A model generated the notes under the pieces. It searched no databases. It had not been told where the DNA came from and saw only the letters and a list, made by a program, of their open reading frames with translations. 64,000 nucleotides of DNA from a virus: the IMG/VR virus record IMGVR_UViG_3300042868_010462, positions 1-64,000 of that record; one strand, 5' to 3'. Below, in pieces: positions 1 through 64,000 of the stretch. Each line of letters starts with the position of its first letter. Within the stretch, counting starts at the first letter, position 1. A program made the translations under genes and the position numbers.

Positions 1-972
1 ATAGATTTGGGAGGCATTATTACCAAATTGTAAGTAATTTGATACGCCATCACTTGATGATGTCCCTGCAAAATTATCCCCACCAACACTAAGAATTCCA
101 TTATCTGACAAGTTTAATGTTTGGAAAGTATATGCACTATTCAAAAACTCTAAACGACCATTATTGTTAACACGAATTGTTTTGTTTATATTTGTAGCAC
201 CTGCTGAGGTATTTGTAACTCTTATGAAGTCAGTATATCCAGTACCCCCAATTGTATTACTACCTGAAAAAACTAACATACCATTAGTGTTTCCGGCATC
301 AAGTATTGTTTTTCCGTATAACCCATTAGTTGTAACACCTGAACTACAAAGTAAAGAATCGTTGACATTGATTGGCGAACAACCATATATATTTTCAATA
401 TACAAATCGGTTATACAAGTCGCTGATGTATTTCCAGTAAATGGAGTATATTTTTTCCATACTGCTGTAGAATAAGTTTCACCACTGACACCATCAATTG
501 TATTTGCAGTCCAACTATTAATGAAAGTAATGTTTTCAGGGGAGTTAGCTCTTATTGTTGTACCAAAATCAGATATTATTGTTGTTCCAGTTGAACCAGT
601 TGCTGAATTCCAAAGGGATTCATAATTATTAATCAAAAATTGGTACACTTGGTTTTCTTCATAAACATACACTAACATACCTAACTTTCTTCTTCCTGAT
701 GAAATATTATCAGGTTGAAGTGTTAATGTGTTAACAGAAAATGTTGTACCACTACCTTTTGAAAAAGTAATTGGGATTGTATTTCCACTAAACTCAATTG
801 GTCCGAATGTGGATGGCGGGATTGTGTAATATAGTTGGTCTAAAGAATATACTTCCATATAACCACCAGTGGACAAAGTTGAGTAACTAGTCCCAAATGT
901 TTTTGTTCTTTCTAAACTTTGTTGTCCCAATAATTGATTAGGACTTATTGGATTTTTATATGGAAAACTCAT
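1..972 (-). CDS. Putative tail fibre protein, C-terminus beyond window
   Basis: The reading frame opens at ATG 972 and stays open for 324 codons to base 1, so the gene is cut by the window edge. The start overlaps the stop of the upstream fibre gene as TAATG, implying translational coupling. The product is rich in Thr, Ser, Gly and Asn, has no signal peptide or membrane segment, and includes a short ordered segment near residues 82-100 (SSGRRKLGMLVYVYEENQVY) of a kind seen in beta-rich phage appendage proteins. Assignment as a virion fibre component comes from composition and from its place in the fibre operon; no family is recognised with certainty. Confidence 0.6.
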   Translation of the reverse strand, partial: MSFPYKNPISPNQLLGQQSLERTKTFGTSYSTLSTGGYMEVYSLDQLYYTIPPSTFGPIEFSGNTIPITFSKGSGTTFSVNTLTLQPDNISSGRRKLGMLVYVYEENQVYQFLINNYESLWNSATGSTGTTIISDFGTTIRANSPENITFINSWTANTIDGVSGETYSTAVWKKYTPFTGNTSATCITDLYIENIYGCSPINVNDSLLCSSGVTTNGLYGKTILDAGNTNGMLVFSGSNTIGGTGYTDFIRVTNTSAGATNINKTIRVNNNGRLEFLNSAYTFQTLNLSDNGILSVGGDNFAGTSSSDGVSNYLQFGNNASQIY

Positions 973-2225
973 TAGCCTACACTACCTCCTTTAAAATATA
1001 TATCTGTCGTTTGATTATCTATTAAGAAATCACCAGCTGGATATGTTGTATATACCCTATAAGTTACTGATGGTATTGTTGAACCAGTATATGTAAATGT
1101 ATTTGTTCTAATTGTTGATTCTGTTAACACATTACTAAATACATTCGGATTACCTAAACTTAAATCAATATCTAATTGAGATTGATTATTTGTTAAAACA
1201 ATTGGTATAATCCAAGTGTACCAAGCTTGGTCTAATATTGTATTTTGAAGTATTTCTGTCGTTTCAAAATTGTATGCTATTTTTGTATTACCGAAACTAT
1301 CTACACCACCAGTTGTTTGTGGTACATTGGATGTTATAATCGTTGGTAATTCACCATTTGTCCAACCACTATAATTAACATACAAGTTCATCTCAGTATT
1401 AAATGTCGTTGCACTTGAACTTGGTTGACTTGTATTACTGAAACCAAAGAATTGTGGAGCTCCATTACCAAACATATAGTTACCAATACTTGTTGCGGCA
1501 CTTATTGGTTCAATAAACAAATAAGCAAATGTTGAAGGTAATGGAGATGATGTTGGTGTAACAGATGGTGTAATACTTGGTGTTACACTTATTGTTGGAG
1601 TTATTGTTGGTGTTATAGTTGGTGTTACACTTATTGTAGGTGTTATACTCGGAGTTACTGAAATTGTTGGTGTTACACTTATTGTTGGTGTTATACTTGG
1701 TGTTACACTTGGGGTTAATGAAATCGTTGGTGTTGGTGTAGGTGTGATTGCAACACAACTATTGTTTACACAAACATCACCAATAAAAATATCACATTCA
1801 GTCAAAGCAATTGGATTACTACCACAATAATATAATGTTGTACCTGAGTTGATTGGTAATACACTTGTAATTGTTCCATCACATTGTGTATAATAAAAAG
1901 TTCCACCAGTTGTTCCAGTATTCGTTATTTGAATACATCTACATAAATCAGTTGGTGTCGAACTTGGTGTAGGTGTAATTGTTGGAGTAGGTGTCGGTGT
2001 TACAGGACAACTATATGGTAAAAATGTTTCACATCCGTTACTATCAATAACTTTAATAATTATACTATCCGCAACATCTAAAGGTGATGGAATATCAAAA
2101 GTTGTTGTTGCCGATAATGATGTTGAGCCAGTTAGTGTATAACAATAGATTAATGTTACATCACAAACTATGACTTGATATGGGGGTGTCCCAGTTGTTG
2201 CTGATATACTTATTTGATGTGGCAT
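972..2225 (-). CDS. Tail fibre/appendage protein with Thr-Pro-rich linkers
   Basis: 417 residues. A small beta-rich N-terminal region with several Cys (about residues 1-75) leads into a short TP linker, a second Cys-containing domain (about 93-160), then a long Thr-Pro/Ser-Pro repeat with units such as [10 protein letters not shown] (about 160-230), and finally a C-terminal beta-rich domain. This bead-on-linker layout suggests an extended surface fibre. Downstream it overlaps the next gene by TAATG. Exact function unknown; a virion adhesin is inferred from composition and context. Confidence 0.6.
   Translation of the reverse strand: MPHQISISATTGTPPYQVIVCDVTLIYCYTLTGSTSLSATTTFDIPSPLDVADSIIIKVIDSNGCETFLPYSCPVTPTPTPTITPTPSSTPTDLCRCIQITNTGTTGGTFYYTQCDGTITSVLPINSGTTLYYCGSNPIALTECDIFIGDVCVNNSCVAITPTPTPTISLTPSVTPSITPTISVTPTISVTPSITPTISVTPTITPTITPTISVTPSITPSVTPTSSPLPSTFAYLFIEPISAATSIGNYMFGNGAPQFFGFSNTSQPSSSATTFNTEMNLYVNYSGWTNGELPTIITSNVPQTTGGVDSFGNTKIAYNFETTEILQNTILDQAWYTWIIPIVLTNNQSQLDIDLSLGNPNVFSNVLTESTIRTNTFTYTGSTIPSVTYRVYTTYPAGDFLIDNQTTDIYFKGGSVG
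1550..1745 (-). repeat. Degenerate tandem repeat encoding a Thr-Pro linker
   Basis: Short GT-rich units resembling GGTGTTACACTTATTGTT (plus-strand view) recur with variation and encode the TP/SP linker of the overlapping fibre gene. Imperfect repeats of this kind expand and contract readily by slippage. Confidence 0.75.
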
Positions 2226-2237
2226 ATAGGATAAATA

Positions 2238-3158
2238 TTACCAACAAGTTATTATAACTAAACCATCCCCTCCATTTCCACCTCTTCCTCCAGTAGTTCC
2301 AGCACCACCACCTCCACCACCTGAACCATACGCACCATTTCCTCCAATACCTCCAGCGGTAGTATTATTAGCGTATCCTCCAGCACCACCTGTGAAAAAC
2401 AAATTATATGGCATATTGATTAATTGCTCATTATATGATGAGAATCCGCTATCAGCTTCAGATGGGTTGGTTGGATTACCTCCGTTTATTGTTGAGACAA
2501 ATCCTGAACCTGTTACATTCGCACCAACACGAGAAGTTGTTGATACACCAGCTCCACCTGCACCACCTGAAACGATATTAGTCAAAGATACTGCAGTACC
2601 TGATTGATTTTGGTTACCTCCACTTCCCCCTAATTGTCCAGCTATCAAAGATACCAAAAAATTATAACTAAGAAATCCTGCGGTCTGAAGAAATACTGTA
2701 CCAGCACTACCTGCGGTAGCATTAGAACTACCGACAGCTCCACCATTACCTGCCCCTGCTGCGGCAGCTCCACTTGCTAAAATTATATTTGATGTTGTTG
2801 TATTTGGTTGTACACTAACATACGATAAAGTACCTACAGTACCATTACCTCCAGCTCCTGCCGTAGGTAACCCACCAGTACCCCCCATACCAACTAAAAT
2901 ATAAAGTGTATCAGGAATAGTTGAAAGTGTACCAAAAGCTCGACTTATTGCCGAAGCACCACCACCAGCACCACCTGACCTAGCACTACCAGCAATACTT
3001 GTAGCACCCGCACCACCTCCTCCACCTCCACCGATGACAATCATTTGCATAAACTTACAACCATTCGGTTTTTGCCAAGTTTGCCAAACAGCCGAACCTA
3101 TCCCATAGAATGATTGAACATTCTTATCATTATTAGGTAAATTAAAATTATCTATCAT
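2238..3158 (-). CDS. Glycine-rich adhesin-like protein, paralogue 1
   Basis: 306 residues, first transcribed of neither end but one of three consecutive paralogues. The N-terminal ~35 residues hold a conserved segment with the pattern WQTWQKPNGCKF, followed by a hydrophobic strand and a poly-Gly run; the rest alternates Gly-rich loops with short hydrophobic segments and ends in GGDGLVIITCW. Gly-rich loop stacks of this sort occur in the receptor-binding tips of T4-like phages (for example S16 gp38-type adhesins), so a host-recognition role is plausible. That is inference from composition; homology to gp38 is not shown. Confidence 0.6.
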   Translation of the reverse strand: MIDNFNLPNNDKNVQSFYGIGSAVWQTWQKPNGCKFMQMIVIGGGGGGGAGATSIAGSARSGGAGGGASAISRAFGTLSTIPDTLYILVGMGGTGGLPTAGAGGNGTVGTLSYVSVQPNTTTSNIILASGAAAAGAGNGGAVGSSNATAGSAGTVFLQTAGFLSYNFLVSLIAGQLGGSGGNQNQSGTAVSLTNIVSGGAGGAGVSTTSRVGANVTGSGFVSTINGGNPTNPSEADSGFSSYNEQLINMPYNLFFTGGAGGYANNTTAGGIGGNGAYGSGGGGGGAGTTGGRGGNGGDGLVIITCW

Positions 3159-3162
3159 ATTA

Positions 3163-4053
3163 TTACCAACAAGTTATTATTACTAAACCATCGCCACCTC
3201 TACCCCCTCTTCCACCAGTGAGTCCACCCCCTCCACCACCTCCGCCACAACCCCATCCACCATCTCCACCATTACCACCAGTACCACTTGCATTCGAACC
3301 ACCACCAGCACCACCTGTAAAAAATAAAGGTGAAGAACTTGATAGTATCGATGAGGGATTAAATTGATTAAATCCCGCACCACCATTAAATCCACCAACA
3401 GCTCCACCACTTATCGTGGGGATAAACCCTGCTCCAGTTATATTACCACCAACGGCTTGAACATTAGCTGTAGTTAAACCCCCACCACCTGCACCACCAG
3501 TTGTTGGTCTTGATATTGTAATATTTGTTCCTGCTCCAAAAGAACCCCCAACAGAACCATTAACACCACCGATAGAATTAAAAATACCCATACCCATCAA
3601 TACACTATTAGCTACGGTATTAGGATTATTACCAGTACCTGCAGCAGCATTTGAATTCCCACCGGTATTATTACTCGAGCTACTAATAATTAGATGATTT
3701 TGGACAAATGTTGTAACATTATTTATTCCAACATAAGTAACAGTTCCCGCAGTACCATTCGATGACGCAGCCCCACCAGCACCACCTGGACCTATTAAAA
3801 TATGTAATCTTTCAGGGACAAAAAAAGCGGGAATTAATAGTGTTGTTAGGGCACTACTACCACCTCCACCACCACCATTTCTATTAGTTCCGGCAATACC
3901 TGTCAATCCACCAGCACCACCAGCACCACCTCCTAATACAAAGAAGTGTATGAATTTACAACCTTTAGGTTTAATCCAAGTTTCCCAAGGGCCTGTTCTA
4001 TAAAATACTTGAGTATTATAAGTTGTATCGGCTAAATGAAATAAATCTAACAT
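3163..4053 (-). CDS. Glycine-rich adhesin-like protein, paralogue 2
   Basis: 296 residues, the middle of three tandem glycine-rich paralogues, 4 bases upstream of the next copy. It shares the N-terminal pattern WETWIKPKGCKF and the C-terminal GGDGLVIITCW, while the central Gly/Asn/Thr-rich part differs in length and sequence. Conserved ends around a variable middle fit an exposed receptor-binding protein. No signal peptide is visible, consistent with virion assembly in the cytoplasm. Confidence 0.6.
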   Translation of the reverse strand: MLDLFHLADTTYNTQVFYRTGPWETWIKPKGCKFIHFFVLGGGAGGAGGLTGIAGTNRNGGGGGGSSALTTLLIPAFFVPERLHILIGPGGAGGAASSNGTAGTVTYVGINNVTTFVQNHLIISSSSNNTGGNSNAAAGTGNNPNTVANSVLMGMGIFNSIGGVNGSVGGSFGAGTNITISRPTTGGAGGGGLTTANVQAVGGNITGAGFIPTISGGAVGGFNGGAGFNQFNPSSILSSSSPLFFTGGAGGGSNASGTGGNGGDGGWGCGGGGGGGGLTGGRGGRGGDGLVIITCW

Positions 4054-4054
4054 A

Positions 4055-4954
4055 TTACCAAGATATAATTATTACTAAACCATCACCACCTCTTCCACCT
4101 GAACCACCAGTAGTCCCAGCACCTCCACCACCACCTCCACAACCGAAAGCTCCATTACCACCATCACCCCCTATACCAGCACCATTTGCTCCCCCACCCG
4201 AACCACCAGTAAAAATAAAGGCGTTTCTTAAAACATTTGATTTATTTGGAAAAGAACCTGTAAATCCATCAGTTCCTCTATTTGTGCCACCCGCTGCTCC
4301 ACCTGATAATGTAGGAAAAACACCACCTGTATTCACATTACCACCAGTTCCATTTGCGTTTGCGGCACTTGACCCACCTCCACCAGACCCACCACATAAT
4401 GGAGAAGTTGGTGCTAAAGCCGTACCATTACCTCCTGCATTAGACCCACCACTTGTACCATTTTGACCTGCACCAAATAAATTGACACCTGAATAACCCA
4501 AGATTTGATTTGCCGCTGTAGGTGCACCACCAGTACCTCCAAGAGTACCTGCAGCAGCACCTCCACCAGGTGTGGTGGAATTACTATATAGTAAAACATT
4601 CACACTTGTAGTATCAGGTAAAACTGATACATATGAAATACTACCAGCACTTCCGTTACTATTTGGTGTTCCACCAGCCCCACCATAACCAACATTGATG
4701 TATACAATATCAGGTAGTGTATTAGCCATAAACATACCTTTGTTCATACCCGAAGACCCACCTCCACCACCACCAGTTCTTCCGACACCAGTACCTGATT
4801 GACCTCCACCACCTCCAGCCCCACCACCGATGACGAGCATATATACAAACTTACAACCCCTTGGTTTTTGCCAAGTTTGCCAAGTACTCGAACCAATAGC
4901 GTAAAATATAGCAACACTATTGTCTAAATTGGGGAGGTTATTATAATCAATCAT
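4055..4954 (-). CDS. Glycine-rich adhesin-like protein, paralogue 3
   Basis: 299 residues; the first transcribed of the three glycine-rich copies. It carries the shared WQTWQKPRGCKF segment near residue 26, a poly-Gly start of the repeat region, and a terminal GGDGLVIIISW in which the Cys of the other copies is Ser. It follows the stop of the small upstream gene by about 10 bases and precedes copy 2 by one base. The role in receptor binding is inferred. Confidence 0.6.
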   Translation of the reverse strand: MIDYNNLPNLDNSVAIFYAIGSSTWQTWQKPRGCKFVYMLVIGGGAGGGGGQSGTGVGRTGGGGGGSSGMNKGMFMANTLPDIVYINVGYGGAGGTPNSNGSAGSISYVSVLPDTTSVNVLLYSNSTTPGGGAAAGTLGGTGGAPTAANQILGYSGVNLFGAGQNGTSGGSNAGGNGTALAPTSPLCGGSGGGGSSAANANGTGGNVNTGGVFPTLSGGAAGGTNRGTDGFTGSFPNKSNVLRNAFIFTGGSGGGANGAGIGGDGGNGAFGCGGGGGGAGTTGGSGGRGGDGLVIIISW

Positions 4955-4964
4955 AAATTATTAT

Positions 4965-5138
4965 TTAAGCCCAAGGTGGAATTACATTTGTTTCAACTAT
5001 AAAGTATCCATAAGGTGAAACTAAATCCAAAGGGTCACCAACCAAACTAAAGAAAGCGGTATTACCAAACTCATCATTTCTTTGATAAAATTGACCTTCA
5101 TAACCATAGTTAAACTCACATAGTGCGTATATGTACAT
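4965..5138 (-). CDS. Small conserved-looking fibre-operon protein (57 aa)
   Basis: A 57-residue frame from ATG 5138 to TAA 4965 that exactly fills the gap between two fibre genes. It begins MYIYALCEFNYG and ends VIPPWA, rich in aromatic residues with no Lys, unlike random AT-rich translation. No family recognised. It could be a fibre cap, a small chaperone, or a short structural piece; position and composition support it being real. Confidence 0.55.
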   Translation of the reverse strand: MYIYALCEFNYGYEGQFYQRNDEFGNTAFFSLVGDPLDLVSPYGYFIVETNVIPPWA

Positions 5139-5149
5139 AATTAATTTTT

Positions 5150-5569
5150 TTAGTAATCACCACCGATTATGGTTGCATCCCAACCTGCAGCATTAGGTGC
5201 CGTACCCAAAGTTACATAAATTACATAATTTGCGGGTAAGGCAAAATTCAAAGGTAATTCATAAGTCGATTGTGCTGCAACCTCAGATGCTGCTGTTGTT
5301 GGTAATGTTATTTCATCCCATAGATTATTGTTTGTTGCAGTACCGGTTGTTCCACCATTGTTAATCCATACCCTACCTACTGTTGCGGCAAGATTTTGAC
5401 CCAAAGTTCTAAATCTTATTCTCTGAACATAACTTCCGTTAGTTCCACCCGTAAATACAGGATAAATTGTGCCTGATGTTAAATCTTTTGTGGTATTAGC
5501 TGATGTCATTGCATCAGCCCATTGTATTTTTGGTGTTAGTGTAAAAATTGGTGATGTATTTGCTGGCAT
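5150..5569 (-). CDS. Small beta-rich virion protein
   Basis: 139 residues, Thr/Ala/Asn-rich with alternating hydrophobic strands and a terminal IIGGDY. It contains strand segments such as YVQRIRFRTLG and NYVIYVTLGTAP, typical of jelly-roll phage surface or decoration proteins. It sits within the fibre operon, 12 bases after the large fibre gene upstream. Structural role inferred; family not recognised. Confidence 0.5.
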   Translation of the reverse strand: MPANTSPIFTLTPKIQWADAMTSANTTKDLTSGTIYPVFTGGTNGSYVQRIRFRTLGQNLAATVGRVWINNGGTTGTATNNNLWDEITLPTTAASEVAAQSTYELPLNFALPANYVIYVTLGTAPNAAGWDATIIGGDY

Positions 5570-5581
5570 ATTTTTATATTT

Positions 5582-7606
5582 TTATATTAATTGATAACTA
5601 TTTGATATTGCGTAAGTTTTTCCATAATCAAATGTTGATGTTGTTGAACCTGTAAAACTGATATCGAAATTTGGATAAGTACCTGTTACAGATATATTTG
5701 TACCACCACTTAATGTCACAGTTTGGTCTGGTAATGAATTGGTAATGGTAAAGTTTGGATAAGTCCCACCTGTTGTAATACCAGTTCCACCACTTAATGT
5801 TATAGTTTGGTCAGGTGCTGTATTAATAATTGTTACATTACCTGATGTTGTATTTGCAGACAGACCTACACCAGTTGTTAAAGAATTAACGACATTAGTA
5901 TAACCAGTAAAAAATCCTGATACATTGAATGTACCTCCTGTGTTATTTGTGAATGTTGTTGTACCATTTGAATAAGTTCCACCTGTAACAAAAACATCCG
6001 TTGGTAAATTCTGATAAGTGGTTGCAGAGATTGTACTTGCGGTTAATCCGTTGTAAATGATAACATCATCATCAATAATTGTAGTACCACTGATATTAAC
6101 ATCTGCCGTAAAAGTTACACTATTCCCACCAAAAGTTATATCAGTACCATCATCAATAATTTGACTATCAATTAATTCGTTAACACCATTCCATTTAGCT
6201 AAATAATTCGTAACACCAGTACCTGTTAAAGTACCTTGAGTAAGTCCACTTACATTAAATGTTCCACCAGTATTATTTCTAAATAAAATATCTCCGTTTG
6301 AATATGTTCCCCCAGTTACAAATACATCAGTCAAACCTGATAAGTTTGCACCACTACCATAGTAGGTTGTTGCGGTTACACCACCATTAATTGTCTGACC
6401 AACTGAAAAAATATTATCAACATTTGTGTAAGCATTGTTTGAATATTGTGTTGAAGTTAAGTGAAAATATTCTCCAGCACTACCTCCTTGAATTGCATTT
6501 AAATCGTTATGTGCGGTAACTTGTGTTGATTGAAATACACTAACGAAAGCACTCTCAACTGAACCAGTTGTTGCACTAACTTGTACAATTATTCTTCCTG
6601 TTAAGAAGGCATGAGATGTAACTAATTCGGGTAAACTTGGTTCTACTGATAATTGAGCTTCTGCAACACTATCATATTCATCATTACCCCAAACTTCATA
6701 TAAGTGGTCATTCACTTCTTGCCCCCTGAAATACCAATTCACCAAATACTTACCAGCTGTAGCCAAAACCTTATCTGTACCATCGTCATAATATTCGTTA
6801 TTCAGAGTATTAGCAGTTGTTGTATAAACCCAAGTTCCACCACTATGAAAACTTTGAAAAAATATATCATCTTGAGAATTAAGTTGGGGTAATGCTTGAC
6901 GATAGACCCCATTCCATGCAACACCTGCAGATAATGTAACGACACCAGTCGAACCACTCAAGCCCAATGAAAATCCTGATTCTCTTGCAAATCTATCAGT
7001 TGATAAAATTCTATCATTTATCTTATTTGGTAATCCTGCTCCATAGTTATCAAATTCTAAAACATGCACAAAATTACCACTTCTGTAGGTTATCATAAAT
7101 AACACAACATCACTATCGGTGATTACAGAATCATTATCATAAACATAATATCTTGGACTACCTCCATTATATTCAATAACCACATAACTTGTGTCTTCAT
7201 CAAATAAACTTGGTATTCCACCACTTCCAGTTGTCCCACTTGGAACTATATAAACTTTTAATGGTTCAATGAAATTTGAATTATTGTATAATGCAACGGT
7301 AACTTGAGGTAAAGTTAGAGTTCCATTATTATTATCAGTCCATCCTGTTGCATTTGTTATCAAACCTGCATTATATGGGGCAGAACCTGAAATAACAATT
7401 GTACCACCAGTACTATTATTTAGTGTTAAATTTCCATTTGAAAATGTACCTCCAGTTATTGAAGTACCTGAACCACCAACAATTCCAGTTAAGTTACTAC
7501 CATCACCATATAAAGTTCCACCACTTATTGTCGTTGCCGAAAATAAGGTAATACCAGTTATTGAACCAAAAATTTTTTCTCCTCTTACATTAGGTGTTGC
7601 ACTCAT
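5582..7606 (-). CDS. Large tail fibre protein with repeated NNTGGTFNVSG units
   Basis: 674 residues. The start ATG 7606 is preceded by a TATTTATA element 4 bases upstream. The N-terminus (VRGEKIFGSITGITLFSATT) resembles virion-attachment ends of long fibres; the body carries repeats of the form GGTYSNGxxxFxNNTGGTFNVSG (about residues 430, 545) and SGGTxxxxxGTYPNF near the C-terminus, with an ordered inserted region at about 100-400. The same repeat family appears in the fibre gene at 9332-10462, pointing to duplication or recombination between fibre genes. Confidence 0.65.
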   Translation of the reverse strand: MSATPNVRGEKIFGSITGITLFSATTISGGTLYGDGSNLTGIVGGSGTSITGGTFSNGNLTLNNSTGGTIVISGSAPYNAGLITNATGWTDNNNGTLTLPQVTVALYNNSNFIEPLKVYIVPSGTTGSGGIPSLFDEDTSYVVIEYNGGSPRYYVYDNDSVITDSDVVLFMITYRSGNFVHVLEFDNYGAGLPNKINDRILSTDRFARESGFSLGLSGSTGVVTLSAGVAWNGVYRQALPQLNSQDDIFFQSFHSGGTWVYTTTANTLNNEYYDDGTDKVLATAGKYLVNWYFRGQEVNDHLYEVWGNDEYDSVAEAQLSVEPSLPELVTSHAFLTGRIIVQVSATTGSVESAFVSVFQSTQVTAHNDLNAIQGGSAGEYFHLTSTQYSNNAYTNVDNIFSVGQTINGGVTATTYYGSGANLSGLTDVFVTGGTYSNGDILFRNNTGGTFNVSGLTQGTLTGTGVTNYLAKWNGVNELIDSQIIDDGTDITFGGNSVTFTADVNISGTTIIDDDVIIYNGLTASTISATTYQNLPTDVFVTGGTYSNGTTTFTNNTGGTFNVSGFFTGYTNVVNSLTTGVGLSANTTSGNVTIINTAPDQTITLSGGTGITTGGTYPNFTITNSLPDQTVTLSGGTNISVTGTYPNFDISFTGSTTSTFDYGKTYAISNSYQLI

Positions 7607-7610
7607 ACTT

Positions 7611-7618
7611 TATAAATA
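7611..7618 (-). promoter_or_regulatory. Candidate phage promoter element TATTTATA
   Basis: Read in gene direction the sequence is TATTTATA, ending 4 bases before ATG 7606. It belongs to a set of similar elements found at many transcription-unit heads in this window. Confidence 0.35.
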
Positions 7619-7621
7619 TTG

Positions 7622-8494
7622 TTAATTCAAAACTTTACCCGCCCATAGTACAGCATTTGTAACTAATCTTCTTAAATTAGCACGAGTTGCAATATATGAT
7701 GGGAAATAAAGGTTAATACCAACTAATCTTGCTGTTCCAACTGTATTAATACCAATTATTGGATATCCTGATGTTGTATATGTAGCAATTGTATTTGCAC
7801 CACTTTGTAAAGTTGTTACCAAATTATTTTGTACTGTACTATTAGTTGTTAAACCAGTCCCCACACCTGTTGTTATTGGATGTACTATTGTTACTGTCAT
7901 ATTACCAGTTGAGTCACTACTTTGATTCACAGTACCAACATAAGGTGTTAAGGTAAAATCAAAACCTATTGGCCTAAGATTCCAAATAAATGTTCCAACA
8001 ACTAAATTACCACCACTATCAACATAGTTCCTCAAAGAAGTGTTCAAGGTAACGGCACCAGTTTGTGAAGAGTTGGTGTAGTACAACACAACATCCCAAC
8101 TACTTGAACTTAAACCAGTACCACTATAGGTTGTTGAAATTGTTACAGCTGAAATTGTTGGTGTTGGATAACCAAGGGAAACAATTTCATTTGAAACTTG
8201 TCCTGACACTGTTGATACTTGAGCATCACCTAAAATCAATAACCTTAATGCTGATGTTGCACCACTAGTTGGTGTTGGTGTAGGTGTAATAGTTAATGTT
8301 GGTGTTATAGTTGGAGTAATCGAAGGTGTTGGTGTTATAGTTGGAGTAATCGAAGATGTTGGTGTTATAGTAGGTGTTATAGATGGAGTTGGTGTTATAG
8401 TTGGAGTAATCGAAGGTGTTGGTGGTACATCAACACCTAACACGACTGGTACTCCACCCAAATCAACAATTTTACCTTCGTGTGTAATAATCAT
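7622..8494 (-). CDS. Fibre-operon protein: Thr-Pro linker plus alpha/beta domain
   Basis: 290 residues. Residues 1-25 form a short beta piece, 26-80 a Thr-Pro repeat (units like TPTITPTPSI), and 80-290 an alpha/beta domain beginning LRLLILGDAQV. The segment with YVDSGGNLVVGTFIWN resembles the flavodoxin-like cores of ThuA or class I amidotransferase-like proteins, in which a strand and a loop follow a helix of the type LRNYVDSGGNL. No catalytic Cys-His pair is evident, so a binding rather than enzymatic role is likelier. Fold assignment is tentative. Confidence 0.5.
   Translation of the reverse strand: MIITHEGKIVDLGGVPVVLGVDVPPTPSITPTITPTPSITPTITPTSSITPTITPTPSITPTITPTLTITPTPTPTSGATSALRLLILGDAQVSTVSGQVSNEIVSLGYPTPTISAVTISTTYSGTGLSSSSWDVVLYYTNSSQTGAVTLNTSLRNYVDSGGNLVVGTFIWNLRPIGFDFTLTPYVGTVNQSSDSTGNMTVTIVHPITTGVGTGLTTNSTVQNNLVTTLQSGANTIATYTTSGYPIIGINTVGTARLVGINLYFPSYIATRANLRRLVTNAVLWAGKVLN
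8275..8430 (-). repeat. Tandem repeat encoding a Thr-Pro linker
   Basis: Near-identical blocks of about 36 bases built on GGTGTTATAGTTGGAGTAAT (plus-strand view) recur at least three times and encode the TPSITPTITPTP linker of the overlapping gene. Confidence 0.75.
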
Positions 8495-8495
8495 A

Positions 8496-9332
8496 TTAAT
8501 AGTTTAATGCTTCTTTTATTCTTATCACAAAGTTTTGAACCACAGTTTGACATTCTCCTGATGTAACTAATACCCCATTATTTTTACTTAATAAAGTTTG
8601 TATTGATAATATGTTTGATGTCGTTGCACCTGATGTATATAGAAATCCACCACAACCACCCAAATTAACTGGTTGTGCCGCATAATTAATTGCATTACCA
8701 AATACGGAACCCCAATTACTATGTCCCAATAAAATGTATAAATTACAATGTGAAGGGTCTGTGGTGTTATATGTTTCCCTAAAAAATGCGTATGTTGTGA
8801 ATCCACTTAAAATTGTTCCGTTATAAATTAATCCTGATGCTAATGTACCACCACCATCAGCACCTGAATTTCCACCGATTTGCCACCCAATAGGTTTTCC
8901 TGAATTACTTCTAGTACCTATAATAGTTAAAGGGAGATAGGTTGGGTCTTGAGTTGTGGTATATTGTGTGTAACCTAATGAAATATAGTAAAAATCAGTG
9001 TCAATTATTGTTGTTGCTGAATTTGTATAAGTAATTGCAGATGGATAAGCAGCAAGTGAATAAGCAGCACTTCCTGTATAAGAAAGTCCGGTTGATAACC
9101 AAGGTGTTGTAATATTTCCTTGGTCAAACATATCACCACCTCCATCTAATATGTAAAATCCAGTACCATCCAATCTATATGTATAAAAACTTGGATTTCT
9201 AAAATCCGACATATAATTACGAAGATAAGTGGCAATTGTATTTAATTGCAAATAGGGTTGGGTAATTACACTTTGAAAATTAAGAAACCTATTATTAAAA
9301 CTTGTAACATTATTTCCATATTTTACAATCAT
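8496..9332 (-). CDS. Putative virion protein in fibre operon
   Basis: 278 residues, Tyr/Thr/Gly/Asn-rich, with no repeat linker. The stretch with YILLGHSNWGSVFGNAIN and a Gly-rich segment around residue 170 suggest a compact beta-rich domain. The last ~25 residues are helical and Cys-containing. Start ATG 9332 overlaps the stop of the upstream fibre gene by one base. No family recognised. Confidence 0.5.
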   Translation of the reverse strand: MIVKYGNNVTSFNNRFLNFQSVITQPYLQLNTIATYLRNYMSDFRNPSFYTYRLDGTGFYILDGGGDMFDQGNITTPWLSTGLSYTGSAAYSLAAYPSAITYTNSATTIIDTDFYYISLGYTQYTTTQDPTYLPLTIIGTRSNSGKPIGWQIGGNSGADGGGTLASGLIYNGTILSGFTTYAFFRETYNTTDPSHCNLYILLGHSNWGSVFGNAINYAAQPVNLGGCGGFLYTSGATTSNILSIQTLLSKNNGVLVTSGECQTVVQNFVIRIKEALNY

Positions 9333-10462
9333 TATCCTCTAATAAATCTAATAAAGAGATTATCAGCAACTGCTTCAAAAAAATAATTGTTATTGTAATG
9401 TTTTTGTCCTTGAAATGTTCCCGTTATAATTGACCCAGTGTAATTTCCATTTATATCCCAATTATTTGTGTCATCTAATAAATTGGCAATAGTTCCACCT
9501 GAAGTTATATATGCTGGTATAATATCGGCACTTGCTGAAATAGTACCACCTGAATTAACTTGAACCATTCTATCTGTTGAACCAGCCAATCCTGATGAAG
9601 AAATAGTACCATTCAAAGCGGATGTTCCCGTTACAATTAAATTCCCAGTAATACTTGTATTACCATTTACTGTCCAACCTGTGACACTATTAATACTTGC
9701 GGTTAGAGTTGAACCACTATTCCTTGATATTGTGAATGTATTATTAGAATATGTAAATCCAGTAACAAATGTATCAAAAGAAGAAATACCTGAAACATTG
9801 AATGTTCCCCCAGTATTATTTGTAAAAACAATACTTCCACCACTAAATGTACCACCAGTAACTCTAATATCTGTTGGTAAGTTTTGATATGTTGTTGCAG
9901 ATATTGTTGAAGCCGAAATTCCTGCTGTTGAAACAATATTGAATGTTATTGAAGATAATGCACCAGATAATGATATTGATGATAAAGTTGCTGTTATGTT
10001 GGGTTGATTCTCATTTTGAGAAATGATTAACGATGTTCCACTAAATGTTGCACCAGTCACATATGTATCAGTCAATCCACTTAAACCACTTCCATCCCCA
10101 AAAAAAGTTCCACCACTTATTGTATTTGCTGTTAGTCCATCCAAAAAAATAGTCGCACCTGACACAGTACCACCAGTAAATGTTCCACTACCACCACCTG
10201 AATTAAAAATAGACCAATCAGATAATGTATTTGTCCAAGGTGGTAAGTTTAATTTATAATAGGTCGTACCTCCACCTATACCCACAACCATACCAGCTCT
10301 TCTTCTCAAAGTTGGTATGTTATTTAAATCACTTAATAAATCAACATTTCTTAATCCATCAATACCATATAAGGGGTCTATCACCGGATATGTATCCGTT
10401 GTATCACTCGGAGAAATAAAACCAAAAACCTCAACACCCCCTGATAAACTAAATGAACCCAT
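9332..10462 (-). CDS. Tail fibre protein sharing repeats with the 674-aa fibre
   Basis: 376 residues. The first ~90 residues (MGSFSLSGGVEVFGFISPSD onward) look like a distinct attachment domain; the body has units such as GGTFSGGSIVFTNNTGGTFN and GLTANTISGGTFFGDGSGLS that closely match the fibre encoded at 5582-7606. The C-terminal YFFEAVADNLFIRFIRG may be a trimerisation or tip element. A fibre role is inferred from repeats and operon. Confidence 0.6.
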   Translation of the reverse strand: MGSFSLSGGVEVFGFISPSDTTDTYPVIDPLYGIDGLRNVDLLSDLNNIPTLRRRAGMVVGIGGGTTYYKLNLPPWTNTLSDWSIFNSGGGSGTFTGGTVSGATIFLDGLTANTISGGTFFGDGSGLSGLTDTYVTGATFSGTSLIISQNENQPNITATLSSISLSGALSSITFNIVSTAGISASTISATTYQNLPTDIRVTGGTFSGGSIVFTNNTGGTFNVSGISSFDTFVTGFTYSNNTFTISRNSGSTLTASINSVTGWTVNGNTSITGNLIVTGTSALNGTISSSGLAGSTDRMVQVNSGGTISASADIIPAYITSGGTIANLLDDTNNWDINGNYTGSIITGTFQGQKHYNNNYFFEAVADNLFIRFIRG

Positions 10463-10475
10463 TATTATTTAATTT

Positions 10476-11441
10476 TTAAGGACATAACCACACACTCACA
10501 CTTGCAACAAATGGGAAGAATGTCCTATATACATTGTATGTTATGCTAAACCCATTAGCGTCTACTATAATTATCGTACCTATGTTATTAAATGGTATTA
10601 AACTACCTAAACATCCCGCACTACTATCTCTAAACTCACTTGGTTGTGTTAAACCAGTTGGTATTAAAATATATCCATAATCACCACTTGAACCACTTGG
10701 CAGTACAACAGCACTATTAACAGGATTACTTGTATAACCACTAGTTAATCCACTCGTTTCACCTGAAGTAATTGACGAACCACTGAACTTACCATAATAT
10801 ATTTTTGGTGATTCAGGTCCTAAAGGACTCACTGAAGGTGTTGGTGTCACAGTTGATGTTGGTGTAATCGTAGGTGTCACCGTTGGTGTTGTAGTAGGTG
10901 TAGTCGTTGGTGTCACCGTATTCGTTGGTGTATTAGTCGGTGTTATAGTAGGTGTAACTGTTGGTGTTGCCGTTGTTGGTGGTGTTTTAGTAGGTGTAGG
11001 TGTCGCAGTTGGTGTCTTACTTGGAGTTACACAAGGATTTCTACTTGGTGTAACTGTTGGTGTAACAGATATCGTTGGTGTCGGTGTAAGTGTTTGTGTC
11101 GTTGTTGGTGTCGGAGTTGGTACTTTACAAGGGTCATAACTCGGTGTTGGTGTGACAGTAGATGTCGGAGTTGGAGTTTGAGTCCTTGTAGGTGTAATAG
11201 TAGGTGTTGGGGTTGGTGTTGGCCTTGGTACATTCAAAATACTCAAACAATCACCACTCAATGATAAAATACTATAAGTCCCATAAATCTCTTGTGGAGG
11301 TGTCAATGTATTTGATGAAAATGTGTAAGGTAGAGTTTGAACCCCCAAGTTAAACACATTAGTAGTCCCTTGTGGTGTAAACACAATACTTGTTTGTTCC
11401 CCACTATAATTTATACTACTAATTGTTATTGATTGACTCAT
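10476..11441 (-). CDS. Fibre-operon protein dominated by a Thr-Pro linker
   Basis: 321 residues: a beta-rich N-terminal domain (1-70), a long Thr-Pro-rich region (about 72-210) with Cys residues at spaced positions, and a C-terminal domain of about 110 residues containing a [15 protein letters not shown] segment. It is the longest TP linker in the operon. Such linkers are extended and could be glycan acceptors, which would fit the sugar genes downstream; this is inference only. Confidence 0.55.
10830..11225 (-). repeat. Degenerate tandem repeat encoding a Thr-Pro linker
   Basis: GT-rich units such as GGTGTAATCGTAGGTGTCAC (plus-strand view) repeat with substitutions across about 400 bases within the overlapping gene. 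Confidence 0.75.
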
Positions 11442-11458
11442 ACTATAATTACATATTT

Positions 11459-13609
11459 TTAATTTATTGTGAATGTGAAATCATCAGGTTCACAAACTAT
11501 TGTTGAACAATCAGGACAATCAGGATTAAACATTTGAAACTGAGTTTTTAACAAATTGAAGTTATGTTTCACTTCTGGTGCTGATAATGGAGTAACATAC
11601 ATTCTCAATTGAGATATTGCCCCCTCAAATGTACCAGCAAAGTTTTGTTCAATTAATATATTTGTATTTAACCCACTCAATGTTGTTCCACTTAAATCAT
11701 TAATTGGAAAACATTCAGGGTCTTGTTGATAAGGACCATCAGGATTACTTAATGATGTAAATGTTAAGTTCTCCCTCAATCCTTGTGTACCACCACCCCA
11801 AGATATATTAAATGGAACACCAACTTGTTTTTCTTTATCAGTGTTCAAAGCTCTAGGTATAATCTCCTCAAAGTCCTCTATTGTATAAAATATCTTACCA
11901 TTAACATAAATCTTCAACCTACCTTTTCTATATTTACCCTCTTGTAACCACTTCTCATTCAAGTTAATCAACTCAACTTGTAAAGCAGTTTCATTTCTTG
12001 TGTATGGTGGAGCAATCAACGATACAGAATTATTTACCAATCCCTCCAAAAATAACTTTTTAGTTATGTCACCCAATCCACCTCTCCAATATAAATCACA
12101 CTCATCCAAGAAATTATATCTTTCCCAAACAACATCAACCTGAAACCAATGTTCCAAATCCAACCAAGCAGGATTTACTTGTAAACAAGTTGGATATATC
12201 GGTGGTGTACATATTTCTGTTATTGTATAACCAGTTGTATATGTAATACCAGTTGTACAAGTACCCGTAGTTTCACATCCACCTGTAAATCTTAAAAATC
12301 TAATCCCAATACCAGGATTCTTAGGGTCACCACATAATTTTATGGCCAAAGCATTCGACATTGTATCCAACAATGGATTCTTCTCGCAAGTGTCCTCAAT
12401 AGATGTAAACCCTGATGTCGTACAATCATTACAAGACGAACAATCATTACAATTTGTACAAGTAGGTGTACAAGTTGTTTGTGGTGGGAAAGGATTACAA
12501 GATGGTGTTGGACTTGGTGTTGGTGTAGGTGTCGGAGTTACTGGTATAGTAACATCACAAGTATGTGTTTGACATTCCCATCCACAAGTTTGACAAGCCA
12601 ACTCATTACATCCACAACCACAACTAATCTTTGTTTCAGGGTGACCACCACACTTATCACATCCGTAATTGACATGAGGGTCGTGTACACCATTTACTGA
12701 ACGAGGGGGATAAACATATATACATCTACTATTTGTAATGTTGTAATTACAACAAGCACAAGTTTGAAGTTTAGTTAAACCTGATGTTACTCTTGTATAA
12801 CCTGAATCACAAATAGGACTTCCATCTGCGTGGTGATAGAATTTGTTTTCGGCTCTTGTTCCTATGTAAAAGAATATATTTTTATTGTTTGGATATATTT
12901 CATTTAGGGTTGTTTCACCAGTTGTACCTGAAAACTCATTTGTTAATCTTGGTTTCAAAAGTAATTCAACAGCCCATCCCTTGTTCATTCGTTCAGGGAA
13001 AATATTGTAGTCGTAACCAAATAACTTATAAAAACCTTGATAAAACCCACCATATAATTCGTGGTATCTTCCGACATATGGACTTTCCTTACTTACAACT
13101 TCATACAAAATATTTTTATCGAAACCTGAAAATCTCAAGTTGGTAGATGTAAATCCTGTAACTTGGTGTAACTTCAATCTTCTATCAAAATACAATCTGT
13201 TGAATTCTAAATTACTTGGCAATAGACCATCTGTGAAAACAATAGTTTGTGCTGACATACCAGTAACCAAACCATTGTCAATTCCTGTCAAACCAATGTC
13301 ACAAGATGAACCTGACAATTGACAACTTAAAACTTCATTTTTTGGGTTATAGTAGTTTTCAGAAATAAAAACATTATTGAAATTATAATTTTTGTACGTC
13401 AAAATTAAATTTTGAGTGGATGCCGTACTATTAATATCAAAATAAAAAGGTAATCTGTTACCATATGTTTGAGCAATCAAATATGGTGAAAAAACAACCT
13501 CTTGGTTAAAATTTACTTCATCAGAAGTAAGAGACATATCTTGTGTCTCCAATGATAGCTTCAAAAACCAATTTGATGGGTTAAACTGATTTATGTTTTG
13601 ATATGACAT
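11459..13609 (-). CDS. LamG-like fibre protein with Cys-rich insert
   Basis: 716 residues, the promoter-proximal gene of the fibre operon. Residues 1-260 and 430-716 have a concanavalin/LamG-like look (for example [33 protein letters not shown], and [19 protein letters not shown] at the end). Between them, about residues 260-402, lies an unusual insert with many CxxC/CxC pairs on both sides of a short TP linker. The start follows a TATTTATT element. Likely a carbohydrate-binding virion protein; the domain call is from pattern, not from a search. Confidence 0.6.
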
Positions 13610-13619
13610 TCTTTTTTAG

Positions 13620-13627
13620 AATAAATA
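13620..13627 (-). promoter_or_regulatory. Candidate phage promoter element TATTTATT (fibre operon)
   Basis: Read on the minus strand this is TATTTATT, 10 bases before ATG 13609. It forms the left arm of the inverted repeat between the divergent operons. Confidence 0.4.
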
Positions 13628-13640
13628 CTTTGATACGAAG

Positions 13641-13648
13641 TATTTATT
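13641..13648 (+). promoter_or_regulatory. Candidate phage promoter element TATTTATT
   Basis: TATTTATT lies 14 bases before ATG 13663 and is the right arm of the inverted repeat. Confidence 0.4.
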
Positions 13649-13662
13649 AAGAAAAATTACTA

Positions 13663-14463
13663 ATGAACAAATTCAGAAAAGAATATTTCAATGACCATTA
13701 TCACTTCATTATCGAAGGTGATGGGGAAAACTTTTCGTTGACCTATACAACCTACAATTTATTAACTGAAGACAAAAAACCAACTAAGAAAAAATTTAAA
13801 AAAGAAAACTTAAAAAATGTTGTCAGTAAAGTTGAAAAAATAACCAAATCAAGAAAAAAATATTCCAAAAAAGAAATAGATGAGTTGATTGACACTGATG
13901 GTACTTTTTTAAGTTCTAAGATTCCTTTTTTGAATCAGTATCTTACACCTAAAAAAACTATGGACCAAACAGTGGTTGCTGCAAGAATATCAAACGACCC
14001 AGTTACAAGAGGATATCGTGTTTATTATGGTGAAAGTGAAAATAAAGATGGTGAAGTTATTGACGAAGAAAATATGTCCGATGCTTTTGGATATGAAGAA
14101 ACTAAAAATAAGGATTTCAAAGAAACACTTAAAACTTTTAAGAAGATGGGTGTGGAAGACCCTGAAGAAAGAATTCAAAGAACAAAACAACTAGGTAAAA
14201 TTCCAAATGTAAAAAAAAGAAAAGGAAAATTAAAACAAAGATTGACCGAAAAAGAAATTGAAGAAGAAAAGAAAAACAAAATGGTTAAAATGGTCGAAGA
14301 TATTATAACTAATAAGTTGGGGGGTAGTGATGGTGAAGTTATTGAGAAAGTTGATAGTTTATCTAAAATTTTAATTAAGAACTTAGAAAGTATCAAAAAA
14401 TTAGCAAAAAAAGAAGGTATAAGTTTGAATAAACTAATTAATGTTTTGAAAAAAAGTGAATAA
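13663..14463 (+). CDS. Lys/Glu-rich protein of unknown function
   Basis: 266 residues, highly charged, with a predicted small N-terminal beta domain (residues 1-50), a region with ARISNDPVTRGYRVYYGE at about 106-123, and a helical Lys/Glu-rich C-terminal half likely to form coiled coil. First gene of a five-gene plus-strand operon divergent from the fibres; its end overlaps the next gene by 8 bases. No family recognised; could be a neck, tail-completion or DNA-associated protein. Confidence 0.5.
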   Translation: MNKFRKEYFNDHYHFIIEGDGENFSLTYTTYNLLTEDKKPTKKKFKKENLKNVVSKVEKITKSRKKYSKKEIDELIDTDGTFLSSKIPFLNQYLTPKKTMDQTVVAARISNDPVTRGYRVYYGESENKDGEVIDEENMSDAFGYEETKNKDFKETLKTFKKMGVEDPEERIQRTKQLGKIPNVKKRKGKLKQRLTEKEIEEEKKNKMVKMVEDIITNKLGGSDGEVIEKVDSLSKILIKNLESIKKLAKKEGISLNKLINVLKKSE

Positions 14464-14926
14464 AGATTTATACGGCAAAAAAATAGAATTACCTGAAGAC
14501 GTTATTGTTTATCTTAAACAATGTAATGATAATGCTATTGGTGCCGATGAAAGTACAGAAGGATTTAGAAGAAATAGAGAACTCAGAGATACCGGATTTG
14601 TAACATATCAACAACTCAAAAGAATGAAGAACTTCTTTGATAATTTTAACGGACATCAGAATGATTTACCTTTTATTTTAAATGGTGGTCACTATGTTAA
14701 AGGTTGGGTAAATAATATGTTGAAATCGATGAGAGATGATATTTCATTAGGAAAAGAAATAAAATCAGTTGTTTTACCAAATCAATACATACAACCACAT
14801 CAAAAAAATAATCTCACAACAACTAATAGACCAAGTAAAAGTCATTCAAATACCTTGGAAAAATATAATTTACAAGTAACTGAAGACCTTAAAAGGATAA
14901 ATGATTTAATAAAAAAATTAATTTAA
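14456..14926 (+). CDS. Unknown protein, GTG start
   Basis: 156 residues. The frame starts at GTG 14456, overlapping the preceding gene's stop by 8 bases, with no ATG nearby, so the coupled GTG start is the best choice. The protein is mostly helical with a GADESTEGFRRNRELRDTG segment near residue 26 and a flexible Asn/Gln/Thr-rich stretch at about 100-130 before a C-terminal helix. Function not recognised. Confidence 0.5.
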   Translation: MNKDLYGKKIELPEDVIVYLKQCNDNAIGADESTEGFRRNRELRDTGFVTYQQLKRMKNFFDNFNGHQNDLPFILNGGHYVKGWVNNMLKSMRDDISLGKEIKSVVLPNQYIQPHQKNNLTTTNRPSKSHSNTLEKYNLQVTEDLKRINDLIKKLI

Positions 14927-14927
14927 T

Positions 14928-15221
14928 ATGGCTCAAGTAGAACCTTTAAGTTTTGCACAACCTGATAATGAGTTGTCAAGAATCGCTGAAGCTGAAAGAA
15001 AAAAACTTTTTCCCAAAAATGATTATGCAACGAATAATCAATATTCTTCAGTTAATCCAAATGCTTTATCTGATGGTGACGAAAAAGGTAGAGGTACTGG
15101 TAATTTCTTAGATGTTTATAATCAAAACATTGGAACTCGTACTGACATTGTTGAAAGAAAAAATGAAATCAAAGTGAACGAGTATCAAGTAAACAAACCT
15201 TATACAACTCCACCAGCGTAA
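14928..15221 (+). CDS. Small hypothetical protein (97 aa)
   Basis: 97 residues, polar and probably largely disordered apart from an N-terminal helix around SRIAEAERKKLF. Starts one base after the previous stop and overlaps the next gene as TAATG, so it is part of one translated unit. No family recognised. Confidence 0.5.
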   Translation: MAQVEPLSFAQPDNELSRIAEAERKKLFPKNDYATNNQYSSVNPNALSDGDEKGRGTGNFLDVYNQNIGTRTDIVERKNEIKVNEYQVNKPYTTPPA

Positions 15222-15604
15222 TGAAACTTTACAACATAACCAAAAATCTTATTTTAGAAGTAGCTTCTATCGAATCCGTAATTAACTCAATTAGAAATAA
15301 AAATAGAGTTATTATTTATTATGATGGAGAAGAACCAGGTGGACGTGGTTTAAGAGAAATCGAACCCGTATGTTTTGGTTATTCAAAAAAAGGTAATCCA
15401 GTTCTTAGAGCTTGGGATTTGGAGGGAGCTTCCCATAGAGGATTCAAAGGAGAAAAACCACTACCAAGTTGGCGACTTTTTAGATTGGATAGGATTATGT
15501 CATTAACACCAACAGGAAATAATTTTGAAACTCCTAGACCCAACTATAATCCAAGTGGAGACAAATCTATGAATAGAGTTATAATAAATGCCAAATTTGA
15601 TTAA
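15221..15604 (+). CDS. Stand-alone WYL-like domain protein with possible capsid leader
   Basis: 127 residues. Residues ~25-95 match the layout of WYL domains: a strand with RVIIYYDG, a conserved REIEPVCFGYSKKGNPVLRA stretch, then WRLFRLDRI. WYL domains are nucleic-acid or ligand sensors usually fused to HTH regulators, but here there is no HTH. The N-terminal 13 residues (MKLYNITKNLILE) look like the (I/L)xE leaders seen in other proteins of this phage. So it could be either a regulator or a capsid-targeted protein. Confidence 0.6.
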   Translation: MKLYNITKNLILEVASIESVINSIRNKNRVIIYYDGEEPGGRGLREIEPVCFGYSKKGNPVLRAWDLEGASHRGFKGEKPLPSWRLFRLDRIMSLTPTGNNFETPRPNYNPSGDKSMNRVIINAKFD

Positions 15605-15613
15605 AAATATTAT

Positions 15614-16219
15614 ATGAACGAAAATGATTTAATGAACAAATTAGCTATATCTAAAAAGATTATGGAACGTCATAATCAGACCCCTAGAAATACAAATGGT
15701 GGGGGTAATATGAATTTTGATACTAATGTAAGAGAATTTGACGTACCACAAGCTAAATTCAACATACCTCAGGAATTTATGGGTGTTAATGAATCTAAAC
15801 AACAAATACCACAACACACAAATACAAAGGATAGAATTCTATCATCTAAATTACCTGATGAAATTAAAAGATTAATGATTGAACATCCAATCAATCAACC
15901 AAACAATATGGGTGGTGGGGGTTCAGTTTTAAGTAATGAATTGGTTGAAAAAGCAGCAAGATTAATGAACAATGACATTGCTAATAATGTTAATCCATAC
16001 CAACCAAAAAAAGTTGTACAAGAAACGAAATCACAGAATGTAACATCCAACTTGGATAAAAATGTTCTAAAAGATTTAATTAGAGAAACTATCGAAGAAG
16101 TGTTAGGTGAAAATGGTCTGTTAGTTGAAAGTACAAATAAAACAAATGATATGTTCCAATTTAAAGTTGGAAGTCACATTTTCGAAGGAAAAGTAACACG
16201 TATTAAAAAAGTTAAATAA
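15614..16219 (+). CDS. Asn/Gln-rich protein, last gene of operon
   Basis: 201 residues. N-terminal helix, then a long polar region rich in Asn, Gln, Pro and Gly (about 18-140), then a C-terminal module with a helix (KDLIRETIEEVLGE) followed by a small beta piece ending FEGKVTRIKKVK. Layout suggests a structural or scaffold-like partner protein with a flexible linker. The gene is followed by an intrinsic terminator. Family not recognised. Confidence 0.5.
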   Translation: MNENDLMNKLAISKKIMERHNQTPRNTNGGGNMNFDTNVREFDVPQAKFNIPQEFMGVNESKQQIPQHTNTKDRILSSKLPDEIKRLMIEHPINQPNNMGGGGSVLSNELVEKAARLMNNDIANNVNPYQPKKVVQETKSQNVTSNLDKNVLKDLIRETIEEVLGENGLLVESTNKTNDMFQFKVGSHIFEGKVTRIKKVK

Positions 16220-16243
16220 TTTATTTTTTTCATAATTCTTATT

Positions 16244-16290
16244 CCCCACATCCCCTGAAGAAATTCAAGTTGTGGGGTTTCGTTTTTTTA
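16244..16290 (+). terminator. Intrinsic terminator closing the 13663-16219 operon
   Basis: CCCCACA (16244-16250) pairs with TGTGGGG (16271-16277); an inner TGAA/TTCA stem can form within the loop. A U-rich tract TTTCGTTTTTTT follows on the plus strand, and none is present on the minus side. Confidence 0.75.
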
Positions 16291-16323
16291 GAGGGTAATA
16301 CTTTCCTTTTGACATAACGTTTA

Positions 16324-16331
16324 TATTTATA
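16324..16331 (+). promoter_or_regulatory. Candidate phage promoter element TATTTATA
   Basis: TATTTATA, 20 bases before ATG 16352 and just after the upstream terminator, giving the endonuclease gene its own start site. Confidence 0.35.
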
Positions 16332-16351
16332 TAATATAAAATATATTGATT

Positions 16352-17110
16352 ATGGACATTGAAACTGAAAAATTTATAATAGAGGAATATAAAAAAGGGT
16401 TGGGTTCTGTAATGATTTCACGTAAAGTGGGGTTATCTAAACCTACGATATTAGCTGTAATAAAAAAACACAAACTAACGAGGTATAAAGATAGATGTAA
16501 ATGTTTAAAAATAAAAGAAGTTGGTGACAAATTTACATTATCATGGACGTGTAAGATGTGTAAAAACGAATTCCAAAAAACCTCGAAAAATAAATCCGTA
16601 TTGTGTCGTAATTATTACAACTCAATAAAAAAAAGTAGTAATTGTAAATCTTGTAGTTTATTATTACAGAGAGGTAAAGGAAATCCTTTTTATGGGAAAA
16701 AACATAGTAAACAAACACTCGATTTAATTTCCAAAAAAATATCTGAAAATCCACCAAAACAAAGTTGTGTGTCTAAATTGGAAAAAAAATTGTTGAGTGA
16801 AATTAAAAATAGGGGAATAGATGCTAAAGGAACTGTGTCTATTGATAGATTTATATGTGATATTTTTATTGAAAAATACAATTTAATTATTGAATTTTAT
16901 GGTGATTATTGGCATTGTAATCCCAAAAAATATAAATCTGATTATTTTCACCCGCACAAAAAAAAGACAGCAAAAGAAATATGGGACGAGGATAAACTAA
17001 GAATTGATTATTTGAAAAAAATGGGTTATAATTTAGAAGTTATCTGGGAACGTGAATTCTCAGATGATAAAAAATTAAACAAAATTATTAAAAAATATGT
17101 CAAAAATTAG
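16352..17110 (+). CDS. Homing endonuclease, NUMOD3 + Vsr-like nuclease
   Basis: 252 residues from ATG 16352 (a TTG two codons earlier is possible). Residues ~1-45 form a helix-turn-helix-like start (MISRKVGLSKPTILAVIKKH), then two CxxC pairs suggest a zinc ribbon (about 50-100), then a NUMOD3 motif (NPFYGKKHSKQTLDLISKK), then a Vsr/EDxHD-type nuclease fold with CDIFIEKYNLIIEFYGDYWH and a terminal LEVIWEREF. These are hallmarks of free-standing phage homing endonucleases. It overlaps the next gene by 14 bases and is flanked by a terminator, so it looks like an intergenic insertion. Confidence 0.85.
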   Translation: MDIETEKFIIEEYKKGLGSVMISRKVGLSKPTILAVIKKHKLTRYKDRCKCLKIKEVGDKFTLSWTCKMCKNEFQKTSKNKSVLCRNYYNSIKKSSNCKSCSLLLQRGKGNPFYGKKHSKQTLDLISKKISENPPKQSCVSKLEKKLLSEIKNRGIDAKGTVSIDRFICDIFIEKYNLIIEFYGDYWHCNPKKYKSDYFHPHKKKTAKEIWDEDKLRIDYLKKMGYNLEVIWEREFSDDKKLNKIIKKYVKN

Positions 17111-18311
17111 AGTTCTAGTAACCCCCTCAGACACGACCGGAGTTGGAAAATTCAGAAGTGTAGACCCCCATGTAATGTTACAAAATATGTATCCAGATGA
17201 CTTCCACGTGGATATTGATTATCAACCTAGAATTAATGATGTAAATTATTGGAAACAATATCAAATTGTTCATATACATAGGAATATTGGTAATAGTTAC
17301 GAACATACACCAAGTATTATTAATTTTTTGAAATCAATAGGTATTGTTGTTATTGTAGATTTGGATGATTATTGGTTACCAGGAAAGGAGCACCCAATTC
17401 ATACATTGATTGTACAAGACAAAATCCATGAGAAAATTATGGCAAATTTAAAAGTTGCAAGTTATGTTACTACAACTACAAATATCTTTGCTGATGAAAT
17501 CAAAAAATTAAATAGAAATGTTGTCATTTTCCCAAATGCAATCGACCCAACTGAAAGTCAATTTAAACAACCTACTGAGAAATCAGATAGAATAAGAATT
17601 GGTTGGTTAGGTGGTTCATCTCACTTACATGACTTGAAATTGTTAGAGGGATTTGTCTCAAAGAATATATCTTTGAAGGATAAGGTACAATATGTGTTGT
17701 GTGGTTTTGATACAAGAGGTACAATTACTGAAATAAACCAACAAACAGGTGAAAAGAAACAAAGACCAATCAACCCTGACGAAACAGTTTGGGCGAGATA
17801 TGAAGAAATTTTCACGAATAAATATGGTACAATTGATGATAACTACAAACAATTTTTACTTCAGTTTAAAGAAGAAGAATACCCAAATATAAGTGATTTA
17901 CCATATAGACGAGTTTGGACTAAACCAATCAATACTTATGCAACTAACTATTCAAAGTTTGATATATCAATGGCACCAATCAAAAACCATATATTCAATA
18001 GAGTAAAATCTCAACTGAAAGTTATTGAGGCTGGTTTTTATAAAAAAGCATTAATTGCATCTGAAGTAGGACCTTATACAATTGACCTCAAACACGCTTT
18101 AAGTTTTGGTAATTTTACTGATGGAAATGCTTTGTTAGTTAAGGAAGAAAGAAATCATAGTGATTGGGCAAAAAATATTAAATTTCTTGTAAATAATCCG
18201 AATTTAATCGTAGATTTGGGTGAGAGATTATATGAGTCAGTCAAAGACAAATATGATTTAAGAAATGTTACAAGAGATAGAGCTCAATGGTACAAATCAC
18301 TAATTAAATAA
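17097..18311 (+). CDS. GT-B glycosyltransferase (GT4-like)
   Basis: 404 residues. N-terminal Rossmann-like half with IVHIHRNIG and VVIVDLDDYW, then a linker with VVIFPNAIDP, then a second Rossmann half starting RIRIGWLGGSSH and ending with the donor-binding helix region QLKVIEAGFYKKALIASEVG. That two-lobed pattern is GT-B, family GT4 being likeliest. The first gene after the inserted endonuclease, separated from the main glycan island by the exonuclease and dUTPase genes. Donor and acceptor cannot be read from sequence. Confidence 0.8.
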   Translation: MSKIRVLVTPSDTTGVGKFRSVDPHVMLQNMYPDDFHVDIDYQPRINDVNYWKQYQIVHIHRNIGNSYEHTPSIINFLKSIGIVVIVDLDDYWLPGKEHPIHTLIVQDKIHEKIMANLKVASYVTTTTNIFADEIKKLNRNVVIFPNAIDPTESQFKQPTEKSDRIRIGWLGGSSHLHDLKLLEGFVSKNISLKDKVQYVLCGFDTRGTITEINQQTGEKKQRPINPDETVWARYEEIFTNKYGTIDDNYKQFLLQFKEEEYPNISDLPYRRVWTKPINTYATNYSKFDISMAPIKNHIFNRVKSQLKVIEAGFYKKALIASEVGPYTIDLKHALSFGNFTDGNALLVKEERNHSDWAKNIKFLVNNPNLIVDLGERLYESVKDKYDLRNVTRDRAQWYKSLIK

Positions 18312-18317
18312 AAATAT

Positions 18318-19031
18318 ATGTTAATCAAACAACCAATTACTAAGATTTTATTTATGGACATTGAAACAGTTGGGGGTTGTCCCAACTATGATGTGTGTTC
18401 TAATTTAAACCCATCTGTGGCTGACCAATTTGACAAATATTTTGATTGGTTCTTGAAAAGGTTTCCTGAAGATAACGAAATTAAAGAAGACCAAAAAAAT
18501 ATTGTATTTTCAAGTAGAGCTGGTTTAGTTCCTGAATTTGCAAAAATTATTTGTGTTAGTTTTGCATTTGTTTTAGATGATGGGTCTGTTAGAAAACAAA
18601 CATTTTCAAATGATAATGAACATCAATTGTTGAAAGATGTTCAAGGTTTATTAAACAAATGTGCAAAGTTAGATTTTTGGTTGTGTGGACATAATTTGAA
18701 AAACTTTGATATCCCAATGTTGGCAAAACGTATGATTATTAATGGATTGATGCCTCCGGCACTTCTTCCATCATATGATACAAAACCTTGGGAAATCAAA
18801 GCAATTGATACCAAAGAAATTTGGCAATATGGGGCATATTCTTCAATTGGGTCACTCGATTTATTATGTTCTACTATGGATATACCAACTCCAAAGGATG
18901 GTGAGGTAAAAGGTGATAAAGTTCACTCAGAATATTGGGAAAAACAAAACATCAAGGGTATTAGTGAATATTGTGAAAAAGATGTTGATGTCTTAATTCA
19001 AATAATTAAAAAGTTAAAAGAACTCAGATAA
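18318..19031 (+). CDS. DEDD-family 3'-5' exonuclease (PolB exonuclease-like)
   Basis: 237 residues. Exo I: FMDIET with Asp14 and Glu16; Exo II: CGHNLKNFDIP; Exo III: YCEKDVDVLI, the DEDDy pattern of the predicted 3'-5' exonucleases related to the PolB exonuclease domain. No polymerase domain follows. Probably acts in DNA replication or repair, or trimming of ends during recombination. Stop overlaps the dUTPase N-half start as TAATG. Confidence 0.8.
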   Translation: MLIKQPITKILFMDIETVGGCPNYDVCSNLNPSVADQFDKYFDWFLKRFPEDNEIKEDQKNIVFSSRAGLVPEFAKIICVSFAFVLDDGSVRKQTFSNDNEHQLLKDVQGLLNKCAKLDFWLCGHNLKNFDIPMLAKRMIINGLMPPALLPSYDTKPWEIKAIDTKEIWQYGAYSSIGSLDLLCSTMDIPTPKDGEVKGDKVHSEYWEKQNIKGISEYCEKDVDVLIQIIKKLKELR

Positions 19032-19708
19032 TGCAAGGAAATATGAAAGATTTGTTTAAACAAGTCGATGATTTACAAAATTATTTAAAAGGAAAGGAAG
19101 ATGAAATAGATTACAATATTATCTATGAAACTTATGGAGTTGACATTAAACAACTAGAACAAGAAATGTTGAATTATGTCCCCAAACAAATACTTGGTTA
19201 CACTAAACTTAATCCCGATGCTATTGACCCTAGTTACAATTATATAAGTGACTCAGGCTTTGACTTGTACTCAACAGAAGAAATTGTTGTAAACCCATTA
19301 GGTAGAGCTTTAATACCAACAGGATTGGCCTTTGACATCAAAGATGGTTATGAAATACAAGTAAGGTCAAAAAGTGGTTTAGCAATAAATCAGGGTTTAT
19401 TTGTATTAAATTCACCAGGAACTGTGGATTGTTTTTCTGAAGATATGAAAATTTTAACTATAAATGGTGAAAAACATATTAAGGATTTAAAAATAAATGA
19501 TATAGTATTTTCATTCAATGAAAAAAGTTTAGAAATTGAAAAAGATATTGTTCTTAAAATTTTTGACACTAATGTACAAGATATATTGAAAATTGAGACT
19601 GAAGAAGGTGTACTTGAGGTAACCCCCAATTCAGAAATTTATACAAATAAAGGGATTGTTTTGGCCAAAGATTTACAAGAAAATGATGAGATAATTGTAT
19701 TTTTTTAA
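19031..19708 (+). CDS. dut: dUTPase N-terminal half fused to split-intein N fragment
   Basis: 225 residues. Residues 1-50 are an unusual helical extension; 60-133 are the dUTPase N-extein with motif 1 SDSGFDLYS, motif 2 VRSKSGLA and the start of motif 3 SPGTVD. At Cys134 an intein N fragment begins (CFSEDMKILTINGEKHIKDL, block A), continues to a block B segment VTPNSEIYT and ends in DLQENDEIIVFF before a TAA. The block B His is replaced by Ser201. The protein breaks off directly after the motif 3 Asp, so activity requires ligation to the C-half at 20616. dUTPase normally converts dUTP to dUMP and PPi, keeping uracil out of DNA. Confidence 0.9.
   Translation: MQGNMKDLFKQVDDLQNYLKGKEDEIDYNIIYETYGVDIKQLEQEMLNYVPKQILGYTKLNPDAIDPSYNYISDSGFDLYSTEEIVVNPLGRALIPTGLAFDIKDGYEIQVRSKSGLAINQGLFVLNSPGTVDCFSEDMKILTINGEKHIKDLKINDIVFSFNEKSLEIEKDIVLKIFDTNVQDILKIETEEGVLEVTPNSEIYTNKGIVLAKDLQENDEIIVFF
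19430..19705 (+). mobile_element. Split intein, N fragment (92 aa)
   Basis: Intein coding part from Cys134 (codon 19430-19432) to the last sense codon. Blocks A and B are recognisable; there is no endonuclease domain in cis. Insertion lies in dUTPase motif 3, between the catalytic Asp and the residue that becomes Cys+1 in the C-half, a conserved active-site location typical for inteins. Confidence 0.85.
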
Positions 19709-19717
19709 CCAAGATAC

Positions 19718-19725
19718 TATTTATC
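19718..19725 (+). promoter_or_regulatory. Candidate phage promoter element TATTTATC
   Basis: TATTTATC lies in the 33-base gap after the N-fragment stop and 16 bases before ATG 19742, so the endonuclease may be transcribed on its own. Confidence 0.3.
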
Positions 19726-19741
19726 AATAAAGATAATAAGT

Positions 19742-20635
19742 ATGTCAGTAAAATGTAAAATTTGTGGGATTGAAAAACAATATTCAATTGTTGAACATTT
19801 AAAATTTGAACATAAATTAACCTCAAAAGAATACAAAGAGTTATATCCAGGTAATTTAGTTAAATCAAAAGAATATGCAACAATATTTTCAGAGAAACAA
19901 AAAACTAAATGGAGTGATACTGAATATAAACAAAAAATGACAAAATCTAGACAAGTATCCCATAATAAATCTGAATTCAAAAATAAAATGTCTAATATTA
20001 TAAAAAAGAGACATAAAGAAACACCCGAAATCTATTCAGGTTTTACCAATTGGCATAAAAGTGAAAAATTTAAAGAGTGGGTCAAATCTGAAGATAGAAT
20101 AAAAAAAATATCAAAAACATCAAAAGAAAGATGGGAAAATGAGGAGTATAGACAAAAAACAATCAAATCAATCGTAAAAGTGTTGGGTGATGGTAGATGT
20201 GAAAAAGGAAAAGAGTTTAGGGAAAATATGTCAAAAATTATTTCTGAATTATATAGTACAGGTAAATTAAGTAATACAAGTAACAAATATAAAACAGGAA
20301 AATATGAATCAAAGGAAAATGAAACCTTTTTATATTCATCCTCATATGAATTGGAAACTATGATTTTTTTTGACTCAGTTAATTTTATAAAAAGATGGAC
20401 GAACAAACATGGTATTCGAATAAGATATTTTTATAATGGACTACACAGAAACTATGTTCCTGATTTTTACATTGAATTAGCCAATGGTAAAATCTTTTTA
20501 ATTGAACTAAAGGGGTGGGAAACTGAGGAAGTATTAGTAAAACAACAATTTGCATTAAAAGAATACCCAAACTATAAATTGTTTTACTCAGTTGAAGAAC
20601 TAAAAAATTTTATATATGAAAACAACGAAGATTAA
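19742..20635 (+). CDS. Free-standing PD-(D/E)XK homing endonuclease inside split dut locus
   Basis: 297 residues. Starts with a zinc-finger-like Cys5-X2-Cys8 ... His19-X4-His24 followed by SKEYKELYPG, as in MucR/Ros-like finger modules found in homing endonucleases. The middle (about 45-170) has repeated Lys-rich helices of NUMOD type (for example EYKQKMTKSRQVSHNKSEF). The C-terminal part holds YVPDFYIELANGKIFLIELK, the D-x(n)-E-x-K core of PD-(D/E)XK nucleases. Its last 20 bases overlap the intein C-fragment gene. Likely mobilises the whole dUTPase split-intein locus. Confidence 0.85.
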   Translation: MSVKCKICGIEKQYSIVEHLKFEHKLTSKEYKELYPGNLVKSKEYATIFSEKQKTKWSDTEYKQKMTKSRQVSHNKSEFKNKMSNIIKKRHKETPEIYSGFTNWHKSEKFKEWVKSEDRIKKISKTSKERWENEEYRQKTIKSIVKVLGDGRCEKGKEFRENMSKIISELYSTGKLSNTSNKYKTGKYESKENETFLYSSSYELETMIFFDSVNFIKRWTNKHGIRIRYFYNGLHRNYVPDFYIELANGKIFLIELKGWETEEVLVKQQFALKEYPNYKLFYSVEELKNFIYENNED

Positions 20636-20723
20636 AAAAATAACATCAGAAAAAAAACAAACTTATGATATAACAGTAAGTAATAATCATAACTTCTTTT
20701 GTAATAGTCATTTGATACATAAT
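20616..20723 (+). mobile_element. Split intein, C fragment (36 aa)
   Basis: 36 codons from ATG to Asn36. Length and blocks match natural split-intein C fragments (about 35-40 residues). With the 92-residue N fragment the total of 128 residues is mini-intein size. Confidence 0.85.
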
Positions 20724-20918
20724 TGCGGTTATTTGGGTGAAGTAAAAGTTATAATATTTAATACGAATTCAGACCAAGTAACAATAAAAAAAGGAATGAA
20801 AATTGCACAAGCAGTTTTATGTCCAGTAATAAACGGAAAATATGTTGATTTGGAACTAAAGAAAGATTTAGGTCAAAAAGACAGAGGTGATAACGGATTT
20901 GGCTCAACAGGAATATGA
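20616..20918 (+). CDS. dut: Split-intein C fragment fused to dUTPase C-terminal half
   Basis: 100 residues. Residues 1-36 are intein C fragment with block F (YDITVSNNHNFF) and block G (SHLIHN, with penultimate His35 and terminal Asn36). Cys37 is the +1 nucleophile, followed by the dUTPase C-extein GYLGEVKVIIFN (rest of motif 3), motif 4 GMKIAQAVLCPV and the P-loop-like motif 5 RGDNGFGSTGI. Joined to the N-half, the extein is about 197 residues with all five dUTPase motifs. Stop overlaps the next gene as ATGA. Confidence 0.9.
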   Translation: MKTTKIKKITSEKKQTYDITVSNNHNFFCNSHLIHNCGYLGEVKVIIFNTNSDQVTIKKGMKIAQAVLCPVINGKYVDLELKKDLGQKDRGDNGFGSTGI

Positions 20919-22429
20919 TTACTATAATATACTCAACACATAAGAACGAAGAATATAATTCTAAATTTAAGACCCACCTAATTAATAGTGTGGGTCTTAG
21001 TGATGTTCAAATATTGGAATATCAAAATAATAATCAATATTCTTTAGCTCAAGTTTACAATAGTGGAATAACTGAATCAATTTATGATATTGTGGTATGT
21101 TGTCACAATGATATTAAATTAGAAAAAAATTGGGGTCAAAAATTATTAAATGATTTTAATAATAACCCTGAATTTGGAATAATTGGTAAAGCAGGTTCTT
21201 GTTATTTCCCTGAATCAGGAATTTATTGGGAAAGGATGAAACAAACTATGGTTGGTCAAGTTTGGCATCAACCTGAAGGACAAAAAAAATGGTTGAGTTT
21301 GTATTCACCAAAAGTACCCTTTATTATTCCAGTTGTAACAATTGATGGTTTATTTATATCTTTTAATAAAAACAAACTTAAACATAAGTTCGATGAAACT
21401 ATTGGAAAGTTTCACTTTTATGACCATAGTTTTACAATTCCAAATTATTTAGATGATGTAAAAATTGGAGTAACATCTTCATTTGAAATAACACATGAAT
21501 CTATTGGTCAACCAAATCAAGAATTTTGGGAATCTAAAGAAGTTTTTCTCACAAAATATAAAAATAAATTACCATTAGATTTAAAACCTGAAAAGGTATA
21601 TGTCCCTGAAATTATTGGGAAAAATTTAGATAAAAAAGATAAAGTAGCCATAATAATCCCAACAAAGGGAAAATTAGATTTATTATTCCAATGTTTAGAA
21701 TCATTTTATTTAAATTGTGATTCTAATTTTTTTGACATTTTTATAGCTGATACAGGTTCTTCTTCGGAAGAATTATCAAGTATTGAAAATACGATTATGT
21801 CATACAAAAATATAAAATTAATTAAATATTCATTTTATAATTTTGCAAAGATAAATAATGATGTTGTGAAAAATTATGTAGGTAAACAATATGAATACAT
21901 TTTGTTTTGTAATAATGACATCAAAATTTTGAACAACGTAATATACAGTATGATTAAAGTTTTCAAAGATAACCCAAAAGTTGGTACTGTAGGTTGTAGG
22001 CTTCACTTTGAAGACAATACAATTCAACATGATGGTGTTATAATGTTTATAAGAGATAATAATCAATTAGGTGTAACACATAAAAATCTAAGTACATATT
22101 ATTCCTATAGTTTAGGGTTAAATAAAAATTTTGGTAATACAGGTGGATTGATGATGATAAGAAGATTCACATTTGAAAAGTGTGGTTTCTTTTGTGAAGA
22201 ATATGATAGTTGTTTTGAAGACGTTCAACTTAATGGAACTACTTTACTTTTAGGTTTAGATAACTATTGTGATGGTAATTCAGTTGCCTACCACTATGAA
22301 AGTCAAACAAGAGGAAAAGATGATGTTGCAAAAAATAAAGAAATGAATGATTTTTTTAAAACCTTGTTACCTTTTTTGATAAAAAATTTTACTAAATTAA
22401 TGAATAGAGTTCCGATATATAAAATATGA
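20915..22429 (+). CDS. Two-domain GT2-type glycosyltransferase
   Basis: 504 residues. Domain 1 (about 1-230) has a GT-A-like core with CCHNDIKLE near residues 62-70; domain 2 (about 243-490) begins VAIIIPTKGKLDLLFQCLES, a classical GT2 start, with FCNNDIKIL and a later DSCFEDVQL region as candidate metal and catalytic positions. Two active sites could add two sugars in turn. Starts inside the dUTPase C-half stop (ATGA), so the glycan island is transcriptionally continuous with the dUTPase locus. Confidence 0.8.
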   Translation: MITIIYSTHKNEEYNSKFKTHLINSVGLSDVQILEYQNNNQYSLAQVYNSGITESIYDIVVCCHNDIKLEKNWGQKLLNDFNNNPEFGIIGKAGSCYFPESGIYWERMKQTMVGQVWHQPEGQKKWLSLYSPKVPFIIPVVTIDGLFISFNKNKLKHKFDETIGKFHFYDHSFTIPNYLDDVKIGVTSSFEITHESIGQPNQEFWESKEVFLTKYKNKLPLDLKPEKVYVPEIIGKNLDKKDKVAIIIPTKGKLDLLFQCLESFYLNCDSNFFDIFIADTGSSSEELSSIENTIMSYKNIKLIKYSFYNFAKINNDVVKNYVGKQYEYILFCNNDIKILNNVIYSMIKVFKDNPKVGTVGCRLHFEDNTIQHDGVIMFIRDNNQLGVTHKNLSTYYSYSLGLNKNFGNTGGLMMIRRFTFEKCGFFCEEYDSCFEDVQLNGTTLLLGLDNYCDGNSVAYHYESQTRGKDDVAKNKEMNDFFKTLLPFLIKNFTKLMNRVPIYKI

Positions 22430-22977
22430 TTACGTTTATAATCCCATCCTTGAATAGACCATCTTTGAAAAATTCAGTACAATCTTTAATAAATCAAACT
22501 GAACAAAATTGGAAAGCCATCATAGTTTATGATGGTGTTGATGGTCAATCGTTTGAGGATAATCGAATAACAACCTTAAAAGTAGATAAACTTGGTAGTT
22601 TTAGTTCTCATCATGGTATGGCTGGATTAGTTCGTAATTTTGGTATTGAAAAATGTGACACTGAATGGATTGGATTTTTGGATGATGACGATACTATTGA
22701 TTCAAGGTATGTTGAAACTTTACAAAAAAAATATTCAAAATATGATTTAGTTGTTTGGAGAATGAAGTTCAAGAATGGAATGATTATCCCAAGATTAACT
22801 AATGATAACTTAATTTTTGGTAATGTTGGTATTTCTTTCTGTTATAAAAATAAATTTAAAAACGTTAAATTCGAAGATAATAGAGATGGTGAAGATTTTG
22901 ATTTTATTAGTAATCTTAAAAAAAATACCTCAAATTACATAATAACCCCTGAAATTTTTTATAACGTTAGTCATTAA
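22426..22977 (+). CDS. Small GT2 glycosyltransferase
   Basis: 183 residues, compact GT-A fold. Starts ITFIIPSLNRPSLKNSVQSL, the GT2 N-terminal strand and helix, with the metal-binding run FLDDDDTID at residues 84-92 and a later GEDFDF acid motif. Overlaps both neighbours (ATGA upstream, TAATG downstream). Shorter than many GT2 enzymes but includes both acid motifs, so likely complete. Confidence 0.8.
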   Translation: MITFIIPSLNRPSLKNSVQSLINQTEQNWKAIIVYDGVDGQSFEDNRITTLKVDKLGSFSSHHGMAGLVRNFGIEKCDTEWIGFLDDDDTIDSRYVETLQKKYSKYDLVVWRMKFKNGMIIPRLTNDNLIFGNVGISFCYKNKFKNVKFEDNRDGEDFDFISNLKKNTSNYIITPEIFYNVSH

Positions 22978-23606
22978 TGAAATTATTTGAAAGATTTGAT
23001 AAAGTTTTTTGTATTAATCTAAAAAGACGACCTGAAAGACTCGAACAATTTAAGGAAGAAGTTGATAAATTTGACTTGGGGAATTTTGAAACTTTTGAAG
23101 CTATTGATGGTAATACAATAGCTCAAAATAATTTGGGAGTACTAAAACCAAGTGAAAAAGGTCTAATTGAAAGTAATATTAAAATACTTAAAAATTGTAT
23201 TGAAAAAAAATATAGTAGTGTGTTGATTATAGAGGACGATTGTTTATTCACTGATGAAATTAATAAAATAGATTCATATTTTGATTGTTTACCAAATGAT
23301 TGGGAAATGTTGTATATGGGTGGAAATCATAATACACATATTAAAATAAATCCACCTGAAATCATTAATGAAAAAGTGTATAAATTACATAGTACGTATT
23401 CAACTCATTTTGTTGCTATAAAAAATGTAATTTTTGAATACGTTTTGAATGAATTACAAAATAATCAGTTACCTTTAGATGTAACATATACAAAAATACA
23501 AAAAAATAAAAGAGTATATTGTTTTTATCCAGCAATTGCAAAACAAAGAAATGGTTACTCAGATATCCAACATAGTTTTGTTGACTATGATTGGTTGATT
23601 AAATAA
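22977..23606 (+). CDS. GT25 family glycosyltransferase
   Basis: 209 residues. NLKRRPERLEQF at 14-25 is the GT25 signature near the donor site and LIIEDDCLF at about 83-91 the metal-binding EDD. GT25 enzymes typically add galactose or similar sugars to LPS cores. A second GT25-like gene lies at 32455. Confidence 0.8.
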   Translation: MKLFERFDKVFCINLKRRPERLEQFKEEVDKFDLGNFETFEAIDGNTIAQNNLGVLKPSEKGLIESNIKILKNCIEKKYSSVLIIEDDCLFTDEINKIDSYFDCLPNDWEMLYMGGNHNTHIKINPPEIINEKVYKLHSTYSTHFVAIKNVIFEYVLNELQNNQLPLDVTYTKIQKNKRVYCFYPAIAKQRNGYSDIQHSFVDYDWLIK

Positions 23607-23614
23607 AAAATTGT

Positions 23615-24436
23615 ATGGAAACTAACTTTTTTACAAGTTTTTTAATGGGCGGTTTGGGTAATCAAATGTTTCAGATTTCCCATGCTTACGCTCAAGGGTT
23701 AAAACACAAAACAAAAGTAATTTTTAAACCAACCGCCTACACTCCAATGCAGGCAAACAAACCTGACAAGTATTTTGATAACATTTATAGAAAAATAAAG
23801 TTTGATAACTTTAGTTGTGAATTACATAGAGTTGTTGGTACATGGGATTTCAAAGAAATTATACCCCCTAATGGAAAAAATATAGAGTTTTATGGTTATT
23901 TCCAAAGTAGTAAAAATTTTTATGGTTTTGATGATGATATTAGGAATTTATTTAAACCAAATGTTTCTTTTTTTGAAAAAATAAGTAAAAAGTTCCCGAA
24001 ATTGGATTTTTCAAACAGTGTATCACTACACATTCGTAGGGGGGATTATTTAAAAATTCCAAAGATTTTACCTCCATTAGATGTGTCATATTATGAGAAT
24101 TGTATAAATAAAATTGACTACTATGAAAATATCTTTGTTTTCAGTGATGAAATAAGTTGGGCAAAACAAAATTTAAAATTTAAAAATTTAATTTTTGTGG
24201 AGGGCTTAGAAGATTATGAAGAACTATGGATGATGAGTTTATGTAAAATTAATATTATGTCCAATTCAACATTTTCTTGGTGGGGAAGTTTCTTGAATAG
24301 TAACAAAGATAAAAAAGTTTTTGTTCCAAATATTTGGTTCGGTCCTAATGGCGAAAAAAACTTTAATGATTTGTATGAATCCGATTGGGAAAAAATAAAT
24401 GTAAACTTTTTAAACGATAAATTAATATGTTATTAG
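23615..24436 (+). CDS. GT11 alpha-1,2-fucosyltransferase-like protein
   Basis: 273 residues. GGLGNQMFQ at 12-20, SLHIRRGDY at about 137-145 and SNSTFSWWG in the C-terminal third are the GT11 motifs that bind GDP-fucose. GDP-fucose itself can be made by the Gmd and Fcl genes at the end of the same island, so donor and transferase are encoded together. Overlaps the next gene by 10 bases. Confidence 0.88.
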   Translation: METNFFTSFLMGGLGNQMFQISHAYAQGLKHKTKVIFKPTAYTPMQANKPDKYFDNIYRKIKFDNFSCELHRVVGTWDFKEIIPPNGKNIEFYGYFQSSKNFYGFDDDIRNLFKPNVSFFEKISKKFPKLDFSNSVSLHIRRGDYLKIPKILPPLDVSYYENCINKIDYYENIFVFSDEISWAKQNLKFKNLIFVEGLEDYEELWMMSLCKINIMSNSTFSWWGSFLNSNKDKKVFVPNIWFGPNGEKNFNDLYESDWEKINVNFLNDKLICY

Positions 24437-25050
24437 ATTTCGAAGAATTAATTAAAAAATATAATCTAAAGATTCGGGGAGTAATCCATATTGGTGCACA
24501 TTATGGACAAGAACATCAAATTTATAAAAATGAAAATATTAGTAATATTGTATATTTTGAACCTTTGTTAAAAAATTTTCAAGTATTAAAAGAAAATGTT
24601 AAAGATGAAGCTATTCTGTTTAATTTAGCTTTAGGGTGTGAAAAAAATGAAATAGAAATGTTTGTGGAAAATAACAATTTAGGTCAATCATCATCAATAT
24701 TAGAACCACACCTCCATCTTCAACAATATCCAATAATACAATTTGATAAAAAAGAACTTGTAAAAATGGAAAAGTTAGATGATATTGATATAACATTCGA
24801 ACATTATAACCTAATAAATATTGATGTTCAAGGATATGAACTAAATGTTTTTTGTGGAGCTAAAAAAGTTTTGGAAAAAATCGATTACATAATCAGTGAA
24901 GTAAATAGAGCTGATTTGTATAAAAATTGTACAAAAGTAGAAGAATTAGATTTATTCTTGAAAACATATGGATTCGAACGAGTTGAAACTTCTTGGGTTG
25001 GAAATACATGGGGGGACGCTCTTTATATTAAAAAAAATGATACTTTATAA
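24427..25050 (+). CDS. FkbM-type methyltransferase, copy 1
   Basis: 207 residues. GVIHIGAHYGQE is the SAM-binding loop, followed by IVYFEPLLKNFQVL and later NIDVQGYELNVFCGA, the FkbM hallmark. These enzymes O-methylate sugars in surface glycans. Third-position partner of the GT11 and GT10 genes flanking it; a similar GT10-FkbM pair recurs at 30946-32455. Confidence 0.83.
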   Translation: MLLDFEELIKKYNLKIRGVIHIGAHYGQEHQIYKNENISNIVYFEPLLKNFQVLKENVKDEAILFNLALGCEKNEIEMFVENNNLGQSSSILEPHLHLQQYPIIQFDKKELVKMEKLDDIDITFEHYNLINIDVQGYELNVFCGAKKVLEKIDYIISEVNRADLYKNCTKVEELDLFLKTYGFERVETSWVGNTWGDALYIKKNDTL

Positions 25051-25849
25051 ACTACCTATTTACGACAAAAAATTTGACCACTCTTATTCTTCTAGTTGGT
25101 ATCACAAACCAGAAAAATTTGAGTGGGTAAGAAATGATTACGATAATTTTGAGTTTATTGTTATCACAAACCTTTCAGATGTTGACAAATTCCCGAACAA
25201 AAAAGTAATTGGTTGGATAATAGAACCTCCAGCGATAGATTCAAGTCAATATGAGTATGCCAAAGAAAATCATTATAAATTTTTTAGGATTTTTACTTAC
25301 CACGAGAATTTACTTAGTATTTCAAACAAGTTTGATTTTTTACCGATAGGTGGTACTTGGATAGAAAATAATGAAAGAAAAATTTATGATAAAAATAAAC
25401 TTATTAACATTATTGTATCAGAAAAAAAAATAACTGAAGGACACAAACTTAGGCATCAAATTGTACAAAATTTTACAAATTTGGATATTATGGGTAGAGG
25501 TTATAAAATTTATAACAATAAAGTTGATATGTTAAAAGATTATATGTTTTCTATAGTGATTGAAAATGAAAAAATAAATTCACTTTTTACTGAAAAACTT
25601 ATAGATTGTTTTCTAACAGGTACTATTCCGATATATTATGGTTGTGAAAAAATATGTGAATTTTTTGATACTAAAGGCATTATAGTTTTTAATACTTTAA
25701 AGGAATTGGAAGATATTATAAACAAAATAACTATTGAGGATTATAATCAAAAAATTGATTTCGTTAAAAAAAATTTCGAATTAGCAAAGAATTACACGAT
25801 AGCTGATAATATTATTTTTGAAAAATTAAAAAAAGAAAAATTATTTTAA
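25037..25849 (+). CDS. GT10-like fucosyltransferase, copy 1
   Basis: 270 residues from ATG 25037, which overlaps the upstream stop by 14 bases; an upstream in-frame TTG would need a much longer overlap and is less likely. The C-terminal third has SIVIENEKINSLFTEKLIDC and TGTIPIYYG, the GDP-fucose-binding pattern of GT10 (alpha-1,3/1,4-fucosyltransferases). N-terminal half is divergent, as usual for the acceptor domain. Confidence 0.75.
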   Translation: MILYKLPIYDKKFDHSYSSSWYHKPEKFEWVRNDYDNFEFIVITNLSDVDKFPNKKVIGWIIEPPAIDSSQYEYAKENHYKFFRIFTYHENLLSISNKFDFLPIGGTWIENNERKIYDKNKLINIIVSEKKITEGHKLRHQIVQNFTNLDIMGRGYKIYNNKVDMLKDYMFSIVIENEKINSLFTEKLIDCFLTGTIPIYYGCEKICEFFDTKGIIVFNTLKELEDIINKITIEDYNQKIDFVKKNFELAKNYTIADNIIFEKLKKEKLF

Positions 25850-26611
25850 ATGGACTTCGATAAGAAAAAAATAGTAGAAAAGATTTTAAAGATTTCTTTT
25901 GAAAAAAATGAGGGTCATATACCAAGTTCCCTATCAATTTTGGACATTTTATTTGTGTTATACTCTAAGATTTTGGATGTAAACCGAATCAAAAAAAATG
26001 AAATAGATAGGGATAAATTTATTTTGAGTAAAGGTCATGCTTCTTTAGCAATATACTCTATTTTAGATGAGTTTGGTTTGTTAGAGGAAAACTTGGATAA
26101 TTTTTGTGACTTTAATAGTAAACTTGGTGGACATCCATCAGATAAAATAAATGGTATAGAAATATCTTCAGGTTCACTAGGACACGGATTACCAATAGCA
26201 GTTGGGATGGCAATTGGTCATAAAATTAGAAATTTTACATCAAAGATTTATGTTCTTGTTGGTGATGGAGAACTTAATGAAGGTACGAATTGGGAATCAT
26301 TTTTGTTAGGAGCACAACACAATTTAGATAATTTAGTTTGCATTTTAGATTATAATAAATCAAATGATAGAGCATTACACTTGAATAATTTAGAAGAAAA
26401 AATGAACTCCTTCGGTTGGGAAGTTGATGTTATTGATGGTCACAATTTGATTGAAATCGAAAAATCATTGTCAAAGAAAAACAAAAAACCAAAATTTATT
26501 TTGGCAAATACTATAAAAGGTAAAGGATGTAAAATTATGGAAAACAATCCCGAATGGCATCATAAATTTCCTAATTTAGAGGAATTAAAATTATTAATTG
26601 AAAATTTATGA
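25850..26611 (+). CDS. Transketolase N-terminal (TPP-binding) subunit
   Basis: 253 residues. Has GHIPSSLSILDIL, SKGHASLAIYSIL, SSGSLGHGLPIAVG and GDGELNEGTNWE followed by LDYNKSND, the GDG...N thiamine-diphosphate and metal site of transketolases. The pyrimidine-binding half is the separate next gene. Split transketolases transfer two-carbon units between sugars; here the pair lies within glycan genes, so supply or remodelling of a ketose/branched sugar is plausible but the substrate is unknown. Confidence 0.88.
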   Translation: MDFDKKKIVEKILKISFEKNEGHIPSSLSILDILFVLYSKILDVNRIKKNEIDRDKFILSKGHASLAIYSILDEFGLLEENLDNFCDFNSKLGGHPSDKINGIEISSGSLGHGLPIAVGMAIGHKIRNFTSKIYVLVGDGELNEGTNWESFLLGAQHNLDNLVCILDYNKSNDRALHLNNLEEKMNSFGWEVDVIDGHNLIEIEKSLSKKNKKPKFILANTIKGKGCKIMENNPEWHHKFPNLEELKLLIENL

Positions 26612-27498
26612 GAAAACAACTTGTAAAAAGTGTTGAGAAAATTTTAGATGAAAATGTAAATACATCGTTATTATTAGGAGATATAGGTGTTTTTGGTTTT
26701 AGAAATTCTTTAGAAAAATTCAGTAATCGAGTTTTTAATATAGGTATTTTAGAACAAAGTACAATTGGTGTCGCGGCAGGGTTATCCAAATGTGGTATTA
26801 TACCAATTGTTCACACTATAGCACCCTTTATGGTCGAGAGGGCTTTTGAACAAATAAAAATAGATTTCGGTTATCAAAAATTAAAAGGAAATTTTATCTC
26901 AATTGGTGCGTCATATGATTATGCTGCTTTAGGGTCAACACATCATTGTCCTGGTGATGTACAACTTTTAATGACCATACCAAACTTACAAATATTTTTA
27001 CCAGGTACCTCATTTGAATTTGATTTATTATTGAATGAAATTTATCAAAGTGAATCACCAAATTACTTTAGATTAACTGAATACGAAAATAATATTAACA
27101 TTGATGTAAAGTTTGGAAAAGCAAATGTAATAAAAGAGGGTAAACTAGCGACTATTATTTGTGTTGGAAATATGTTACAAAGTGTCCTCGATGTATGTCA
27201 AAATTTAGATGTAACTATATTGTATTATACAACTTTGAAACCTTTTGATTTTAATACACTGAAGGATTACTTCAATGAAAAAATAATAATAGTTGAACCT
27301 TACTATGAAGGTGTACTGAATTACTATGTCAACTCAACATTCAAAAACAAAAAATTTCATATTGATAATATTGGAATACCTCATATATTTTTACTTAATT
27401 ATGGTACAAAAATTGAACATGATAAAAATTTAAAACTAGATAAACAGAGTATAGAACAAAGAATTATAGAATGTATACAATCGAATCTGAATGTTTGA
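26608..27498 (+). CDS. Transketolase C-terminal (pyrimidine-binding) subunit
   Basis: 296 residues. RVFNIGILEQSTIGVAAGL includes the catalytic Glu of the Pyr domain; PFMVERAFEQIKIDFGYQ and the HHCPGDVQLLMTIPNLQIF region follow, then a C-terminal domain. Starts with an ATGA overlap to the N subunit, so they are probably made in equal amounts to form a heterotetramer. Confidence 0.86.
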   Translation: MRKQLVKSVEKILDENVNTSLLLGDIGVFGFRNSLEKFSNRVFNIGILEQSTIGVAAGLSKCGIIPIVHTIAPFMVERAFEQIKIDFGYQKLKGNFISIGASYDYAALGSTHHCPGDVQLLMTIPNLQIFLPGTSFEFDLLLNEIYQSESPNYFRLTEYENNINIDVKFGKANVIKEGKLATIICVGNMLQSVLDVCQNLDVTILYYTTLKPFDFNTLKDYFNEKIIIVEPYYEGVLNYYVNSTFKNKKFHIDNIGIPHIFLLNYGTKIEHDKNLKLDKQSIEQRIIECIQSNLNV

Positions 27499-28481
27499 AA
27501 ATTATTGAGAAAATAAATTTCGAACCATTGGTCAACAAAAAAATATTAATCACAGGTGCATCAGGTCTTATAGGGAGTTGGATGACAATTTGCTTACAAC
27601 TTTTGAAAAATACTCATAATTTAGAATTATATATTTGGACAAAAAATAAGTTACTCAATTTTAATTCCCCAACTACTGAACTTAATATTATAACAAGAGA
27701 TATTTGTGATGAAAAAAGTTTTACTGATTTACCAAATTTCGATATTATTATTCATGCAGCTGGTTATGGACAACCTTCTAAGTTTTTAGAGAATAAAATA
27801 AAAACTATTATATTAAACACAAAATCAACTATAAATTTAATTCAGAAATTAAATAAAAATGGTAAATTTTTGTTTGTAAGTACAAGTGAAATATACAGTG
27901 GAAACTATAAAGAAGAAATTACAGAAAATGATTTTGGTTTCACATTAACGAATCATCCTCGTAGTTCTTACATAGAGGGTAAAAGATGTGGAGAATCTAT
28001 TTGTTACTCATATATCGAACAAAACATTGATATTAAAATAATAAGATTAAGTTTGGCTTATGGCCCAGGTACAAAAAAAGGTGATACAAGGGTTTTAAAT
28101 TCTCTAATAGAGAAAGCACTCAAGGAAAACGAAATAAATCTATTAGATTCAGGTAAAGCTATACGAACCTATTGTTATATTTCTGATGTAATAGAAATGT
28201 TTTGGAATATATTTTTATATGGGAAAGAAAAAATTTATAATGTCGGAGGTTCAGAAAAAATATCAATTTATGAATTAGCTAAAGAAATAGGAAACTATTT
28301 AAACGTTAATGTTAATTTACCTAAACAAGATAAATCCTTAGAAGGTAGTCCAAATTTAGTTAATATGAGTATTAATAGATATCTACAAGAATTTGGTAAC
28401 AAAAATTTCATACCTTTACAACAAGGTTTAAAACAAACAATTAATTGGCAAAAAAAAATATATGAAGAAAATAACTTATAA
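27471..28481 (+). CDS. NAD-dependent epimerase/dehydratase (extended SDR)
   Basis: 336 residues. ILITGASGLIGSW is the NAD-binding GxxGxxG; IIHAAGYGQP follows; catalytic Ser and the YxxxK motif are seen in STSEIYSG and SSYIEGKRCGES; IRLSLAYGPG and YNVGG complete the sugar-nucleotide epimerase pattern. Acts on an NDP-sugar, which one is not evident. Overlaps the transketolase C subunit by 28 bases and the next gene by 20 bases. Confidence 0.85.
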   Translation: MYTIESECLKIIEKINFEPLVNKKILITGASGLIGSWMTICLQLLKNTHNLELYIWTKNKLLNFNSPTTELNIITRDICDEKSFTDLPNFDIIIHAAGYGQPSKFLENKIKTIILNTKSTINLIQKLNKNGKFLFVSTSEIYSGNYKEEITENDFGFTLTNHPRSSYIEGKRCGESICYSYIEQNIDIKIIRLSLAYGPGTKKGDTRVLNSLIEKALKENEINLLDSGKAIRTYCYISDVIEMFWNIFLYGKEKIYNVGGSEKISIYELAKEIGNYLNVNVNLPKQDKSLEGSPNLVNMSINRYLQEFGNKNFIPLQQGLKQTINWQKKIYEENNL

Positions 28482-29373
28482 AAATATAGAAAAAATTTTG
28501 GGTTTTAAGTTAGACAAAGAACTCAGAGAAAGAGTTAATAGTTTTGATTTAAAATATAGAAAATTAAGTAAAAAAGAATTAGACCATTACTTGAATCATT
28601 GTGTTAATGTCCTCACTAGTGATATAACAATATCCGGTAAACATAGAATAACAGAATGGGAAAAAGGTTGGGATGAAAACCTAACTTCTTTTAATGAATC
28701 AAAAAACATACAAGATTTAATCCCAAAATATCACTCAAAAAATAGAATTGTACGATGGAATGGTGATGTTGTTATGCCTCTTACCGAAAACTTTGACTAT
28801 AAAATTCACATATGTTTTGTAGATGCGATTTTGAGACATTATTCTAAAGGTCTAAAAAATGTATTTGAATTTGGTTGTGGACCGGCTTATCACTTAATTA
28901 GATTGAAAAAATATGATGAAAATATAAATGTGTTCGGTACTGATTGGACAACAAGTTCACAAAAAATTATCGAAAACATAAATCATATTTTGAATATGGA
29001 CATAAAGGGCATCAATTTAGATTTTTTTAATCCTGATTATAATATTGAAATCCCAAAAAATTCTGCTATATATACTGTAGCGTCATTGGAACAAATAGGT
29101 GATGAATTTGGAAAAATCGTTGATTTTATGATTGAAAAAAAACCATCGATTTGTATCCATATGGAACCAATTGATGAATTATTGGATAAAGATATATTAG
29201 TTGATAATTTATCAATCAAATATTTTAGAAAAAGAAATTATTTGAATGGTTTTTTACCTTATTTGGAGTCATTGGAAGAAAAAAATAAAATTAAAATTCT
29301 TAAAAAACAAAGAATTTTTAGTGGTAGTTATTTTATAGAAGGACATTCTTTAATTGTTTGGAAGCCACTATAA
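28462..29373 (+). CDS. Putative SAM-dependent methyltransferase (sugar-related)
   Basis: 303 residues. VFEFGCGPAYHLIRL near residue 134 is a SAM-binding motif I, followed by NVFGTDWTTSSQKI (motif II region) and YTVASLEQIGDEF. The N-terminal ~110 residues are a helical cap. Similar proteins occur in sugar-modification clusters; the acceptor cannot be read from the sequence. Confidence 0.65.
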   Translation: MKKITYKNIEKILGFKLDKELRERVNSFDLKYRKLSKKELDHYLNHCVNVLTSDITISGKHRITEWEKGWDENLTSFNESKNIQDLIPKYHSKNRIVRWNGDVVMPLTENFDYKIHICFVDAILRHYSKGLKNVFEFGCGPAYHLIRLKKYDENINVFGTDWTTSSQKIIENINHILNMDIKGINLDFFNPDYNIEIPKNSAIYTVASLEQIGDEFGKIVDFMIEKKPSICIHMEPIDELLDKDILVDNLSIKYFRKRNYLNGFLPYLESLEEKNKIKILKKQRIFSGSYFIEGHSLIVWKPL

Positions 29374-29393
29374 CTTAAAAAAATATAAAGATA

Positions 29394-30173
29394 ATGACAT
29401 CTTTTAAATCTGTGATGGCTGTTGATTTAGTAAATTCTTGGGATAAAGTACCTAATGGATGTTGGGATTTATTAGAAGATTTATATATCAGATATAATGA
29501 AGAAAAAAGTACAACTCAAAAAATACCAAAAAAAATTCATCAAATTTGGATTGGTGAAATACCTGAAACAGTAATTGAACTTAGTAATCAAATAAAAACC
29601 ATAAATTCTGATTGGGAATATAAACTATGGACAATGGATGATTTGAAAGATTATCCAATGATGAATAAAAATTTGTTTGATTGTTTACAAAATCCAGGTA
29701 GTAAATCAGATGTTGCAAGATATGAAATAATTTATAACGAAGGAGGAATTTATTTGGATACTGATTTTAAGGTAATAACAAAATTTGATTCCATCATAAA
29801 TTGTGATTTTTTTACAGGGGTTGGTCACTCAAAAGAACCAATGGTCTTTAATGGATTATTTGGAAGCACCCCAAAAAATATTTTTTTGGAGTCATTATTA
29901 ACTTCACTAAAAAATCAAGAATTTGATTGTAATACTAATGATAAAGAAAGTATTATGAATTTTAGTGGTCCTTATTTCTTTTCGAACCAATTTTTTTCTT
30001 TTATTAAACAAAATCCAAGTTCAGATTTTGTTGTTTTCCCAACTCCTTATTTTTATCCCCTACCAGCCACTGAGAGAAATAATGTTAGAAACAACATCAA
30101 TCATGAACTAATTACACAATATATTAGTGATAAAACAATTTGTGTTCATTTGTGGTTTTGTTCATGGCAATAG
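29394..30173 (+). CDS. GT32-type glycosyltransferase
   Basis: 259 residues. KIPKKIHQIWIGE opens the GT32/OCH1-like domain and SDVARYEIIYNEGGIYLDTD carries the donor- and metal-binding DxD. In this family the donor is usually GDP-mannose, UDP-Gal or UDP-Glc. Stop overlaps the next start by 10 bases. Confidence 0.83.
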   Translation: MTSFKSVMAVDLVNSWDKVPNGCWDLLEDLYIRYNEEKSTTQKIPKKIHQIWIGEIPETVIELSNQIKTINSDWEYKLWTMDDLKDYPMMNKNLFDCLQNPGSKSDVARYEIIYNEGGIYLDTDFKVITKFDSIINCDFFTGVGHSKEPMVFNGLFGSTPKNIFLESLLTSLKNQEFDCNTNDKESIMNFSGPYFFSNQFFSFIKQNPSSDFVVFPTPYFYPLPATERNNVRNNINHELITQYISDKTICVHLWFCSWQ

Positions 30174-30949
30174 ATTATATACAAGGAGAGAAATTTCAAA
30201 GATTAGCAGATAATAATAAAATATTTTATGTTGACACACATAATGTTAGTAATTTTTTGAAAAATCCCCCAAAAAACGAATTTGTTTTAATATCACATAA
30301 TAGTGATGGTAATATTACAAAAAACCCCAAAAGATTCAACGCAGGTTCAAGTAATGATTTCTTTTTTGATTACAACACTTTACCTAAAAATTTAGTTAAA
30401 TGGTTTGGTCAGAATGTTGATGTAGAAAGTGAAATTTTAGATTCTATCCCTATCGGATTAGAAAACTCTTGTTGGTTTCCTACAATAAAAAAAATAGACA
30501 AAATTAATACAATTAGAGTCGAAGAAAAAAAATATATTAATCTTTTATACATTAATCATAATATAAATACAAATTTAACTGAAAGACAAAAACCTTACGA
30601 CATATTGAAATCCAAAAATTGGTGCACCACTGAATATGGTAAAAATGGAGAAAACTTTGAACAATATTTAAAAATGTTACATTCACACATTTTTGTTTTA
30701 TGTCCATCAGGTAATGGTTTAGATACACATAGATTTTGGGAAACACTATATGTCAACTCAATTCCTGTGGTTAAAAGAAATTTGAATAACAAATTTTATA
30801 CTGACTTACCAATATGTTTTATTGATGATTGGGAAGAATTAGACGAAAATTTCCTTAACGAGGAGTTGATTAAAATAAAAAAAATGGAATACAACTTTGA
30901 ACAATTGGATTTTAATTTTTGGAAAAACAAAATTAAGAATACTATATGA
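30164..30949 (+). CDS. Exostosin-like (GT47-type) glycosyltransferase, copy 1
   Basis: 261 residues from ATG 30164; the earlier in-frame codons lie within the upstream gene. The C-terminal part has FVLCPSGNGLDTHRFWETLY and SIPVVKR, the donor-binding pattern of exostosin-like GT47 proteins. A partner with similar layout is encoded at 33110. Ends with an ATGA overlap. Confidence 0.65.
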   Translation: MAIDYIQGEKFQRLADNNKIFYVDTHNVSNFLKNPPKNEFVLISHNSDGNITKNPKRFNAGSSNDFFFDYNTLPKNLVKWFGQNVDVESEILDSIPIGLENSCWFPTIKKIDKINTIRVEEKKYINLLYINHNINTNLTERQKPYDILKSKNWCTTEYGKNGENFEQYLKMLHSHIFVLCPSGNGLDTHRFWETLYVNSIPVVKRNLNNKFYTDLPICFIDDWEELDENFLNEELIKIKKMEYNFEQLDFNFWKNKIKNTI

Positions 30950-31860
30950 AAATAAAATTCTTGGGATATTGGAATAATGATTATAACATATACAATTTTA
31001 TAAATGATATTTGGAATTACGATGGTAAATATAATGAATATATCACTTATGGGGATGATTATACACATATAGTTATAATTAATAAAATTAATTATAATCT
31101 GAACTTTGATAAGGAAAAAACCTTCGGAATTATTTTAGAACCTCATTGGTCAACTAATTTTGATAACAATTTGTTTGACAAATGTAAATTTGTTCTGACT
31201 TACGAAACAGATTTTTATAAAAAAAATAATGCCATATTTTATCCATTATTAGGAACACATAGGTTATATAATTGTCAATATAAAGGTGAAATAATATACC
31301 AACCTGAAACCACTAAAACTATAATAAATTCAAACTTCCAAAAAGACAAAAAACTATCCATTATTGTTAATTATCATAGTGAAGCTAATAGTGTTAAATC
31401 TAATTATACCATAACAAGATATGTCGAAAGAGAAAATTTAGTAAAAAAACTTTTGGAAAGTGATTTGGATTTTGATATGTATGGGCAAGATTGGGACACT
31501 ATTGGAGTTAAAGATAGAAGATACAAAGGGTTTCTCTCGAACAAGTTAGATGGTATAAAAAATTATGAATATACAATTGCTTTAGAAAACTCAAGTATTA
31601 GAGGAAATATAACTGAAAAAATTATTGACCCTATTTTGTGTAAAACAATTCCAATTTATAATGGACACCCATCAATACAAGAATTTTATCCAAATTCTTG
31701 TGAGTATTTACACTATGATGGTAATGAAATAGAAAATATAAGAAAAATAATTAATTCTGAAAAAAAAGAATATAATTTTATAGAATCAATAGATTTATAT
31801 TTAAATCATTACAACCCTATTAAAATAATTAAAGAAATAATTGAAAATGACAGTATCTGA
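30946..31860 (+). CDS. GT10-like fucosyltransferase, copy 2
   Basis: 304 residues. C-terminal YTIALENSSIRGNITEKIID and KTIPIYNGHPSIQEF match the GT10 donor site and resemble copy 1 at 25037. The N-terminal half differs, as expected if acceptor specificity differs. Overlaps the following FkbM gene by 14 bases. Confidence 0.75.
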   Translation: MKIKFLGYWNNDYNIYNFINDIWNYDGKYNEYITYGDDYTHIVIINKINYNLNFDKEKTFGIILEPHWSTNFDNNLFDKCKFVLTYETDFYKKNNAIFYPLLGTHRLYNCQYKGEIIYQPETTKTIINSNFQKDKKLSIIVNYHSEANSVKSNYTITRYVERENLVKKLLESDLDFDMYGQDWDTIGVKDRRYKGFLSNKLDGIKNYEYTIALENSSIRGNITEKIIDPILCKTIPIYNGHPSIQEFYPNSCEYLHYDGNEIENIRKIINSEKKEYNFIESIDLYLNHYNPIKIIKEIIENDSI

Positions 31861-32455
31861 AAAAATTTTTGAAACTTTATACTTTAATGATGGTTTTTTT
31901 ATTGAATGCGGGGCTAATGATGGTATCACACAAAGTAATACCTATCTTCTTGAGAAACTTAAAAATTGGAATGGTATATTAGTTGAACCCTCAAAAAATA
32001 AATTCGTTGAGTGCCAAACGAACAGAAGTACTAAAAACATTTTTTATAATTGTGCCTTGGTTTCTGATGATTTTAAAGAAGAATTTATTGAAGGTGATTT
32101 TGATGGTAATTTAATGAGTTCAATAAATGGGAGAAGGCTAAATAGAAAAAATTTGGAACTAGTACCAACATTAACCTTGAATTATATTTTAGAGAAACAT
32201 AAAATTGAAAAAATTGATTTTTTTTCTCTTGATGTTGAGGGTTATGAATTAGAAGTTCTCAAAGGTATTGATTTTAAAAAATTCAAACCTAAGTACATTT
32301 TAATCGAAATTTATAATCATCTTTTTGAACCTATAACTAATTTTTTAAAAAATGAAAATTACATTTTAGTTCAGAATGTTTCAAACTTCAACAAAAACGA
32401 TTATCCAAACTGGGATGGAAGTCATAATGATTATTTATTCAAACAAATAAATTAA
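31847..32455 (+). CDS. FkbM-type methyltransferase, copy 2
   Basis: 202 residues from ATG 31847 (a TTG two codons upstream is also possible). FFIECGANDGITQSNT is the SAM-binding loop, GILVEPSKNKF and FFSLDVEGYELEVLKG the further FkbM motifs. Stop overlaps the GT25-like gene as TAATG. Confidence 0.83.
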   Translation: MTVSEKIFETLYFNDGFFIECGANDGITQSNTYLLEKLKNWNGILVEPSKNKFVECQTNRSTKNIFYNCALVSDDFKEEFIEGDFDGNLMSSINGRRLNRKNLELVPTLTLNYILEKHKIEKIDFFSLDVEGYELEVLKGIDFKKFKPKYILIEIYNHLFEPITNFLKNENYILVQNVSNFNKNDYPNWDGSHNDYLFKQIN

Positions 32456-33105
32456 TGAAACTAGACAAAATTTATTTATTGAACCATAAAGATTTTGATG
32501 TCAGGAGAGATAATATTGAGTCAAAACTTAAAAGTGAAAAAATAGAATATGAGTTGGTTCAAAATTACCATCCATCTGAAATAAATTATGAGTATGATTT
32601 AGGTGATTGGAATCAACATTTTGACATTGAAATAACTCACCCCTATGGTAATTACAAAAATTTTTCCAAAAAGGTTTCTATAGGTAGTTTGAGTTTAGTT
32701 CTAAAACACAAATTTTGTTTCTTGAGTCAGTTAAAATATAATTATAAAAACATTCTTATTTTGGAAGACGATTGTGAAATACCAAACAACTTTCAAAATT
32801 TATTAGATGACGTTATGAACGAATTTGAACCACTTACCAATTTTGGTGTGGGTGTGGTTATGTTAGGTACGGCATTCAATTTTAGTTCCAAAAAAAATGA
32901 TGGGACAAAAAAAATATATTTCGATGAACTACAAAAAACTAGATGTACTCATGCGTATATTATTAATATTGAAGTGACAAAAAAAATAATTGAATATTTT
33001 TCATATTGTAATTTACCTATAGATTTCAAATTAAATGAATTGTTCGAGTTTTTTAAAATAAAAGTTGCTTGGCTAGAACCAGGATTAATTCAAGTAAAAT
33101 TTTAA
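32455..33105 (+). CDS. GT25-like glycosyltransferase, copy 2
   Basis: 216 residues. IYLLNHKDFDVRRDNIESKL at the N-terminus and ILILEDDCEIP near residue 100 are the GT25 core; THAYIINIEVTKKIIEYF follows as in family members. More divergent than the copy at 22977. Confidence 0.68.
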   Translation: MKLDKIYLLNHKDFDVRRDNIESKLKSEKIEYELVQNYHPSEINYEYDLGDWNQHFDIEITHPYGNYKNFSKKVSIGSLSLVLKHKFCFLSQLKYNYKNILILEDDCEIPNNFQNLLDDVMNEFEPLTNFGVGVVMLGTAFNFSSKKNDGTKKIYFDELQKTRCTHAYIINIEVTKKIIEYFSYCNLPIDFKLNELFEFFKIKVAWLEPGLIQVKF

Positions 33106-33109
33106 TATT

Positions 33110-33988
33110 TTGACCATAACAATAGCCCCAATGGTACATCCAGAAGTTGCTGATGCCCCATATTTTTTAGAAATACTTTCTAATCTAAAAGATAAACTTG
33201 ATGATACATTTCATTTTATAATTTCAAGATTAAATACATCAGAAGAAATTGTACAATTTCACAATTGTATAAAAAATGACAAAAAAAATATTTTAATTTT
33301 ACTTTCAGATGAAAAAGGAATTATTCCTCCTTTTTTGGAAAAACTTTATTTAGTATTCAGAACATATAGTAACTCTAATTTAGTTGATAATAAAAAAATT
33401 TTTCCTGTACCATGTGGTTTTTCTTTTGGGTATGGTGGGTTTTTTGGTAATTCAGATTGGAAATATAAACAAACAACAAAAAAATTACTTGTTGACCGAA
33501 AGTATGATATTTTTTATTCAGGTCAATTTTCTCAAAATAGACAAGATTGTATTAACGTGTTAAACAATCTAAAAAATAACTATAATTGTATTGTAAATAT
33601 TACTGATGGATTTGCTAAAGGTTTCAAATTAGAAGAATACTATAATTTTATGTCAGATTCCAAAATCTCAATAGTACCAAATGGTTGTGTGGTGCCTGAA
33701 TCATTTAGATATTTCGAGTCGTTCGAAAACAACTGTATTGTTGTTACAACTTTCCCAAGAAACACAATATATGGTAATTGGTTTTATAATAATTCTCCAG
33801 CAATATTTTTAGAAGAATGGTCACAATTGACCAATGAATTAGTTGATACACTTCTAAGACCTGACGAACTCGAAAAATTTGATATCGTAAATCAGAAATA
33901 TTTTGAACATAATATATCTCCATTGGGGATTAGTAATTATATTTATAAACAAATTACAATTAAAGAAAATGATAGGGGTATACTTTAG
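33110..33988 (+). CDS. Exostosin-like glycosyltransferase, copy 2
   Basis: 292 residues if it starts at TTG 33110; ATG 33131 is an alternative seven codons later. Contains FYSGQFSQNRQDCINVLNNL, SDSKISIVPNGCVVPESFRY and a following FESFENNCIVV, an exostosin-like donor site. Overlaps the GT11 gene by 20 bases. Confidence 0.6.
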   Translation: MTITIAPMVHPEVADAPYFLEILSNLKDKLDDTFHFIISRLNTSEEIVQFHNCIKNDKKNILILLSDEKGIIPPFLEKLYLVFRTYSNSNLVDNKKIFPVPCGFSFGYGGFFGNSDWKYKQTTKKLLVDRKYDIFYSGQFSQNRQDCINVLNNLKNNYNCIVNITDGFAKGFKLEEYYNFMSDSKISIVPNGCVVPESFRYFESFENNCIVVTTFPRNTIYGNWFYNNSPAIFLEEWSQLTNELVDTLLRPDELEKFDIVNQKYFEHNISPLGISNYIYKQITIKENDRGIL

Positions 33989-34688
33989 AGGAAGATTAGG
34001 GAACAATATGTATCAATATGCTTATATTCGAAGTGTTTCAGAAAGATTAAATTTAGAATTTACTATACACGAATCACCACAAGGTAATTTTGAACAATTT
34101 GATGATATTTTTCCTCATTTAAATTACAAAAAAAATGTTGGTTCTTTTACTAAGATGTTAGAAGAAATAAACTATGACTTTAAAGAAGATTTATACAACT
34201 TAAAAGATGATACAATAACGTATGGATTTTTTCAAAATCATATGTACTCCGAAAGAGAAAAAGTTAAAAATTGGTTTAAAATCTTTTTAGACGACAATCA
34301 AGAAAAAGAATTGGAATCAATTGTAAATAATTTTAGTCCTGATGAGTATTGTTATATTAATTTTAGGGGTACAGATTTTATGGATGTTATTAGTTGGCAG
34401 ACAAACAAAGATTTTTTTGAGAGAGCAAAAAATCAAACTAAAAGAAAAAAATATTTGGTAATTACTGATGATATTGAAAACGCTAAAATCAATATTAATG
34501 CTGATGCTTATTTTAACCCAAATTTCAAAATCGCATTGAAATTGATGACTTTATCAAAAGAATTAATAATTCCCGCATGGACTTCTTTTGGTTGGTGGGG
34601 TGCGTGGTTGAGTGAAAGTGAAAAAATTTGGGCGCCTGATATAACTGACATATGTTATAATAAAAATGATATATTCACGTATATATAA
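33969..34688 (+). CDS. GT11 alpha-1,2-fucosyltransferase-like protein, copy 2
   Basis: 239 residues from ATG 33969, chosen because the GT11 start motif begins at once (IGVYFRGRLGNNMYQYA). CYINFRGTDF replaces the usual HxRRxDY motif, so the Arg pair of copy 1 is partly lost; IPAWTSFGWWGAWLS matches the C-terminal motif. Donor likely GDP-fucose, though the altered motif makes this less certain than for the first copy. Confidence 0.75.
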   Translation: MIGVYFRGRLGNNMYQYAYIRSVSERLNLEFTIHESPQGNFEQFDDIFPHLNYKKNVGSFTKMLEEINYDFKEDLYNLKDDTITYGFFQNHMYSEREKVKNWFKIFLDDNQEKELESIVNNFSPDEYCYINFRGTDFMDVISWQTNKDFFERAKNQTKRKKYLVITDDIENAKININADAYFNPNFKIALKLMTLSKELIIPAWTSFGWWGAWLSESEKIWAPDITDICYNKNDIFTYI

Positions 34689-34702
34689 AAAAATTTCAAT
34701 TA

Positions 34703-35335
34703 ATGACTGATACACATTTCGAAAAATTAAAAATAAAGTTTAAAGGATATGAAACCTTAAAAGAATCCTATTCCCAAGCAGGTCAAGACCTATTCGTTTT
34801 GTGCGTGTTGGATGGGAAGAAAAATGGTAAATTTTTAGATATTGGTGCATCTTGGCCAAAATTTTATAATAATACCTTTTTATTAGAGTCCGATTATAAT
34901 TGGAGTGGGTTGTTAATTGAAATAGATAACGAGTATTGTTCTCAATATCCTTCCGATAGAAGGTCAGAATTTATCTGTGGTGATGCAACCTCATTAGATT
35001 ATGTAAATATTTTTTCAAATTTAAAAGAAGTTGATTATCTTTCTTTAGATATTGATGGTTTACCTACTTTAGATGTGCTCAAAAAATTAGATTTGGGTAC
35101 TAATCAAATTTCTGTTGTTACTTTTGAACACGACATTTATAAGTCAGATTCTTATATAAGAGACGAATCAAGAAAAATTTTTGAGTCATTTGGTTATGTT
35201 CGTTTGTGTTCAGATGTTTGTAATGGTGGAAATTCTTTTGAGGATTGGTATATAACTCAAAAAATTTACGATGAAAAACTTAAAGTTTTGGAATCGGTAA
35301 ACAATGAGTGGACTGAAATTATTTACAACAAATGA
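34703..35335 (+). CDS. FkbM-type methyltransferase, copy 3
   Basis: 210 residues. SQAGQDLFVLCVL and GKFLDIGASWPKFYNNTFLL give the SAM-binding region, WSGLLIEIDNEY and YLSLDIDGLPTLDVLK the later motifs. In place of the usual GxExxVL it has DGLPTLDVL, a variant subgroup. Ends with an ATGA overlap. Confidence 0.72.
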   Translation: MTDTHFEKLKIKFKGYETLKESYSQAGQDLFVLCVLDGKKNGKFLDIGASWPKFYNNTFLLESDYNWSGLLIEIDNEYCSQYPSDRRSEFICGDATSLDYVNIFSNLKEVDYLSLDIDGLPTLDVLKKLDLGTNQISVVTFEHDIYKSDSYIRDESRKIFESFGYVRLCSDVCNGGNSFEDWYITQKIYDEKLKVLESVNNEWTEIIYNK

Positions 35336-36354
35336 AAATAATTTTTGAATCAAGTTTATTGTCTCAGAATGGGACTTCTGTAGCAACATTTGACTATGCA
35401 AATTATAACCAAGAAATTTTGGGTAATGAGTCAATTATTCTTACAAAATCTACAAATTATTTGAAAGAGTTACACCCAAATCTTGAGCATCACTCAGAAA
35501 CTTTTAATCTTTTTACAAAAAAATTTGATGTACACCAATATAATAATTGGTATGAAGCTGAAAAAATAATTAGCGACACAAAATGTGATATGTTATATAC
35601 CTTAAAAAGTGGTATTCAGGATGAAATTGTTTCACAAAATACAAAAACAAGTGTTCATGCTGTTTTTAGATGTTTACAACCTCATGGTACAAAAAATGCT
35701 TTTATATCTGAATGGTTGTCTGTTAATTTTTTAGGTGGTCAAATCCCATATGTACCACACATTGTAAAATTACCTGAAATTGACGAGAATCTTAGAAAAT
35801 CTCTTAATATACCAAAAGATGCAATTGTAATAGGACGACACGGTAGTAAAACTTCTTTTAATTTACCTTTTGTTTTTGATGTAATTAATAGAATTATAAA
35901 TGAAAGAACTGATTTATATTTTCTATTTCTGAATACTAATTCTTTTTGTGAAAGTTTTTCAGAAACAAGAATAAATAATCACGAACGAATTATTTTTTTA
36001 CCCGAAACATTCGATGTTTTTGAAAAAACTAAATTTATTAACACTTGTGACGCTACGATACATGCAAGAAAGAATGGTGAAAGTTTTGGTTTGGCTATTG
36101 CTGAATTCTCAATAAGAAACAAGCCGGTTATAACTTGGTCAGGTAAAGAACATCATAAATTTTATGAACATGGACATGATTTTGCCCATATTCATATGTT
36201 AGGGGATTGTGCTTATTATTACGATGATTATGACCAACTTTACAATATTCTAAAAAATTTTGAACCACAACCAAATAAAAATTGGGACGTATACTCCCAA
36301 AAATTTACTCCTCAAAAGGTTATGGAAAAATTTAAATCAGTTTTTTTAGATTGA
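35332..36354 (+). CDS. GT4-like glycosyltransferase
   Basis: 340 residues. The N-terminal Rossmann half begins KIIFESSLLSQNGTSVATFD; the second half has AIVIGRHGSKTSFN, then FINTCDATIHARKNGESFGL, the GT4 donor-binding E-x7-E-like region. Last gene of the transferase run before Gmd and Fcl; a 36-base gap follows. Confidence 0.72.
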   Translation: MKIIFESSLLSQNGTSVATFDYANYNQEILGNESIILTKSTNYLKELHPNLEHHSETFNLFTKKFDVHQYNNWYEAEKIISDTKCDMLYTLKSGIQDEIVSQNTKTSVHAVFRCLQPHGTKNAFISEWLSVNFLGGQIPYVPHIVKLPEIDENLRKSLNIPKDAIVIGRHGSKTSFNLPFVFDVINRIINERTDLYFLFLNTNSFCESFSETRINNHERIIFLPETFDVFEKTKFINTCDATIHARKNGESFGLAIAEFSIRNKPVITWSGKEHHKFYEHGHDFAHIHMLGDCAYYYDDYDQLYNILKNFEPQPNKNWDVYSQKFTPQKVMEKFKSVFLD

Positions 36355-36390
36355 TAATTTACTAAAAATTTTGGTGCTTTATACTGAAGT

Positions 36391-37368
36391 ATGAAAAAGA
36401 AAAAAGTAGCTTTAATAACAGGTATTAATGGTCAAGATGGGTCGTATTTAGCAGAATTTCTTTTAAGTAAAAACTACGAGGTATGTGGAACTTTGAAGAG
36501 AAATTCAATTGCTGAGAATCAAACTACAAGATTAGAAAAAATTTATGATAGTATAAATTTACATTACGCAGATATGACTGATTTGTCTTCTTTGATATCA
36601 GTAATACAAATTGTACAACCCGATGAAATTTATAATTTAGCAGCACAATCTCATGTGAAAATTTCTTTCCACCAACCAATCTATACCAGTAATGTTACTG
36701 GTTTAGGTACTTTAAATTTACTAGAAGCGGTAAAACTTATTAAACCCAATACAAAAATTTATCAAGCTTCTTCTTCAGAGATGTTTGGAAATTCTATAGA
36801 TACTGATGGATTTCAAAGAGAGACAACACCAATGAATCCTGTTTCCCCTTATGGTTGTGCAAAAGTTTTTAGTTATAATATTTCTAGAAATTATAGAAAT
36901 TCCTATGGGATGTTTATTTCAAATGGTATATTGTTTAATCATGAATCACCTAGAAGGGGTACTAACTTTGTTACAAATAAAGTTTGTAAAGAAGCAGTTA
37001 AAATTAAACTTGGGTTATCTAATGAGTTAAAACTAGGAAATCTTGAAGCAACAAGAGATTGGGGACATGCTAAAGATTATGTAAGGGCTATGTGGGAAAT
37101 TTTACAATTGGATACTGCTGATGACTTTGTTTGTGCAACGGGTAATTCACATAGTGTACGAGATTTGTGTCAATATGTTTTTTCTTACTTAGGATTAAAT
37201 TATCTTGATTATGTTAAAGTTGATGAAAAGTTTCTAAGACCTGAGGAATTACATAATTTAAAAGGTGACTCATCAAAACTGAAAAATAAAACAAAGTGGA
37301 CTTATGAATATACCTTTGAGTCAATGCTTGAAGAAATGGTACAATATTGGTTGAATTATTATGAATAA
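36391..37368 (+). CDS. gmd: GDP-mannose 4,6-dehydratase
   Basis: 325 residues. ALITGINGQDGSYLAEFLL (NADP loop, Asn in place of the usual Thr), EIYNLAAQSHVKISF, YQASSSEMFG, SPYGCAKVFSYN (YxxxK) and HESPRRGTNFVTNK are family signatures. Converts GDP-mannose to GDP-4-keto-6-deoxymannose, first step to GDP-L-fucose. Slightly shorter than cellular Gmd (about 345-370). Overlaps Fcl by 8 bases. Confidence 0.93.
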   Translation: MKKKKVALITGINGQDGSYLAEFLLSKNYEVCGTLKRNSIAENQTTRLEKIYDSINLHYADMTDLSSLISVIQIVQPDEIYNLAAQSHVKISFHQPIYTSNVTGLGTLNLLEAVKLIKPNTKIYQASSSEMFGNSIDTDGFQRETTPMNPVSPYGCAKVFSYNISRNYRNSYGMFISNGILFNHESPRRGTNFVTNKVCKEAVKIKLGLSNELKLGNLEATRDWGHAKDYVRAMWEILQLDTADDFVCATGNSHSVRDLCQYVFSYLGLNYLDYVKVDEKFLRPEELHNLKGDSSKLKNKTKWTYEYTFESMLEEMVQYWLNYYE

Positions 37369-38266
37369 TAAAATTTTAGTTACAGGAAGTAATGGTTTAG
37401 TTGGTTCAGAAATCAATGCTGATTATAGAATAGGTAAGGAGTATGATTTAAGAAAGGATTTTGATTGTAGTAGGATGTTATCTATGTATGCACCTACCCA
37501 TGTTGTAAATTGTGCAGCTAAAGTTGGTGGTATTGGTCTTAATATGGCAAAAAAAGGAGAACTTTTTTATGATAACATTATGATAAATACAAATATGATA
37601 GAAAATTGTAGAAAGTATAATGTAAAAAAACTTGTAACATTTTTATCGACTTGTATTTTTCCTGATAACATAAGTTATCCATTAACAGAAAAAAAGATAC
37701 ATTTAGGTTCACCCCATTTTTCTAATGATGCTTATGCCTATGCGAAAAGAATGGTCGACATACAAAATAGAGCATATAGAGAACAATATGGTATTGAATA
37801 TGTGTCTGTTATCCCAACAAACATTTATGGACCTAATGACAACTATTCTTTAGAAAATGGACACTTAATACCTATGTTAATACATAAAATGTTTATAGCT
37901 TCAAAAAATAAACAAGATTTTGTTGTTTGGGGTAGTGGTAAACCAATGAGAGAATTTATATATTCCAAAGATATTGCTAAATTAACTGAGTGGGTCTTAT
38001 TAAACTACAATGAGGATGAACCAATTATATTGGGTAATTCTGTAGAAGTAAGTATATTAGATATTGTGGACTTAATAGTAAAAGAGTTTAACTTTAAAGG
38101 AAAAGTTAAATTTGATAAAACTAAACCTGATGGTCAATTAAGAAAACCATCCGATAATACTAAATTGAGGACTCTTTTACCTGATTTTGTATTTACTCCA
38201 CTAGAAACGGGTTTAAAAGAAACTATAAATCATTTTATACAAAATTATGAAAGTATAAGAAAGTAA
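37361..38266 (+). CDS. fcl: GDP-L-fucose synthase
   Basis: 301 residues. ILVTGSNGLVGS, NCAAKVGGIGLNMAKKGEL, LSTCIFPDNISYPLTE (catalytic Cys) and AYAYAKRMVDIQNRAYREQY (YxxxK), plus ENGHLIPMLI with the expected His, identify the 3,5-epimerase/4-reductase. It finishes GDP-L-fucose synthesis from the Gmd product, supplying the GT10 and GT11 candidates of this island. Confidence 0.93.
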   Translation: MNNKILVTGSNGLVGSEINADYRIGKEYDLRKDFDCSRMLSMYAPTHVVNCAAKVGGIGLNMAKKGELFYDNIMINTNMIENCRKYNVKKLVTFLSTCIFPDNISYPLTEKKIHLGSPHFSNDAYAYAKRMVDIQNRAYREQYGIEYVSVIPTNIYGPNDNYSLENGHLIPMLIHKMFIASKNKQDFVVWGSGKPMREFIYSKDIAKLTEWVLLNYNEDEPIILGNSVEVSILDIVDLIVKEFNFKGKVKFDKTKPDGQLRKPSDNTKLRTLLPDFVFTPLETGLKETINHFIQNYESIRK

Positions 38267-38276
38267 TAAAAAAAAT

Positions 38277-39005
38277 ATGACTCAAAGAAGAAAAACGAAT
38301 CAACAACAAGAACCTGAACAAAAAAATAAAACTAAAAAGGAGATTATTTCAGAAATAATCAAAAAGAAATCTAAGGAAAAATTTTTAACTGAAAATCAAA
38401 AATTGTATTACGATTTACTTAAAAAAAATCAGATAACGATTTGTTCAGGTCCTGCGGGTGTTGGTAAATCTTACATTGCAATGAAAGCAGCTATCGACTT
38501 GTTAGCCGACCCCCAATCACCATATGAAAAAATTATTATAGTTAGACCAGCTGTTGAAGCAGAAGAAAAACTAGGTTCATTACCAGGAAATGTTGAGGAA
38601 AAATTAGACCCATATATTTTCCCATCATATTATTTGATGAATAAAATCATTGGTAAAGAAGCGAGAGAGAAACTTAAAGAAAATGATATTATTGAAGTTT
38701 TTGCTTTAGCATATATGAGAGGTATGAACATTGACAATTCACTTTTAATATTCGAGGAAGCACAAAACTCAACACCAAATCAAATGAAATTACTATTGAC
38801 AAGAATAGGATTCAATAGTAAATTTTTTATCAGTGGTGACTTAGAACAAACTGATAGATACAAAGACAAAACACATTCAGGTTTATATGATGCAATAAAA
38901 AAATTCAAGGACTTAAGTGATGTTGGTGTTTTTGAATTTGATACTCAGGATGTTGTAAGAAACCCATTAATCGGTAAAATCTTAAAAAGATACGAAGATA
39001 AATGA
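38277..39005 (+). CDS. phoH: PhoH-like ATPase
   Basis: 242 residues. Walker A SGPAGVGKSYIA near residue 60, KIIIVRPAVEAEEKLGSLPG and Walker B LLIFEEAQNSTPNQMKLLLT are PhoH signatures; ISGDLEQTD follows. Common in T4-like phages, exact role unsettled (RNA- or NTP-related). The N-terminal ~45 residues are a Lys/Gln-rich extension. Ends with an ATGA overlap. Confidence 0.92.
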   Translation: MTQRRKTNQQQEPEQKNKTKKEIISEIIKKKSKEKFLTENQKLYYDLLKKNQITICSGPAGVGKSYIAMKAAIDLLADPQSPYEKIIIVRPAVEAEEKLGSLPGNVEEKLDPYIFPSYYLMNKIIGKEAREKLKENDIIEVFALAYMRGMNIDNSLLIFEEAQNSTPNQMKLLLTRIGFNSKFFISGDLEQTDRYKDKTHSGLYDAIKKFKDLSDVGVFEFDTQDVVRNPLIGKILKRYEDK

Positions 39006-39655
39006 GAGTAGCTATAGATATCAACGGTGTACTTAGAGATACTATTGGTAAGTTTAAACAATTGTATGAAAAACATTTGATTGATACACCTCAAAGTGAG
39101 TACATTAACACAACATATACAATTGACTTGTCAGGTAATACAGAAGTACAAACACTACCAGAACCATTTGAATACAAAATTTTATCCCCAGTTACAAGTT
39201 TAGATTTAAAAAAACATTTTTCATTTCAAAACGAGGAGGAATATTATTCATTTATGTATGAAGAATATTGTATGGAATTATTTGGACATTCTCCATCTAC
39301 TGAAATGTCAACATTTTATGATTTGAATGATGTTTATTATAATCTAAGAAAAAGATTTGATTTTCTTTTAATCTCAGATGAGATAGGAAAATCAAAACCC
39401 GCAACTTTATTCTTCTTGTCTAAATTTGGTTGTGAGTTAGAAAAAATTATGTTTTATTCAAACACCACAATTAATTATTTATGGGACGAATTTGACATTT
39501 TACTTACTGCAAATCCTAACTTATTATTAAATCATCCGATTGACAAAAAAGTAATCAAGTTTGAAACTGAATATAACAAGGATATAAACAAATACGACTC
39601 AATCAAAAGTTTGAAAGAGTTAGAACAATTACTCAAACAATTAATAAAATGTTAA
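39002..39655 (+). CDS. HAD-like protein with altered DxD motif
   Basis: 217 residues. MRVAIDINGVLRDTIG fits HAD motif I, but the second Asp of DxD is Asn (DIN), the acid/base residue in phosphatases. FLLISDEIGKSKPATLFFL and KIMFYSNTTINYLWDEFDIL match motif II/III and IV regions. It may be a weak phosphatase, a binding protein, or act on nucleotides by another mechanism. Overlaps neighbours on both sides. Confidence 0.6.
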   Translation: MRVAIDINGVLRDTIGKFKQLYEKHLIDTPQSEYINTTYTIDLSGNTEVQTLPEPFEYKILSPVTSLDLKKHFSFQNEEEYYSFMYEEYCMELFGHSPSTEMSTFYDLNDVYYNLRKRFDFLLISDEIGKSKPATLFFLSKFGCELEKIMFYSNTTINYLWDEFDILLTANPNLLLNHPIDKKVIKFETEYNKDINKYDSIKSLKELEQLLKQLIKC

Positions 39656-39918
39656 AAATATTAGGAGAAAATTATTATTTTGATATAGATGTTATTGAAA
39701 ATTACATTAATGTCGAGCCACCTAAAGATTATAGTGGCGCACCACAAAATCATATAAGTGTAGTAAAATATGAAATGGTAAAAATGATGGTAGAAACACT
39801 TATAGTTGAAAATGAGGAAGCCGATGAAACTTTAGGGATGAAAAATAGTGATTTATCTATACCATTTAGATTAGCTTTCAATTCTTTACTATATAAAAAA
39901 TTAATAAACAAAATTTAA
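39649..39918 (+). CDS. Small hypothetical protein (89 aa)
   Basis: 89 residues, mostly helical, with an N-terminal beta segment LKILGENYYFDIDVIENYIN. It overlaps the previous gene by 7 bases and precedes the next by one. Coding character is like its neighbours. No family recognised. Confidence 0.55.
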   Translation: MLKILGENYYFDIDVIENYINVEPPKDYSGAPQNHISVVKYEMVKMMVETLIVENEEADETLGMKNSDLSIPFRLAFNSLLYKKLINKI

Positions 39919-39919
39919 T

Positions 39920-40978
39920 ATGAATTCTGAACAAATACAAAAAGTAGAACAATCAATTAAAAACTTAAAAGATAAAAATTCTAAAATTTATCTATTAGTA
40001 CAAGACACCAAAGGTAATGCAAAAGCTTCGGTAGCATACATCTATAATATGGGTTTAGCATTAATGGAAGATGGATTTAACGTCATAATGTTACACGAAA
40101 AAAATGATTACTATGGTGTAGATTCTTGGTTAGGTGAGGAATATATGAAAATACCACATACCTTTATCGAGGGTCAAAATTTAGGTGTTACCCCTGAGGA
40201 TTTCATTGTTATTCCAGAAATCTACGGATTTGTGATGGAACAAATAACTAAATTACCTTGTGGAAAAATTGTTTTAACTCAAGCATATGACCACATTTTA
40301 GAAACCTTACAACCTGGTCAATCTTGGTCACAATTAGGTTTTTATAAATGTATTACTACGTCAAATATGGTTAAAGAATATTTGGAAAATACAATGAGAG
40401 GTATTTCTTATGACGTATTAGAACCATTTATTTCTGAAAGTTTTACAAAACAAAAATTACCAAACAAACCAATCGTAGCAGTTCACACTAGAGACCAAAG
40501 AGATACCTTAAACTTAATTAAAAGTTTCTATCTAAAATTCCCACAATATAGATGGGTCACATTCAAAGATATGAGAGGACTAAGTATAGAACAATTCGCT
40601 GATGAGTTAAAAAATTGTTTCATTTCTGTTTGGGTTGATGAAACAAGTTCATATGGTACTTTTCCATTAGAAAGTATGAAAACAAATATACCTGTCATTG
40701 GATTAGCTCCAAATATAGTACCTGAATGGATGAATGAAGATAACGGACTATGGATTAATAACAAAACTCAAATGGTTGATTATTTGGCTGATTATATCCA
40801 AAATTGGTTAGAAGATAATACCAATCCAAAAATAATTACCGAGATGGAAAAAACTGTGGAAAGTTTACCAACTAAGGATAATTTCTATAAAAAGGTTAAA
40901 GAATTATTTAACGACTATGTGGAAAAAAGAGCCATAACTTTTGAAGAACAATTAAACAAATTACAAGAAGTAGAATAA
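39920..40978 (+). CDS. GT-B glycosyltransferase-like protein
   Basis: 352 residues. A first Rossmann-like half (IYLLVQDTKGNAKASVAYIY, then VIMLHEKND), a linker, and a second half with PIVAVHTRDQRDTLNLIK and SSYGTFPLESMKTNIPVIGL, the donor-site layout of GT4-like enzymes. Lies beyond PhoH, so the sugar genes continue outside the main island. Confidence 0.68.
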   Translation: MNSEQIQKVEQSIKNLKDKNSKIYLLVQDTKGNAKASVAYIYNMGLALMEDGFNVIMLHEKNDYYGVDSWLGEEYMKIPHTFIEGQNLGVTPEDFIVIPEIYGFVMEQITKLPCGKIVLTQAYDHILETLQPGQSWSQLGFYKCITTSNMVKEYLENTMRGISYDVLEPFISESFTKQKLPNKPIVAVHTRDQRDTLNLIKSFYLKFPQYRWVTFKDMRGLSIEQFADELKNCFISVWVDETSSYGTFPLESMKTNIPVIGLAPNIVPEWMNEDNGLWINNKTQMVDYLADYIQNWLEDNTNPKIITEMEKTVESLPTKDNFYKKVKELFNDYVEKRAITFEEQLNKLQEVE

Positions 40979-40979
40979 T

Positions 40980-41783
40980 ATGGAAAAATTTAATGTATCA
41001 GTAATATTACCAATAAAGTCAGGGTCAGCATTCGATTTTGATGAATATTTTGTAAAAGCAATTACGTCCCTAAAAGAACAAAAAACACAAATTAATGAAC
41101 TAATAATTGTTCATACCGATGAAACAAAATTAATTGAGGTTTTGGATGATTATGATTTCGGTGACCTAAATGTTAAAAAAATTAAGTGGAGCAACGAACC
41201 TAATTTTTGTAACCAAGTAAACTTGGGTATAACTGAAGCAAGTTCCGAATGGGTTTCAATTTTCGAATTTGATGACGAATACTCCAAAATTTGGTTTGAC
41301 AACGTTGAAAGATATTCTTCAGTTTACAATGACGTAGATATTTTTTTACCAATTGTTGTCGATACTGATGAAAAAGGAATGTTTGTCGGATTCACAAATG
41401 AAGCGACATTTGCATTAAATATTTCAAGTGAAATAGGTTTGTTGACAAACGAAGTTTTACAACAATATCAGAATTTTCAAATTTCAGGTATGGTTATTAA
41501 AAAATCAGTTTTTGAAAATACAGGTTTATTTAAAGGTACGTTCAAACTTACTTTTGGGTATGAGTTTTTACTCAGAGCATCTCATTATGGTTTAAAAATT
41601 ATGTCCCTTCCTAAAATAGGTTACAAACATACCAATTTTAGACCAGGTTCTATTTTTTGGAATTACAAAAATGGTGATACTCAACTTAAACCTGAAGAGG
41701 TCAAATTTTGGATTGAGAGTGCAAAAAAAGAATATTTCTTCACTAGTGATAGAAAAATAAAGTATGAAGGACAAACAAATTAA
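40980..41783 (+). CDS. GT2-type glycosyltransferase
   Basis: 267 residues. NVSVILPIKSGSAFDFDEYF at the N-terminus; NEPNFCNQVNLGITEASSEW then SIFEFDDEYS carries the GT2 acid motif. Overlaps the sigma-like gene as TAATG. Pairs with the GT-B gene just upstream. Confidence 0.75.
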   Translation: MEKFNVSVILPIKSGSAFDFDEYFVKAITSLKEQKTQINELIIVHTDETKLIEVLDDYDFGDLNVKKIKWSNEPNFCNQVNLGITEASSEWVSIFEFDDEYSKIWFDNVERYSSVYNDVDIFLPIVVDTDEKGMFVGFTNEATFALNISSEIGLLTNEVLQQYQNFQISGMVIKKSVFENTGLFKGTFKLTFGYEFLLRASHYGLKIMSLPKIGYKHTNFRPGSIFWNYKNGDTQLKPEEVKFWIESAKKEYFFTSDRKIKYEGQTN

Positions 41784-42535
41784 TGACCGAAACAAATATC
41801 ATTTCAGGTGATACTATTTTAGATTCTAAGAAAAAAGGAAGAAAGCCAAAACAAAAAAACTATTTCGATGTACAAGAAGAATTAGCTGTTGTCGATTATC
41901 TAACTGCGGAAACATCGGAGGAAAAAAATAAAATTTATAATGATTTCCTCCGAATTCCATTAGACAAAATGATTTCATCAATTATTCGTAGATACAAATT
42001 ATATCGGAAGGATATGGATTTCGAAGAACTACATATAGATACACATTCATTTCTAATGACTAAAATAGACAAGTTTAAGCCCTCGAAGGAAAAGAAGGCT
42101 TATTCTTATTTTGGTACAATCTGTAAAAATTATTTGATGGGTCAAATAATTAAAGATGCTAAGGAAACCAATAGAAAAATATCATACGAGGATATCTCCT
42201 CAGATTTAGAAAATGATGAAAATTTATCATACTCAATTGATAATGACACATTAGATTCTCAAAATATTATTCAGAGTTTTTTAATTGAACTAGAAAAAGT
42301 TCTTACAGAAAAAAATCTTTCAGAAAATGAATTTAAGTTGGGTCAAGCACTTATGGAGTTATTTGAAAACTACGACTCAATATTCATTGGTAATTCTAAT
42401 AATAAATTCAACAAAAATGTGATACTTCTTTCACTTCGAGAGATGACTAATTTATCAACTAAAGAAATTAGGGTTTGTATAAAACGATATAAAAATATTT
42501 ATATTAGTATGCTTGACAAAATGATGCAAGAATAA
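41783..42535 (+). CDS. Sigma-70-like factor, possible T4 gp55-type late sigma
   Basis: 250 residues. Region-2-like helices around RIPLDKMISSIIRRYKLYRK and AYSYFGTICKNYLMGQIIKD resemble core-binding and promoter-melting parts of sigma factors; a C-terminal helix-turn-helix-like stretch NLSTKEIRVCIKRYKNIY may be a truncated region 4. T4 gp55 is 185 residues, so this is somewhat longer. If active it would direct RNA polymerase to phage late promoters, for which the TATTTATW elements are candidates. Confidence 0.6.
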   Translation: MTETNIISGDTILDSKKKGRKPKQKNYFDVQEELAVVDYLTAETSEEKNKIYNDFLRIPLDKMISSIIRRYKLYRKDMDFEELHIDTHSFLMTKIDKFKPSKEKKAYSYFGTICKNYLMGQIIKDAKETNRKISYEDISSDLENDENLSYSIDNDTLDSQNIIQSFLIELEKVLTEKNLSENEFKLGQALMELFENYDSIFIGNSNNKFNKNVILLSLREMTNLSTKEIRVCIKRYKNIYISMLDKMMQE

Positions 42536-42546
42536 AACAAAAACCT

Positions 42547-42921
42547 ATGGCCAGACCTCACAAAAAAGAAATTAATTTAACGAAAGAATCAATGCTTTCT
42601 TTGATGCAAGAGATATATAACGAACTTGTAGAACAGAGAAACACAGCTATTCGTATACAAAATAAAATGTTGACTATGATGAAAGAACCTGAAGATATGA
42701 CTCTCATAGGTCCTGTTATAGAAAAACAACAAAAGATAATAAATGATTGTGTTGAGAAAAAGTTGACACTTTCAAAGTTACAATCCTCAATGTGGGAAAA
42801 AAGTAACAACACAAAAGAATCATTCTCAATTTCTGATATAGATGTTGATGATGATATTATAAAAGATTTATTAGAAAGAGATGTTTCAAAAACTGATAAT
42901 GTTTACAAAATGAAAAAATAA
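42547..42921 (+). CDS. Small helical protein downstream of sigma-like factor
   Basis: 124 residues: basic N-terminus (ARPHKKEINLTKES), two long amphipathic helices (MLSLMQEIYNELVEQR to about 95), and an acidic tail with SDIDVDDDIIKDLLERD. Position after a late-sigma-like gene recalls T4 gp33, but the hydrophobic C-terminal clamp-binding end of gp33 is absent, so I do not assign it. Confidence 0.5.
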   Translation: MARPHKKEINLTKESMLSLMQEIYNELVEQRNTAIRIQNKMLTMMKEPEDMTLIGPVIEKQQKIINDCVEKKLTLSKLQSSMWEKSNNTKESFSISDIDVDDDIIKDLLERDVSKTDNVYKMKK

Positions 42922-44837
42922 TGTCATTAGACCTCAGTTTTGATTATGAATCAGCCAAGAAAAAAATTGCGGCTACGAGTGCTTATAAAGATTTAAAAGA
43001 AAAATTTGATAAAGCACAAGAAAAATCTGGTGATTCACAAGAGAAAGCTTTGGACGCAATCCAAAGTAAATTAGACCAAGTAAAAGAACAAACTAAAAGA
43101 TATCAAAAAGATATAAAAAATCAATTTGAGCAACTTTTAGATTTGAATAACGTGACTGGTGGTAAAGGTTCTAATACAATTTCTTATATCAAACGTCTCT
43201 TAATCCAAACGCTTAAAAATATTGAACCAAGAATTGCTGAAATAATAAATGAAGAAGCGATTACGGCAATAGGTTGTGACCAACAACAAACTTTTTCATC
43301 AAACCAAGGTGGTGCACCACTTTATATTAAAGTAAGTTCAATTGACTTAGGTGGATTATTAAAAAAGAATCCTACTGAAGGTGCTGGTAAAGTACTATAT
43401 GAAAAATTACAAATAGACATTCAAAAGGCACCATTCTCTATGAATAGAGAACTATATCAAAGGATTCAAAGTGGTTCACCATATAGTTCAGACAATGGTT
43501 CATATTATTTAGGTAAATCAGGACAACCCCTTTTTGATATCCAATTTGTTGACCAAACAATTTATGGACAAACTGGTGGTTTTTATGCTATCACGTTAGC
43601 CAATCGAGTTAATGGTGTTAATAAAGTTGGGGACTTTTTATTAGATTATTTTGGTACTATAAAAATGTTTGATTTTGAAACAGTTTTACCCGCAATATTA
43701 GAATCATTGTGTGGGGCTATATCAATTTCAGCAAACATTGGTTTCGCTCAAGCAGAAAACGCATCAAGATTTGAATTATTCATACAAAGAATTTTAGGTC
43801 TTTGTTTTGATAATGTTTCAGAAATTGATGTACAAGGTACTGCTAAATTGGCAGAACTAGATGGTATAGATGATTCATTTTTTGAACTTACAGAATTGGA
43901 TTTAAGGAAAATAGAACAAAAAATAGCAAACATACAAAAAGGTGTTGTTACATTTGTTGAGTGTAATAATGTTGATTTACCAGTAGATGCTGATTCTATA
44001 TTAAATGCTTTAGAAAATTTAAGATTTATACCTGATAGTGATTTGGTCGATGCCGCAGATAAAATAACACAAACCTTAACTGACAATCCCCAATGGCAAG
44101 GTTTAGTATTAACAGGTGATATCAAAGCTACAGTGGACTTCAACTTTGTAAAACTTATTGTTCAAGGTTTAATATTTTCAATATTAACTCCGAAAGTATT
44201 ATTACCAATATTCATTATCTTAAAAGCTTTAGGAAGAACTATCATTGACCAAATTAATAGTTGGAGGGATTTTATAACTCAATTCAGAAAATTTATAATA
44301 AATTTCATATCCAAAGTTGGGGCTATATTTGTTGAGGAACTTTTCAATTTAATCAAAAAAGATATTCTCAATTTATTACAAACTGTTATAAAAGATTTAG
44401 CTAAAGAAAAAGTAGATAAAAGATTAATAATGATTATTAAACTTGTACAATTACTTTTAGTAATAGCACAATTTATAAGGGATTTCAGGAAGTGTAAAAG
44501 TGTTATTGATGAAATTCTTTGGTTATTAAAAATAGCTTTATCAGGATGGGGTGGTGAAATCCCACTACCATTATTAGCAGTTTCTCAACTATTGGATGGG
44601 TACTCAGAAACAAGAGCATTCATTGGTGCAATTGAAGAATTACAAAGATTAGGAATTCCTACAGGTGATTTACCTGATGGAAGCCCAAATTTGGGTATAT
44701 TGAGTATATTAGGTCAAATGAAAGCTATGGCTAATGAAAATTCAGAAAATGGAAAAACACAAATATTTATTCCACCATTAGCAATTACACCAGCTGGAGT
44801 TACAACACCAGCAACAGGATTTGGAAAATCATATTAA
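42921..44837 (+). CDS. Large virion-associated protein, coiled-coil plus hydrophobic helices
   Basis: 638 residues. Residues 1-90 are charged coiled coil; 100-330 a mixed domain with a run of polar and beta segments (for example PLFDIQFVDQTIYGQTGGFY); 400-560 several strongly hydrophobic helices (LIVQGLIFSILTPKVLLPIF and others) that could be membrane-active; C-terminal Pro/Thr-rich tail. Position before baseplate-like genes suggests a tail or baseplate component, possibly ejected. Family not recognised. Confidence 0.5.
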   Translation: MSLDLSFDYESAKKKIAATSAYKDLKEKFDKAQEKSGDSQEKALDAIQSKLDQVKEQTKRYQKDIKNQFEQLLDLNNVTGGKGSNTISYIKRLLIQTLKNIEPRIAEIINEEAITAIGCDQQQTFSSNQGGAPLYIKVSSIDLGGLLKKNPTEGAGKVLYEKLQIDIQKAPFSMNRELYQRIQSGSPYSSDNGSYYLGKSGQPLFDIQFVDQTIYGQTGGFYAITLANRVNGVNKVGDFLLDYFGTIKMFDFETVLPAILESLCGAISISANIGFAQAENASRFELFIQRILGLCFDNVSEIDVQGTAKLAELDGIDDSFFELTELDLRKIEQKIANIQKGVVTFVECNNVDLPVDADSILNALENLRFIPDSDLVDAADKITQTLTDNPQWQGLVLTGDIKATVDFNFVKLIVQGLIFSILTPKVLLPIFIILKALGRTIIDQINSWRDFITQFRKFIINFISKVGAIFVEELFNLIKKDILNLLQTVIKDLAKEKVDKRLIMIIKLVQLLLVIAQFIRDFRKCKSVIDEILWLLKIALSGWGGEIPLPLLAVSQLLDGYSETRAFIGAIEELQRLGIPTGDLPDGSPNLGILSILGQMKAMANENSENGKTQIFIPPLAITPAGVTTPATGFGKSY

Positions 44838-44838
44838 T

Positions 44839-45051
44839 ATGGGAAAAAAACAAGATGCTGAAAAAGTTTTAAATATAGTTAAAGATTACAAATCACAATC
44901 AAACAAAGATTTGGTTTTTGCTATGGATTTTATGAAAGAAGATTTTGAACAAACGAAAGAAACTTTAATAAAATTAACTCATCATTTAGATAAGGTTGAA
45001 CTAACCTATAACACAATTTTGAAAGAGTACGAAAGTAGAGTCAAAAAATGA
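44839..45051 (+). CDS. Small coiled-coil protein (70 aa)
   Basis: 70 residues from ATG 44839 (an upstream TTG lies inside the previous gene). Helical, charged, with FAMDFMKEDFEQTKETLIKL. Ends with an ATGA overlap to the baseplate-like gene, so may be its assembly partner. No family recognised. Confidence 0.5.
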   Translation: MGKKQDAEKVLNIVKDYKSQSNKDLVFAMDFMKEDFEQTKETLIKLTHHLDKVELTYNTILKEYESRVKK

Positions 45052-46622
45052 ACATAAGTAATGAAAATATTCACCAGATAATTTTTCCTGGTATTGTTTT
45101 GGACAATAAAGACCCAATGATGTTGGGTAGGTTAAGGGTTATTCCCGAAACTGAAAATTATCAATCATTAATCAATTCAGTTCCCGATTGGAATGAGGAA
45201 AAAGACAAATGGACAAGAAAAGACCCTTTAGTTTTTTTACCATTATTACCCTTCTTTGTAAGTCAAACTCCCAAAATACAAGAGTATGTTCATATTTTTT
45301 ATCAAAACAAAAAATTTGATAAAGAAAATAGATTTTATATACAAGGACCATTCTCAACCCCACTTACAACTAAGTACGAATATTTCCAAGGGGCAAAAAC
45401 TTATTTGGCCGCAGGTGTTCAAAACAAGGAAAGTTTTCCATTAAGAAATCCACAAGATGGAAGTTATAAAGAAAATGTTAAAGGTATATTTCCTGAACCT
45501 GGTGATAACGGATTTTTAGGTAGGGGTTCAGCTGATTTAATTCTTAAGGAAAATGAAGTTTTGATTAGAGCTGGAAAATCATTAAACATTACAGCTCAGT
45601 CCTTACCTCAAGAAAATCAAAATAGAGCATTCATTCAATTAACCAATTTTACACAAGAAAAGGTTTTAGGTGAACCTGATACATCAACAACACTCAAAGA
45701 GGATGTACAACTTGTCAAAAAAATAATTATTTGGGATATTGAAAATCTTGAAAACCTATTTGATACATTCAATGGGTCAGTTTCAATTCATAATGTGATT
45801 CCATCTATCAAAACAAATACAAGAAACTTTAAAATAGATTCAATTAAAACTTTGAGTATGGGTACTGACTATGGTGCCGCTTTAGATACATTAACATTTT
45901 CAAACAAGAGTTATGATGATGCTGTATATTTAATTAATAAATTTATTGAGGGTACATTCAAAAGTGATATTGTTATAACAGGATATAGTTTTAATCAACA
46001 AAACTTTAAAGACCCATTTCCTTTTATTGTGACACCTTCAAAAATTACATATGAAACAGGTATTAAAATATCACCTAATACTTTAGCTAGTGACTTCAAA
46101 GAAGGAATTAATTATTTGAGATTCAAACAAGGAATAAAACTTGTTCAAGGTAATTTAAAGAGTGGATTCTTTTTGGTTTCAGGTAATAAAGCAGGTAGTC
46201 CTGTGATAGGTCCTCAAGCAACACCAGTTCAAGAAACAACACAACCATCAATCTATACGGATAGACCAATAAGTTATGGCGTTATGGGAGCGCAAAGGAT
46301 TTATTTATTATCACAAGATTCACCAAGTCCAAAAGGTAGAAAATTATCACTAAAAGATACAATCTATGGTATTCCTCAGGATAGATTTATTGGAAGTAAT
46401 GAAAACTCAATTGAGAATTTAACCTTCTCTGTTGTGAGAGGTGAAGAATTGATAAAATTATTAACCAAAATATACGCATTCCTTGAAGGTCATGTTCACC
46501 CATTCCCTGGTATGAAACCTGTACCAATCTCAACAAGAAGTGGGCAATCAATTACAGAAATAGGTCAATTATTAGCTGACGCATCAAATACAATTCTAAA
46601 TGGAAATATCCGAATTAATTGA
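45048..46622 (+). CDS. Baseplate hub-like protein with gp5-type OB domain
   Basis: 524 residues. PGIVLDNKDPMMLGRLRVIP at about 14-33 and KDPLVFLPLLPFF at about 58-70 look like the OB-fold of gp5/VgrG-type spike proteins, where GxxxGRVxVxxP leads into a W-containing loop. Later segments (FLEGHVHPFPGM, with two His) recall the conserved HxH region of gp5-like hubs. No lysozyme domain is seen. Likely at the tail tip; call is tentative. Confidence 0.55.
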   Translation: MNISNENIHQIIFPGIVLDNKDPMMLGRLRVIPETENYQSLINSVPDWNEEKDKWTRKDPLVFLPLLPFFVSQTPKIQEYVHIFYQNKKFDKENRFYIQGPFSTPLTTKYEYFQGAKTYLAAGVQNKESFPLRNPQDGSYKENVKGIFPEPGDNGFLGRGSADLILKENEVLIRAGKSLNITAQSLPQENQNRAFIQLTNFTQEKVLGEPDTSTTLKEDVQLVKKIIIWDIENLENLFDTFNGSVSIHNVIPSIKTNTRNFKIDSIKTLSMGTDYGAALDTLTFSNKSYDDAVYLINKFIEGTFKSDIVITGYSFNQQNFKDPFPFIVTPSKITYETGIKISPNTLASDFKEGINYLRFKQGIKLVQGNLKSGFFLVSGNKAGSPVIGPQATPVQETTQPSIYTDRPISYGVMGAQRIYLLSQDSPSPKGRKLSLKDTIYGIPQDRFIGSNENSIENLTFSVVRGEELIKLLTKIYAFLEGHVHPFPGMKPVPISTRSGQSITEIGQLLADASNTILNGNIRIN

Positions 46623-46630
46623 TATTTATT
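46623..46630 (+). promoter_or_regulatory. Candidate phage promoter element TATTTATT
   Basis: TATTTATT, 12 bases before ATG 46643, in the only gap of this stretch of tail genes. Confidence 0.35.
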
Positions 46631-46642
46631 AATAAAAGATAA

Positions 46643-48109
46643 ATGTCAATTCATAATTCTTATTTCAGTAGAAATAATACAATAATTTCCAATAGTTACA
46701 CAAACACTGGAAGAAATCCTGTTACAGAACTATTTTTCGGAGCTACAGCTATATCACAATTTCCAAGTGGTTATAGTAGATTCATTTTTGATTTAGATTT
46801 GACTTTATTGAGACAAAAAATATCGAATGGTACAATTACTACTGGATGTACTAATAGTATGGTACATACCCTTAGAATGACCAATACCTCAAATTTCAAT
46901 AAAGAATTACTCAACACCACAACGTCACAGACTAGAATGAGAGCAACATCTTTTGATTTGTTCTTATTTAGAATACCTTATATAGACAATGACCCAGCTC
47001 AACCACAATATTGGGATGAGGGTGTTGGTTATGATTTCGCTGACTTGTTATATGAATTCAGTGATTTAGATAGAAACTTTTCAGAAAGACCATCAAATTG
47101 GATTCAAAGAACCACTATAAATGATTGGGAAACACCAGGTTTATATAATAATAGAAATTCAGGAGCAACACCTTATAGTGGTCTCACAATTGTAGCAACC
47201 CAACATTTTGAATTTGGAGATGAAAACATATCTTTTGATATGACAAACGAAATCAACAATATTCTTAATGGAGCAATTACTGGTGTGACAGGTTGGGGGA
47301 TTGCCTATTTACCTCAAGTTGAATTACTATCAGGATTAACAGATACTTATGAAGTTCAATTTTTCACAAGACATACTCAAACTTTCTACGAACCATTTTT
47401 AGAAACGAATTACAATGATATTATTCAAGATGATAGAAATAGTTTCACTTTGGGTAAAGTTAACAAGTTATATTTGTATCTATATGAAGATGGTAATCCA
47501 ATTAATTTAGATTCAAATCCTATAGTTTCAATCTTAGACAATTCAGGTAATGTTATTCCAAGTTTATCAGCTATCACTGGTTGTCAAAGAACACAAGGTG
47601 TTTACGAAGTTGTTATACCGCCACTTATTGGTTACAAAACTCCTTGTACATTCTCTGATAGATGGACAAATCTATTTTATAATGGATTCCCACTACCTAA
47701 CGTACTTAATGACTTTACACTCCAACCATTCAAAAACACATTTACAATTGGAACAAACTCAGTTGACCCCAAAATATATGGTTTTGATTATTATGGTATC
47801 AAACAAGATGAAAAAATATTTAATACAGACATTAGAAAGGTTGGGGTTATTATCAAACAAGCATATACCACAAACAGATTATTACCAAAAGTAAGTGCTT
47901 ACTATCGTGTATATGTCAGAGAGGGACAAACAGAAGTCCAAGTTCAAGATTGGACAGCAATTAACAGAACTCCAAATGAATACTACTTTATATTTGATAC
48001 CAGAGATAAAATACCAAATGAATACTTTATTGATATTAAAGTTGAAAGTAGTGGGGAGGTTAATACTTATAAAAGACAAATCAAGTTCCAAATTGTGAAC
48101 TATAAATAA
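46643..48109 (+). CDS. Virion protein with DNRLRE-like N-terminal domain
   Basis: 488 residues. SYFSRNNTIISNSYTNTGRN and FFGATAISQFPSGYSRFIFD in the first 60 residues match the DNRLRE pattern (a free end, then a beta sandwich with RFIFDLDL). The rest is beta-rich with repeated Ig-like spacing (about 290-480). Such domains are found in surface-bound or filamentous appendage proteins, so a tail or fibre protein is likely. Confidence 0.55.
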   Translation: MSIHNSYFSRNNTIISNSYTNTGRNPVTELFFGATAISQFPSGYSRFIFDLDLTLLRQKISNGTITTGCTNSMVHTLRMTNTSNFNKELLNTTTSQTRMRATSFDLFLFRIPYIDNDPAQPQYWDEGVGYDFADLLYEFSDLDRNFSERPSNWIQRTTINDWETPGLYNNRNSGATPYSGLTIVATQHFEFGDENISFDMTNEINNILNGAITGVTGWGIAYLPQVELLSGLTDTYEVQFFTRHTQTFYEPFLETNYNDIIQDDRNSFTLGKVNKLYLYLYEDGNPINLDSNPIVSILDNSGNVIPSLSAITGCQRTQGVYEVVIPPLIGYKTPCTFSDRWTNLFYNGFPLPNVLNDFTLQPFKNTFTIGTNSVDPKIYGFDYYGIKQDEKIFNTDIRKVGVIIKQAYTTNRLLPKVSAYYRVYVREGQTEVQVQDWTAINRTPNEYYFIFDTRDKIPNEYFIDIKVESSGEVNTYKRQIKFQIVNYK

Positions 48110-48127
48110 TTATTATAACTAAAAAAT

Positions 48128-48769
48128 ATGGCAAATAGTATTCAGTGTCAGGATATATTAAGTACAGATTCAGTTTTTTTCAATGGATTAGCATTGGTAA
48201 ATGGTGATATAGTATCAGCGTGGAATGACCCAGACCCAAATTTAGCAACGAGGGTTTGTTTAACAATAACAGATGTTGATGACCCTATGGCATCAATTAC
48301 TGCAAATACAATATATAATTCTTGTTATGAATGTTTAGTTAATAATTATACGATTGTTCAATTAGAATCTTGTGATAGTGCAACCATTTTGTCTGTTGAC
48401 ATATCAGAATTTGGGGAAATTCCAACTATTGAGAGTGCTTATTTTATTAGAGCAACAGGTAGATATGATAGTTTTGTTGGTTGTTTCAAAGTCAGAACCT
48501 TTGGTCAAATTTCACTTGAGGATTATCTTCTTACTACTTTCTATACATTAGAGTTTCTTAGTACAGCGTCTTTTCCTGATTGTGACACTTGTTTATATGG
48601 TTTTTCAGCAGGTACGGAATCGGCTATTTGTAATGTGTGTTACGATGGAAGTGGATATACAACTACGACCGTTACAGCACCACACCCAACTTGGACAAAT
48701 GGTCAAGGACAAGCAGTAATACAACTAAATGCAGTAACATTAGGAGGACATAATGGTCTTAATAATTAA
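48128..48769 (+). CDS. Cys-rich virion-like protein with C-terminal PHPxW module
   Basis: 213 residues with Cys distributed in pairs (YNSCYECLVNN, FPDCDTCLYG, CNVCYDGSG), and a C-terminal ~30-residue module APHPTWTNGQGQAVIQLNAV ending GGHNGLNN. The module is repeated in the following gene, so it may be a small capsid- or tail-docking element. No enzyme motif. Family not recognised. Confidence 0.5.
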   Translation: MANSIQCQDILSTDSVFFNGLALVNGDIVSAWNDPDPNLATRVCLTITDVDDPMASITANTIYNSCYECLVNNYTIVQLESCDSATILSVDISEFGEIPTIESAYFIRATGRYDSFVGCFKVRTFGQISLEDYLLTTFYTLEFLSTASFPDCDTCLYGFSAGTESAICNVCYDGSGYTTTTVTAPHPTWTNGQGQAVIQLNAVTLGGHNGLNN

Positions 48770-48776
48770 ACAACGA

Positions 48777-48784
48777 TATTTATA
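48777..48784 (+). promoter_or_regulatory. Candidate phage promoter element TATTTATA
   Basis: TATTTATA, 10 bases before ATG 48795; continues as TATTTATAAATA, a perfect palindrome. Confidence 0.4.
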
Positions 48785-48794
48785 AATAAAAAAT

Positions 48795-48980
48795 ATGCCT
48801 ACATATACTTACCCATTAAGTGCCACAAGTGCAAACACAGAATATTTACTTTGTGTTGAGTGTTCTGGTACTACTCGTACAGTCCAAACACCTCATCCAG
48901 TTTGGTCTGATGCCCAAAATAAACCTGTCATCCAAATGAACGCAGTTGTTTTGGGAGGACCTAATGGATTAAATAATTAA
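48795..48980 (+). CDS. 61-aa protein consisting mainly of the PHPxW module
   Basis: 61 residues. The first ~30 residues have a Cys pair (LLCVECSG); the last 30 (PHPVWSDAQNKPVIQMNAVV ... LGGPNGLNN) align with the C-terminus of the previous gene. A partial duplicate or a stand-alone version of the same module. Has its own TATTTATA element. Confidence 0.6.
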   Translation: MPTYTYPLSATSANTEYLLCVECSGTTRTVQTPHPVWSDAQNKPVIQMNAVVLGGPNGLNN

Positions 48981-48986
48981 AAAAAT

Positions 48987-49451
48987 ATGAGAATTACAGA
49001 ATCACAACTTAACAACTTAGTTAAAAAAATAGTTAATGAAAAGGATTATGGACAAATCCAAAACTATATGTTCTTTTCAAACTTAGAACAAATGATAAGA
49101 CAAGCTCAATTATTATTAGAGTTAGACCCTATGGAAGTTGAAGCTATCCTAAAAGGTGGTCACGATTGGGCTGATGACCATATAACAGTAGCAAAAGAAA
49201 ATCTAAGTCAGGTATTTGATTTTATGATGAATGAAACTCAATATGATGACTATGAAGAAGACGAAGAAATGGTTATGATGGAAGGGAAAAAGAAAACTGG
49301 TACAAAACTATGTAGTCGAGGAAAAGCTGCAGCTAAATCCAAATTCAAAGTGTACCCCTCCGCTTATGCGAACGGTTTTGCCGTTCAAGTTTGTAAAGGT
49401 AAAATGAAAGGATTAGATGGAAAGAAACGTTGTTCCCCACCTTATTGTTAA
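48987..49451 (+). CDS. Protein with N-terminal leader and C-terminal Cys-containing basic module
   Basis: 154 residues. N-terminus MRITESQLNNLVKKIVNEK is a type of leader recurrent in phage virion proteins; the middle is helical and acidic; the C-terminus KLCSRGKAAAKSKFKVYPSA and VQVCKGKMKGLDGKKR forms a basic Cys-containing motif found in other phage proteins. Possible DNA-binding cargo of the capsid. Closed by a terminator. Confidence 0.55.
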   Translation: MRITESQLNNLVKKIVNEKDYGQIQNYMFFSNLEQMIRQAQLLLELDPMEVEAILKGGHDWADDHITVAKENLSQVFDFMMNETQYDDYEEDEEMVMMEGKKKTGTKLCSRGKAAAKSKFKVYPSAYANGFAVQVCKGKMKGLDGKKRCSPPYC

Positions 49452-49464
49452 ATTATAAATTATT

Positions 49465-49497
49465 AAAAAGGTAGAATTATTTTCTACCTTTTTTTTT
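49465..49497 (+). terminator. Intrinsic terminator
   Basis: GGTAGAA (49470-49476) pairs with TTCTACC (49482-49488) around a 5-base loop, extended by A/T pairs, and is followed by nine T residues. Confidence 0.85.
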
Positions 49498-49525
49498 GTT
49501 TTATCAAAACCTATCCATATATTTG
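49495..49525 (+). promoter_or_regulatory. Bacteroidota-type promoter, TTTG-N19-TATATTTG
   Basis: TTTG at 49495-49498, 19-base spacer, TATATTTG at 49518-49525. This is the known -33/-7 consensus of Bacteroidota housekeeping promoters. It ends 26 bases before ATG 49552, so the gene is probably transcribed by the host polymerase, likely early. Confidence 0.7.
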
Positions 49526-49551
49526 TACTCAATCAAAAAATAAACAATCAT

Positions 49552-49986
49552 ATGGAAAAGTTCATCAAACGAATCACAAAAAGAATCTATGTCAAATGGT
49601 TAACTTGGAATAGTAAAAGTGTAGCCAAAAAAGAAAAAATCTCAGAAACCCAAAAAATGTGTATGTCAATTGCTCGTTCACTTATTACACATCCCGAATC
49701 AAAATTCTTGTTAGCACCTTTAAGTGGAAAACGTTATATCAAAAATGCAGAATTAGATTTGTTTTGCATCTTAGACCACGGAACAATCAGTATCACAAAT
49801 CACGTGTACCACTATGATGTTGTTGTTGGTGATAGAAATTGGGAAAGATTATCAAAAATGTATGATGGAAAAGTGGAAACAATTAGACAAGAGTACGAAG
49901 ACCAAATAATGTCACAAATAGAACACTCATTAGAAAACATAATAAAAAAGGTTAAATCACTATCTGATTTAACCCCTTCTAAATAA
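49552..49986 (+). CDS. Single-gene unit under host-type promoter, unknown function
   Basis: 144 residues. Basic N-terminal helix (MEKFIKRITKRIYVKW), small beta domain with SGKRYIKNAELDLFCILDHG, then a C-terminal coiled coil. Lies between a terminator and the convergent gene at 49987, one base away. A host-type promoter suggests early expression and a host-takeover role, but function is not recognised. Confidence 0.55.
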   Translation: MEKFIKRITKRIYVKWLTWNSKSVAKKEKISETQKMCMSIARSLITHPESKFLLAPLSGKRYIKNAELDLFCILDHGTISITNHVYHYDVVVGDRNWERLSKMYDGKVETIRQEYEDQIMSQIEHSLENIIKKVKSLSDLTPSK

Positions 49987-50925
49987 TTATTTTTTCTTTG
50001 GTTTGTATGATGTCATCGTAGGTTTGTTACCAGTACCTAACTTTGGGTCTTTCTTTTCAGCCCTACGTTTCTGAGCACAAGCTGCTTGTTTCTGAGATGC
50101 GCTCATTTTACCAGCAACACCAGCTGCTCTACATTTGGGATATCCTTTTGTATCAGCTTCACTTCTTCCACAAGGAGGATGTTTACCATCTACTTTTCTA
50201 CATATGTTAACCCAAGGTCCTTTAGGTTGTTTTGACCCCTTGGGTTTTTTCTTTGTTCCAAACCATACGGCCAAATCTTCAGTCAAAATTGGGGCTTCTT
50301 CATAACTCCATTCATTCATTGTGTGAACATTGTGGGTATCAATCTTGTAAGTATTGTCATTACCCTTTTCCCACATTCCAACTACACGTTTGATATTATC
50401 CTTGGTAGTTGATTTAATACTTTTGTTATTAACTTCAGTATCAACAAATTCTGTAAATGGGGCTAAAGATTCTTTTTTCCATTTTTTCATACCCAATTCT
50501 ATGGGTGCATTGTACTCACCACCATAACCTGAGGTTACCTCTTTAATTGTTTTGTTGAATGGTTGGTTAATTTCATTTTTTGATGGTCTTTTGATTTTGT
50601 GACCTGGAAATGGATTAATTACATCACCATCATCATCATTTCTTACAGGATTATTTTTTGCATATATTGATACCTTTTTTGCGATTGATTCTAATTTTTT
50701 TATTTCTTTTTTTGGTGTCTCCATTGACCCATCATAACTATCTGTTGCCAATTTCTGACTAAAATATTTGGATGCGGGTTCATTAAAAGGTGCAAGTTGT
50801 GATTTATCAAATATTCTTTTTCCTGGTCTCAATGGTACAACAAATGAACCACGAGCTCCACTTGAATCTGAAGTGGCTTCTTTTAAAATCTCTTGTTTTA
50901 ATTTCTTGACAATCTTATCTATCAT
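49987..50925 (-). CDS. Basic protein with capsid-type leader and DUF5872-like C-terminus
   Basis: 312 residues. MIDKIVKKLKQEILKE followed by ATSDSSGARGSF closely resembles the predicted cleavage site of the major capsid protein (INE then ATSDGSSGSF). The C-terminal ~90 residues, GPWVNICRKVDGKHPPCGR and later YPKCRAAGVAGKMSA, then a very basic tail, match DUF5872-like modules. Probable capsid-internal, DNA-associated protein. Convergent with the gene at 49552. Confidence 0.55.
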   Translation of the reverse strand: MIDKIVKKLKQEILKEATSDSSGARGSFVVPLRPGKRIFDKSQLAPFNEPASKYFSQKLATDSYDGSMETPKKEIKKLESIAKKVSIYAKNNPVRNDDDGDVINPFPGHKIKRPSKNEINQPFNKTIKEVTSGYGGEYNAPIELGMKKWKKESLAPFTEFVDTEVNNKSIKSTTKDNIKRVVGMWEKGNDNTYKIDTHNVHTMNEWSYEEAPILTEDLAVWFGTKKKPKGSKQPKGPWVNICRKVDGKHPPCGRSEADTKGYPKCRAAGVAGKMSASQKQAACAQKRRAEKKDPKLGTGNKPTMTSYKPKKK

Positions 50926-50940
50926 TTGTATATTATTTTT

Positions 50941-51165
50941 ATGGAAGAAAAAGAATTATTCGGTAAATTATTTAATAGTGTTCCTTTATTAACTGATGAC
51001 CACTTACAAACATTACTCGATGTAATGGATAGAGAACAAGCAATCTTTATGTTAGTACAAGCTGTAAAATACGCATATATGTCAGGTGTATATTCAATTG
51101 GTGAAGTTGAAGTAATTTCAAAATCTATTAGAATACTCTCCAGTAAAGAAACTAAGGATTCTTAG
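50941..51165 (+). CDS. Small hypothetical protein (74 aa)
   Basis: 74 residues from ATG 50941 (TTG 50926 is a possible earlier start that would nearly abut the divergent gene). Helical, with LLDVMDREQAIFMLVQAVKY and YSIGEVEVISKSIRIL. Lies alone on the plus strand between two minus-strand genes and overlaps the end of the next one by 14 bases. No family recognised. Confidence 0.5.
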   Translation: MEEKELFGKLFNSVPLLTDDHLQTLLDVMDREQAIFMLVQAVKYAYMSGVYSIGEVEVISKSIRILSSKETKDS

Positions 51166-51562
51166 AATCTATAGCATCTGAAGCATTTTCCTCAGGTTTA
51201 CCTTGAACTGTTGAAGTTGCGACCCCAGTCACTTTACCACCATCAGTAGTTAATGCCCCAACTTTCATTTGTGACATTTCTATTGGTTTAATTTGTCCAA
51301 AGTCACTTGGTAAATCTGTTTTAGTTGTCTCAGTAGAACTTGTCGTTATAGTAGGTGTTGTTGTCACTTTATCAGGTTGTCCTAACTTAGTTTTAATTGC
51401 GGCTAAGGTTTGTGGCCCGAACTGATTATCATCTTTTAACCCCAAAAGTTTTTGAATATCTGCGATAGATTTATTTTCTGTTGTTTGTTCAGCCAAAATA
51501 TTTTTGTTATGTAAACTTAATATTCTTAATTTATCATTTTTATCAATTCTTATTTGTTTCAT
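51152..51562 (-). CDS. Peptidoglycan-binding-like domain protein with capsid-type leader
   Basis: 136 residues. N-terminal 25 residues include LRILSLHNKNILAE, a leader ending LAE. Residues ~33-60 have DIQKLLGLKDDNQFGPQTLA, the PG_binding_1 pattern (QxxLGL...FGPxT). A Thr/Pro-rich low-complexity tail follows. May act on the cell wall after delivery, or the domain may bind something else. Cell-wall role is inference. Confidence 0.55.
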   Translation of the reverse strand: MKQIRIDKNDKLRILSLHNKNILAEQTTENKSIADIQKLLGLKDDNQFGPQTLAAIKTKLGQPDKVTTTPTITTSSTETTKTDLPSDFGQIKPIEMSQMKVGALTTDGGKVTGVATSTVQGKPEENASDAIDSKNP

Positions 51563-51565
51563 ATT

Positions 51566-52048
51566 CTATTTCTTTGATAATATATCATAAAGTTTGTTTA
51601 TGTTTTCCTGACTTAAATCGGTACCACTCAAACCTGCAAGTTTTAAAACTTCAGGTATTTGTGGTTTTACACTATTTATGACTTTCCCCATTCCAATAAT
51701 ATTAGTTCCACTTGTTACTGGTGTAATCTGTATCTTTCCATCAGTACCACAATAATAAGTTGACATTTCTTTAGTTGTTTTATTCATCCTTCTACCATTC
51801 CCAAACCATAAAAAACCACTTCCATCATACATAACTGTATTATCCTTTCTTAAAATTGGTTTAACATTTTTAGATTGTACAACACACGGAAATTTTTCCC
51901 AACCTGTTGTAATAATACCTGTTCCTAAAGTTTTAAATAAGTCGGAAAAGATATTTTCAGTCAGATATTGTTTTTTGGTTCTGTTTTCGTGTAAATTCAA
52001 AATCCTTTCTCTTTCGGATTCATTCAAAAAATATAACTTCTTATTCAT
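51566..52048 (-). CDS. Leader-containing hypothetical protein (160 aa)
   Basis: 160 residues. N-terminus has NESERERILNLHENRTKK and YLTE, matching the RILxLH leader pattern of the gene downstream. The rest has a small beta domain with VMYDGSGFLWFGNGRRM and a C-terminal helical part. No catalytic motif seen. Preceded by a TATTTATA element. Confidence 0.5.
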   Translation of the reverse strand: MNKKLYFLNESERERILNLHENRTKKQYLTENIFSDLFKTLGTGIITTGWEKFPCVVQSKNVKPILRKDNTVMYDGSGFLWFGNGRRMNKTTKEMSTYYCGTDGKIQITPVTSGTNIIGMGKVINSVKPQIPEVLKLAGLSGTDLSQENINKLYDILSKK

Positions 52049-52061
52049 AAAAATCTTTCTT

Positions 52062-52069
52062 TATAAATA
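52062..52069 (-). promoter_or_regulatory. Candidate phage promoter element TATTTATA
   Basis: Minus-strand TATTTATA, 13 bases before ATG 52048. Confidence 0.35.
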
Positions 52070-52077
52070 TCATTAAT

Positions 52078-52758
52078 CTATGAAAACTTGTTACCCTTTT
52101 TAATATTTTCTATTCCCCACATTGGTTGAAGATTTTCTAACGACCAACACTTCTTAAACTCATCATCTCCACTACTCTCAAATATAAACGATGATATTGG
52201 TTTAATATGGTCAATATGCCACTCACCATAGTTATCCCAATTCATCCCATCGTTAAATTGTTTTTGTAAATGTACAATAAGTTCCTCAGGTGAGTAACCC
52301 AAGATATCAAAGTAGTGTCCGTACTTCTGTAAATTGTTTTCTTTAAGTACTATGTATATTGCAGTTCTAAAGTTAGAGATGAGTTTATAAATTGGGTCAG
52401 TATGTCTTTTGTGTTTTTGATATTCTCGTTTTTTTTCTCGATGTTTATTAATATTATTTTCTCTCCATTCTTTATGATATGAATTTAATTTATCCCTATT
52501 ATTTTTTTGCCATTCTTTGTGATAAATCGTTTTCTTCTCTTTGTATTTTTCATAAGTTCTTTTATATGTGGCTTTTTTACCTCCTTTGAACTTTTTACCA
52601 GGGACACCAACTTTCACATTGTTTTCTTTTAATATACGTAATACAATATGTTTATTAATACCCAATCTTTCGGATATACTGGGACTACCCAACATTTCGT
52701 CATTGTATAACCTTATTATTTCGTTAACTATTTGTTTATCTAATTGTATCTTTTTCAT
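52078..52758 (-). CDS. HNH homing endonuclease beside the capsid gene
   Basis: 226 residues. N-terminal HTH-like start (PSISERLGINKHIVLRILKE), a Lys/Glu-rich repeat region (KEKKTIYHKEWQKNNRDKLN) of NUMOD-like type, then HNH core WHIDHIKPISSF with NLQPMWGIENIKKGN. Lies downstream of the major capsid gene, separated by its terminator, and has its own TATTTATC element. Probably a mobile intergenic insertion. Confidence 0.82.
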   Translation of the reverse strand: MKKIQLDKQIVNEIIRLYNDEMLGSPSISERLGINKHIVLRILKENNVKVGVPGKKFKGGKKATYKRTYEKYKEKKTIYHKEWQKNNRDKLNSYHKEWRENNINKHREKKREYQKHKRHTDPIYKLISNFRTAIYIVLKENNLQKYGHYFDILGYSPEELIVHLQKQFNDGMNWDNYGEWHIDHIKPISSFIFESSGDDEFKKCWSLENLQPMWGIENIKKGNKFS

Positions 52759-52762
52759 ATAA

Positions 52763-52770
52763 GATAAATA
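52763..52770 (-). promoter_or_regulatory. Candidate phage promoter element TATTTATC
   Basis: Minus-strand TATTTATC, 4 bases before ATG 52758. Confidence 0.3.
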
Positions 52771-52802
52771 TAAACATAAAGTTGATTATTTCAATAATCA
52801 AT

Positions 52803-52831
52803 AAAAAAAAAAAGGGACAAAAACTTGTCCC
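52803..52831 (-). terminator. Intrinsic terminator after major capsid gene
   Basis: On the minus strand GGGACAA, a 4-base loop, TTGTCCC, then eleven T residues. Lies 26 bases after the capsid stop. Confidence 0.9.
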
Positions 52832-52856
52832 TCTCGTCAATATTAACTAAGATTGA

Positions 52857-54725
52857 TTATCTCAATTCTTGTAAGTCGAATGTTCTAACACCATCAACTG
52901 TAATTCTTCCATAGAACCTGTTGTTCACCATTTTTTTAGCGTATCTAGTCATGATACCTTTGATTGGTGTAAAGTTGAATGGATTATACATTGTTGGAGT
53001 CAATTGAAGTGGAACATACGGAGCATAGATGTAACCAGTATCAAGAAGTGACGTACCTTTGTGTCCAATTAACACTTGGTTAGGTGGGAAGTAAGGGTCA
53101 CGATATACTTGGTATCTACCTGCTAATGTACCTACTCTTTCAATACCCATATTGTATTGGTCTTGGTCAGGAGAAGCATTTGATACGTGGAAGTATTCCA
53201 AGTCATCAAAGATTGCAGAAACCTCAGAAGACACAACAATCCAGTTAGCACCACCTCTAAGAGTTGATTTGTGGATTTGAGCAGAAAGTTGGTTGATAGC
53301 AGTAATCAACGTTTGATTCCAATCTTTTTGAGTGTAAGAAGTAGTAGCACTAATTCTTCTCCATCCGTTGTAATCCCATCTTAGATTCCAAGCAGCACCT
53401 TTTCTAAGGTCACGTAGGATTTCTCTATCGATTTCAGCTGCAACTTGCTCAGAAAGAAGAGCAGTTAATTCAGCTTCAGCATCGATGTTGTGGAATGCAG
53501 CAACGTCTTGTGCTAATTCAGGAGACCATTGAGCTCTTAATTTTCTTTCAGTTACAGAAACAGTTACTGATTCAAGGTCGAAAGAAACTTCACCAATTTT
53601 GTCTTCAAATTCTAATTCTTCGTATCTTCTAAATACTGTTGTGAATGCAGTACCTGAAAGTGTACCAGTCAAAGTTGTACCTGTGTAACCATCTAAAGAG
53701 TCAGAACCACAATCAGCACATATTGGACAAGAAAGGTCTACCTCTAAGTAGATACAACCATCTTGACTACAAATGTCATTGTAAGTACCACCACCATTTG
53801 AAGGCCAAGTAGTTTTAGTATTAGTTGAAGTTGGAGAAACGATACCTTTACCATATTGTTGAGTTACAACACGGAATAATAATGAGTTTCTTGTACCAGC
53901 AGCATTGTAAATAACATTACAAGGAGTTGTTGCACTGAAAGGTGAAGATGCTTGAGCGGCTGTTGCATATACTCTTAAATCAGATAAGAATGCCTCAGTA
54001 TCAATTTCATTACCATCAGGTGCAATAAGTTTACCAACACCAGTGTCAGCAAATCCACACATTTTGATAATTACTTTTCTTACGTTAGTTGTTGCTGGAT
54101 ATTGAGATGTTGCATCAGTAAGTAATCCACTACTCCAAACTTGAACAGTAGCTGTTTGAGTAATAGCAGACCAACGACCTTTTGAATAATCAAATAAACC
54201 AGGAGGGTCTAAAGCAGCTTCATTACCTTCATAGAATAAATCATAAAGATTTTTTGCATAAGCACCAGTACTTGTACCATAACCAGCACTTGTATCACCA
54301 GGATAGTTACCAGGACTTCCTACAGGTGCGTAGTGTTGACCACTATCACCAGCATTGAAGTTACCTGAAGGGTAAGTAGCACCAGTGTAACCTTGGATTT
54401 TAGGTACGAAGTAGAACAATTTACCAATAGGTAAGTTCATAGCTTGTACAGATACGATATCGTTAGCTAACAATTTAGAGAAAACTCTTCTTACGATAGG
54501 AAATACAACAGTTTCGAAAGAACCTGAACTTCCATCAGAAGTTGCTTCATTGATTAAGAAAGAAGCTTGGTTTTCATATAACTGAGCTACGTTTTCTTTT
54601 AGGTGGCCTCTAAGACCTTCAAGGAATCCTAATTTATCCCATTTGTTGATAGTATCTTCTTTGATAACTTTAAGGTGTTTCAAACCAATATTACCAACAA
54701 GACCCGATTCTAATAATGCTCCCAT
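52857..54725 (-). CDS. Major capsid protein, T4 gp23-like
   Basis: 622 residues. PIVRRVFSKLLANDIVSVQA, PIGKLFYFVP and the C-terminal FNFTPIKGIMTRYAKKMVNN region match gp23. The N-terminal 60 residues form a helical scaffold-docking segment ending SFLINE, followed by ATSDGSSG: a predicted prohead protease cut after Glu60. Larger than T4 gp23 (521 residues), with extra Cys-rich surface loop near residues 320-350 (CSQDGCIYLEVDLSCPICAD). Followed by a strong terminator. Confidence 0.93.
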   Translation of the reverse strand: MGALLESGLVGNIGLKHLKVIKEDTINKWDKLGFLEGLRGHLKENVAQLYENQASFLINEATSDGSSGSFETVVFPIVRRVFSKLLANDIVSVQAMNLPIGKLFYFVPKIQGYTGATYPSGNFNAGDSGQHYAPVGSPGNYPGDTSAGYGTSTGAYAKNLYDLFYEGNEAALDPPGLFDYSKGRWSAITQTATVQVWSSGLLTDATSQYPATTNVRKVIIKMCGFADTGVGKLIAPDGNEIDTEAFLSDLRVYATAAQASSPFSATTPCNVIYNAAGTRNSLLFRVVTQQYGKGIVSPTSTNTKTTWPSNGGGTYNDICSQDGCIYLEVDLSCPICADCGSDSLDGYTGTTLTGTLSGTAFTTVFRRYEELEFEDKIGEVSFDLESVTVSVTERKLRAQWSPELAQDVAAFHNIDAEAELTALLSEQVAAEIDREILRDLRKGAAWNLRWDYNGWRRISATTSYTQKDWNQTLITAINQLSAQIHKSTLRGGANWIVVSSEVSAIFDDLEYFHVSNASPDQDQYNMGIERVGTLAGRYQVYRDPYFPPNQVLIGHKGTSLLDTGYIYAPYVPLQLTPTMYNPFNFTPIKGIMTRYAKKMVNNRFYGRITVDGVRTFDLQELR

Positions 54726-54761
54726 TTTCTATTTTTTTTAGTTTAGTTTGCAGTTTATTGT

Positions 54762-56312
54762 TTATTTTAATTTTGACATTAAATCTTTCATTCTAAGGAA
54801 TTGAGGATTTTCGTAAGTTTTTGACTCAATCAAGTTAATTGATGAACCATTTGAAGGACTTTTTTGAATTGTTCTTTCGATTGATTCATTAACTTGTTTT
54901 CCTGTAGAAGGAGTTAATTCGTCTTTAATAATTTTGTAAAGATTTTTTGATTCTTTAAGAGTTTCTACACCATCAAATCTTTTCAGAATGTTAATTTTTT
55001 CTTGTTTTGAAGTTGAATGTTCTGTAAACAATCTTGTCGCATAAGCTAAGTTTGAATTAAATATTGCAACTTCATTTAATTTATTTCTGAAAACGTTTAA
55101 TGCTTTTCTGTATTCCTCATTTTTTTCTCTAAGTAAATTTACTTCTTGAGATTCGATAGATTCTTTTCTGATATGACGTGGTGCTGCTTTTGGTTTTGGA
55201 AGACCTTCTCTACCCCAATATTTACCATTACCTAGTGTTCTTGAAGCTTCTTTAGTTTCCCTTTTTTCAAAATCTGAACCTTTGTGAGTTTTTGATTTCA
55301 TACCTTTTTTTCCGGTATAATCTTCTTCACCTTTGTGAGTTTTTGATTTATCGCCTTTGTTCATACCATATTTACCCTCCTTAAATTCACCTTGTAAACT
55401 TGGTGATTTTTTGTCGAATTCATACTTCGGTCCTTTACCAGTATATGGTGCTTCATCACCCTTTTTCATTTTCTTTGTTGGGAAGTCCATAACCTTTCCA
55501 TAGTTAAATTTAGGTCCGTGTCCAATACCAACTCCTTTCGGTTTTCTGGCTTTCTTTGCTTCCATTAAATCATCCATTTCCTCGTCCATAGAATCATCCA
55601 TTTCCTCGTCCATTTCGATTTCATAGATTGGTTCATCCATTTCCATCATATCCATGTCATCCATTTCCATCATATCCATGTCATCCATTTCCATCATATC
55701 TATGTCATCCATTTCCATCATATCCATGTCATCCATTTCTTCGTCAGTTTCCATTTCGAGTTCATAGATTGGTTCATCCATTTCATACATTTCTTCATCC
55801 ATATCTAACCCTTCACGTACAATGTAATACTCTTTATTAGTCTCATCATCAGATAGTTCAATGTTACCTTCACCATCTTCAACCACCGATATTTTGTCAG
55901 TATCTTTCATTCTTGAAAATACTTTCATTACGTTTTCGATTGGTTCATTTGTTAAATCAATTGTAACATCTTCATCATCTTCCATTTCTTCATCGTCTTC
56001 AAATTCCATGTCTTCATCATCCATTTCGTCTTCCATGTCTTCATCATCCATTTCGTCTTCATCGTCCATTTCGTCTTCCATGTCTTCATCATCCATTTCG
56101 TCATCGAATTCAACATCAGCAATGTCAGATTCTTCTTCTTCTGAATCAACCTCTTCTTCGTCTTCTTGTTCGTTAAGAGATTCTTTTACTAATTCCTTGA
56201 TTTCTTGTCTCATTACTGAACCAAGTATTCCTTTTGCATTCTCAGCAACCGCTTCTTCCAAATTTTTCATTTGAATGATTGCCTCTTCTAAAATGTTTTT
56301 TTCTTCAGCCAT
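54762..56312 (-). CDS. Acidic prohead scaffold protein, gp22-like
   Basis: 516 residues. Helical N-terminus, then an extremely acidic Asp/Glu/Met region (about 50-250) including four 8-residue repeats of the type DMMEMDDM, a basic Gly/Lys-rich middle (about 255-370), and a helical C-terminus (NEEYRKALNVFRNKLNEVAI). Its place between protease and capsid genes matches T4 gp22. Longer than gp22 (269 residues). Would be cleaved and lost or retained as fragments. Confidence 0.75.
   Translation of the reverse strand: MAEEKNILEEAIIQMKNLEEAVAENAKGILGSVMRQEIKELVKESLNEQEDEEEVDSEEEESDIADVEFDDEMDDEDMEDEMDDEDEMDDEDMEDEMDDEDMEFEDDEEMEDDEDVTIDLTNEPIENVMKVFSRMKDTDKISVVEDGEGNIELSDDETNKEYYIVREGLDMDEEMYEMDEPIYELEMETDEEMDDMDMMEMDDIDMMEMDDMDMMEMDDMDMMEMDEPIYEIEMDEEMDDSMDEEMDDLMEAKKARKPKGVGIGHGPKFNYGKVMDFPTKKMKKGDEAPYTGKGPKYEFDKKSPSLQGEFKEGKYGMNKGDKSKTHKGEEDYTGKKGMKSKTHKGSDFEKRETKEASRTLGNGKYWGREGLPKPKAAPRHIRKESIESQEVNLLREKNEEYRKALNVFRNKLNEVAIFNSNLAYATRLFTEHSTSKQEKINILKRFDGVETLKESKNLYKIIKDELTPSTGKQVNESIERTIQKSPSNGSSINLIESKTYENPQFLRMKDLMSKLK
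55633..55728 (-). repeat. 24-bp tandem repeat, 4 copies, in scaffold gene
   Basis: TCATCCATTTCCATCATATC + CATG repeated four times in register (55633, 55657, 55681, 55705); the third copy differs at one base. Eight codons per unit keep the reading frame. Confidence 0.95.
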
Positions 56313-56336
56313 TTTTGGTTTTTTGTATTTTTATTC

Positions 56337-56344
56337 TATAAATA
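56337..56344 (-). promoter_or_regulatory. Candidate phage promoter element TATTTATA
   Basis: Minus-strand TATTTATA, 24 bases before ATG 56312; a second palindromic copy TATTTATAAATA lies at 56398-56409. Confidence 0.35.
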
Positions 56345-56430
56345 TGTTAATACTTTAAAAAAACTTTTGTAGAGTTATAAACAAACCCAAAAAAGTTTAT
56401 TTATAAATATCCCCAAAATCTATAAAATGA

Positions 56431-56462
56431 AAAAAGGAGGAACAAAGTCCTCCTTTATTTTT
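56431..56462. terminator. Bidirectional-looking terminator
   Basis: GGAGGA (56436-56441), 6-base loop, TCCTCC (56448-56453), extended by A/T pairs, with T-rich tracts on both strands. On the minus strand it closes the gene at 56479-56694. Confidence 0.8.
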
Positions 56463-56478
56463 TAATTAGATAAAAAAA

Positions 56479-56694
56479 TTATTCAATTACTTCATCTATT
56501 TTACTCTCGACTATTGCGGTAATACGCCAATCTTGTGTATAGTGCTCATAGATTTTAGTTACTTTTGCTTCAACATCTGTGGGATTGTAACCAAGAACTA
56601 ATTTTTCTAATTTTATTTTTTTTACTTTACCTGATTCTTCATCAACTAAATCCTCGGCAATTTTTGCTACAAAATACTTTTGTCCATCTTCCAT
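56479..56694 (-). CDS. Small DUF4494-like protein
   Basis: 71 residues: KYFVAKIAEDLVDEESGKVK, then KLEKLVLGYNPTDVEAKVTK and ITAIVESKIDEVIE. This order (strand, strand, AxxxIxE helix, final strand) resembles DUF4494, a small family known from Bacteroidota. Placed between scaffold and protease genes. Function unknown; family call tentative. Confidence 0.45.
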   Translation of the reverse strand: MEDGQKYFVAKIAEDLVDEESGKVKKIKLEKLVLGYNPTDVEAKVTKIYEHYTQDWRITAIVESKIDEVIE

Positions 56695-56718
56695 ATCTTA
56701 ATGATTTTTTTAATTTAA

Positions 56719-57441
56719 CTAATACCCAAGTTTAGCCAATTTTTTCATTAAATCAAGAGTAGCGTTACCTTTTTCACCAACATTTCTTTCTATAGCCATT
56801 TTTTTATCTTCGTCTAAGTTTTCAGCGTACATATCTCTATCCTCTTTATTTATAAAAAGGTAAGCCCCTGGTGTTGATGGTGAAGATACTAAGTCAAAAC
56901 AAATTAACTCGAAGTCATCTTGTACTTCATTCTGTTCCCCAACCTTTTTAAGTGAACCAACACCACGAGATGAAATACCTAACGTAACTCCTTGTCTGAG
57001 ATAATTCGCAGCCATATCTCCTTTTGTTGAAACTATTCCCCTCTCGTGAAAACCTGGTGAGGTTAGTAATTTTAGTTTACCCATCAATATAGGTCCTTCC
57101 CACCATACTTCAGTAATAATATGAGAAACTCTATCTAAATCTATCAAGGAGGACTCAGGGTGATTTAACTCAGACAATGAAGTACCTTTAGCAATCATTT
57201 TTTTGTAGTTTTCTGCTTCTCTTTTTAAGATTCTTTCAGGATAAACTCTTCCATTACGATTTGGGGTGTTATATTTTTGTAATACAGCATAAAATTCGAA
57301 TGGTTTGGAGTGGTCTAAAAAGTTTTTAGATTCTTTTATTATTTTGGCATTTTCATCCATTGAAGGAGAAACATAACCTGCATCATATTCGATTAATATA
57401 CCTTTACCCACGTGTCCTGGTTTGATTACTTCTAAGTTCAT
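56719..57441 (-). CDS. Prohead maturation protease, T4 gp21-like (S80)
   Basis: 240 residues. Catalytic His93 in SELNHPESSLIDLDRV and Ser157/158 in LGISSRGVGS, with a later FELICFDLVSSPSTPGA stretch, fit the herpesvirus-protease-like fold of phage prohead proteases. Expected to cut after Glu in (I/L)xE, a pattern present in the capsid protein and several predicted cargo proteins here. Position before the scaffold and capsid genes matches T4. Confidence 0.88.
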   Translation of the reverse strand: MNLEVIKPGHVGKGILIEYDAGYVSPSMDENAKIIKESKNFLDHSKPFEFYAVLQKYNTPNRNGRVYPERILKREAENYKKMIAKGTSLSELNHPESSLIDLDRVSHIITEVWWEGPILMGKLKLLTSPGFHERGIVSTKGDMAANYLRQGVTLGISSRGVGSLKKVGEQNEVQDDFELICFDLVSSPSTPGAYLFINKEDRDMYAENLDEDKKMAIERNVGEKGNATLDLMKKLAKLGY

Positions 57442-57456
57442 ATTTGAATTTTACTA

Positions 57457-57464
57457 TATAAATA
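57457..57464 (-). promoter_or_regulatory. Candidate phage promoter element TATTTATA
   Basis: Minus-strand TATTTATA, 15 bases before ATG 57441. A Bacteroidota -7-like TATATTTG also lies just upstream (57470-57477) but without a clear -33 match. Confidence 0.4.
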
Positions 57465-57480
57465 TAAATCAAATATAGTT

Positions 57481-57936
57481 TTATATTTCTGAAGAGTTAT
57501 TTTTATCCTTTTTGGTTAAGGTAAATGAAAAATATTTGTTATTGTGAAAGTTTTCTCTGAAAACGTCTTTTGTGATGTTTTTCAAACAATCCTTTATTTC
57601 AGAAGATTTGAAATCTAAGTAAGGTTGTTTTGTAAAAAAGTTTATTTCTAAGTTGAGAAAAGATTTTTTATTTAAGTTTATACCACTCGACCTTAAATCT
57701 AAGTCCACAATAAAATTTTCGTTGAATAATTCTTTGTTTATATTGTGATAAATTGTATGTTTGATACTTCTACTTAGATTCAAAACAACTCTATTCCAAT
57801 TCTCTACGTCTTCTTTTGGTTCTACCCATGTTTGTATGTTTAGGTAAATGGAGTTCAATTCAAACGAATCTACAGTACCATAAACAACTTTTGCAATTTT
57901 AAAACCTTGTATTTTTGAGGTTTTCCCTTTTTTCAT
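57481..57936 (-). CDS. Hypothetical protein in head cluster (151 aa)
   Basis: 151 residues, alternating beta strands (VVYGTVDSFELNSIYLNIQT, FIVDLDLRSSGINLNKKSFL) with a basic tail. Lies between the protease gene and the bS21 gene. Position recalls the small core genes 67/68 of T4, but sequence is not recognised. Confidence 0.5.
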   Translation of the reverse strand: MKKGKTSKIQGFKIAKVVYGTVDSFELNSIYLNIQTWVEPKEDVENWNRVVLNLSRSIKHTIYHNINKELFNENFIVDLDLRSSGINLNKKSFLNLEINFFTKQPYLDFKSSEIKDCLKNITKDVFRENFHNNKYFSFTLTKKDKNNSSEI

Positions 57937-58013
57937 TAATTTGTAACATTTTCAGTTTATTTTTTCATAAAAATAGGGGATATTTACTTAATAGTCAAAA
58001 ATAAATTGTTTTA

Positions 58014-58025
58014 ACAAATATTTGT
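58014..58025. promoter_or_regulatory. 12-bp palindrome ACAAATATTTGT before bS21
   Basis: Perfect palindrome ending 5 bases before ATG 58031. Could be an operator or part of the promoter; may also be chance in AT-rich DNA. Confidence 0.3.
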
Positions 58026-58030
58026 ATCAT

Positions 58031-58222
58031 ATGCTAATAATCAAAGTCGATAATAAAACACCAATAGAAAAGGCCTTGAAACTTTTTAAAAGTAAAGTTA
58101 TCAAGACCAAATTGATGACTGAGTTAAAAAACAGAAAGGAATTTGTTAAAAATTCAGTCAAAAGAAGAACTGAATTGAACAAAGCAAAATATGTTCAAAA
58201 AATCAAAAATAAAATAGATTAG
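58031..58222 (+). CDS. rpsU: Ribosomal protein bS21 homologue
   Basis: 63 residues from ATG 58031 (TTG 58022 is an alternative). MLIIKVDNKTPIEKALKLFK, then KNRKEFVKNSVKRRTELNKA show the bS21 pattern: a short strand, an aliphatic helix, then a basic RRxx helix. bS21 sits by the anti-Shine-Dalgarno end of 16S rRNA on the small subunit. It is the only plus-strand gene inside the minus-strand head cluster and overlaps the end of the next gene by 4 bases. Probably alters initiation on phage ribosomes. Confidence 0.82.
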   Translation: MLIIKVDNKTPIEKALKLFKSKVIKTKLMTELKNRKEFVKNSVKRRTELNKAKYVQKIKNKID

Positions 58223-58935
58223 ATACTATTATCCAATTCCTCCAATCTAAATAAATTCAATTTATCAAACTTTTCATTTGTAATCTTCGAAATTGTTTCA
58301 TCAATTTTGGTGACTACTTCTTCTTCTGAATTTTGTTTGATGTTACTTAGTTTATTTAAAACACTTTCTTTAACTACTTTGTACTTAGATTCCATTTCAG
58401 TAACATCTGAAGAAAGAAATCTCAACAACTTACCCTTAGTGTTTTCGTCTAATTGTTGTACGTAGTTTTTGATTGTTTTATTTGCTATATTAACCATTGT
58501 TGATATTGGTAAATTAATTGATTCTTTTTCTTTTTTAACCTTTCTTTTAAGGGATTCTGTTATTTTCTTTCTACTATTAATTTTTTGTTCAATAGTTAGA
58601 ACACTATCAGAAAACAAATTGTCAATGTCAGTATATTCGTTTTCAACATCAACACCCTCAACCCATAGTTCAAGTTTCCTCAATTTCTTTGGGTTAATTT
58701 TGCTCACAATATTTTTGTATTGGTTAATAGTTTCATTAACATAGTCGTTAACAATCGTACTATCTATGTTTGATTTATTTTTTAATTCATCATAAATCCA
58801 AAATAATTTAGTAAGATTTTTATTTTCTAAAATTGTATTTTGAAAATTTTTAAGTTCAGATTTAAATTCATTTTTATTGGAAAATGATTCCAACAAAATC
58901 TTATCAATTTTCGATTTAATTATACCAAATTTCAT
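58219..58935 (-). CDS. Helical prohead core-like protein
   Basis: 238 residues, Lys/Glu/Asn-rich and almost wholly helical. N-terminus MKFGIIKSKIDKILLES is a leader with a predicted protease site after LLE. Position between portal and protease matches the T4 gp67/gp68 core proteins. No sequence family recognised; core role is inferred from place, composition and leader. Confidence 0.5.
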   Translation of the reverse strand: MKFGIIKSKIDKILLESFSNKNEFKSELKNFQNTILENKNLTKLFWIYDELKNKSNIDSTIVNDYVNETINQYKNIVSKINPKKLRKLELWVEGVDVENEYTDIDNLFSDSVLTIEQKINSRKKITESLKRKVKKEKESINLPISTMVNIANKTIKNYVQQLDENTKGKLLRFLSSDVTEMESKYKVVKESVLNKLSNIKQNSEEEVVTKIDETISKITNEKFDKLNLFRLEELDNSI

Positions 58936-58948
58936 AATTTTTTTTATT

Positions 58949-58956
58949 AATAAATA
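58949..58956 (-). promoter_or_regulatory. Candidate phage promoter element TATTTATT
   Basis: Minus-strand TATTTATT, 13 bases before ATG 58935. Confidence 0.35.
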
Positions 58957-60744
58957 TTAATCTTTTAGGAGTTTACTTAGTTGACTCTCCATTTCCCCCA
59001 AATAATTTTTGGCTTTGGACAAATCAATAAAACTCATTTCCTCAAATATCCCTTCGTTTTCCAACAATATGTTTAAATTATCTCTATTGTTAAATGTTTC
59101 ACCCATACCTTCAGGACCACCTGCTGGTGGTGGAGTTCCCCCTTCAGCTCCTCCTGGAGGTGGTGGTGCCCCACCTGATGTTGTACCTGTTGTTTGAGTA
59201 TATAATTTATCAACATTATCAAACACACCAGTATTTGTTATAATTGTTGCGGTATTTGTAAGCTCAGCACCTACAGCTTTTTCAATTCTCTGTTGTTGTA
59301 AATCAAGTTTGATTTCCTCATCAGAGAATCCCATAACGTGTTTCTTAGCCCATGAAACAGAAGTTGGTGCAATACCCTCAATTGATGTAACACATTCCTT
59401 ATATAATGCGACCTTCTCTTTCCATATGTCAATTTTTAATAAATCTGCTTGACTCGATGGGTTTGTTAAACTTAAAGTAAAATTGGATAATTCATCTTCA
59501 AAACCTAAAAGGAATAAATGTACAATCGCAATCTTATTTAACTCAGCAACCATAGATTTTTGGATTCTGTTAATTGTTCTTGCAAAACGAATATCAATTA
59601 ATGATAAATTTTTACCATCACCAACTGGTTCTTCAAAACCTAAAAACGCTTTAGGTACACGTAAAGCAGTAAGTAGTTTCTTTTGGATGTATTCAATATC
59701 AGCAATCTCACCTAAGTTTTGACCACCAGGTAATGTATCAATCGGACTTGCCGCAGCGGCATCACGTACAGGAATGAAATAATCTTGGTCAACAGCCATT
59801 TGATTAAATCTCATATCCACATTACCTGTTTGAGAATCAACAACCTGACTTCTTTTGAACTTGTTTGCAACACGTTGTACATATGGTTCAACATCTTTAT
59901 CATCCATATTACCAACGAATACTTTAAACACCCTTCTCTCAGGTGCACGTGATGTTCTATAAATTAACATCGCATCTTCAGATAACAATAGTTGTTTCCA
60001 AATACGCCTTGCCTTTTCTAACATTGAAGTACCATATGGTAACTTTCTATCATCACCTAATAATCTAAAGTGTGCAATTTCCCAAGAGTTGAATTCCATA
60101 TCCTTGGCTTTCCACTTGAATCTAAGACCTTTGTTTTCGGCTGGTTCTTCAACATTTTGTCTACTTGCTTGCGCTGGCATACCTCTTTCCAAACGTTCAA
60201 TTTCGATATTTGGTAATTGCATACAACCAACAACTCCTTTTTCAGGGTCAAGTTTAAGATAGACAAAGTTATCACCATACTTACAAGTATTTCTAGTCCA
60301 CATTGGTAGATTTGTATTTAAATCTAAAACATTCAAAAATAAATCTATTAAAATACCCTTGATACGTTTTGATTCTGAGTATATTTGTAACATATACCCA
60401 TTCTGGTCAACCGTAGTAGATTCCTCACCATAAATGTCTAACGCAGCAGATATTTCGGGTGTATATTCCATAGATTCATAATCATAAAACGAAGCCAATC
60501 TAGTTGGTTCGTAATATACAGCCTGAGTGTATAAGTTACTTTCAATCTTAGTCCATTGATTTGCTAAGTAGTAAGTTTGTTGTGCTTGGAGTAATTCCTT
60601 ATCAAATTCTTGTTTTGATTTAGTTTTTAATAACTCCTTTCTATCGAAACTATAAGTTGGGTAATCTTGATTAAGTAAAGCATTAGGACCGAATGCTTGT
60701 GTTAATCTTTGCCAAACTGTTAAATTATTTTGATTATTTTCCAT
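58957..60744 (-). CDS. Portal protein, T4 gp20-like
   Basis: 595 residues. EPTRLASFYDYESMEYTPEI, ALDIYGEEST, NTCKYGDNFVYLKLDPEKG and IEYIQKKLLTALRVPKAFLG are typical of gp20-type portals. C-terminal tail is Pro/Gly-rich (GGAPPPPGGAEGGTPPPAGG) before a short helix. Forms the dodecameric ring at one capsid vertex through which DNA is packaged. Follows the terminase as in T4. Confidence 0.92.
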   Translation of the reverse strand: MENNQNNLTVWQRLTQAFGPNALLNQDYPTYSFDRKELLKTKSKQEFDKELLQAQQTYYLANQWTKIESNLYTQAVYYEPTRLASFYDYESMEYTPEISAALDIYGEESTTVDQNGYMLQIYSESKRIKGILIDLFLNVLDLNTNLPMWTRNTCKYGDNFVYLKLDPEKGVVGCMQLPNIEIERLERGMPAQASRQNVEEPAENKGLRFKWKAKDMEFNSWEIAHFRLLGDDRKLPYGTSMLEKARRIWKQLLLSEDAMLIYRTSRAPERRVFKVFVGNMDDKDVEPYVQRVANKFKRSQVVDSQTGNVDMRFNQMAVDQDYFIPVRDAAAASPIDTLPGGQNLGEIADIEYIQKKLLTALRVPKAFLGFEEPVGDGKNLSLIDIRFARTINRIQKSMVAELNKIAIVHLFLLGFEDELSNFTLSLTNPSSQADLLKIDIWKEKVALYKECVTSIEGIAPTSVSWAKKHVMGFSDEEIKLDLQQQRIEKAVGAELTNTATIITNTGVFDNVDKLYTQTTGTTSGGAPPPPGGAEGGTPPPAGGPEGMGETFNNRDNLNILLENEGIFEEMSFIDLSKAKNYLGEMESQLSKLLKD

Positions 60745-60787
60745 AAAGAAATTTTAAATATATTTCTATTGTTTTAAATAGTTCTAC

Positions 60788-60952
60788 CTAATTTGATGTA
60801 TTATTATTAGTTGTACTATTTGTATTATTGTTTTTGAATGGGACTTTATCAGGAGGACTAATTTTTGTAGTAGATATACCCTGACCTGGGACATTCAATT
60901 TTGACCCATTGAATTTCTTATCTCCACTTTTTTTTCTGTTTACAAATCCCAT
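60788..60952 (-). CDS. Small Asn/Thr/Lys-rich protein (54 aa)
   Basis: 54 residues from ATG 60952 to TAG 60788, filling the gap between terminase and portal genes. Begins MGFVNRKKSGDKKFNGSKLN and ends in an Asn/Thr-rich tail. Too polar to be a membrane protein. Preceded by a TATTTATA element. Could be a vestige or a small assembly factor; existence supported by position and start signal. Confidence 0.5.
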   Translation of the reverse strand: MGFVNRKKSGDKKFNGSKLNVPGQGISTTKISPPDKVPFKNNNTNSTTNNNTSN

Positions 60953-60963
60953 AATCTTTTTTT

Positions 60964-60971
60964 TATAAATA
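60964..60971 (-). promoter_or_regulatory. Candidate phage promoter element TATTTATA
   Basis: Minus-strand TATTTATA, 11 bases before ATG 60952, overlapping the end of the intergenic gap after the terminase stop. Confidence 0.35.
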
Positions 60972-62735
60972 TTATCTACCTCCGAATAACCAAGAGTATT
61001 TCATATAGTCCTCCTTACTTGCGTTTTGATTTCTTTGATTAATTCTCTCAGTTCCAAAAGGTATCACAGGATTGAAATCAATCTGTTTAGCCGCAGTTTC
61101 ATTGTTAGTAACAGACCAAGATTCTAACATAGCTTTAGTTTGTTCGGTCACCTTTTCTAAACTACTGAATGATGATTCCGCAACATAAGTTGCCATTGCA
61201 ATTGACATAATTAAATCATCGTGTTGACCCTTTTGATGGTCTGGTCTTCCATTTACATATACGAATGTATTCATTTCATTGAATAATCGTAAACTATAAA
61301 TTTTAAACTGATGTCTCATAGCTTCCTCAAATGATGCTATAATTTGTACACGTTTGTTGTTGAAATTTAAACCCGGTATCTTTTCTAAAGCCTTTGGGTC
61401 ATATTTCCACTTATTGGCTAAATCAATTCCATCAACATATAAATTTTTGTAACCCATTTCTTGAAGTTTTCTAGATGTTGAAACACCCATTCCTCCTGTT
61501 ATATCTATTACAATGAAACAATTATACATATTACCCCACTTATAACATATTTCTGCCATCGTATCAGGTGGAAGTTTACCCACATATTCCGCAACTTGTT
61601 CTCTTTCATCAAAGTCAATAATTTGAAATGAACTAAAGTCCTCACTATCCCCTCTACTCACATCCACACCCATCACATATTTGTGACCCATCACAGGTTC
61701 TTTCCAAATCCATAAAGAGTTACCAATCATTTTATTTTGGGGTTCTCTAATCATATTCTCTTTTACCCTTTGCATCAATAGTGAATCAAAAACGTTATCA
61801 CCTGAACCAAGGAAGTTACACTCTAACTCTTGTGATACTTTTCTTTTATCATATTTCAATTTTTTAACCATACCTTCAAACCAAGAAGAACAAGGTTTAT
61901 AACCTGAATCCATTATCAACTTGAGTTCCTCAAAATTTCTTTCTTCAAATGGTATAGTTTCCCAACTAATAATTTCATCTTTAGGATATTCTTCTTTGTT
62001 TAGAAGGTAGTGAATAGTATCTTGAGTTTTAACTAAAAATAAATCTTTTGTATATCTTGGGTCTCTGTACCAAAACATTTCAGATATTTTGAAATCATTC
62101 ATATTTCTATGTGCCTGATTATATATTTCATAGTAAATTGGGTCATAACCATTTGGTGTTGACACCACAATAACTTTACCACCAGTAGAAAGTGAGGCCA
62201 TACAAGCAGCCCAGAAGTCAGAATCTGCATCAATGAACGCAGCTTCATCAAATACAAGAATTGTTGGTGTGAAACCACGTAGGGCATCCTTAGAGGTAGC
62301 AACAGCTTTTACCTCACAACCATTATTTGTTTTATAGTGTTTTTGTGAATTTTTATCACTTGAAAAATCAATACCAACCCAAGATGGCCATTGTCCAATA
62401 AACATCCTGATTTTATTGGCCATTTCCATAGAAGTATCTAGTTTATTTGCGATAATCAAAATCTTTTCAGGTTTTGTTTTTTTAGCAAACGCTATTCTTT
62501 TAGATATCCATGCTGCCGTAACTGTTGATACTCCTGCTTGCCTGTACTTCAAAGCAATATTTTCATTGTATTCCTCGTAGTCATTTAATAATGATATTTG
62601 GTCAGGAAACAACTCCAGTGGGACATATTTTGAAACTGTGTTGTCATATGTTTCAAGGTATGTTCTTAATGCGTAAGGTGTATCTTTCATACATCTTACA
62701 TATTCTATCATTACTTGTTCTTTTGTTAAACTCAT
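60972..62735 (-). CDS. terL: Terminase large subunit, T4 gp17-like
   Basis: 587 residues. ATPase: Walker A region KYRQAGVST at 63-71, Walker B ILVFDEAAFID with Asp-Glu at 163-164, then VIVVSTPNGYD coupling motif. Nuclease: MGVDVSRGDSEDFSS near 365, IVIDITGGMGVS and GQHDDLIMSIAMA with the third acid cluster. Cuts concatemers and drives DNA into the head. Length close to T4 gp17 (610). Confidence 0.95.
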   Translation of the reverse strand: MSLTKEQVMIEYVRCMKDTPYALRTYLETYDNTVSKYVPLELFPDQISLLNDYEEYNENIALKYRQAGVSTVTAAWISKRIAFAKKTKPEKILIIANKLDTSMEMANKIRMFIGQWPSWVGIDFSSDKNSQKHYKTNNGCEVKAVATSKDALRGFTPTILVFDEAAFIDADSDFWAACMASLSTGGKVIVVSTPNGYDPIYYEIYNQAHRNMNDFKISEMFWYRDPRYTKDLFLVKTQDTIHYLLNKEEYPKDEIISWETIPFEERNFEELKLIMDSGYKPCSSWFEGMVKKLKYDKRKVSQELECNFLGSGDNVFDSLLMQRVKENMIREPQNKMIGNSLWIWKEPVMGHKYVMGVDVSRGDSEDFSSFQIIDFDEREQVAEYVGKLPPDTMAEICYKWGNMYNCFIVIDITGGMGVSTSRKLQEMGYKNLYVDGIDLANKWKYDPKALEKIPGLNFNNKRVQIIASFEEAMRHQFKIYSLRLFNEMNTFVYVNGRPDHQKGQHDDLIMSIAMATYVAESSFSSLEKVTEQTKAMLESWSVTNNETAAKQIDFNPVIPFGTERINQRNQNASKEDYMKYSWLFGGR

Positions 62736-62748
62736 AAATTGTATTTTA

Positions 62749-62756
62749 TATAAATA
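62749..62756 (-). promoter_or_regulatory. Candidate phage promoter element TATTTATA (terminase)
   Basis: Minus-strand TATTTATA, 13 bases before ATG 62735 and directly after the terminator of the upstream gene. Confidence 0.4.
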
Positions 62757-62788
62757 TAAAAACCCCCACTTAATTATAAATGGGGGTT
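62757..62788 (-). terminator. Intrinsic terminator upstream of terminase
   Basis: On the minus strand CCCCCA ... TGGGGG with a 12-base loop, followed by TTTTT. Closes the gene at 62795-63940. Confidence 0.8.
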
Positions 62789-62794
62789 TGTAAG

Positions 62795-63940
62795 TTAATC
62801 TTCATCTTCATCATCAAAATCGAATGTATCCCAATCATCGGGATTGAAATCGTCATCATCATCTTCTTTTTCCTCTGGTTCAATTGGTTTCTTCTTTTCA
62901 AACTTCATTTTTTCTAATGGTTTTTCTTTTTTCTTTTCGTAATTAATATCATCTATAATTTCTTGTGACAAATCTAAAAATCTATCGATTTGTTCTTTGT
63001 CATTTTTAAAAACCCCTAACATCATTTTATTGTAATCATCAGGTTTCCCCTCAAATTCTTGAGCCAACATCAATAATAAATCGGGTTCAATTTCATGTGA
63101 ATAACCATCAAGTTCCATATCCCATAAAAATCTTAATTGTTCTATTAGGGCTCTACCATAATTCATATTTTTGATTTCGTGTTTGTGGGCATCAGCTACA
63201 CCCATAATTGTATCACCCACTTCTTTGTTTTTAGGTAATGTGAAAATAGAATCATAATATCTCGCCCCTTTAACCAATTCGTGCATAAGTAAAGGAAAAT
63301 TTGGTGCGGCAGCATCAATAATCCAAACCCCATTTTTATCTAAATAGACATCACAATATGCGACTCTCCCTGTAACACTTTGAGCCATTCTTTCTAATTG
63401 TGCCGTGTTTTCCCAATAAAAACGAGAAGCCCCCGAACCGAACTTTTTGTATAAGTCAACTAATCTTGGGTCAATCGAATTTAATTCATCCTCAATATTG
63501 TTAACAGCATTAAATCCATCCCTCCAAGCAGCTCCTTGTGTTAAAGCATTTTGTATATGTCTTTGTTTTATTCTTTCGTCAAATGATGAATCTACTTGTT
63601 TTGCCTTTTCTATTTTTGTTGTAGGTATTTCTTGAGATAATCTTCTACCACCACTACCTTGACCTAAAATTGCATTTACCTTTATTTTACCATTATCAAC
63701 CCCATTTTTTATATGAGGGTACATATTAAAAAATGTAACTAAAGCTAAATCTTGTAAATCACTTTTGTGACTTGATTCTATATTTGGTAACCCAAACATT
63801 AAAGATGTGAATTCTTGTGAACTTGGTGCTTTGTTTTCAGGATTGTCGTACAGATTTTTAGCTGTTCGTTCTATTCTGTTTTTTACATCATCAGGTAAGT
63901 AGTCACTAATCGGTGCTTCAAATAACCAGTTTTTTTTCAT
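62795..63940 (-). CDS. Virion-associated protein with leader and acidic tail
   Basis: 381 residues. N-terminus MKKNWLFEAPISDYLPDD has a short leader with possible protease site after LFE. The middle is an ordered alpha/beta domain with VWIIDAAAPNFPLLMHELVK and a His-Glu pair, plus several helices (about 40-320). The C-terminal ~40 residues are mainly Asp/Glu. Packaging-cluster position suggests a head or packaging role. The HELVK segment is not a full metalloprotease motif. Confidence 0.5.
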   Translation of the reverse strand: MKKNWLFEAPISDYLPDDVKNRIERTAKNLYDNPENKAPSSQEFTSLMFGLPNIESSHKSDLQDLALVTFFNMYPHIKNGVDNGKIKVNAILGQGSGGRRLSQEIPTTKIEKAKQVDSSFDERIKQRHIQNALTQGAAWRDGFNAVNNIEDELNSIDPRLVDLYKKFGSGASRFYWENTAQLERMAQSVTGRVAYCDVYLDKNGVWIIDAAAPNFPLLMHELVKGARYYDSIFTLPKNKEVGDTIMGVADAHKHEIKNMNYGRALIEQLRFLWDMELDGYSHEIEPDLLLMLAQEFEGKPDDYNKMMLGVFKNDKEQIDRFLDLSQEIIDDINYEKKKEKPLEKMKFEKKKPIEPEEKEDDDDDFNPDDWDTFDFDDEDED

Positions 63941-64000
63941 TACTTCTTTTTTAATCTATTATAAAGTTTTTCCATCACAAAATCAAATTCTTCTTCCCCT
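63940..64000 (-). CDS. C-terminal end of an upstream gene, cut by window
   Basis: The frame ends ...EFDFVMEKLYNRLKKK with TAA at 63942-63940, overlapping the next start as TAATG. Only about 20 codons are in view, so nothing can be said of function beyond the coupled arrangement. Confidence 0.45.
   Translation of the reverse strand, partial: GEEEFDFVMEKLYNRLKKK

What the first reader, a model, noticed from the sequence alone, without database searches (positions are those of the whole stretch)
25850..27498. Two-subunit transketolase carried by a phage
Separate N- and C-subunit genes keep the thiamine-diphosphate site (GDGELNEGTNWE) and catalytic Glu (ILEQ). Phages more often carry transaldolase-like genes; a complete split transketolase amid glycan genes suggests either pentose supply or synthesis of an unusual ketose or branched sugar. 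It is followed immediately by an NDP-sugar epimerase/dehydratase.
Basis: partly seen in the sequence, partly recalled or inferred. Interest (0 to 1): 0.6.

Follow-up and report, generated by a model that had tools for sequence, protein, structure and literature searches.

The report
Phage split transketolase for branched sugars
A T4-like phage carries a two-part transketolase coupled to a sugar-making operon, and the evidence suggests that it builds an unusual branched nucleotide sugar to decorate phage or host glycans rather than supplying pentoses.

Summary
25850-26611 and 26608-27498 encode the N and C subunits of a split transketolase (TK), translationally coupled to an SDR (27471-28481) and a methyltransferase (28462-29373), inside a glycosyltransferase island of a 147,874-bp viral record with a T4-type major capsid protein. 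The genes are not stray: 45 non-redundant viral loci carry the pair, 42 in the order TKN-TKC-SDR, and the C subunit falls in a supported virus-only clade. Relatives up to 59% identical occur in many bacterial phyla.

Thiamine-diphosphate and ketol-handling residues are intact. The canonical phosphate/acceptor pocket is not: S385F, H461G, D469L and R520E in E. coli numbering. This argues against pentose supply. The only nucleotide-sugar genes found in the record are GMD, Fcl and this SDR, with no sugar nucleotidyltransferase. Related loci place ColD, RmlC or other 4,6-dehydratases beside the pair, and in two bacteria an aldo-keto reductase replaces the SDR.

Best reading: a ketol transferase acting on GDP-4-keto-6-deoxymannose, followed by side-chain reduction, giving a C4-branched sugar. 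The acceptor and donor are inferred, not shown. Split TKs with ketone acceptors have been proposed in Streptomyces but never assayed, so this is a directly testable new variant.

The parts
25850..26611 (+). TKN: N-terminal (ThDP-binding) subunit of split transketolase, 253 aa
   Evidence: Pfam Transketolase_N 1.2e-37; 6yak 1e-52; catalytic His and ThDP residues conserved
26608..27498 (+). TKC: C-terminal (Pyr + C) subunit, 296 aa, with a family-specific SYD...THHCP motif
   Evidence: Pfam Transket_pyr/Transketolase_C; E411, H473 and R358 equivalents kept, S385/H461/D469/R520 equivalents replaced
27471..28481 (+). SDR, UDP-xylose-synthase / CDP-glucitol-synthase-like; probable reductase of the TK product, 336 aa
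   Evidence: Pfam Epimerase 5.6e-38; profile hit to UXS1 4.7e-49 and 8v4g 1.7e-48; AF2 pLDDT 93 with a helix before the Rossmann fold; Foldseek 2b69 and 8v4h
28462..29373 (+). Uncharacterised SAM methyltransferase of the module (MT28), 303 aa
   Evidence: Weak Methyltransf_25 (0.23 for the window protein, 0.0007 for its relative in L006); AF2 pLDDT 95.5; Foldseek hits are SAM methyltransferases; next to the SDR in many TK loci
36391..37368 (+). GMD, GDP-mannose 4,6-dehydratase: proposed source of the keto-sugar acceptor
   Evidence: TIGR01472 8e-118, 393.5 bits against a cut-off of 415; GDP_Man_Dehyd 1.4e-116
37361..38266 (+). Fcl-like GDP-4-keto-6-deoxymannose epimerase/reductase
   Evidence: NF047922 GDP-L-fucose synthase 3e-67, below its cut-off
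20915..25849 (+). Context: glycosyltransferases (GT2, GT25, GT11, GT10) and an FkbM methyltransferase just upstream
   Evidence: Pfam
29394..36354 (+). Context: further glycosyltransferase-like genes (DXD-type, RXYLT1-like, GT10, GT11-like) and an FkbM methyltransferase; some ORFs without a family
   Evidence: Pfam

Best explanation
The two subunits form a thiamine-diphosphate-dependent split transketolase of a distinct subfamily. It takes a two-carbon ketol unit from a host ketose and adds it not to an aldose phosphate but to the C4 carbonyl of GDP-4-keto-6-deoxymannose, which the phage-encoded GMD makes from host GDP-mannose. This gives a GDP-6-deoxyhexose with a 4-C-hydroxyacetyl branch (an octose). 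The SDR encoded next reduces the branch ketone to a 1,2-dihydroxyethyl group, the methyltransferase tailors the sugar (in sister phages ColD, a 3-dehydratase, occurs instead), and one of the surrounding glycosyltransferases transfers it to a phage or host glycan. Shown: gene identity and coupling, intact ThDP chemistry, altered acceptor/phosphate pocket, conserved module, association with NDP-4-keto-sugar genes. Inferred: acceptor, C4 position, donor, order of steps, stereochemistry, glycan target.
For: Conserved module: TKN-TKC-SDR order in 42/45 non-redundant viral loci and 34/37 bacterial loci that have the SDR. Catalytic residues kept, but H461->G in 40/40 viral and 75/75 bacterial sequences, D469->L 39/40 viral, R520->E 36/40 viral, S385->F 31/40 viral. 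Nucleotide-sugar genes: the only Epimerase-family genes found in the 148-kb record are GMD, Fcl and this SDR, with no NTP_transferase, IspD, DegT or RmlC match. At least one of GMD, ColD, Fcl or RmlC lies in 38/45 viral loci and 31/37 bacterial SDR loci; in 18 viral cases ColD is within 150 bp of the TK-SDR block. ColD and MT28 rarely co-occur (1 of 38, Fisher 4e-6), and the label needs 6 changes on the TKC tree. In two bacteria with GMD-ColD-Fcl the SDR is missing and a DkgA-like aldo-keto reductase precedes TKN; paulomycin's C4-branch ketoreductase Pau7 is also an AKR, subgroup AKR5I (PMC4753412). The SDR's closest reductase of known function reduces an NDP-linked ketose (PMC10918830). Split TKs adding hydroxyacetyl to keto sugars have been proposed (PMC12247030).
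Against: No biochemical evidence. GMD is about 9 kb from the TK genes in this window and Fcl would compete for its product. ColD is not significantly more frequent around TK (20/45) than in GMD-centred control loci without TK (20/65; Fisher p=0.16), so part of the association is the general glycan-island effect. A related clade (Chloroflexi, Actinomycetota) lacks nucleotide-sugar neighbours. If the phosphate-binding residues are gone, the donor may not be a ketose phosphate. The residue assignment rests on sequence alignment of a divergent half.
Confidence: 0.45

Rival explanations
1. The pair is an ordinary pentose-phosphate transketolase, an auxiliary metabolic gene that feeds nucleotide synthesis during infection.
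For: Clear homology to TK and an intact ThDP site. Viral tkt genes have been interpreted this way in marine viromes (PMC4053976).
Against: Loss of S385/H461/D469/R520 equivalents; no transaldolase or 6PGD found in the record; coupling to an NDP-sugar SDR across viruses and bacteria; position inside a glycosyltransferase island.
Confidence: 0.08
2. The pair makes a free unusual ketose or ketose phosphate which is then activated and used as a ketofuranosyl or reduced (alditol) residue; the SDR acts like CDP-6-D-glucitol synthase on an open-chain NDP-ketose.
For: SDR fold and sequence are close to CDP-6-D-glucitol synthase, including a helix before the Rossmann fold (PMC10918830).
Against: No IspD-type cytidylyltransferase or NTP_transferase match in the record; related loci carry 4,6-dehydratase, 3-dehydratase or RmlC genes near the pair instead.
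Confidence: 0.17
3. Same branched-sugar outcome, but the donor is pyruvate (acetyl branch), as in YerE or the proposed AviB1/AviB2 complex, so the product resembles a GDP-linked yersiniose.
For: Phosphate-binding residues of TK are gone; the C subunit also scores against DXS, which uses pyruvate.
Against: All TK histidines that contact the ketol hydroxyl (H26, H100, H473 equivalents) are conserved, which favours a hydroxylated two-carbon unit.
Confidence: 0.15
4. The SDR works upstream, creating the keto sugar that the TK then branches (as proposed for miharamycin), and GMD/Fcl serve only GDP-fucose.
For: Miharamycin and amipurimycin models put an oxidoreductase before the split TK (PMC12247030); GT10 and GT11 folds nearby fit GDP-fucose use.
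Against: Where the SDR is missing a reductase-type AKR is next to the TK; ColD or RmlC act on sugars that already carry the 4-keto group.
Confidence: 0.13

Closest known systems
Split-gene transketolase of Carboxydothermus hydrogenoformans (PDB 6yaj/6yak)
   Same: Two-subunit TK with the same ThDP machinery; best PDB hits by sequence
   Different: The Carboxydothermus C chain keeps the His and the Glu-Asp-Gly stretch of the acceptor loop; the phage family has Gly and Leu there and an acidic residue at R520
Putative split TKs of miharamycin/amipurimycin-type Streptomyces clusters
   Same: Split TK proposed to transfer hydroxyacetyl to a keto sugar (PMC12247030)
   Different: Different sugar context (nucleoside antibiotics), never assayed; their sequences were not compared here. 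An S. clavuligerus megaplasmid TK pair with the same SYD...TH motif was found
YerE / yersiniose A pathway
   Same: ThDP enzyme adds a two-carbon branch to C4 of an NDP-3,6-dideoxy-4-ketohexose, then ketoreduction
   Different: YerE is described as a decarboxylase-class enzyme using pyruvate and a CDP-sugar (PMC12247030); here TK-type, two subunits, GDP-sugar context
CDP-6-D-glucitol synthase HS5.17 (8v4g/8v4h)
   Same: UXS-like SDR with an extra N-terminal helix; 30% identity to the phage SDR
   Different: Partner genes differ (IspD-type cytidylyltransferase there, TK here); Met-Glu vs Ser-Glu at the catalytic pair
Colitose pathway (GMD, ColD, ColC)
   Same: Sister phages carry ColD with the His-for-Lys motif (YFGHHFSTIEGG) beside the TK; best PDB hit is E. 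coli ColD 7e-65
   Different: The window genome has no ColD/DegT match

Membership tests
Split-gene transketolase | N subunit with ThDP GDGx..E..N motif and C subunit with catalytic Glu in adjacent genes | tested here: met
Split-gene transketolase | Ketol-handling histidines (E. coli H26, H66, H100, H261, H473) | tested here: met
Canonical pentose-phosphate transketolase | Phosphate and acceptor C2-OH residues (S385, H461, D469, R520) | tested here: not met
   F, G, L, E in the window; family-wide at H461
Canonical pentose-phosphate transketolase | Activity on xylulose-5-P and ribose-5-P | not testable with these tools
   Needs an enzyme assay
Two-carbon branching ThDP enzymes (YerE type) | Decarboxylase-class ThDP enzyme | tested here: not met
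   Pfam hits are Transketolase_N, Transket_pyr and Transketolase_C
Two-carbon branching ThDP enzymes (by function) | Ketone of an NDP-4-keto sugar as acceptor | not testable with these tools
   Only indirect: neighbourhood and pocket residues
UDP-xylose synthase (UXS) | SDR fold with S-E...Y-x-x-x-K catalytic set | tested here: met
   S139, E140, Y167, K171 invariant in 48 sequences; fold match 2b69
UDP-xylose synthase (UXS) | UDP-glucuronate decarboxylation | not testable with these tools
   NCBIfam UXS-type model scores far below its cut-off (63.5 vs 294 bits)
GDP-L-fucose / GDP-L-colitose pathway | GMD present | tested here: met
   TIGR01472 8e-118, just under the curated cut-off
GDP-L-fucose / GDP-L-colitose pathway | ColD (3-dehydratase) present | tested here: not met
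   No DegT-family match in the record; present in sister phages

The most novel reading that the evidence does not exclude
Phages and many bacteria share an undescribed pathway in which a split transketolase with a remodelled pocket adds a ketol unit to the ketone of GDP-4-keto-6-deoxymannose (or its 3-deoxy form), making a new class of GDP-linked C4-branched octoses; phages use it to build their own glycans from host GDP-mannose.
Probability: 0.4. Interest if true: 0.8.

Novelty: new variant of a known kind. Interest (0 to 1): 0.62.

Why it matters
Whether any transketolase naturally uses a ketone acceptor is an open question: a 2025 review lists only uncharacterised Streptomyces split TKs (PMC12247030). 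This family gives dozens of compact, ordered gene sets with a defined candidate acceptor (GDP-4-keto-6-deoxymannose, with or without ColD) that can be assayed directly. If true it adds a new route to branched sugars, a new tertiary-alcohol biocatalyst, and a case of phages building a complex nucleotide sugar rather than merely borrowing host ones.

Tried and rejected
Searched deposited phages (INPHARED) for the TK subunits: hits were bacterial contigs (Salmonella, Acinetobacter; annotated loci) or unannotated records at no more than 40% identity, so no annotated phage relative was found. PHROGs gave only weak unknown families for the TK genes. Expected ColD enrichment against that control was not significant (p=0.16) and is not claimed; adjacency and mutual exclusion with MT28 are. 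MT28's fold gave only generic SAM methyltransferases, so its target (O- or C-methylation) is open. Literature searches for a TK in O-antigen clusters with colitose or xylulose found nothing direct. The slow tree did not finish; the quick tree is cited. Bacterial contamination was considered and rejected.

Full report
Observation. The two ORFs are real and complete: 25850-26611 (253 aa) and 26608-27498 (296 aa), overlapping by 4 bp; the SDR at 27471 overlaps the C subunit by 28 bp and the methyltransferase at 28462 overlaps the SDR by 20 bp, so the four genes look translationally coupled. Pfam assigns Transketolase_N (1.2e-37), Transket_pyr (1.1e-18) and Transketolase_C (4.3e-07), and the closest solved proteins are the two chains of the Carboxydothermus split transketolase. 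The window lies in an IMG/VR virus record of 147,874 bp with a T4-type major head protein, whose best matches in deposited phages are Microcystis, Flavobacterium and uncultured large phages.

It is a phage gene set, not a stray. A scan of viral contigs with the N subunit gave 37 loci (46-62% identity); with the alignment, 60 loci. After removing near-duplicates, 45 viral loci remain, 42 of them in the order TKN-TKC-SDR. In a quick maximum-likelihood tree the window C subunit lies in a virus-only clade of 29 rows (SH-aLRT 99; the careful search did not finish). One scan of bacterial and archaeal genomes found 234 relatives, up to 59% identical among the 80 kept, in Patescibacteria, Verrucomicrobiota, Thermodesulfobacteriota, Actinomycetota, Pelagibacter, gut Bacillota and others, often with the same TKN-TKC-SDR order (34 of 37 loci that have the SDR). 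No clear phage relative was found in deposited phage genomes; the annotated hits inspected were bacterial contigs.

Active site. Aligned against Salmonella TktA (663 aa, E. coli numbering), the phage family keeps H26, H66, H100, G154-D155-G156, E160, N185 and H261 in the N subunit and R358, D381, E411, F437 and H473 in the C subunit, i.e. the cofactor site and the groups that handle the two-carbon ketol unit. The residues that hold the sugar phosphate and the C2 hydroxyl of the normal acceptor are replaced: S385->F (31/40 viral), H461->G (40/40 viral, 75/75 bacterial), D469->L (39/40 viral) and R520->E (36/40 viral). By alignment, R520 corresponds to E. coli DXS R478; that this arginine binds substrate phosphate in both enzymes is from general knowledge. 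No transaldolase or 6-phosphogluconate dehydrogenase was found in the record.

The partner SDR. Its closest solved relatives by sequence and fold are human UDP-xylose synthase (2b69) and Campylobacter CDP-6-D-glucitol synthase (8v4g/8v4h, 30% identity). The latter reduces CDP-6-fructose with NADPH and is marked by an extra helix before the Rossmann fold (PMC10918830); the AlphaFold model of the phage SDR (pLDDT 93) has a helix at residues 2-14 before the first strand at 24-28. The catalytic pair is Ser139-Glu140 (invariant in 48 sequences), like Ser115-Glu116 of GDP-4-keto-6-deoxymannose reductase and unlike the Asp-Glu or Asp-Lys pairs of dehydratases (PMC10918830). In two bacteria (L084, L107) the cluster is GMD, ColD and Fcl, then an aldo-keto reductase, then TKN-TKC, with no SDR; the reductase is DkgA-like. 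Pau7, which reduces the C4 acetyl branch in paulomycin, is also an aldo-keto reductase (PMC4753412). The replacement suggests that the slot is reductive.

What sugar. Family searches of the whole record found three Epimerase-family genes: GMD, Fcl and this SDR; and no DegT aminotransferase/dehydratase, NTP_transferase, IspD or RmlC (these searches see known families only, and the record may be incomplete). The phage thus encodes one recognisable route to an NDP-keto sugar, GDP-4-keto-6-deoxymannose. Related loci agree: at least one of GMD, ColD, Fcl or RmlC lies in 38/45 viral loci and 31/37 bacterial SDR loci; in 18 viral cases ColD is within 150 bp of the TK-SDR block. The ColD proteins show the His-for-Lys motif and match E. 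coli ColD best (7e-65). In a second bacterial clade (L104-L124) the pair sits with other 4,6-dehydratase-like SDRs, RmlC and, in places, HddA-like heptose kinase and B12 radical-SAM genes; in Roseburia faecis with CDP-glucose genes. The constant partner is an NDP-4-keto-sugar pathway. Caution: GMD-centred control loci without TK also carry ColD (20/65 vs 20/45, p=0.16), so co-occurrence by itself is not significant.

ColD versus MT28. The uncharacterised methyltransferase beside the SDR occurs in 19 of 45 viral loci and ColD in 20, but both in only one (Fisher 4e-6); the label needs 6 changes on the TKC tree (2 forced by well-supported branches), so it is not a single split, though the Fisher test ignores kinship. 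This fits alternative tailoring of the same sugar. MT28 folds confidently (pLDDT 95.5) but resembles only generic SAM methyltransferases.

Mechanism. Most likely the phage GMD makes GDP-4-keto-6-deoxymannose; TKN/TKC transfer a ketol unit to C4; the SDR reduces the branch ketone; MT28 methylates; a glycosyltransferase uses the sugar. Shown: gene identities, order, conservation, active-site changes, repertoire. Inferred: acceptor, C4, donor, order, glycan target. Confidence 0.45 for this specific scheme; about 0.8 (judgement) that the pair serves nucleotide-sugar or glycan synthesis rather than central metabolism.

Compared with what is known. Split-gene transketolases adding hydroxyacetyl to a keto sugar have been proposed for miharamycin and amipurimycin, with 13 putative Streptomyces sequences, none assayed (PMC12247030). 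YerE makes the comparable acetyl branch in yersiniose but is a decarboxylase-class, pyruvate-using enzyme. A Streptomyces clavuligerus megaplasmid carries a TK pair of this subfamily beside condensation-domain and DUF6271 genes, a lead for the link to antibiotic clusters. Viral tkt genes have been reported as pentose-phosphate auxiliary genes (PMC4053976). No report of this phage module was found in the library searched. I therefore rate it a new variant of a known kind.

Noticed in passing
window 19031-19708, 19742-20635, 20616-20918: A dUTPase gene broken by a split intein: N half ends in a Hint/intein N part, C half starts with an intein C part (...HN|C), with an endonuclease-like ORF (weak DUF1064) between them.
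   Followed up: partly
window 16346-17110: NUMOD3 / REase_MTES_1575-like ORF, probably another homing-type endonuclease.
   Followed up: no
L084, L107: An aldo-keto reductase replaces the SDR next to TKN-TKC in GMD-ColD-Fcl clusters of gut Bacillota.
   Followed up: partly
L104, L106, L109, L114, L118, L120, L122: A second bacterial clade of the TK pair with 4,6-dehydratase-like SDR, RmlC and, in several, heptose-7-phosphate kinase-like and B12 radical-SAM (KedN5-like) genes: possibly branched or C-methylated deoxyheptoses.
   Followed up: partly
L349:13254-14897: S. clavuligerus megaplasmid TK pair of the same subfamily in a small biosynthetic cluster with DUF6271, phytanoyl-CoA dioxygenase and a condensation domain.
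   Followed up: partly
L128-L207: ColD-like 3-dehydratases, usually beside GMD and Fcl, are widespread in viral contigs (430 relatives in one scan), suggesting that phages often make GDP-colitose or a relative.
   Followed up: no
records AGRM01000002, CAKLQH020000010, CAKLQF020000014: Entries filed as phages in the collection carry bacterial chromosomal genes (tktA, metH, speB), i.e. bacterial contigs.
   Followed up: partly
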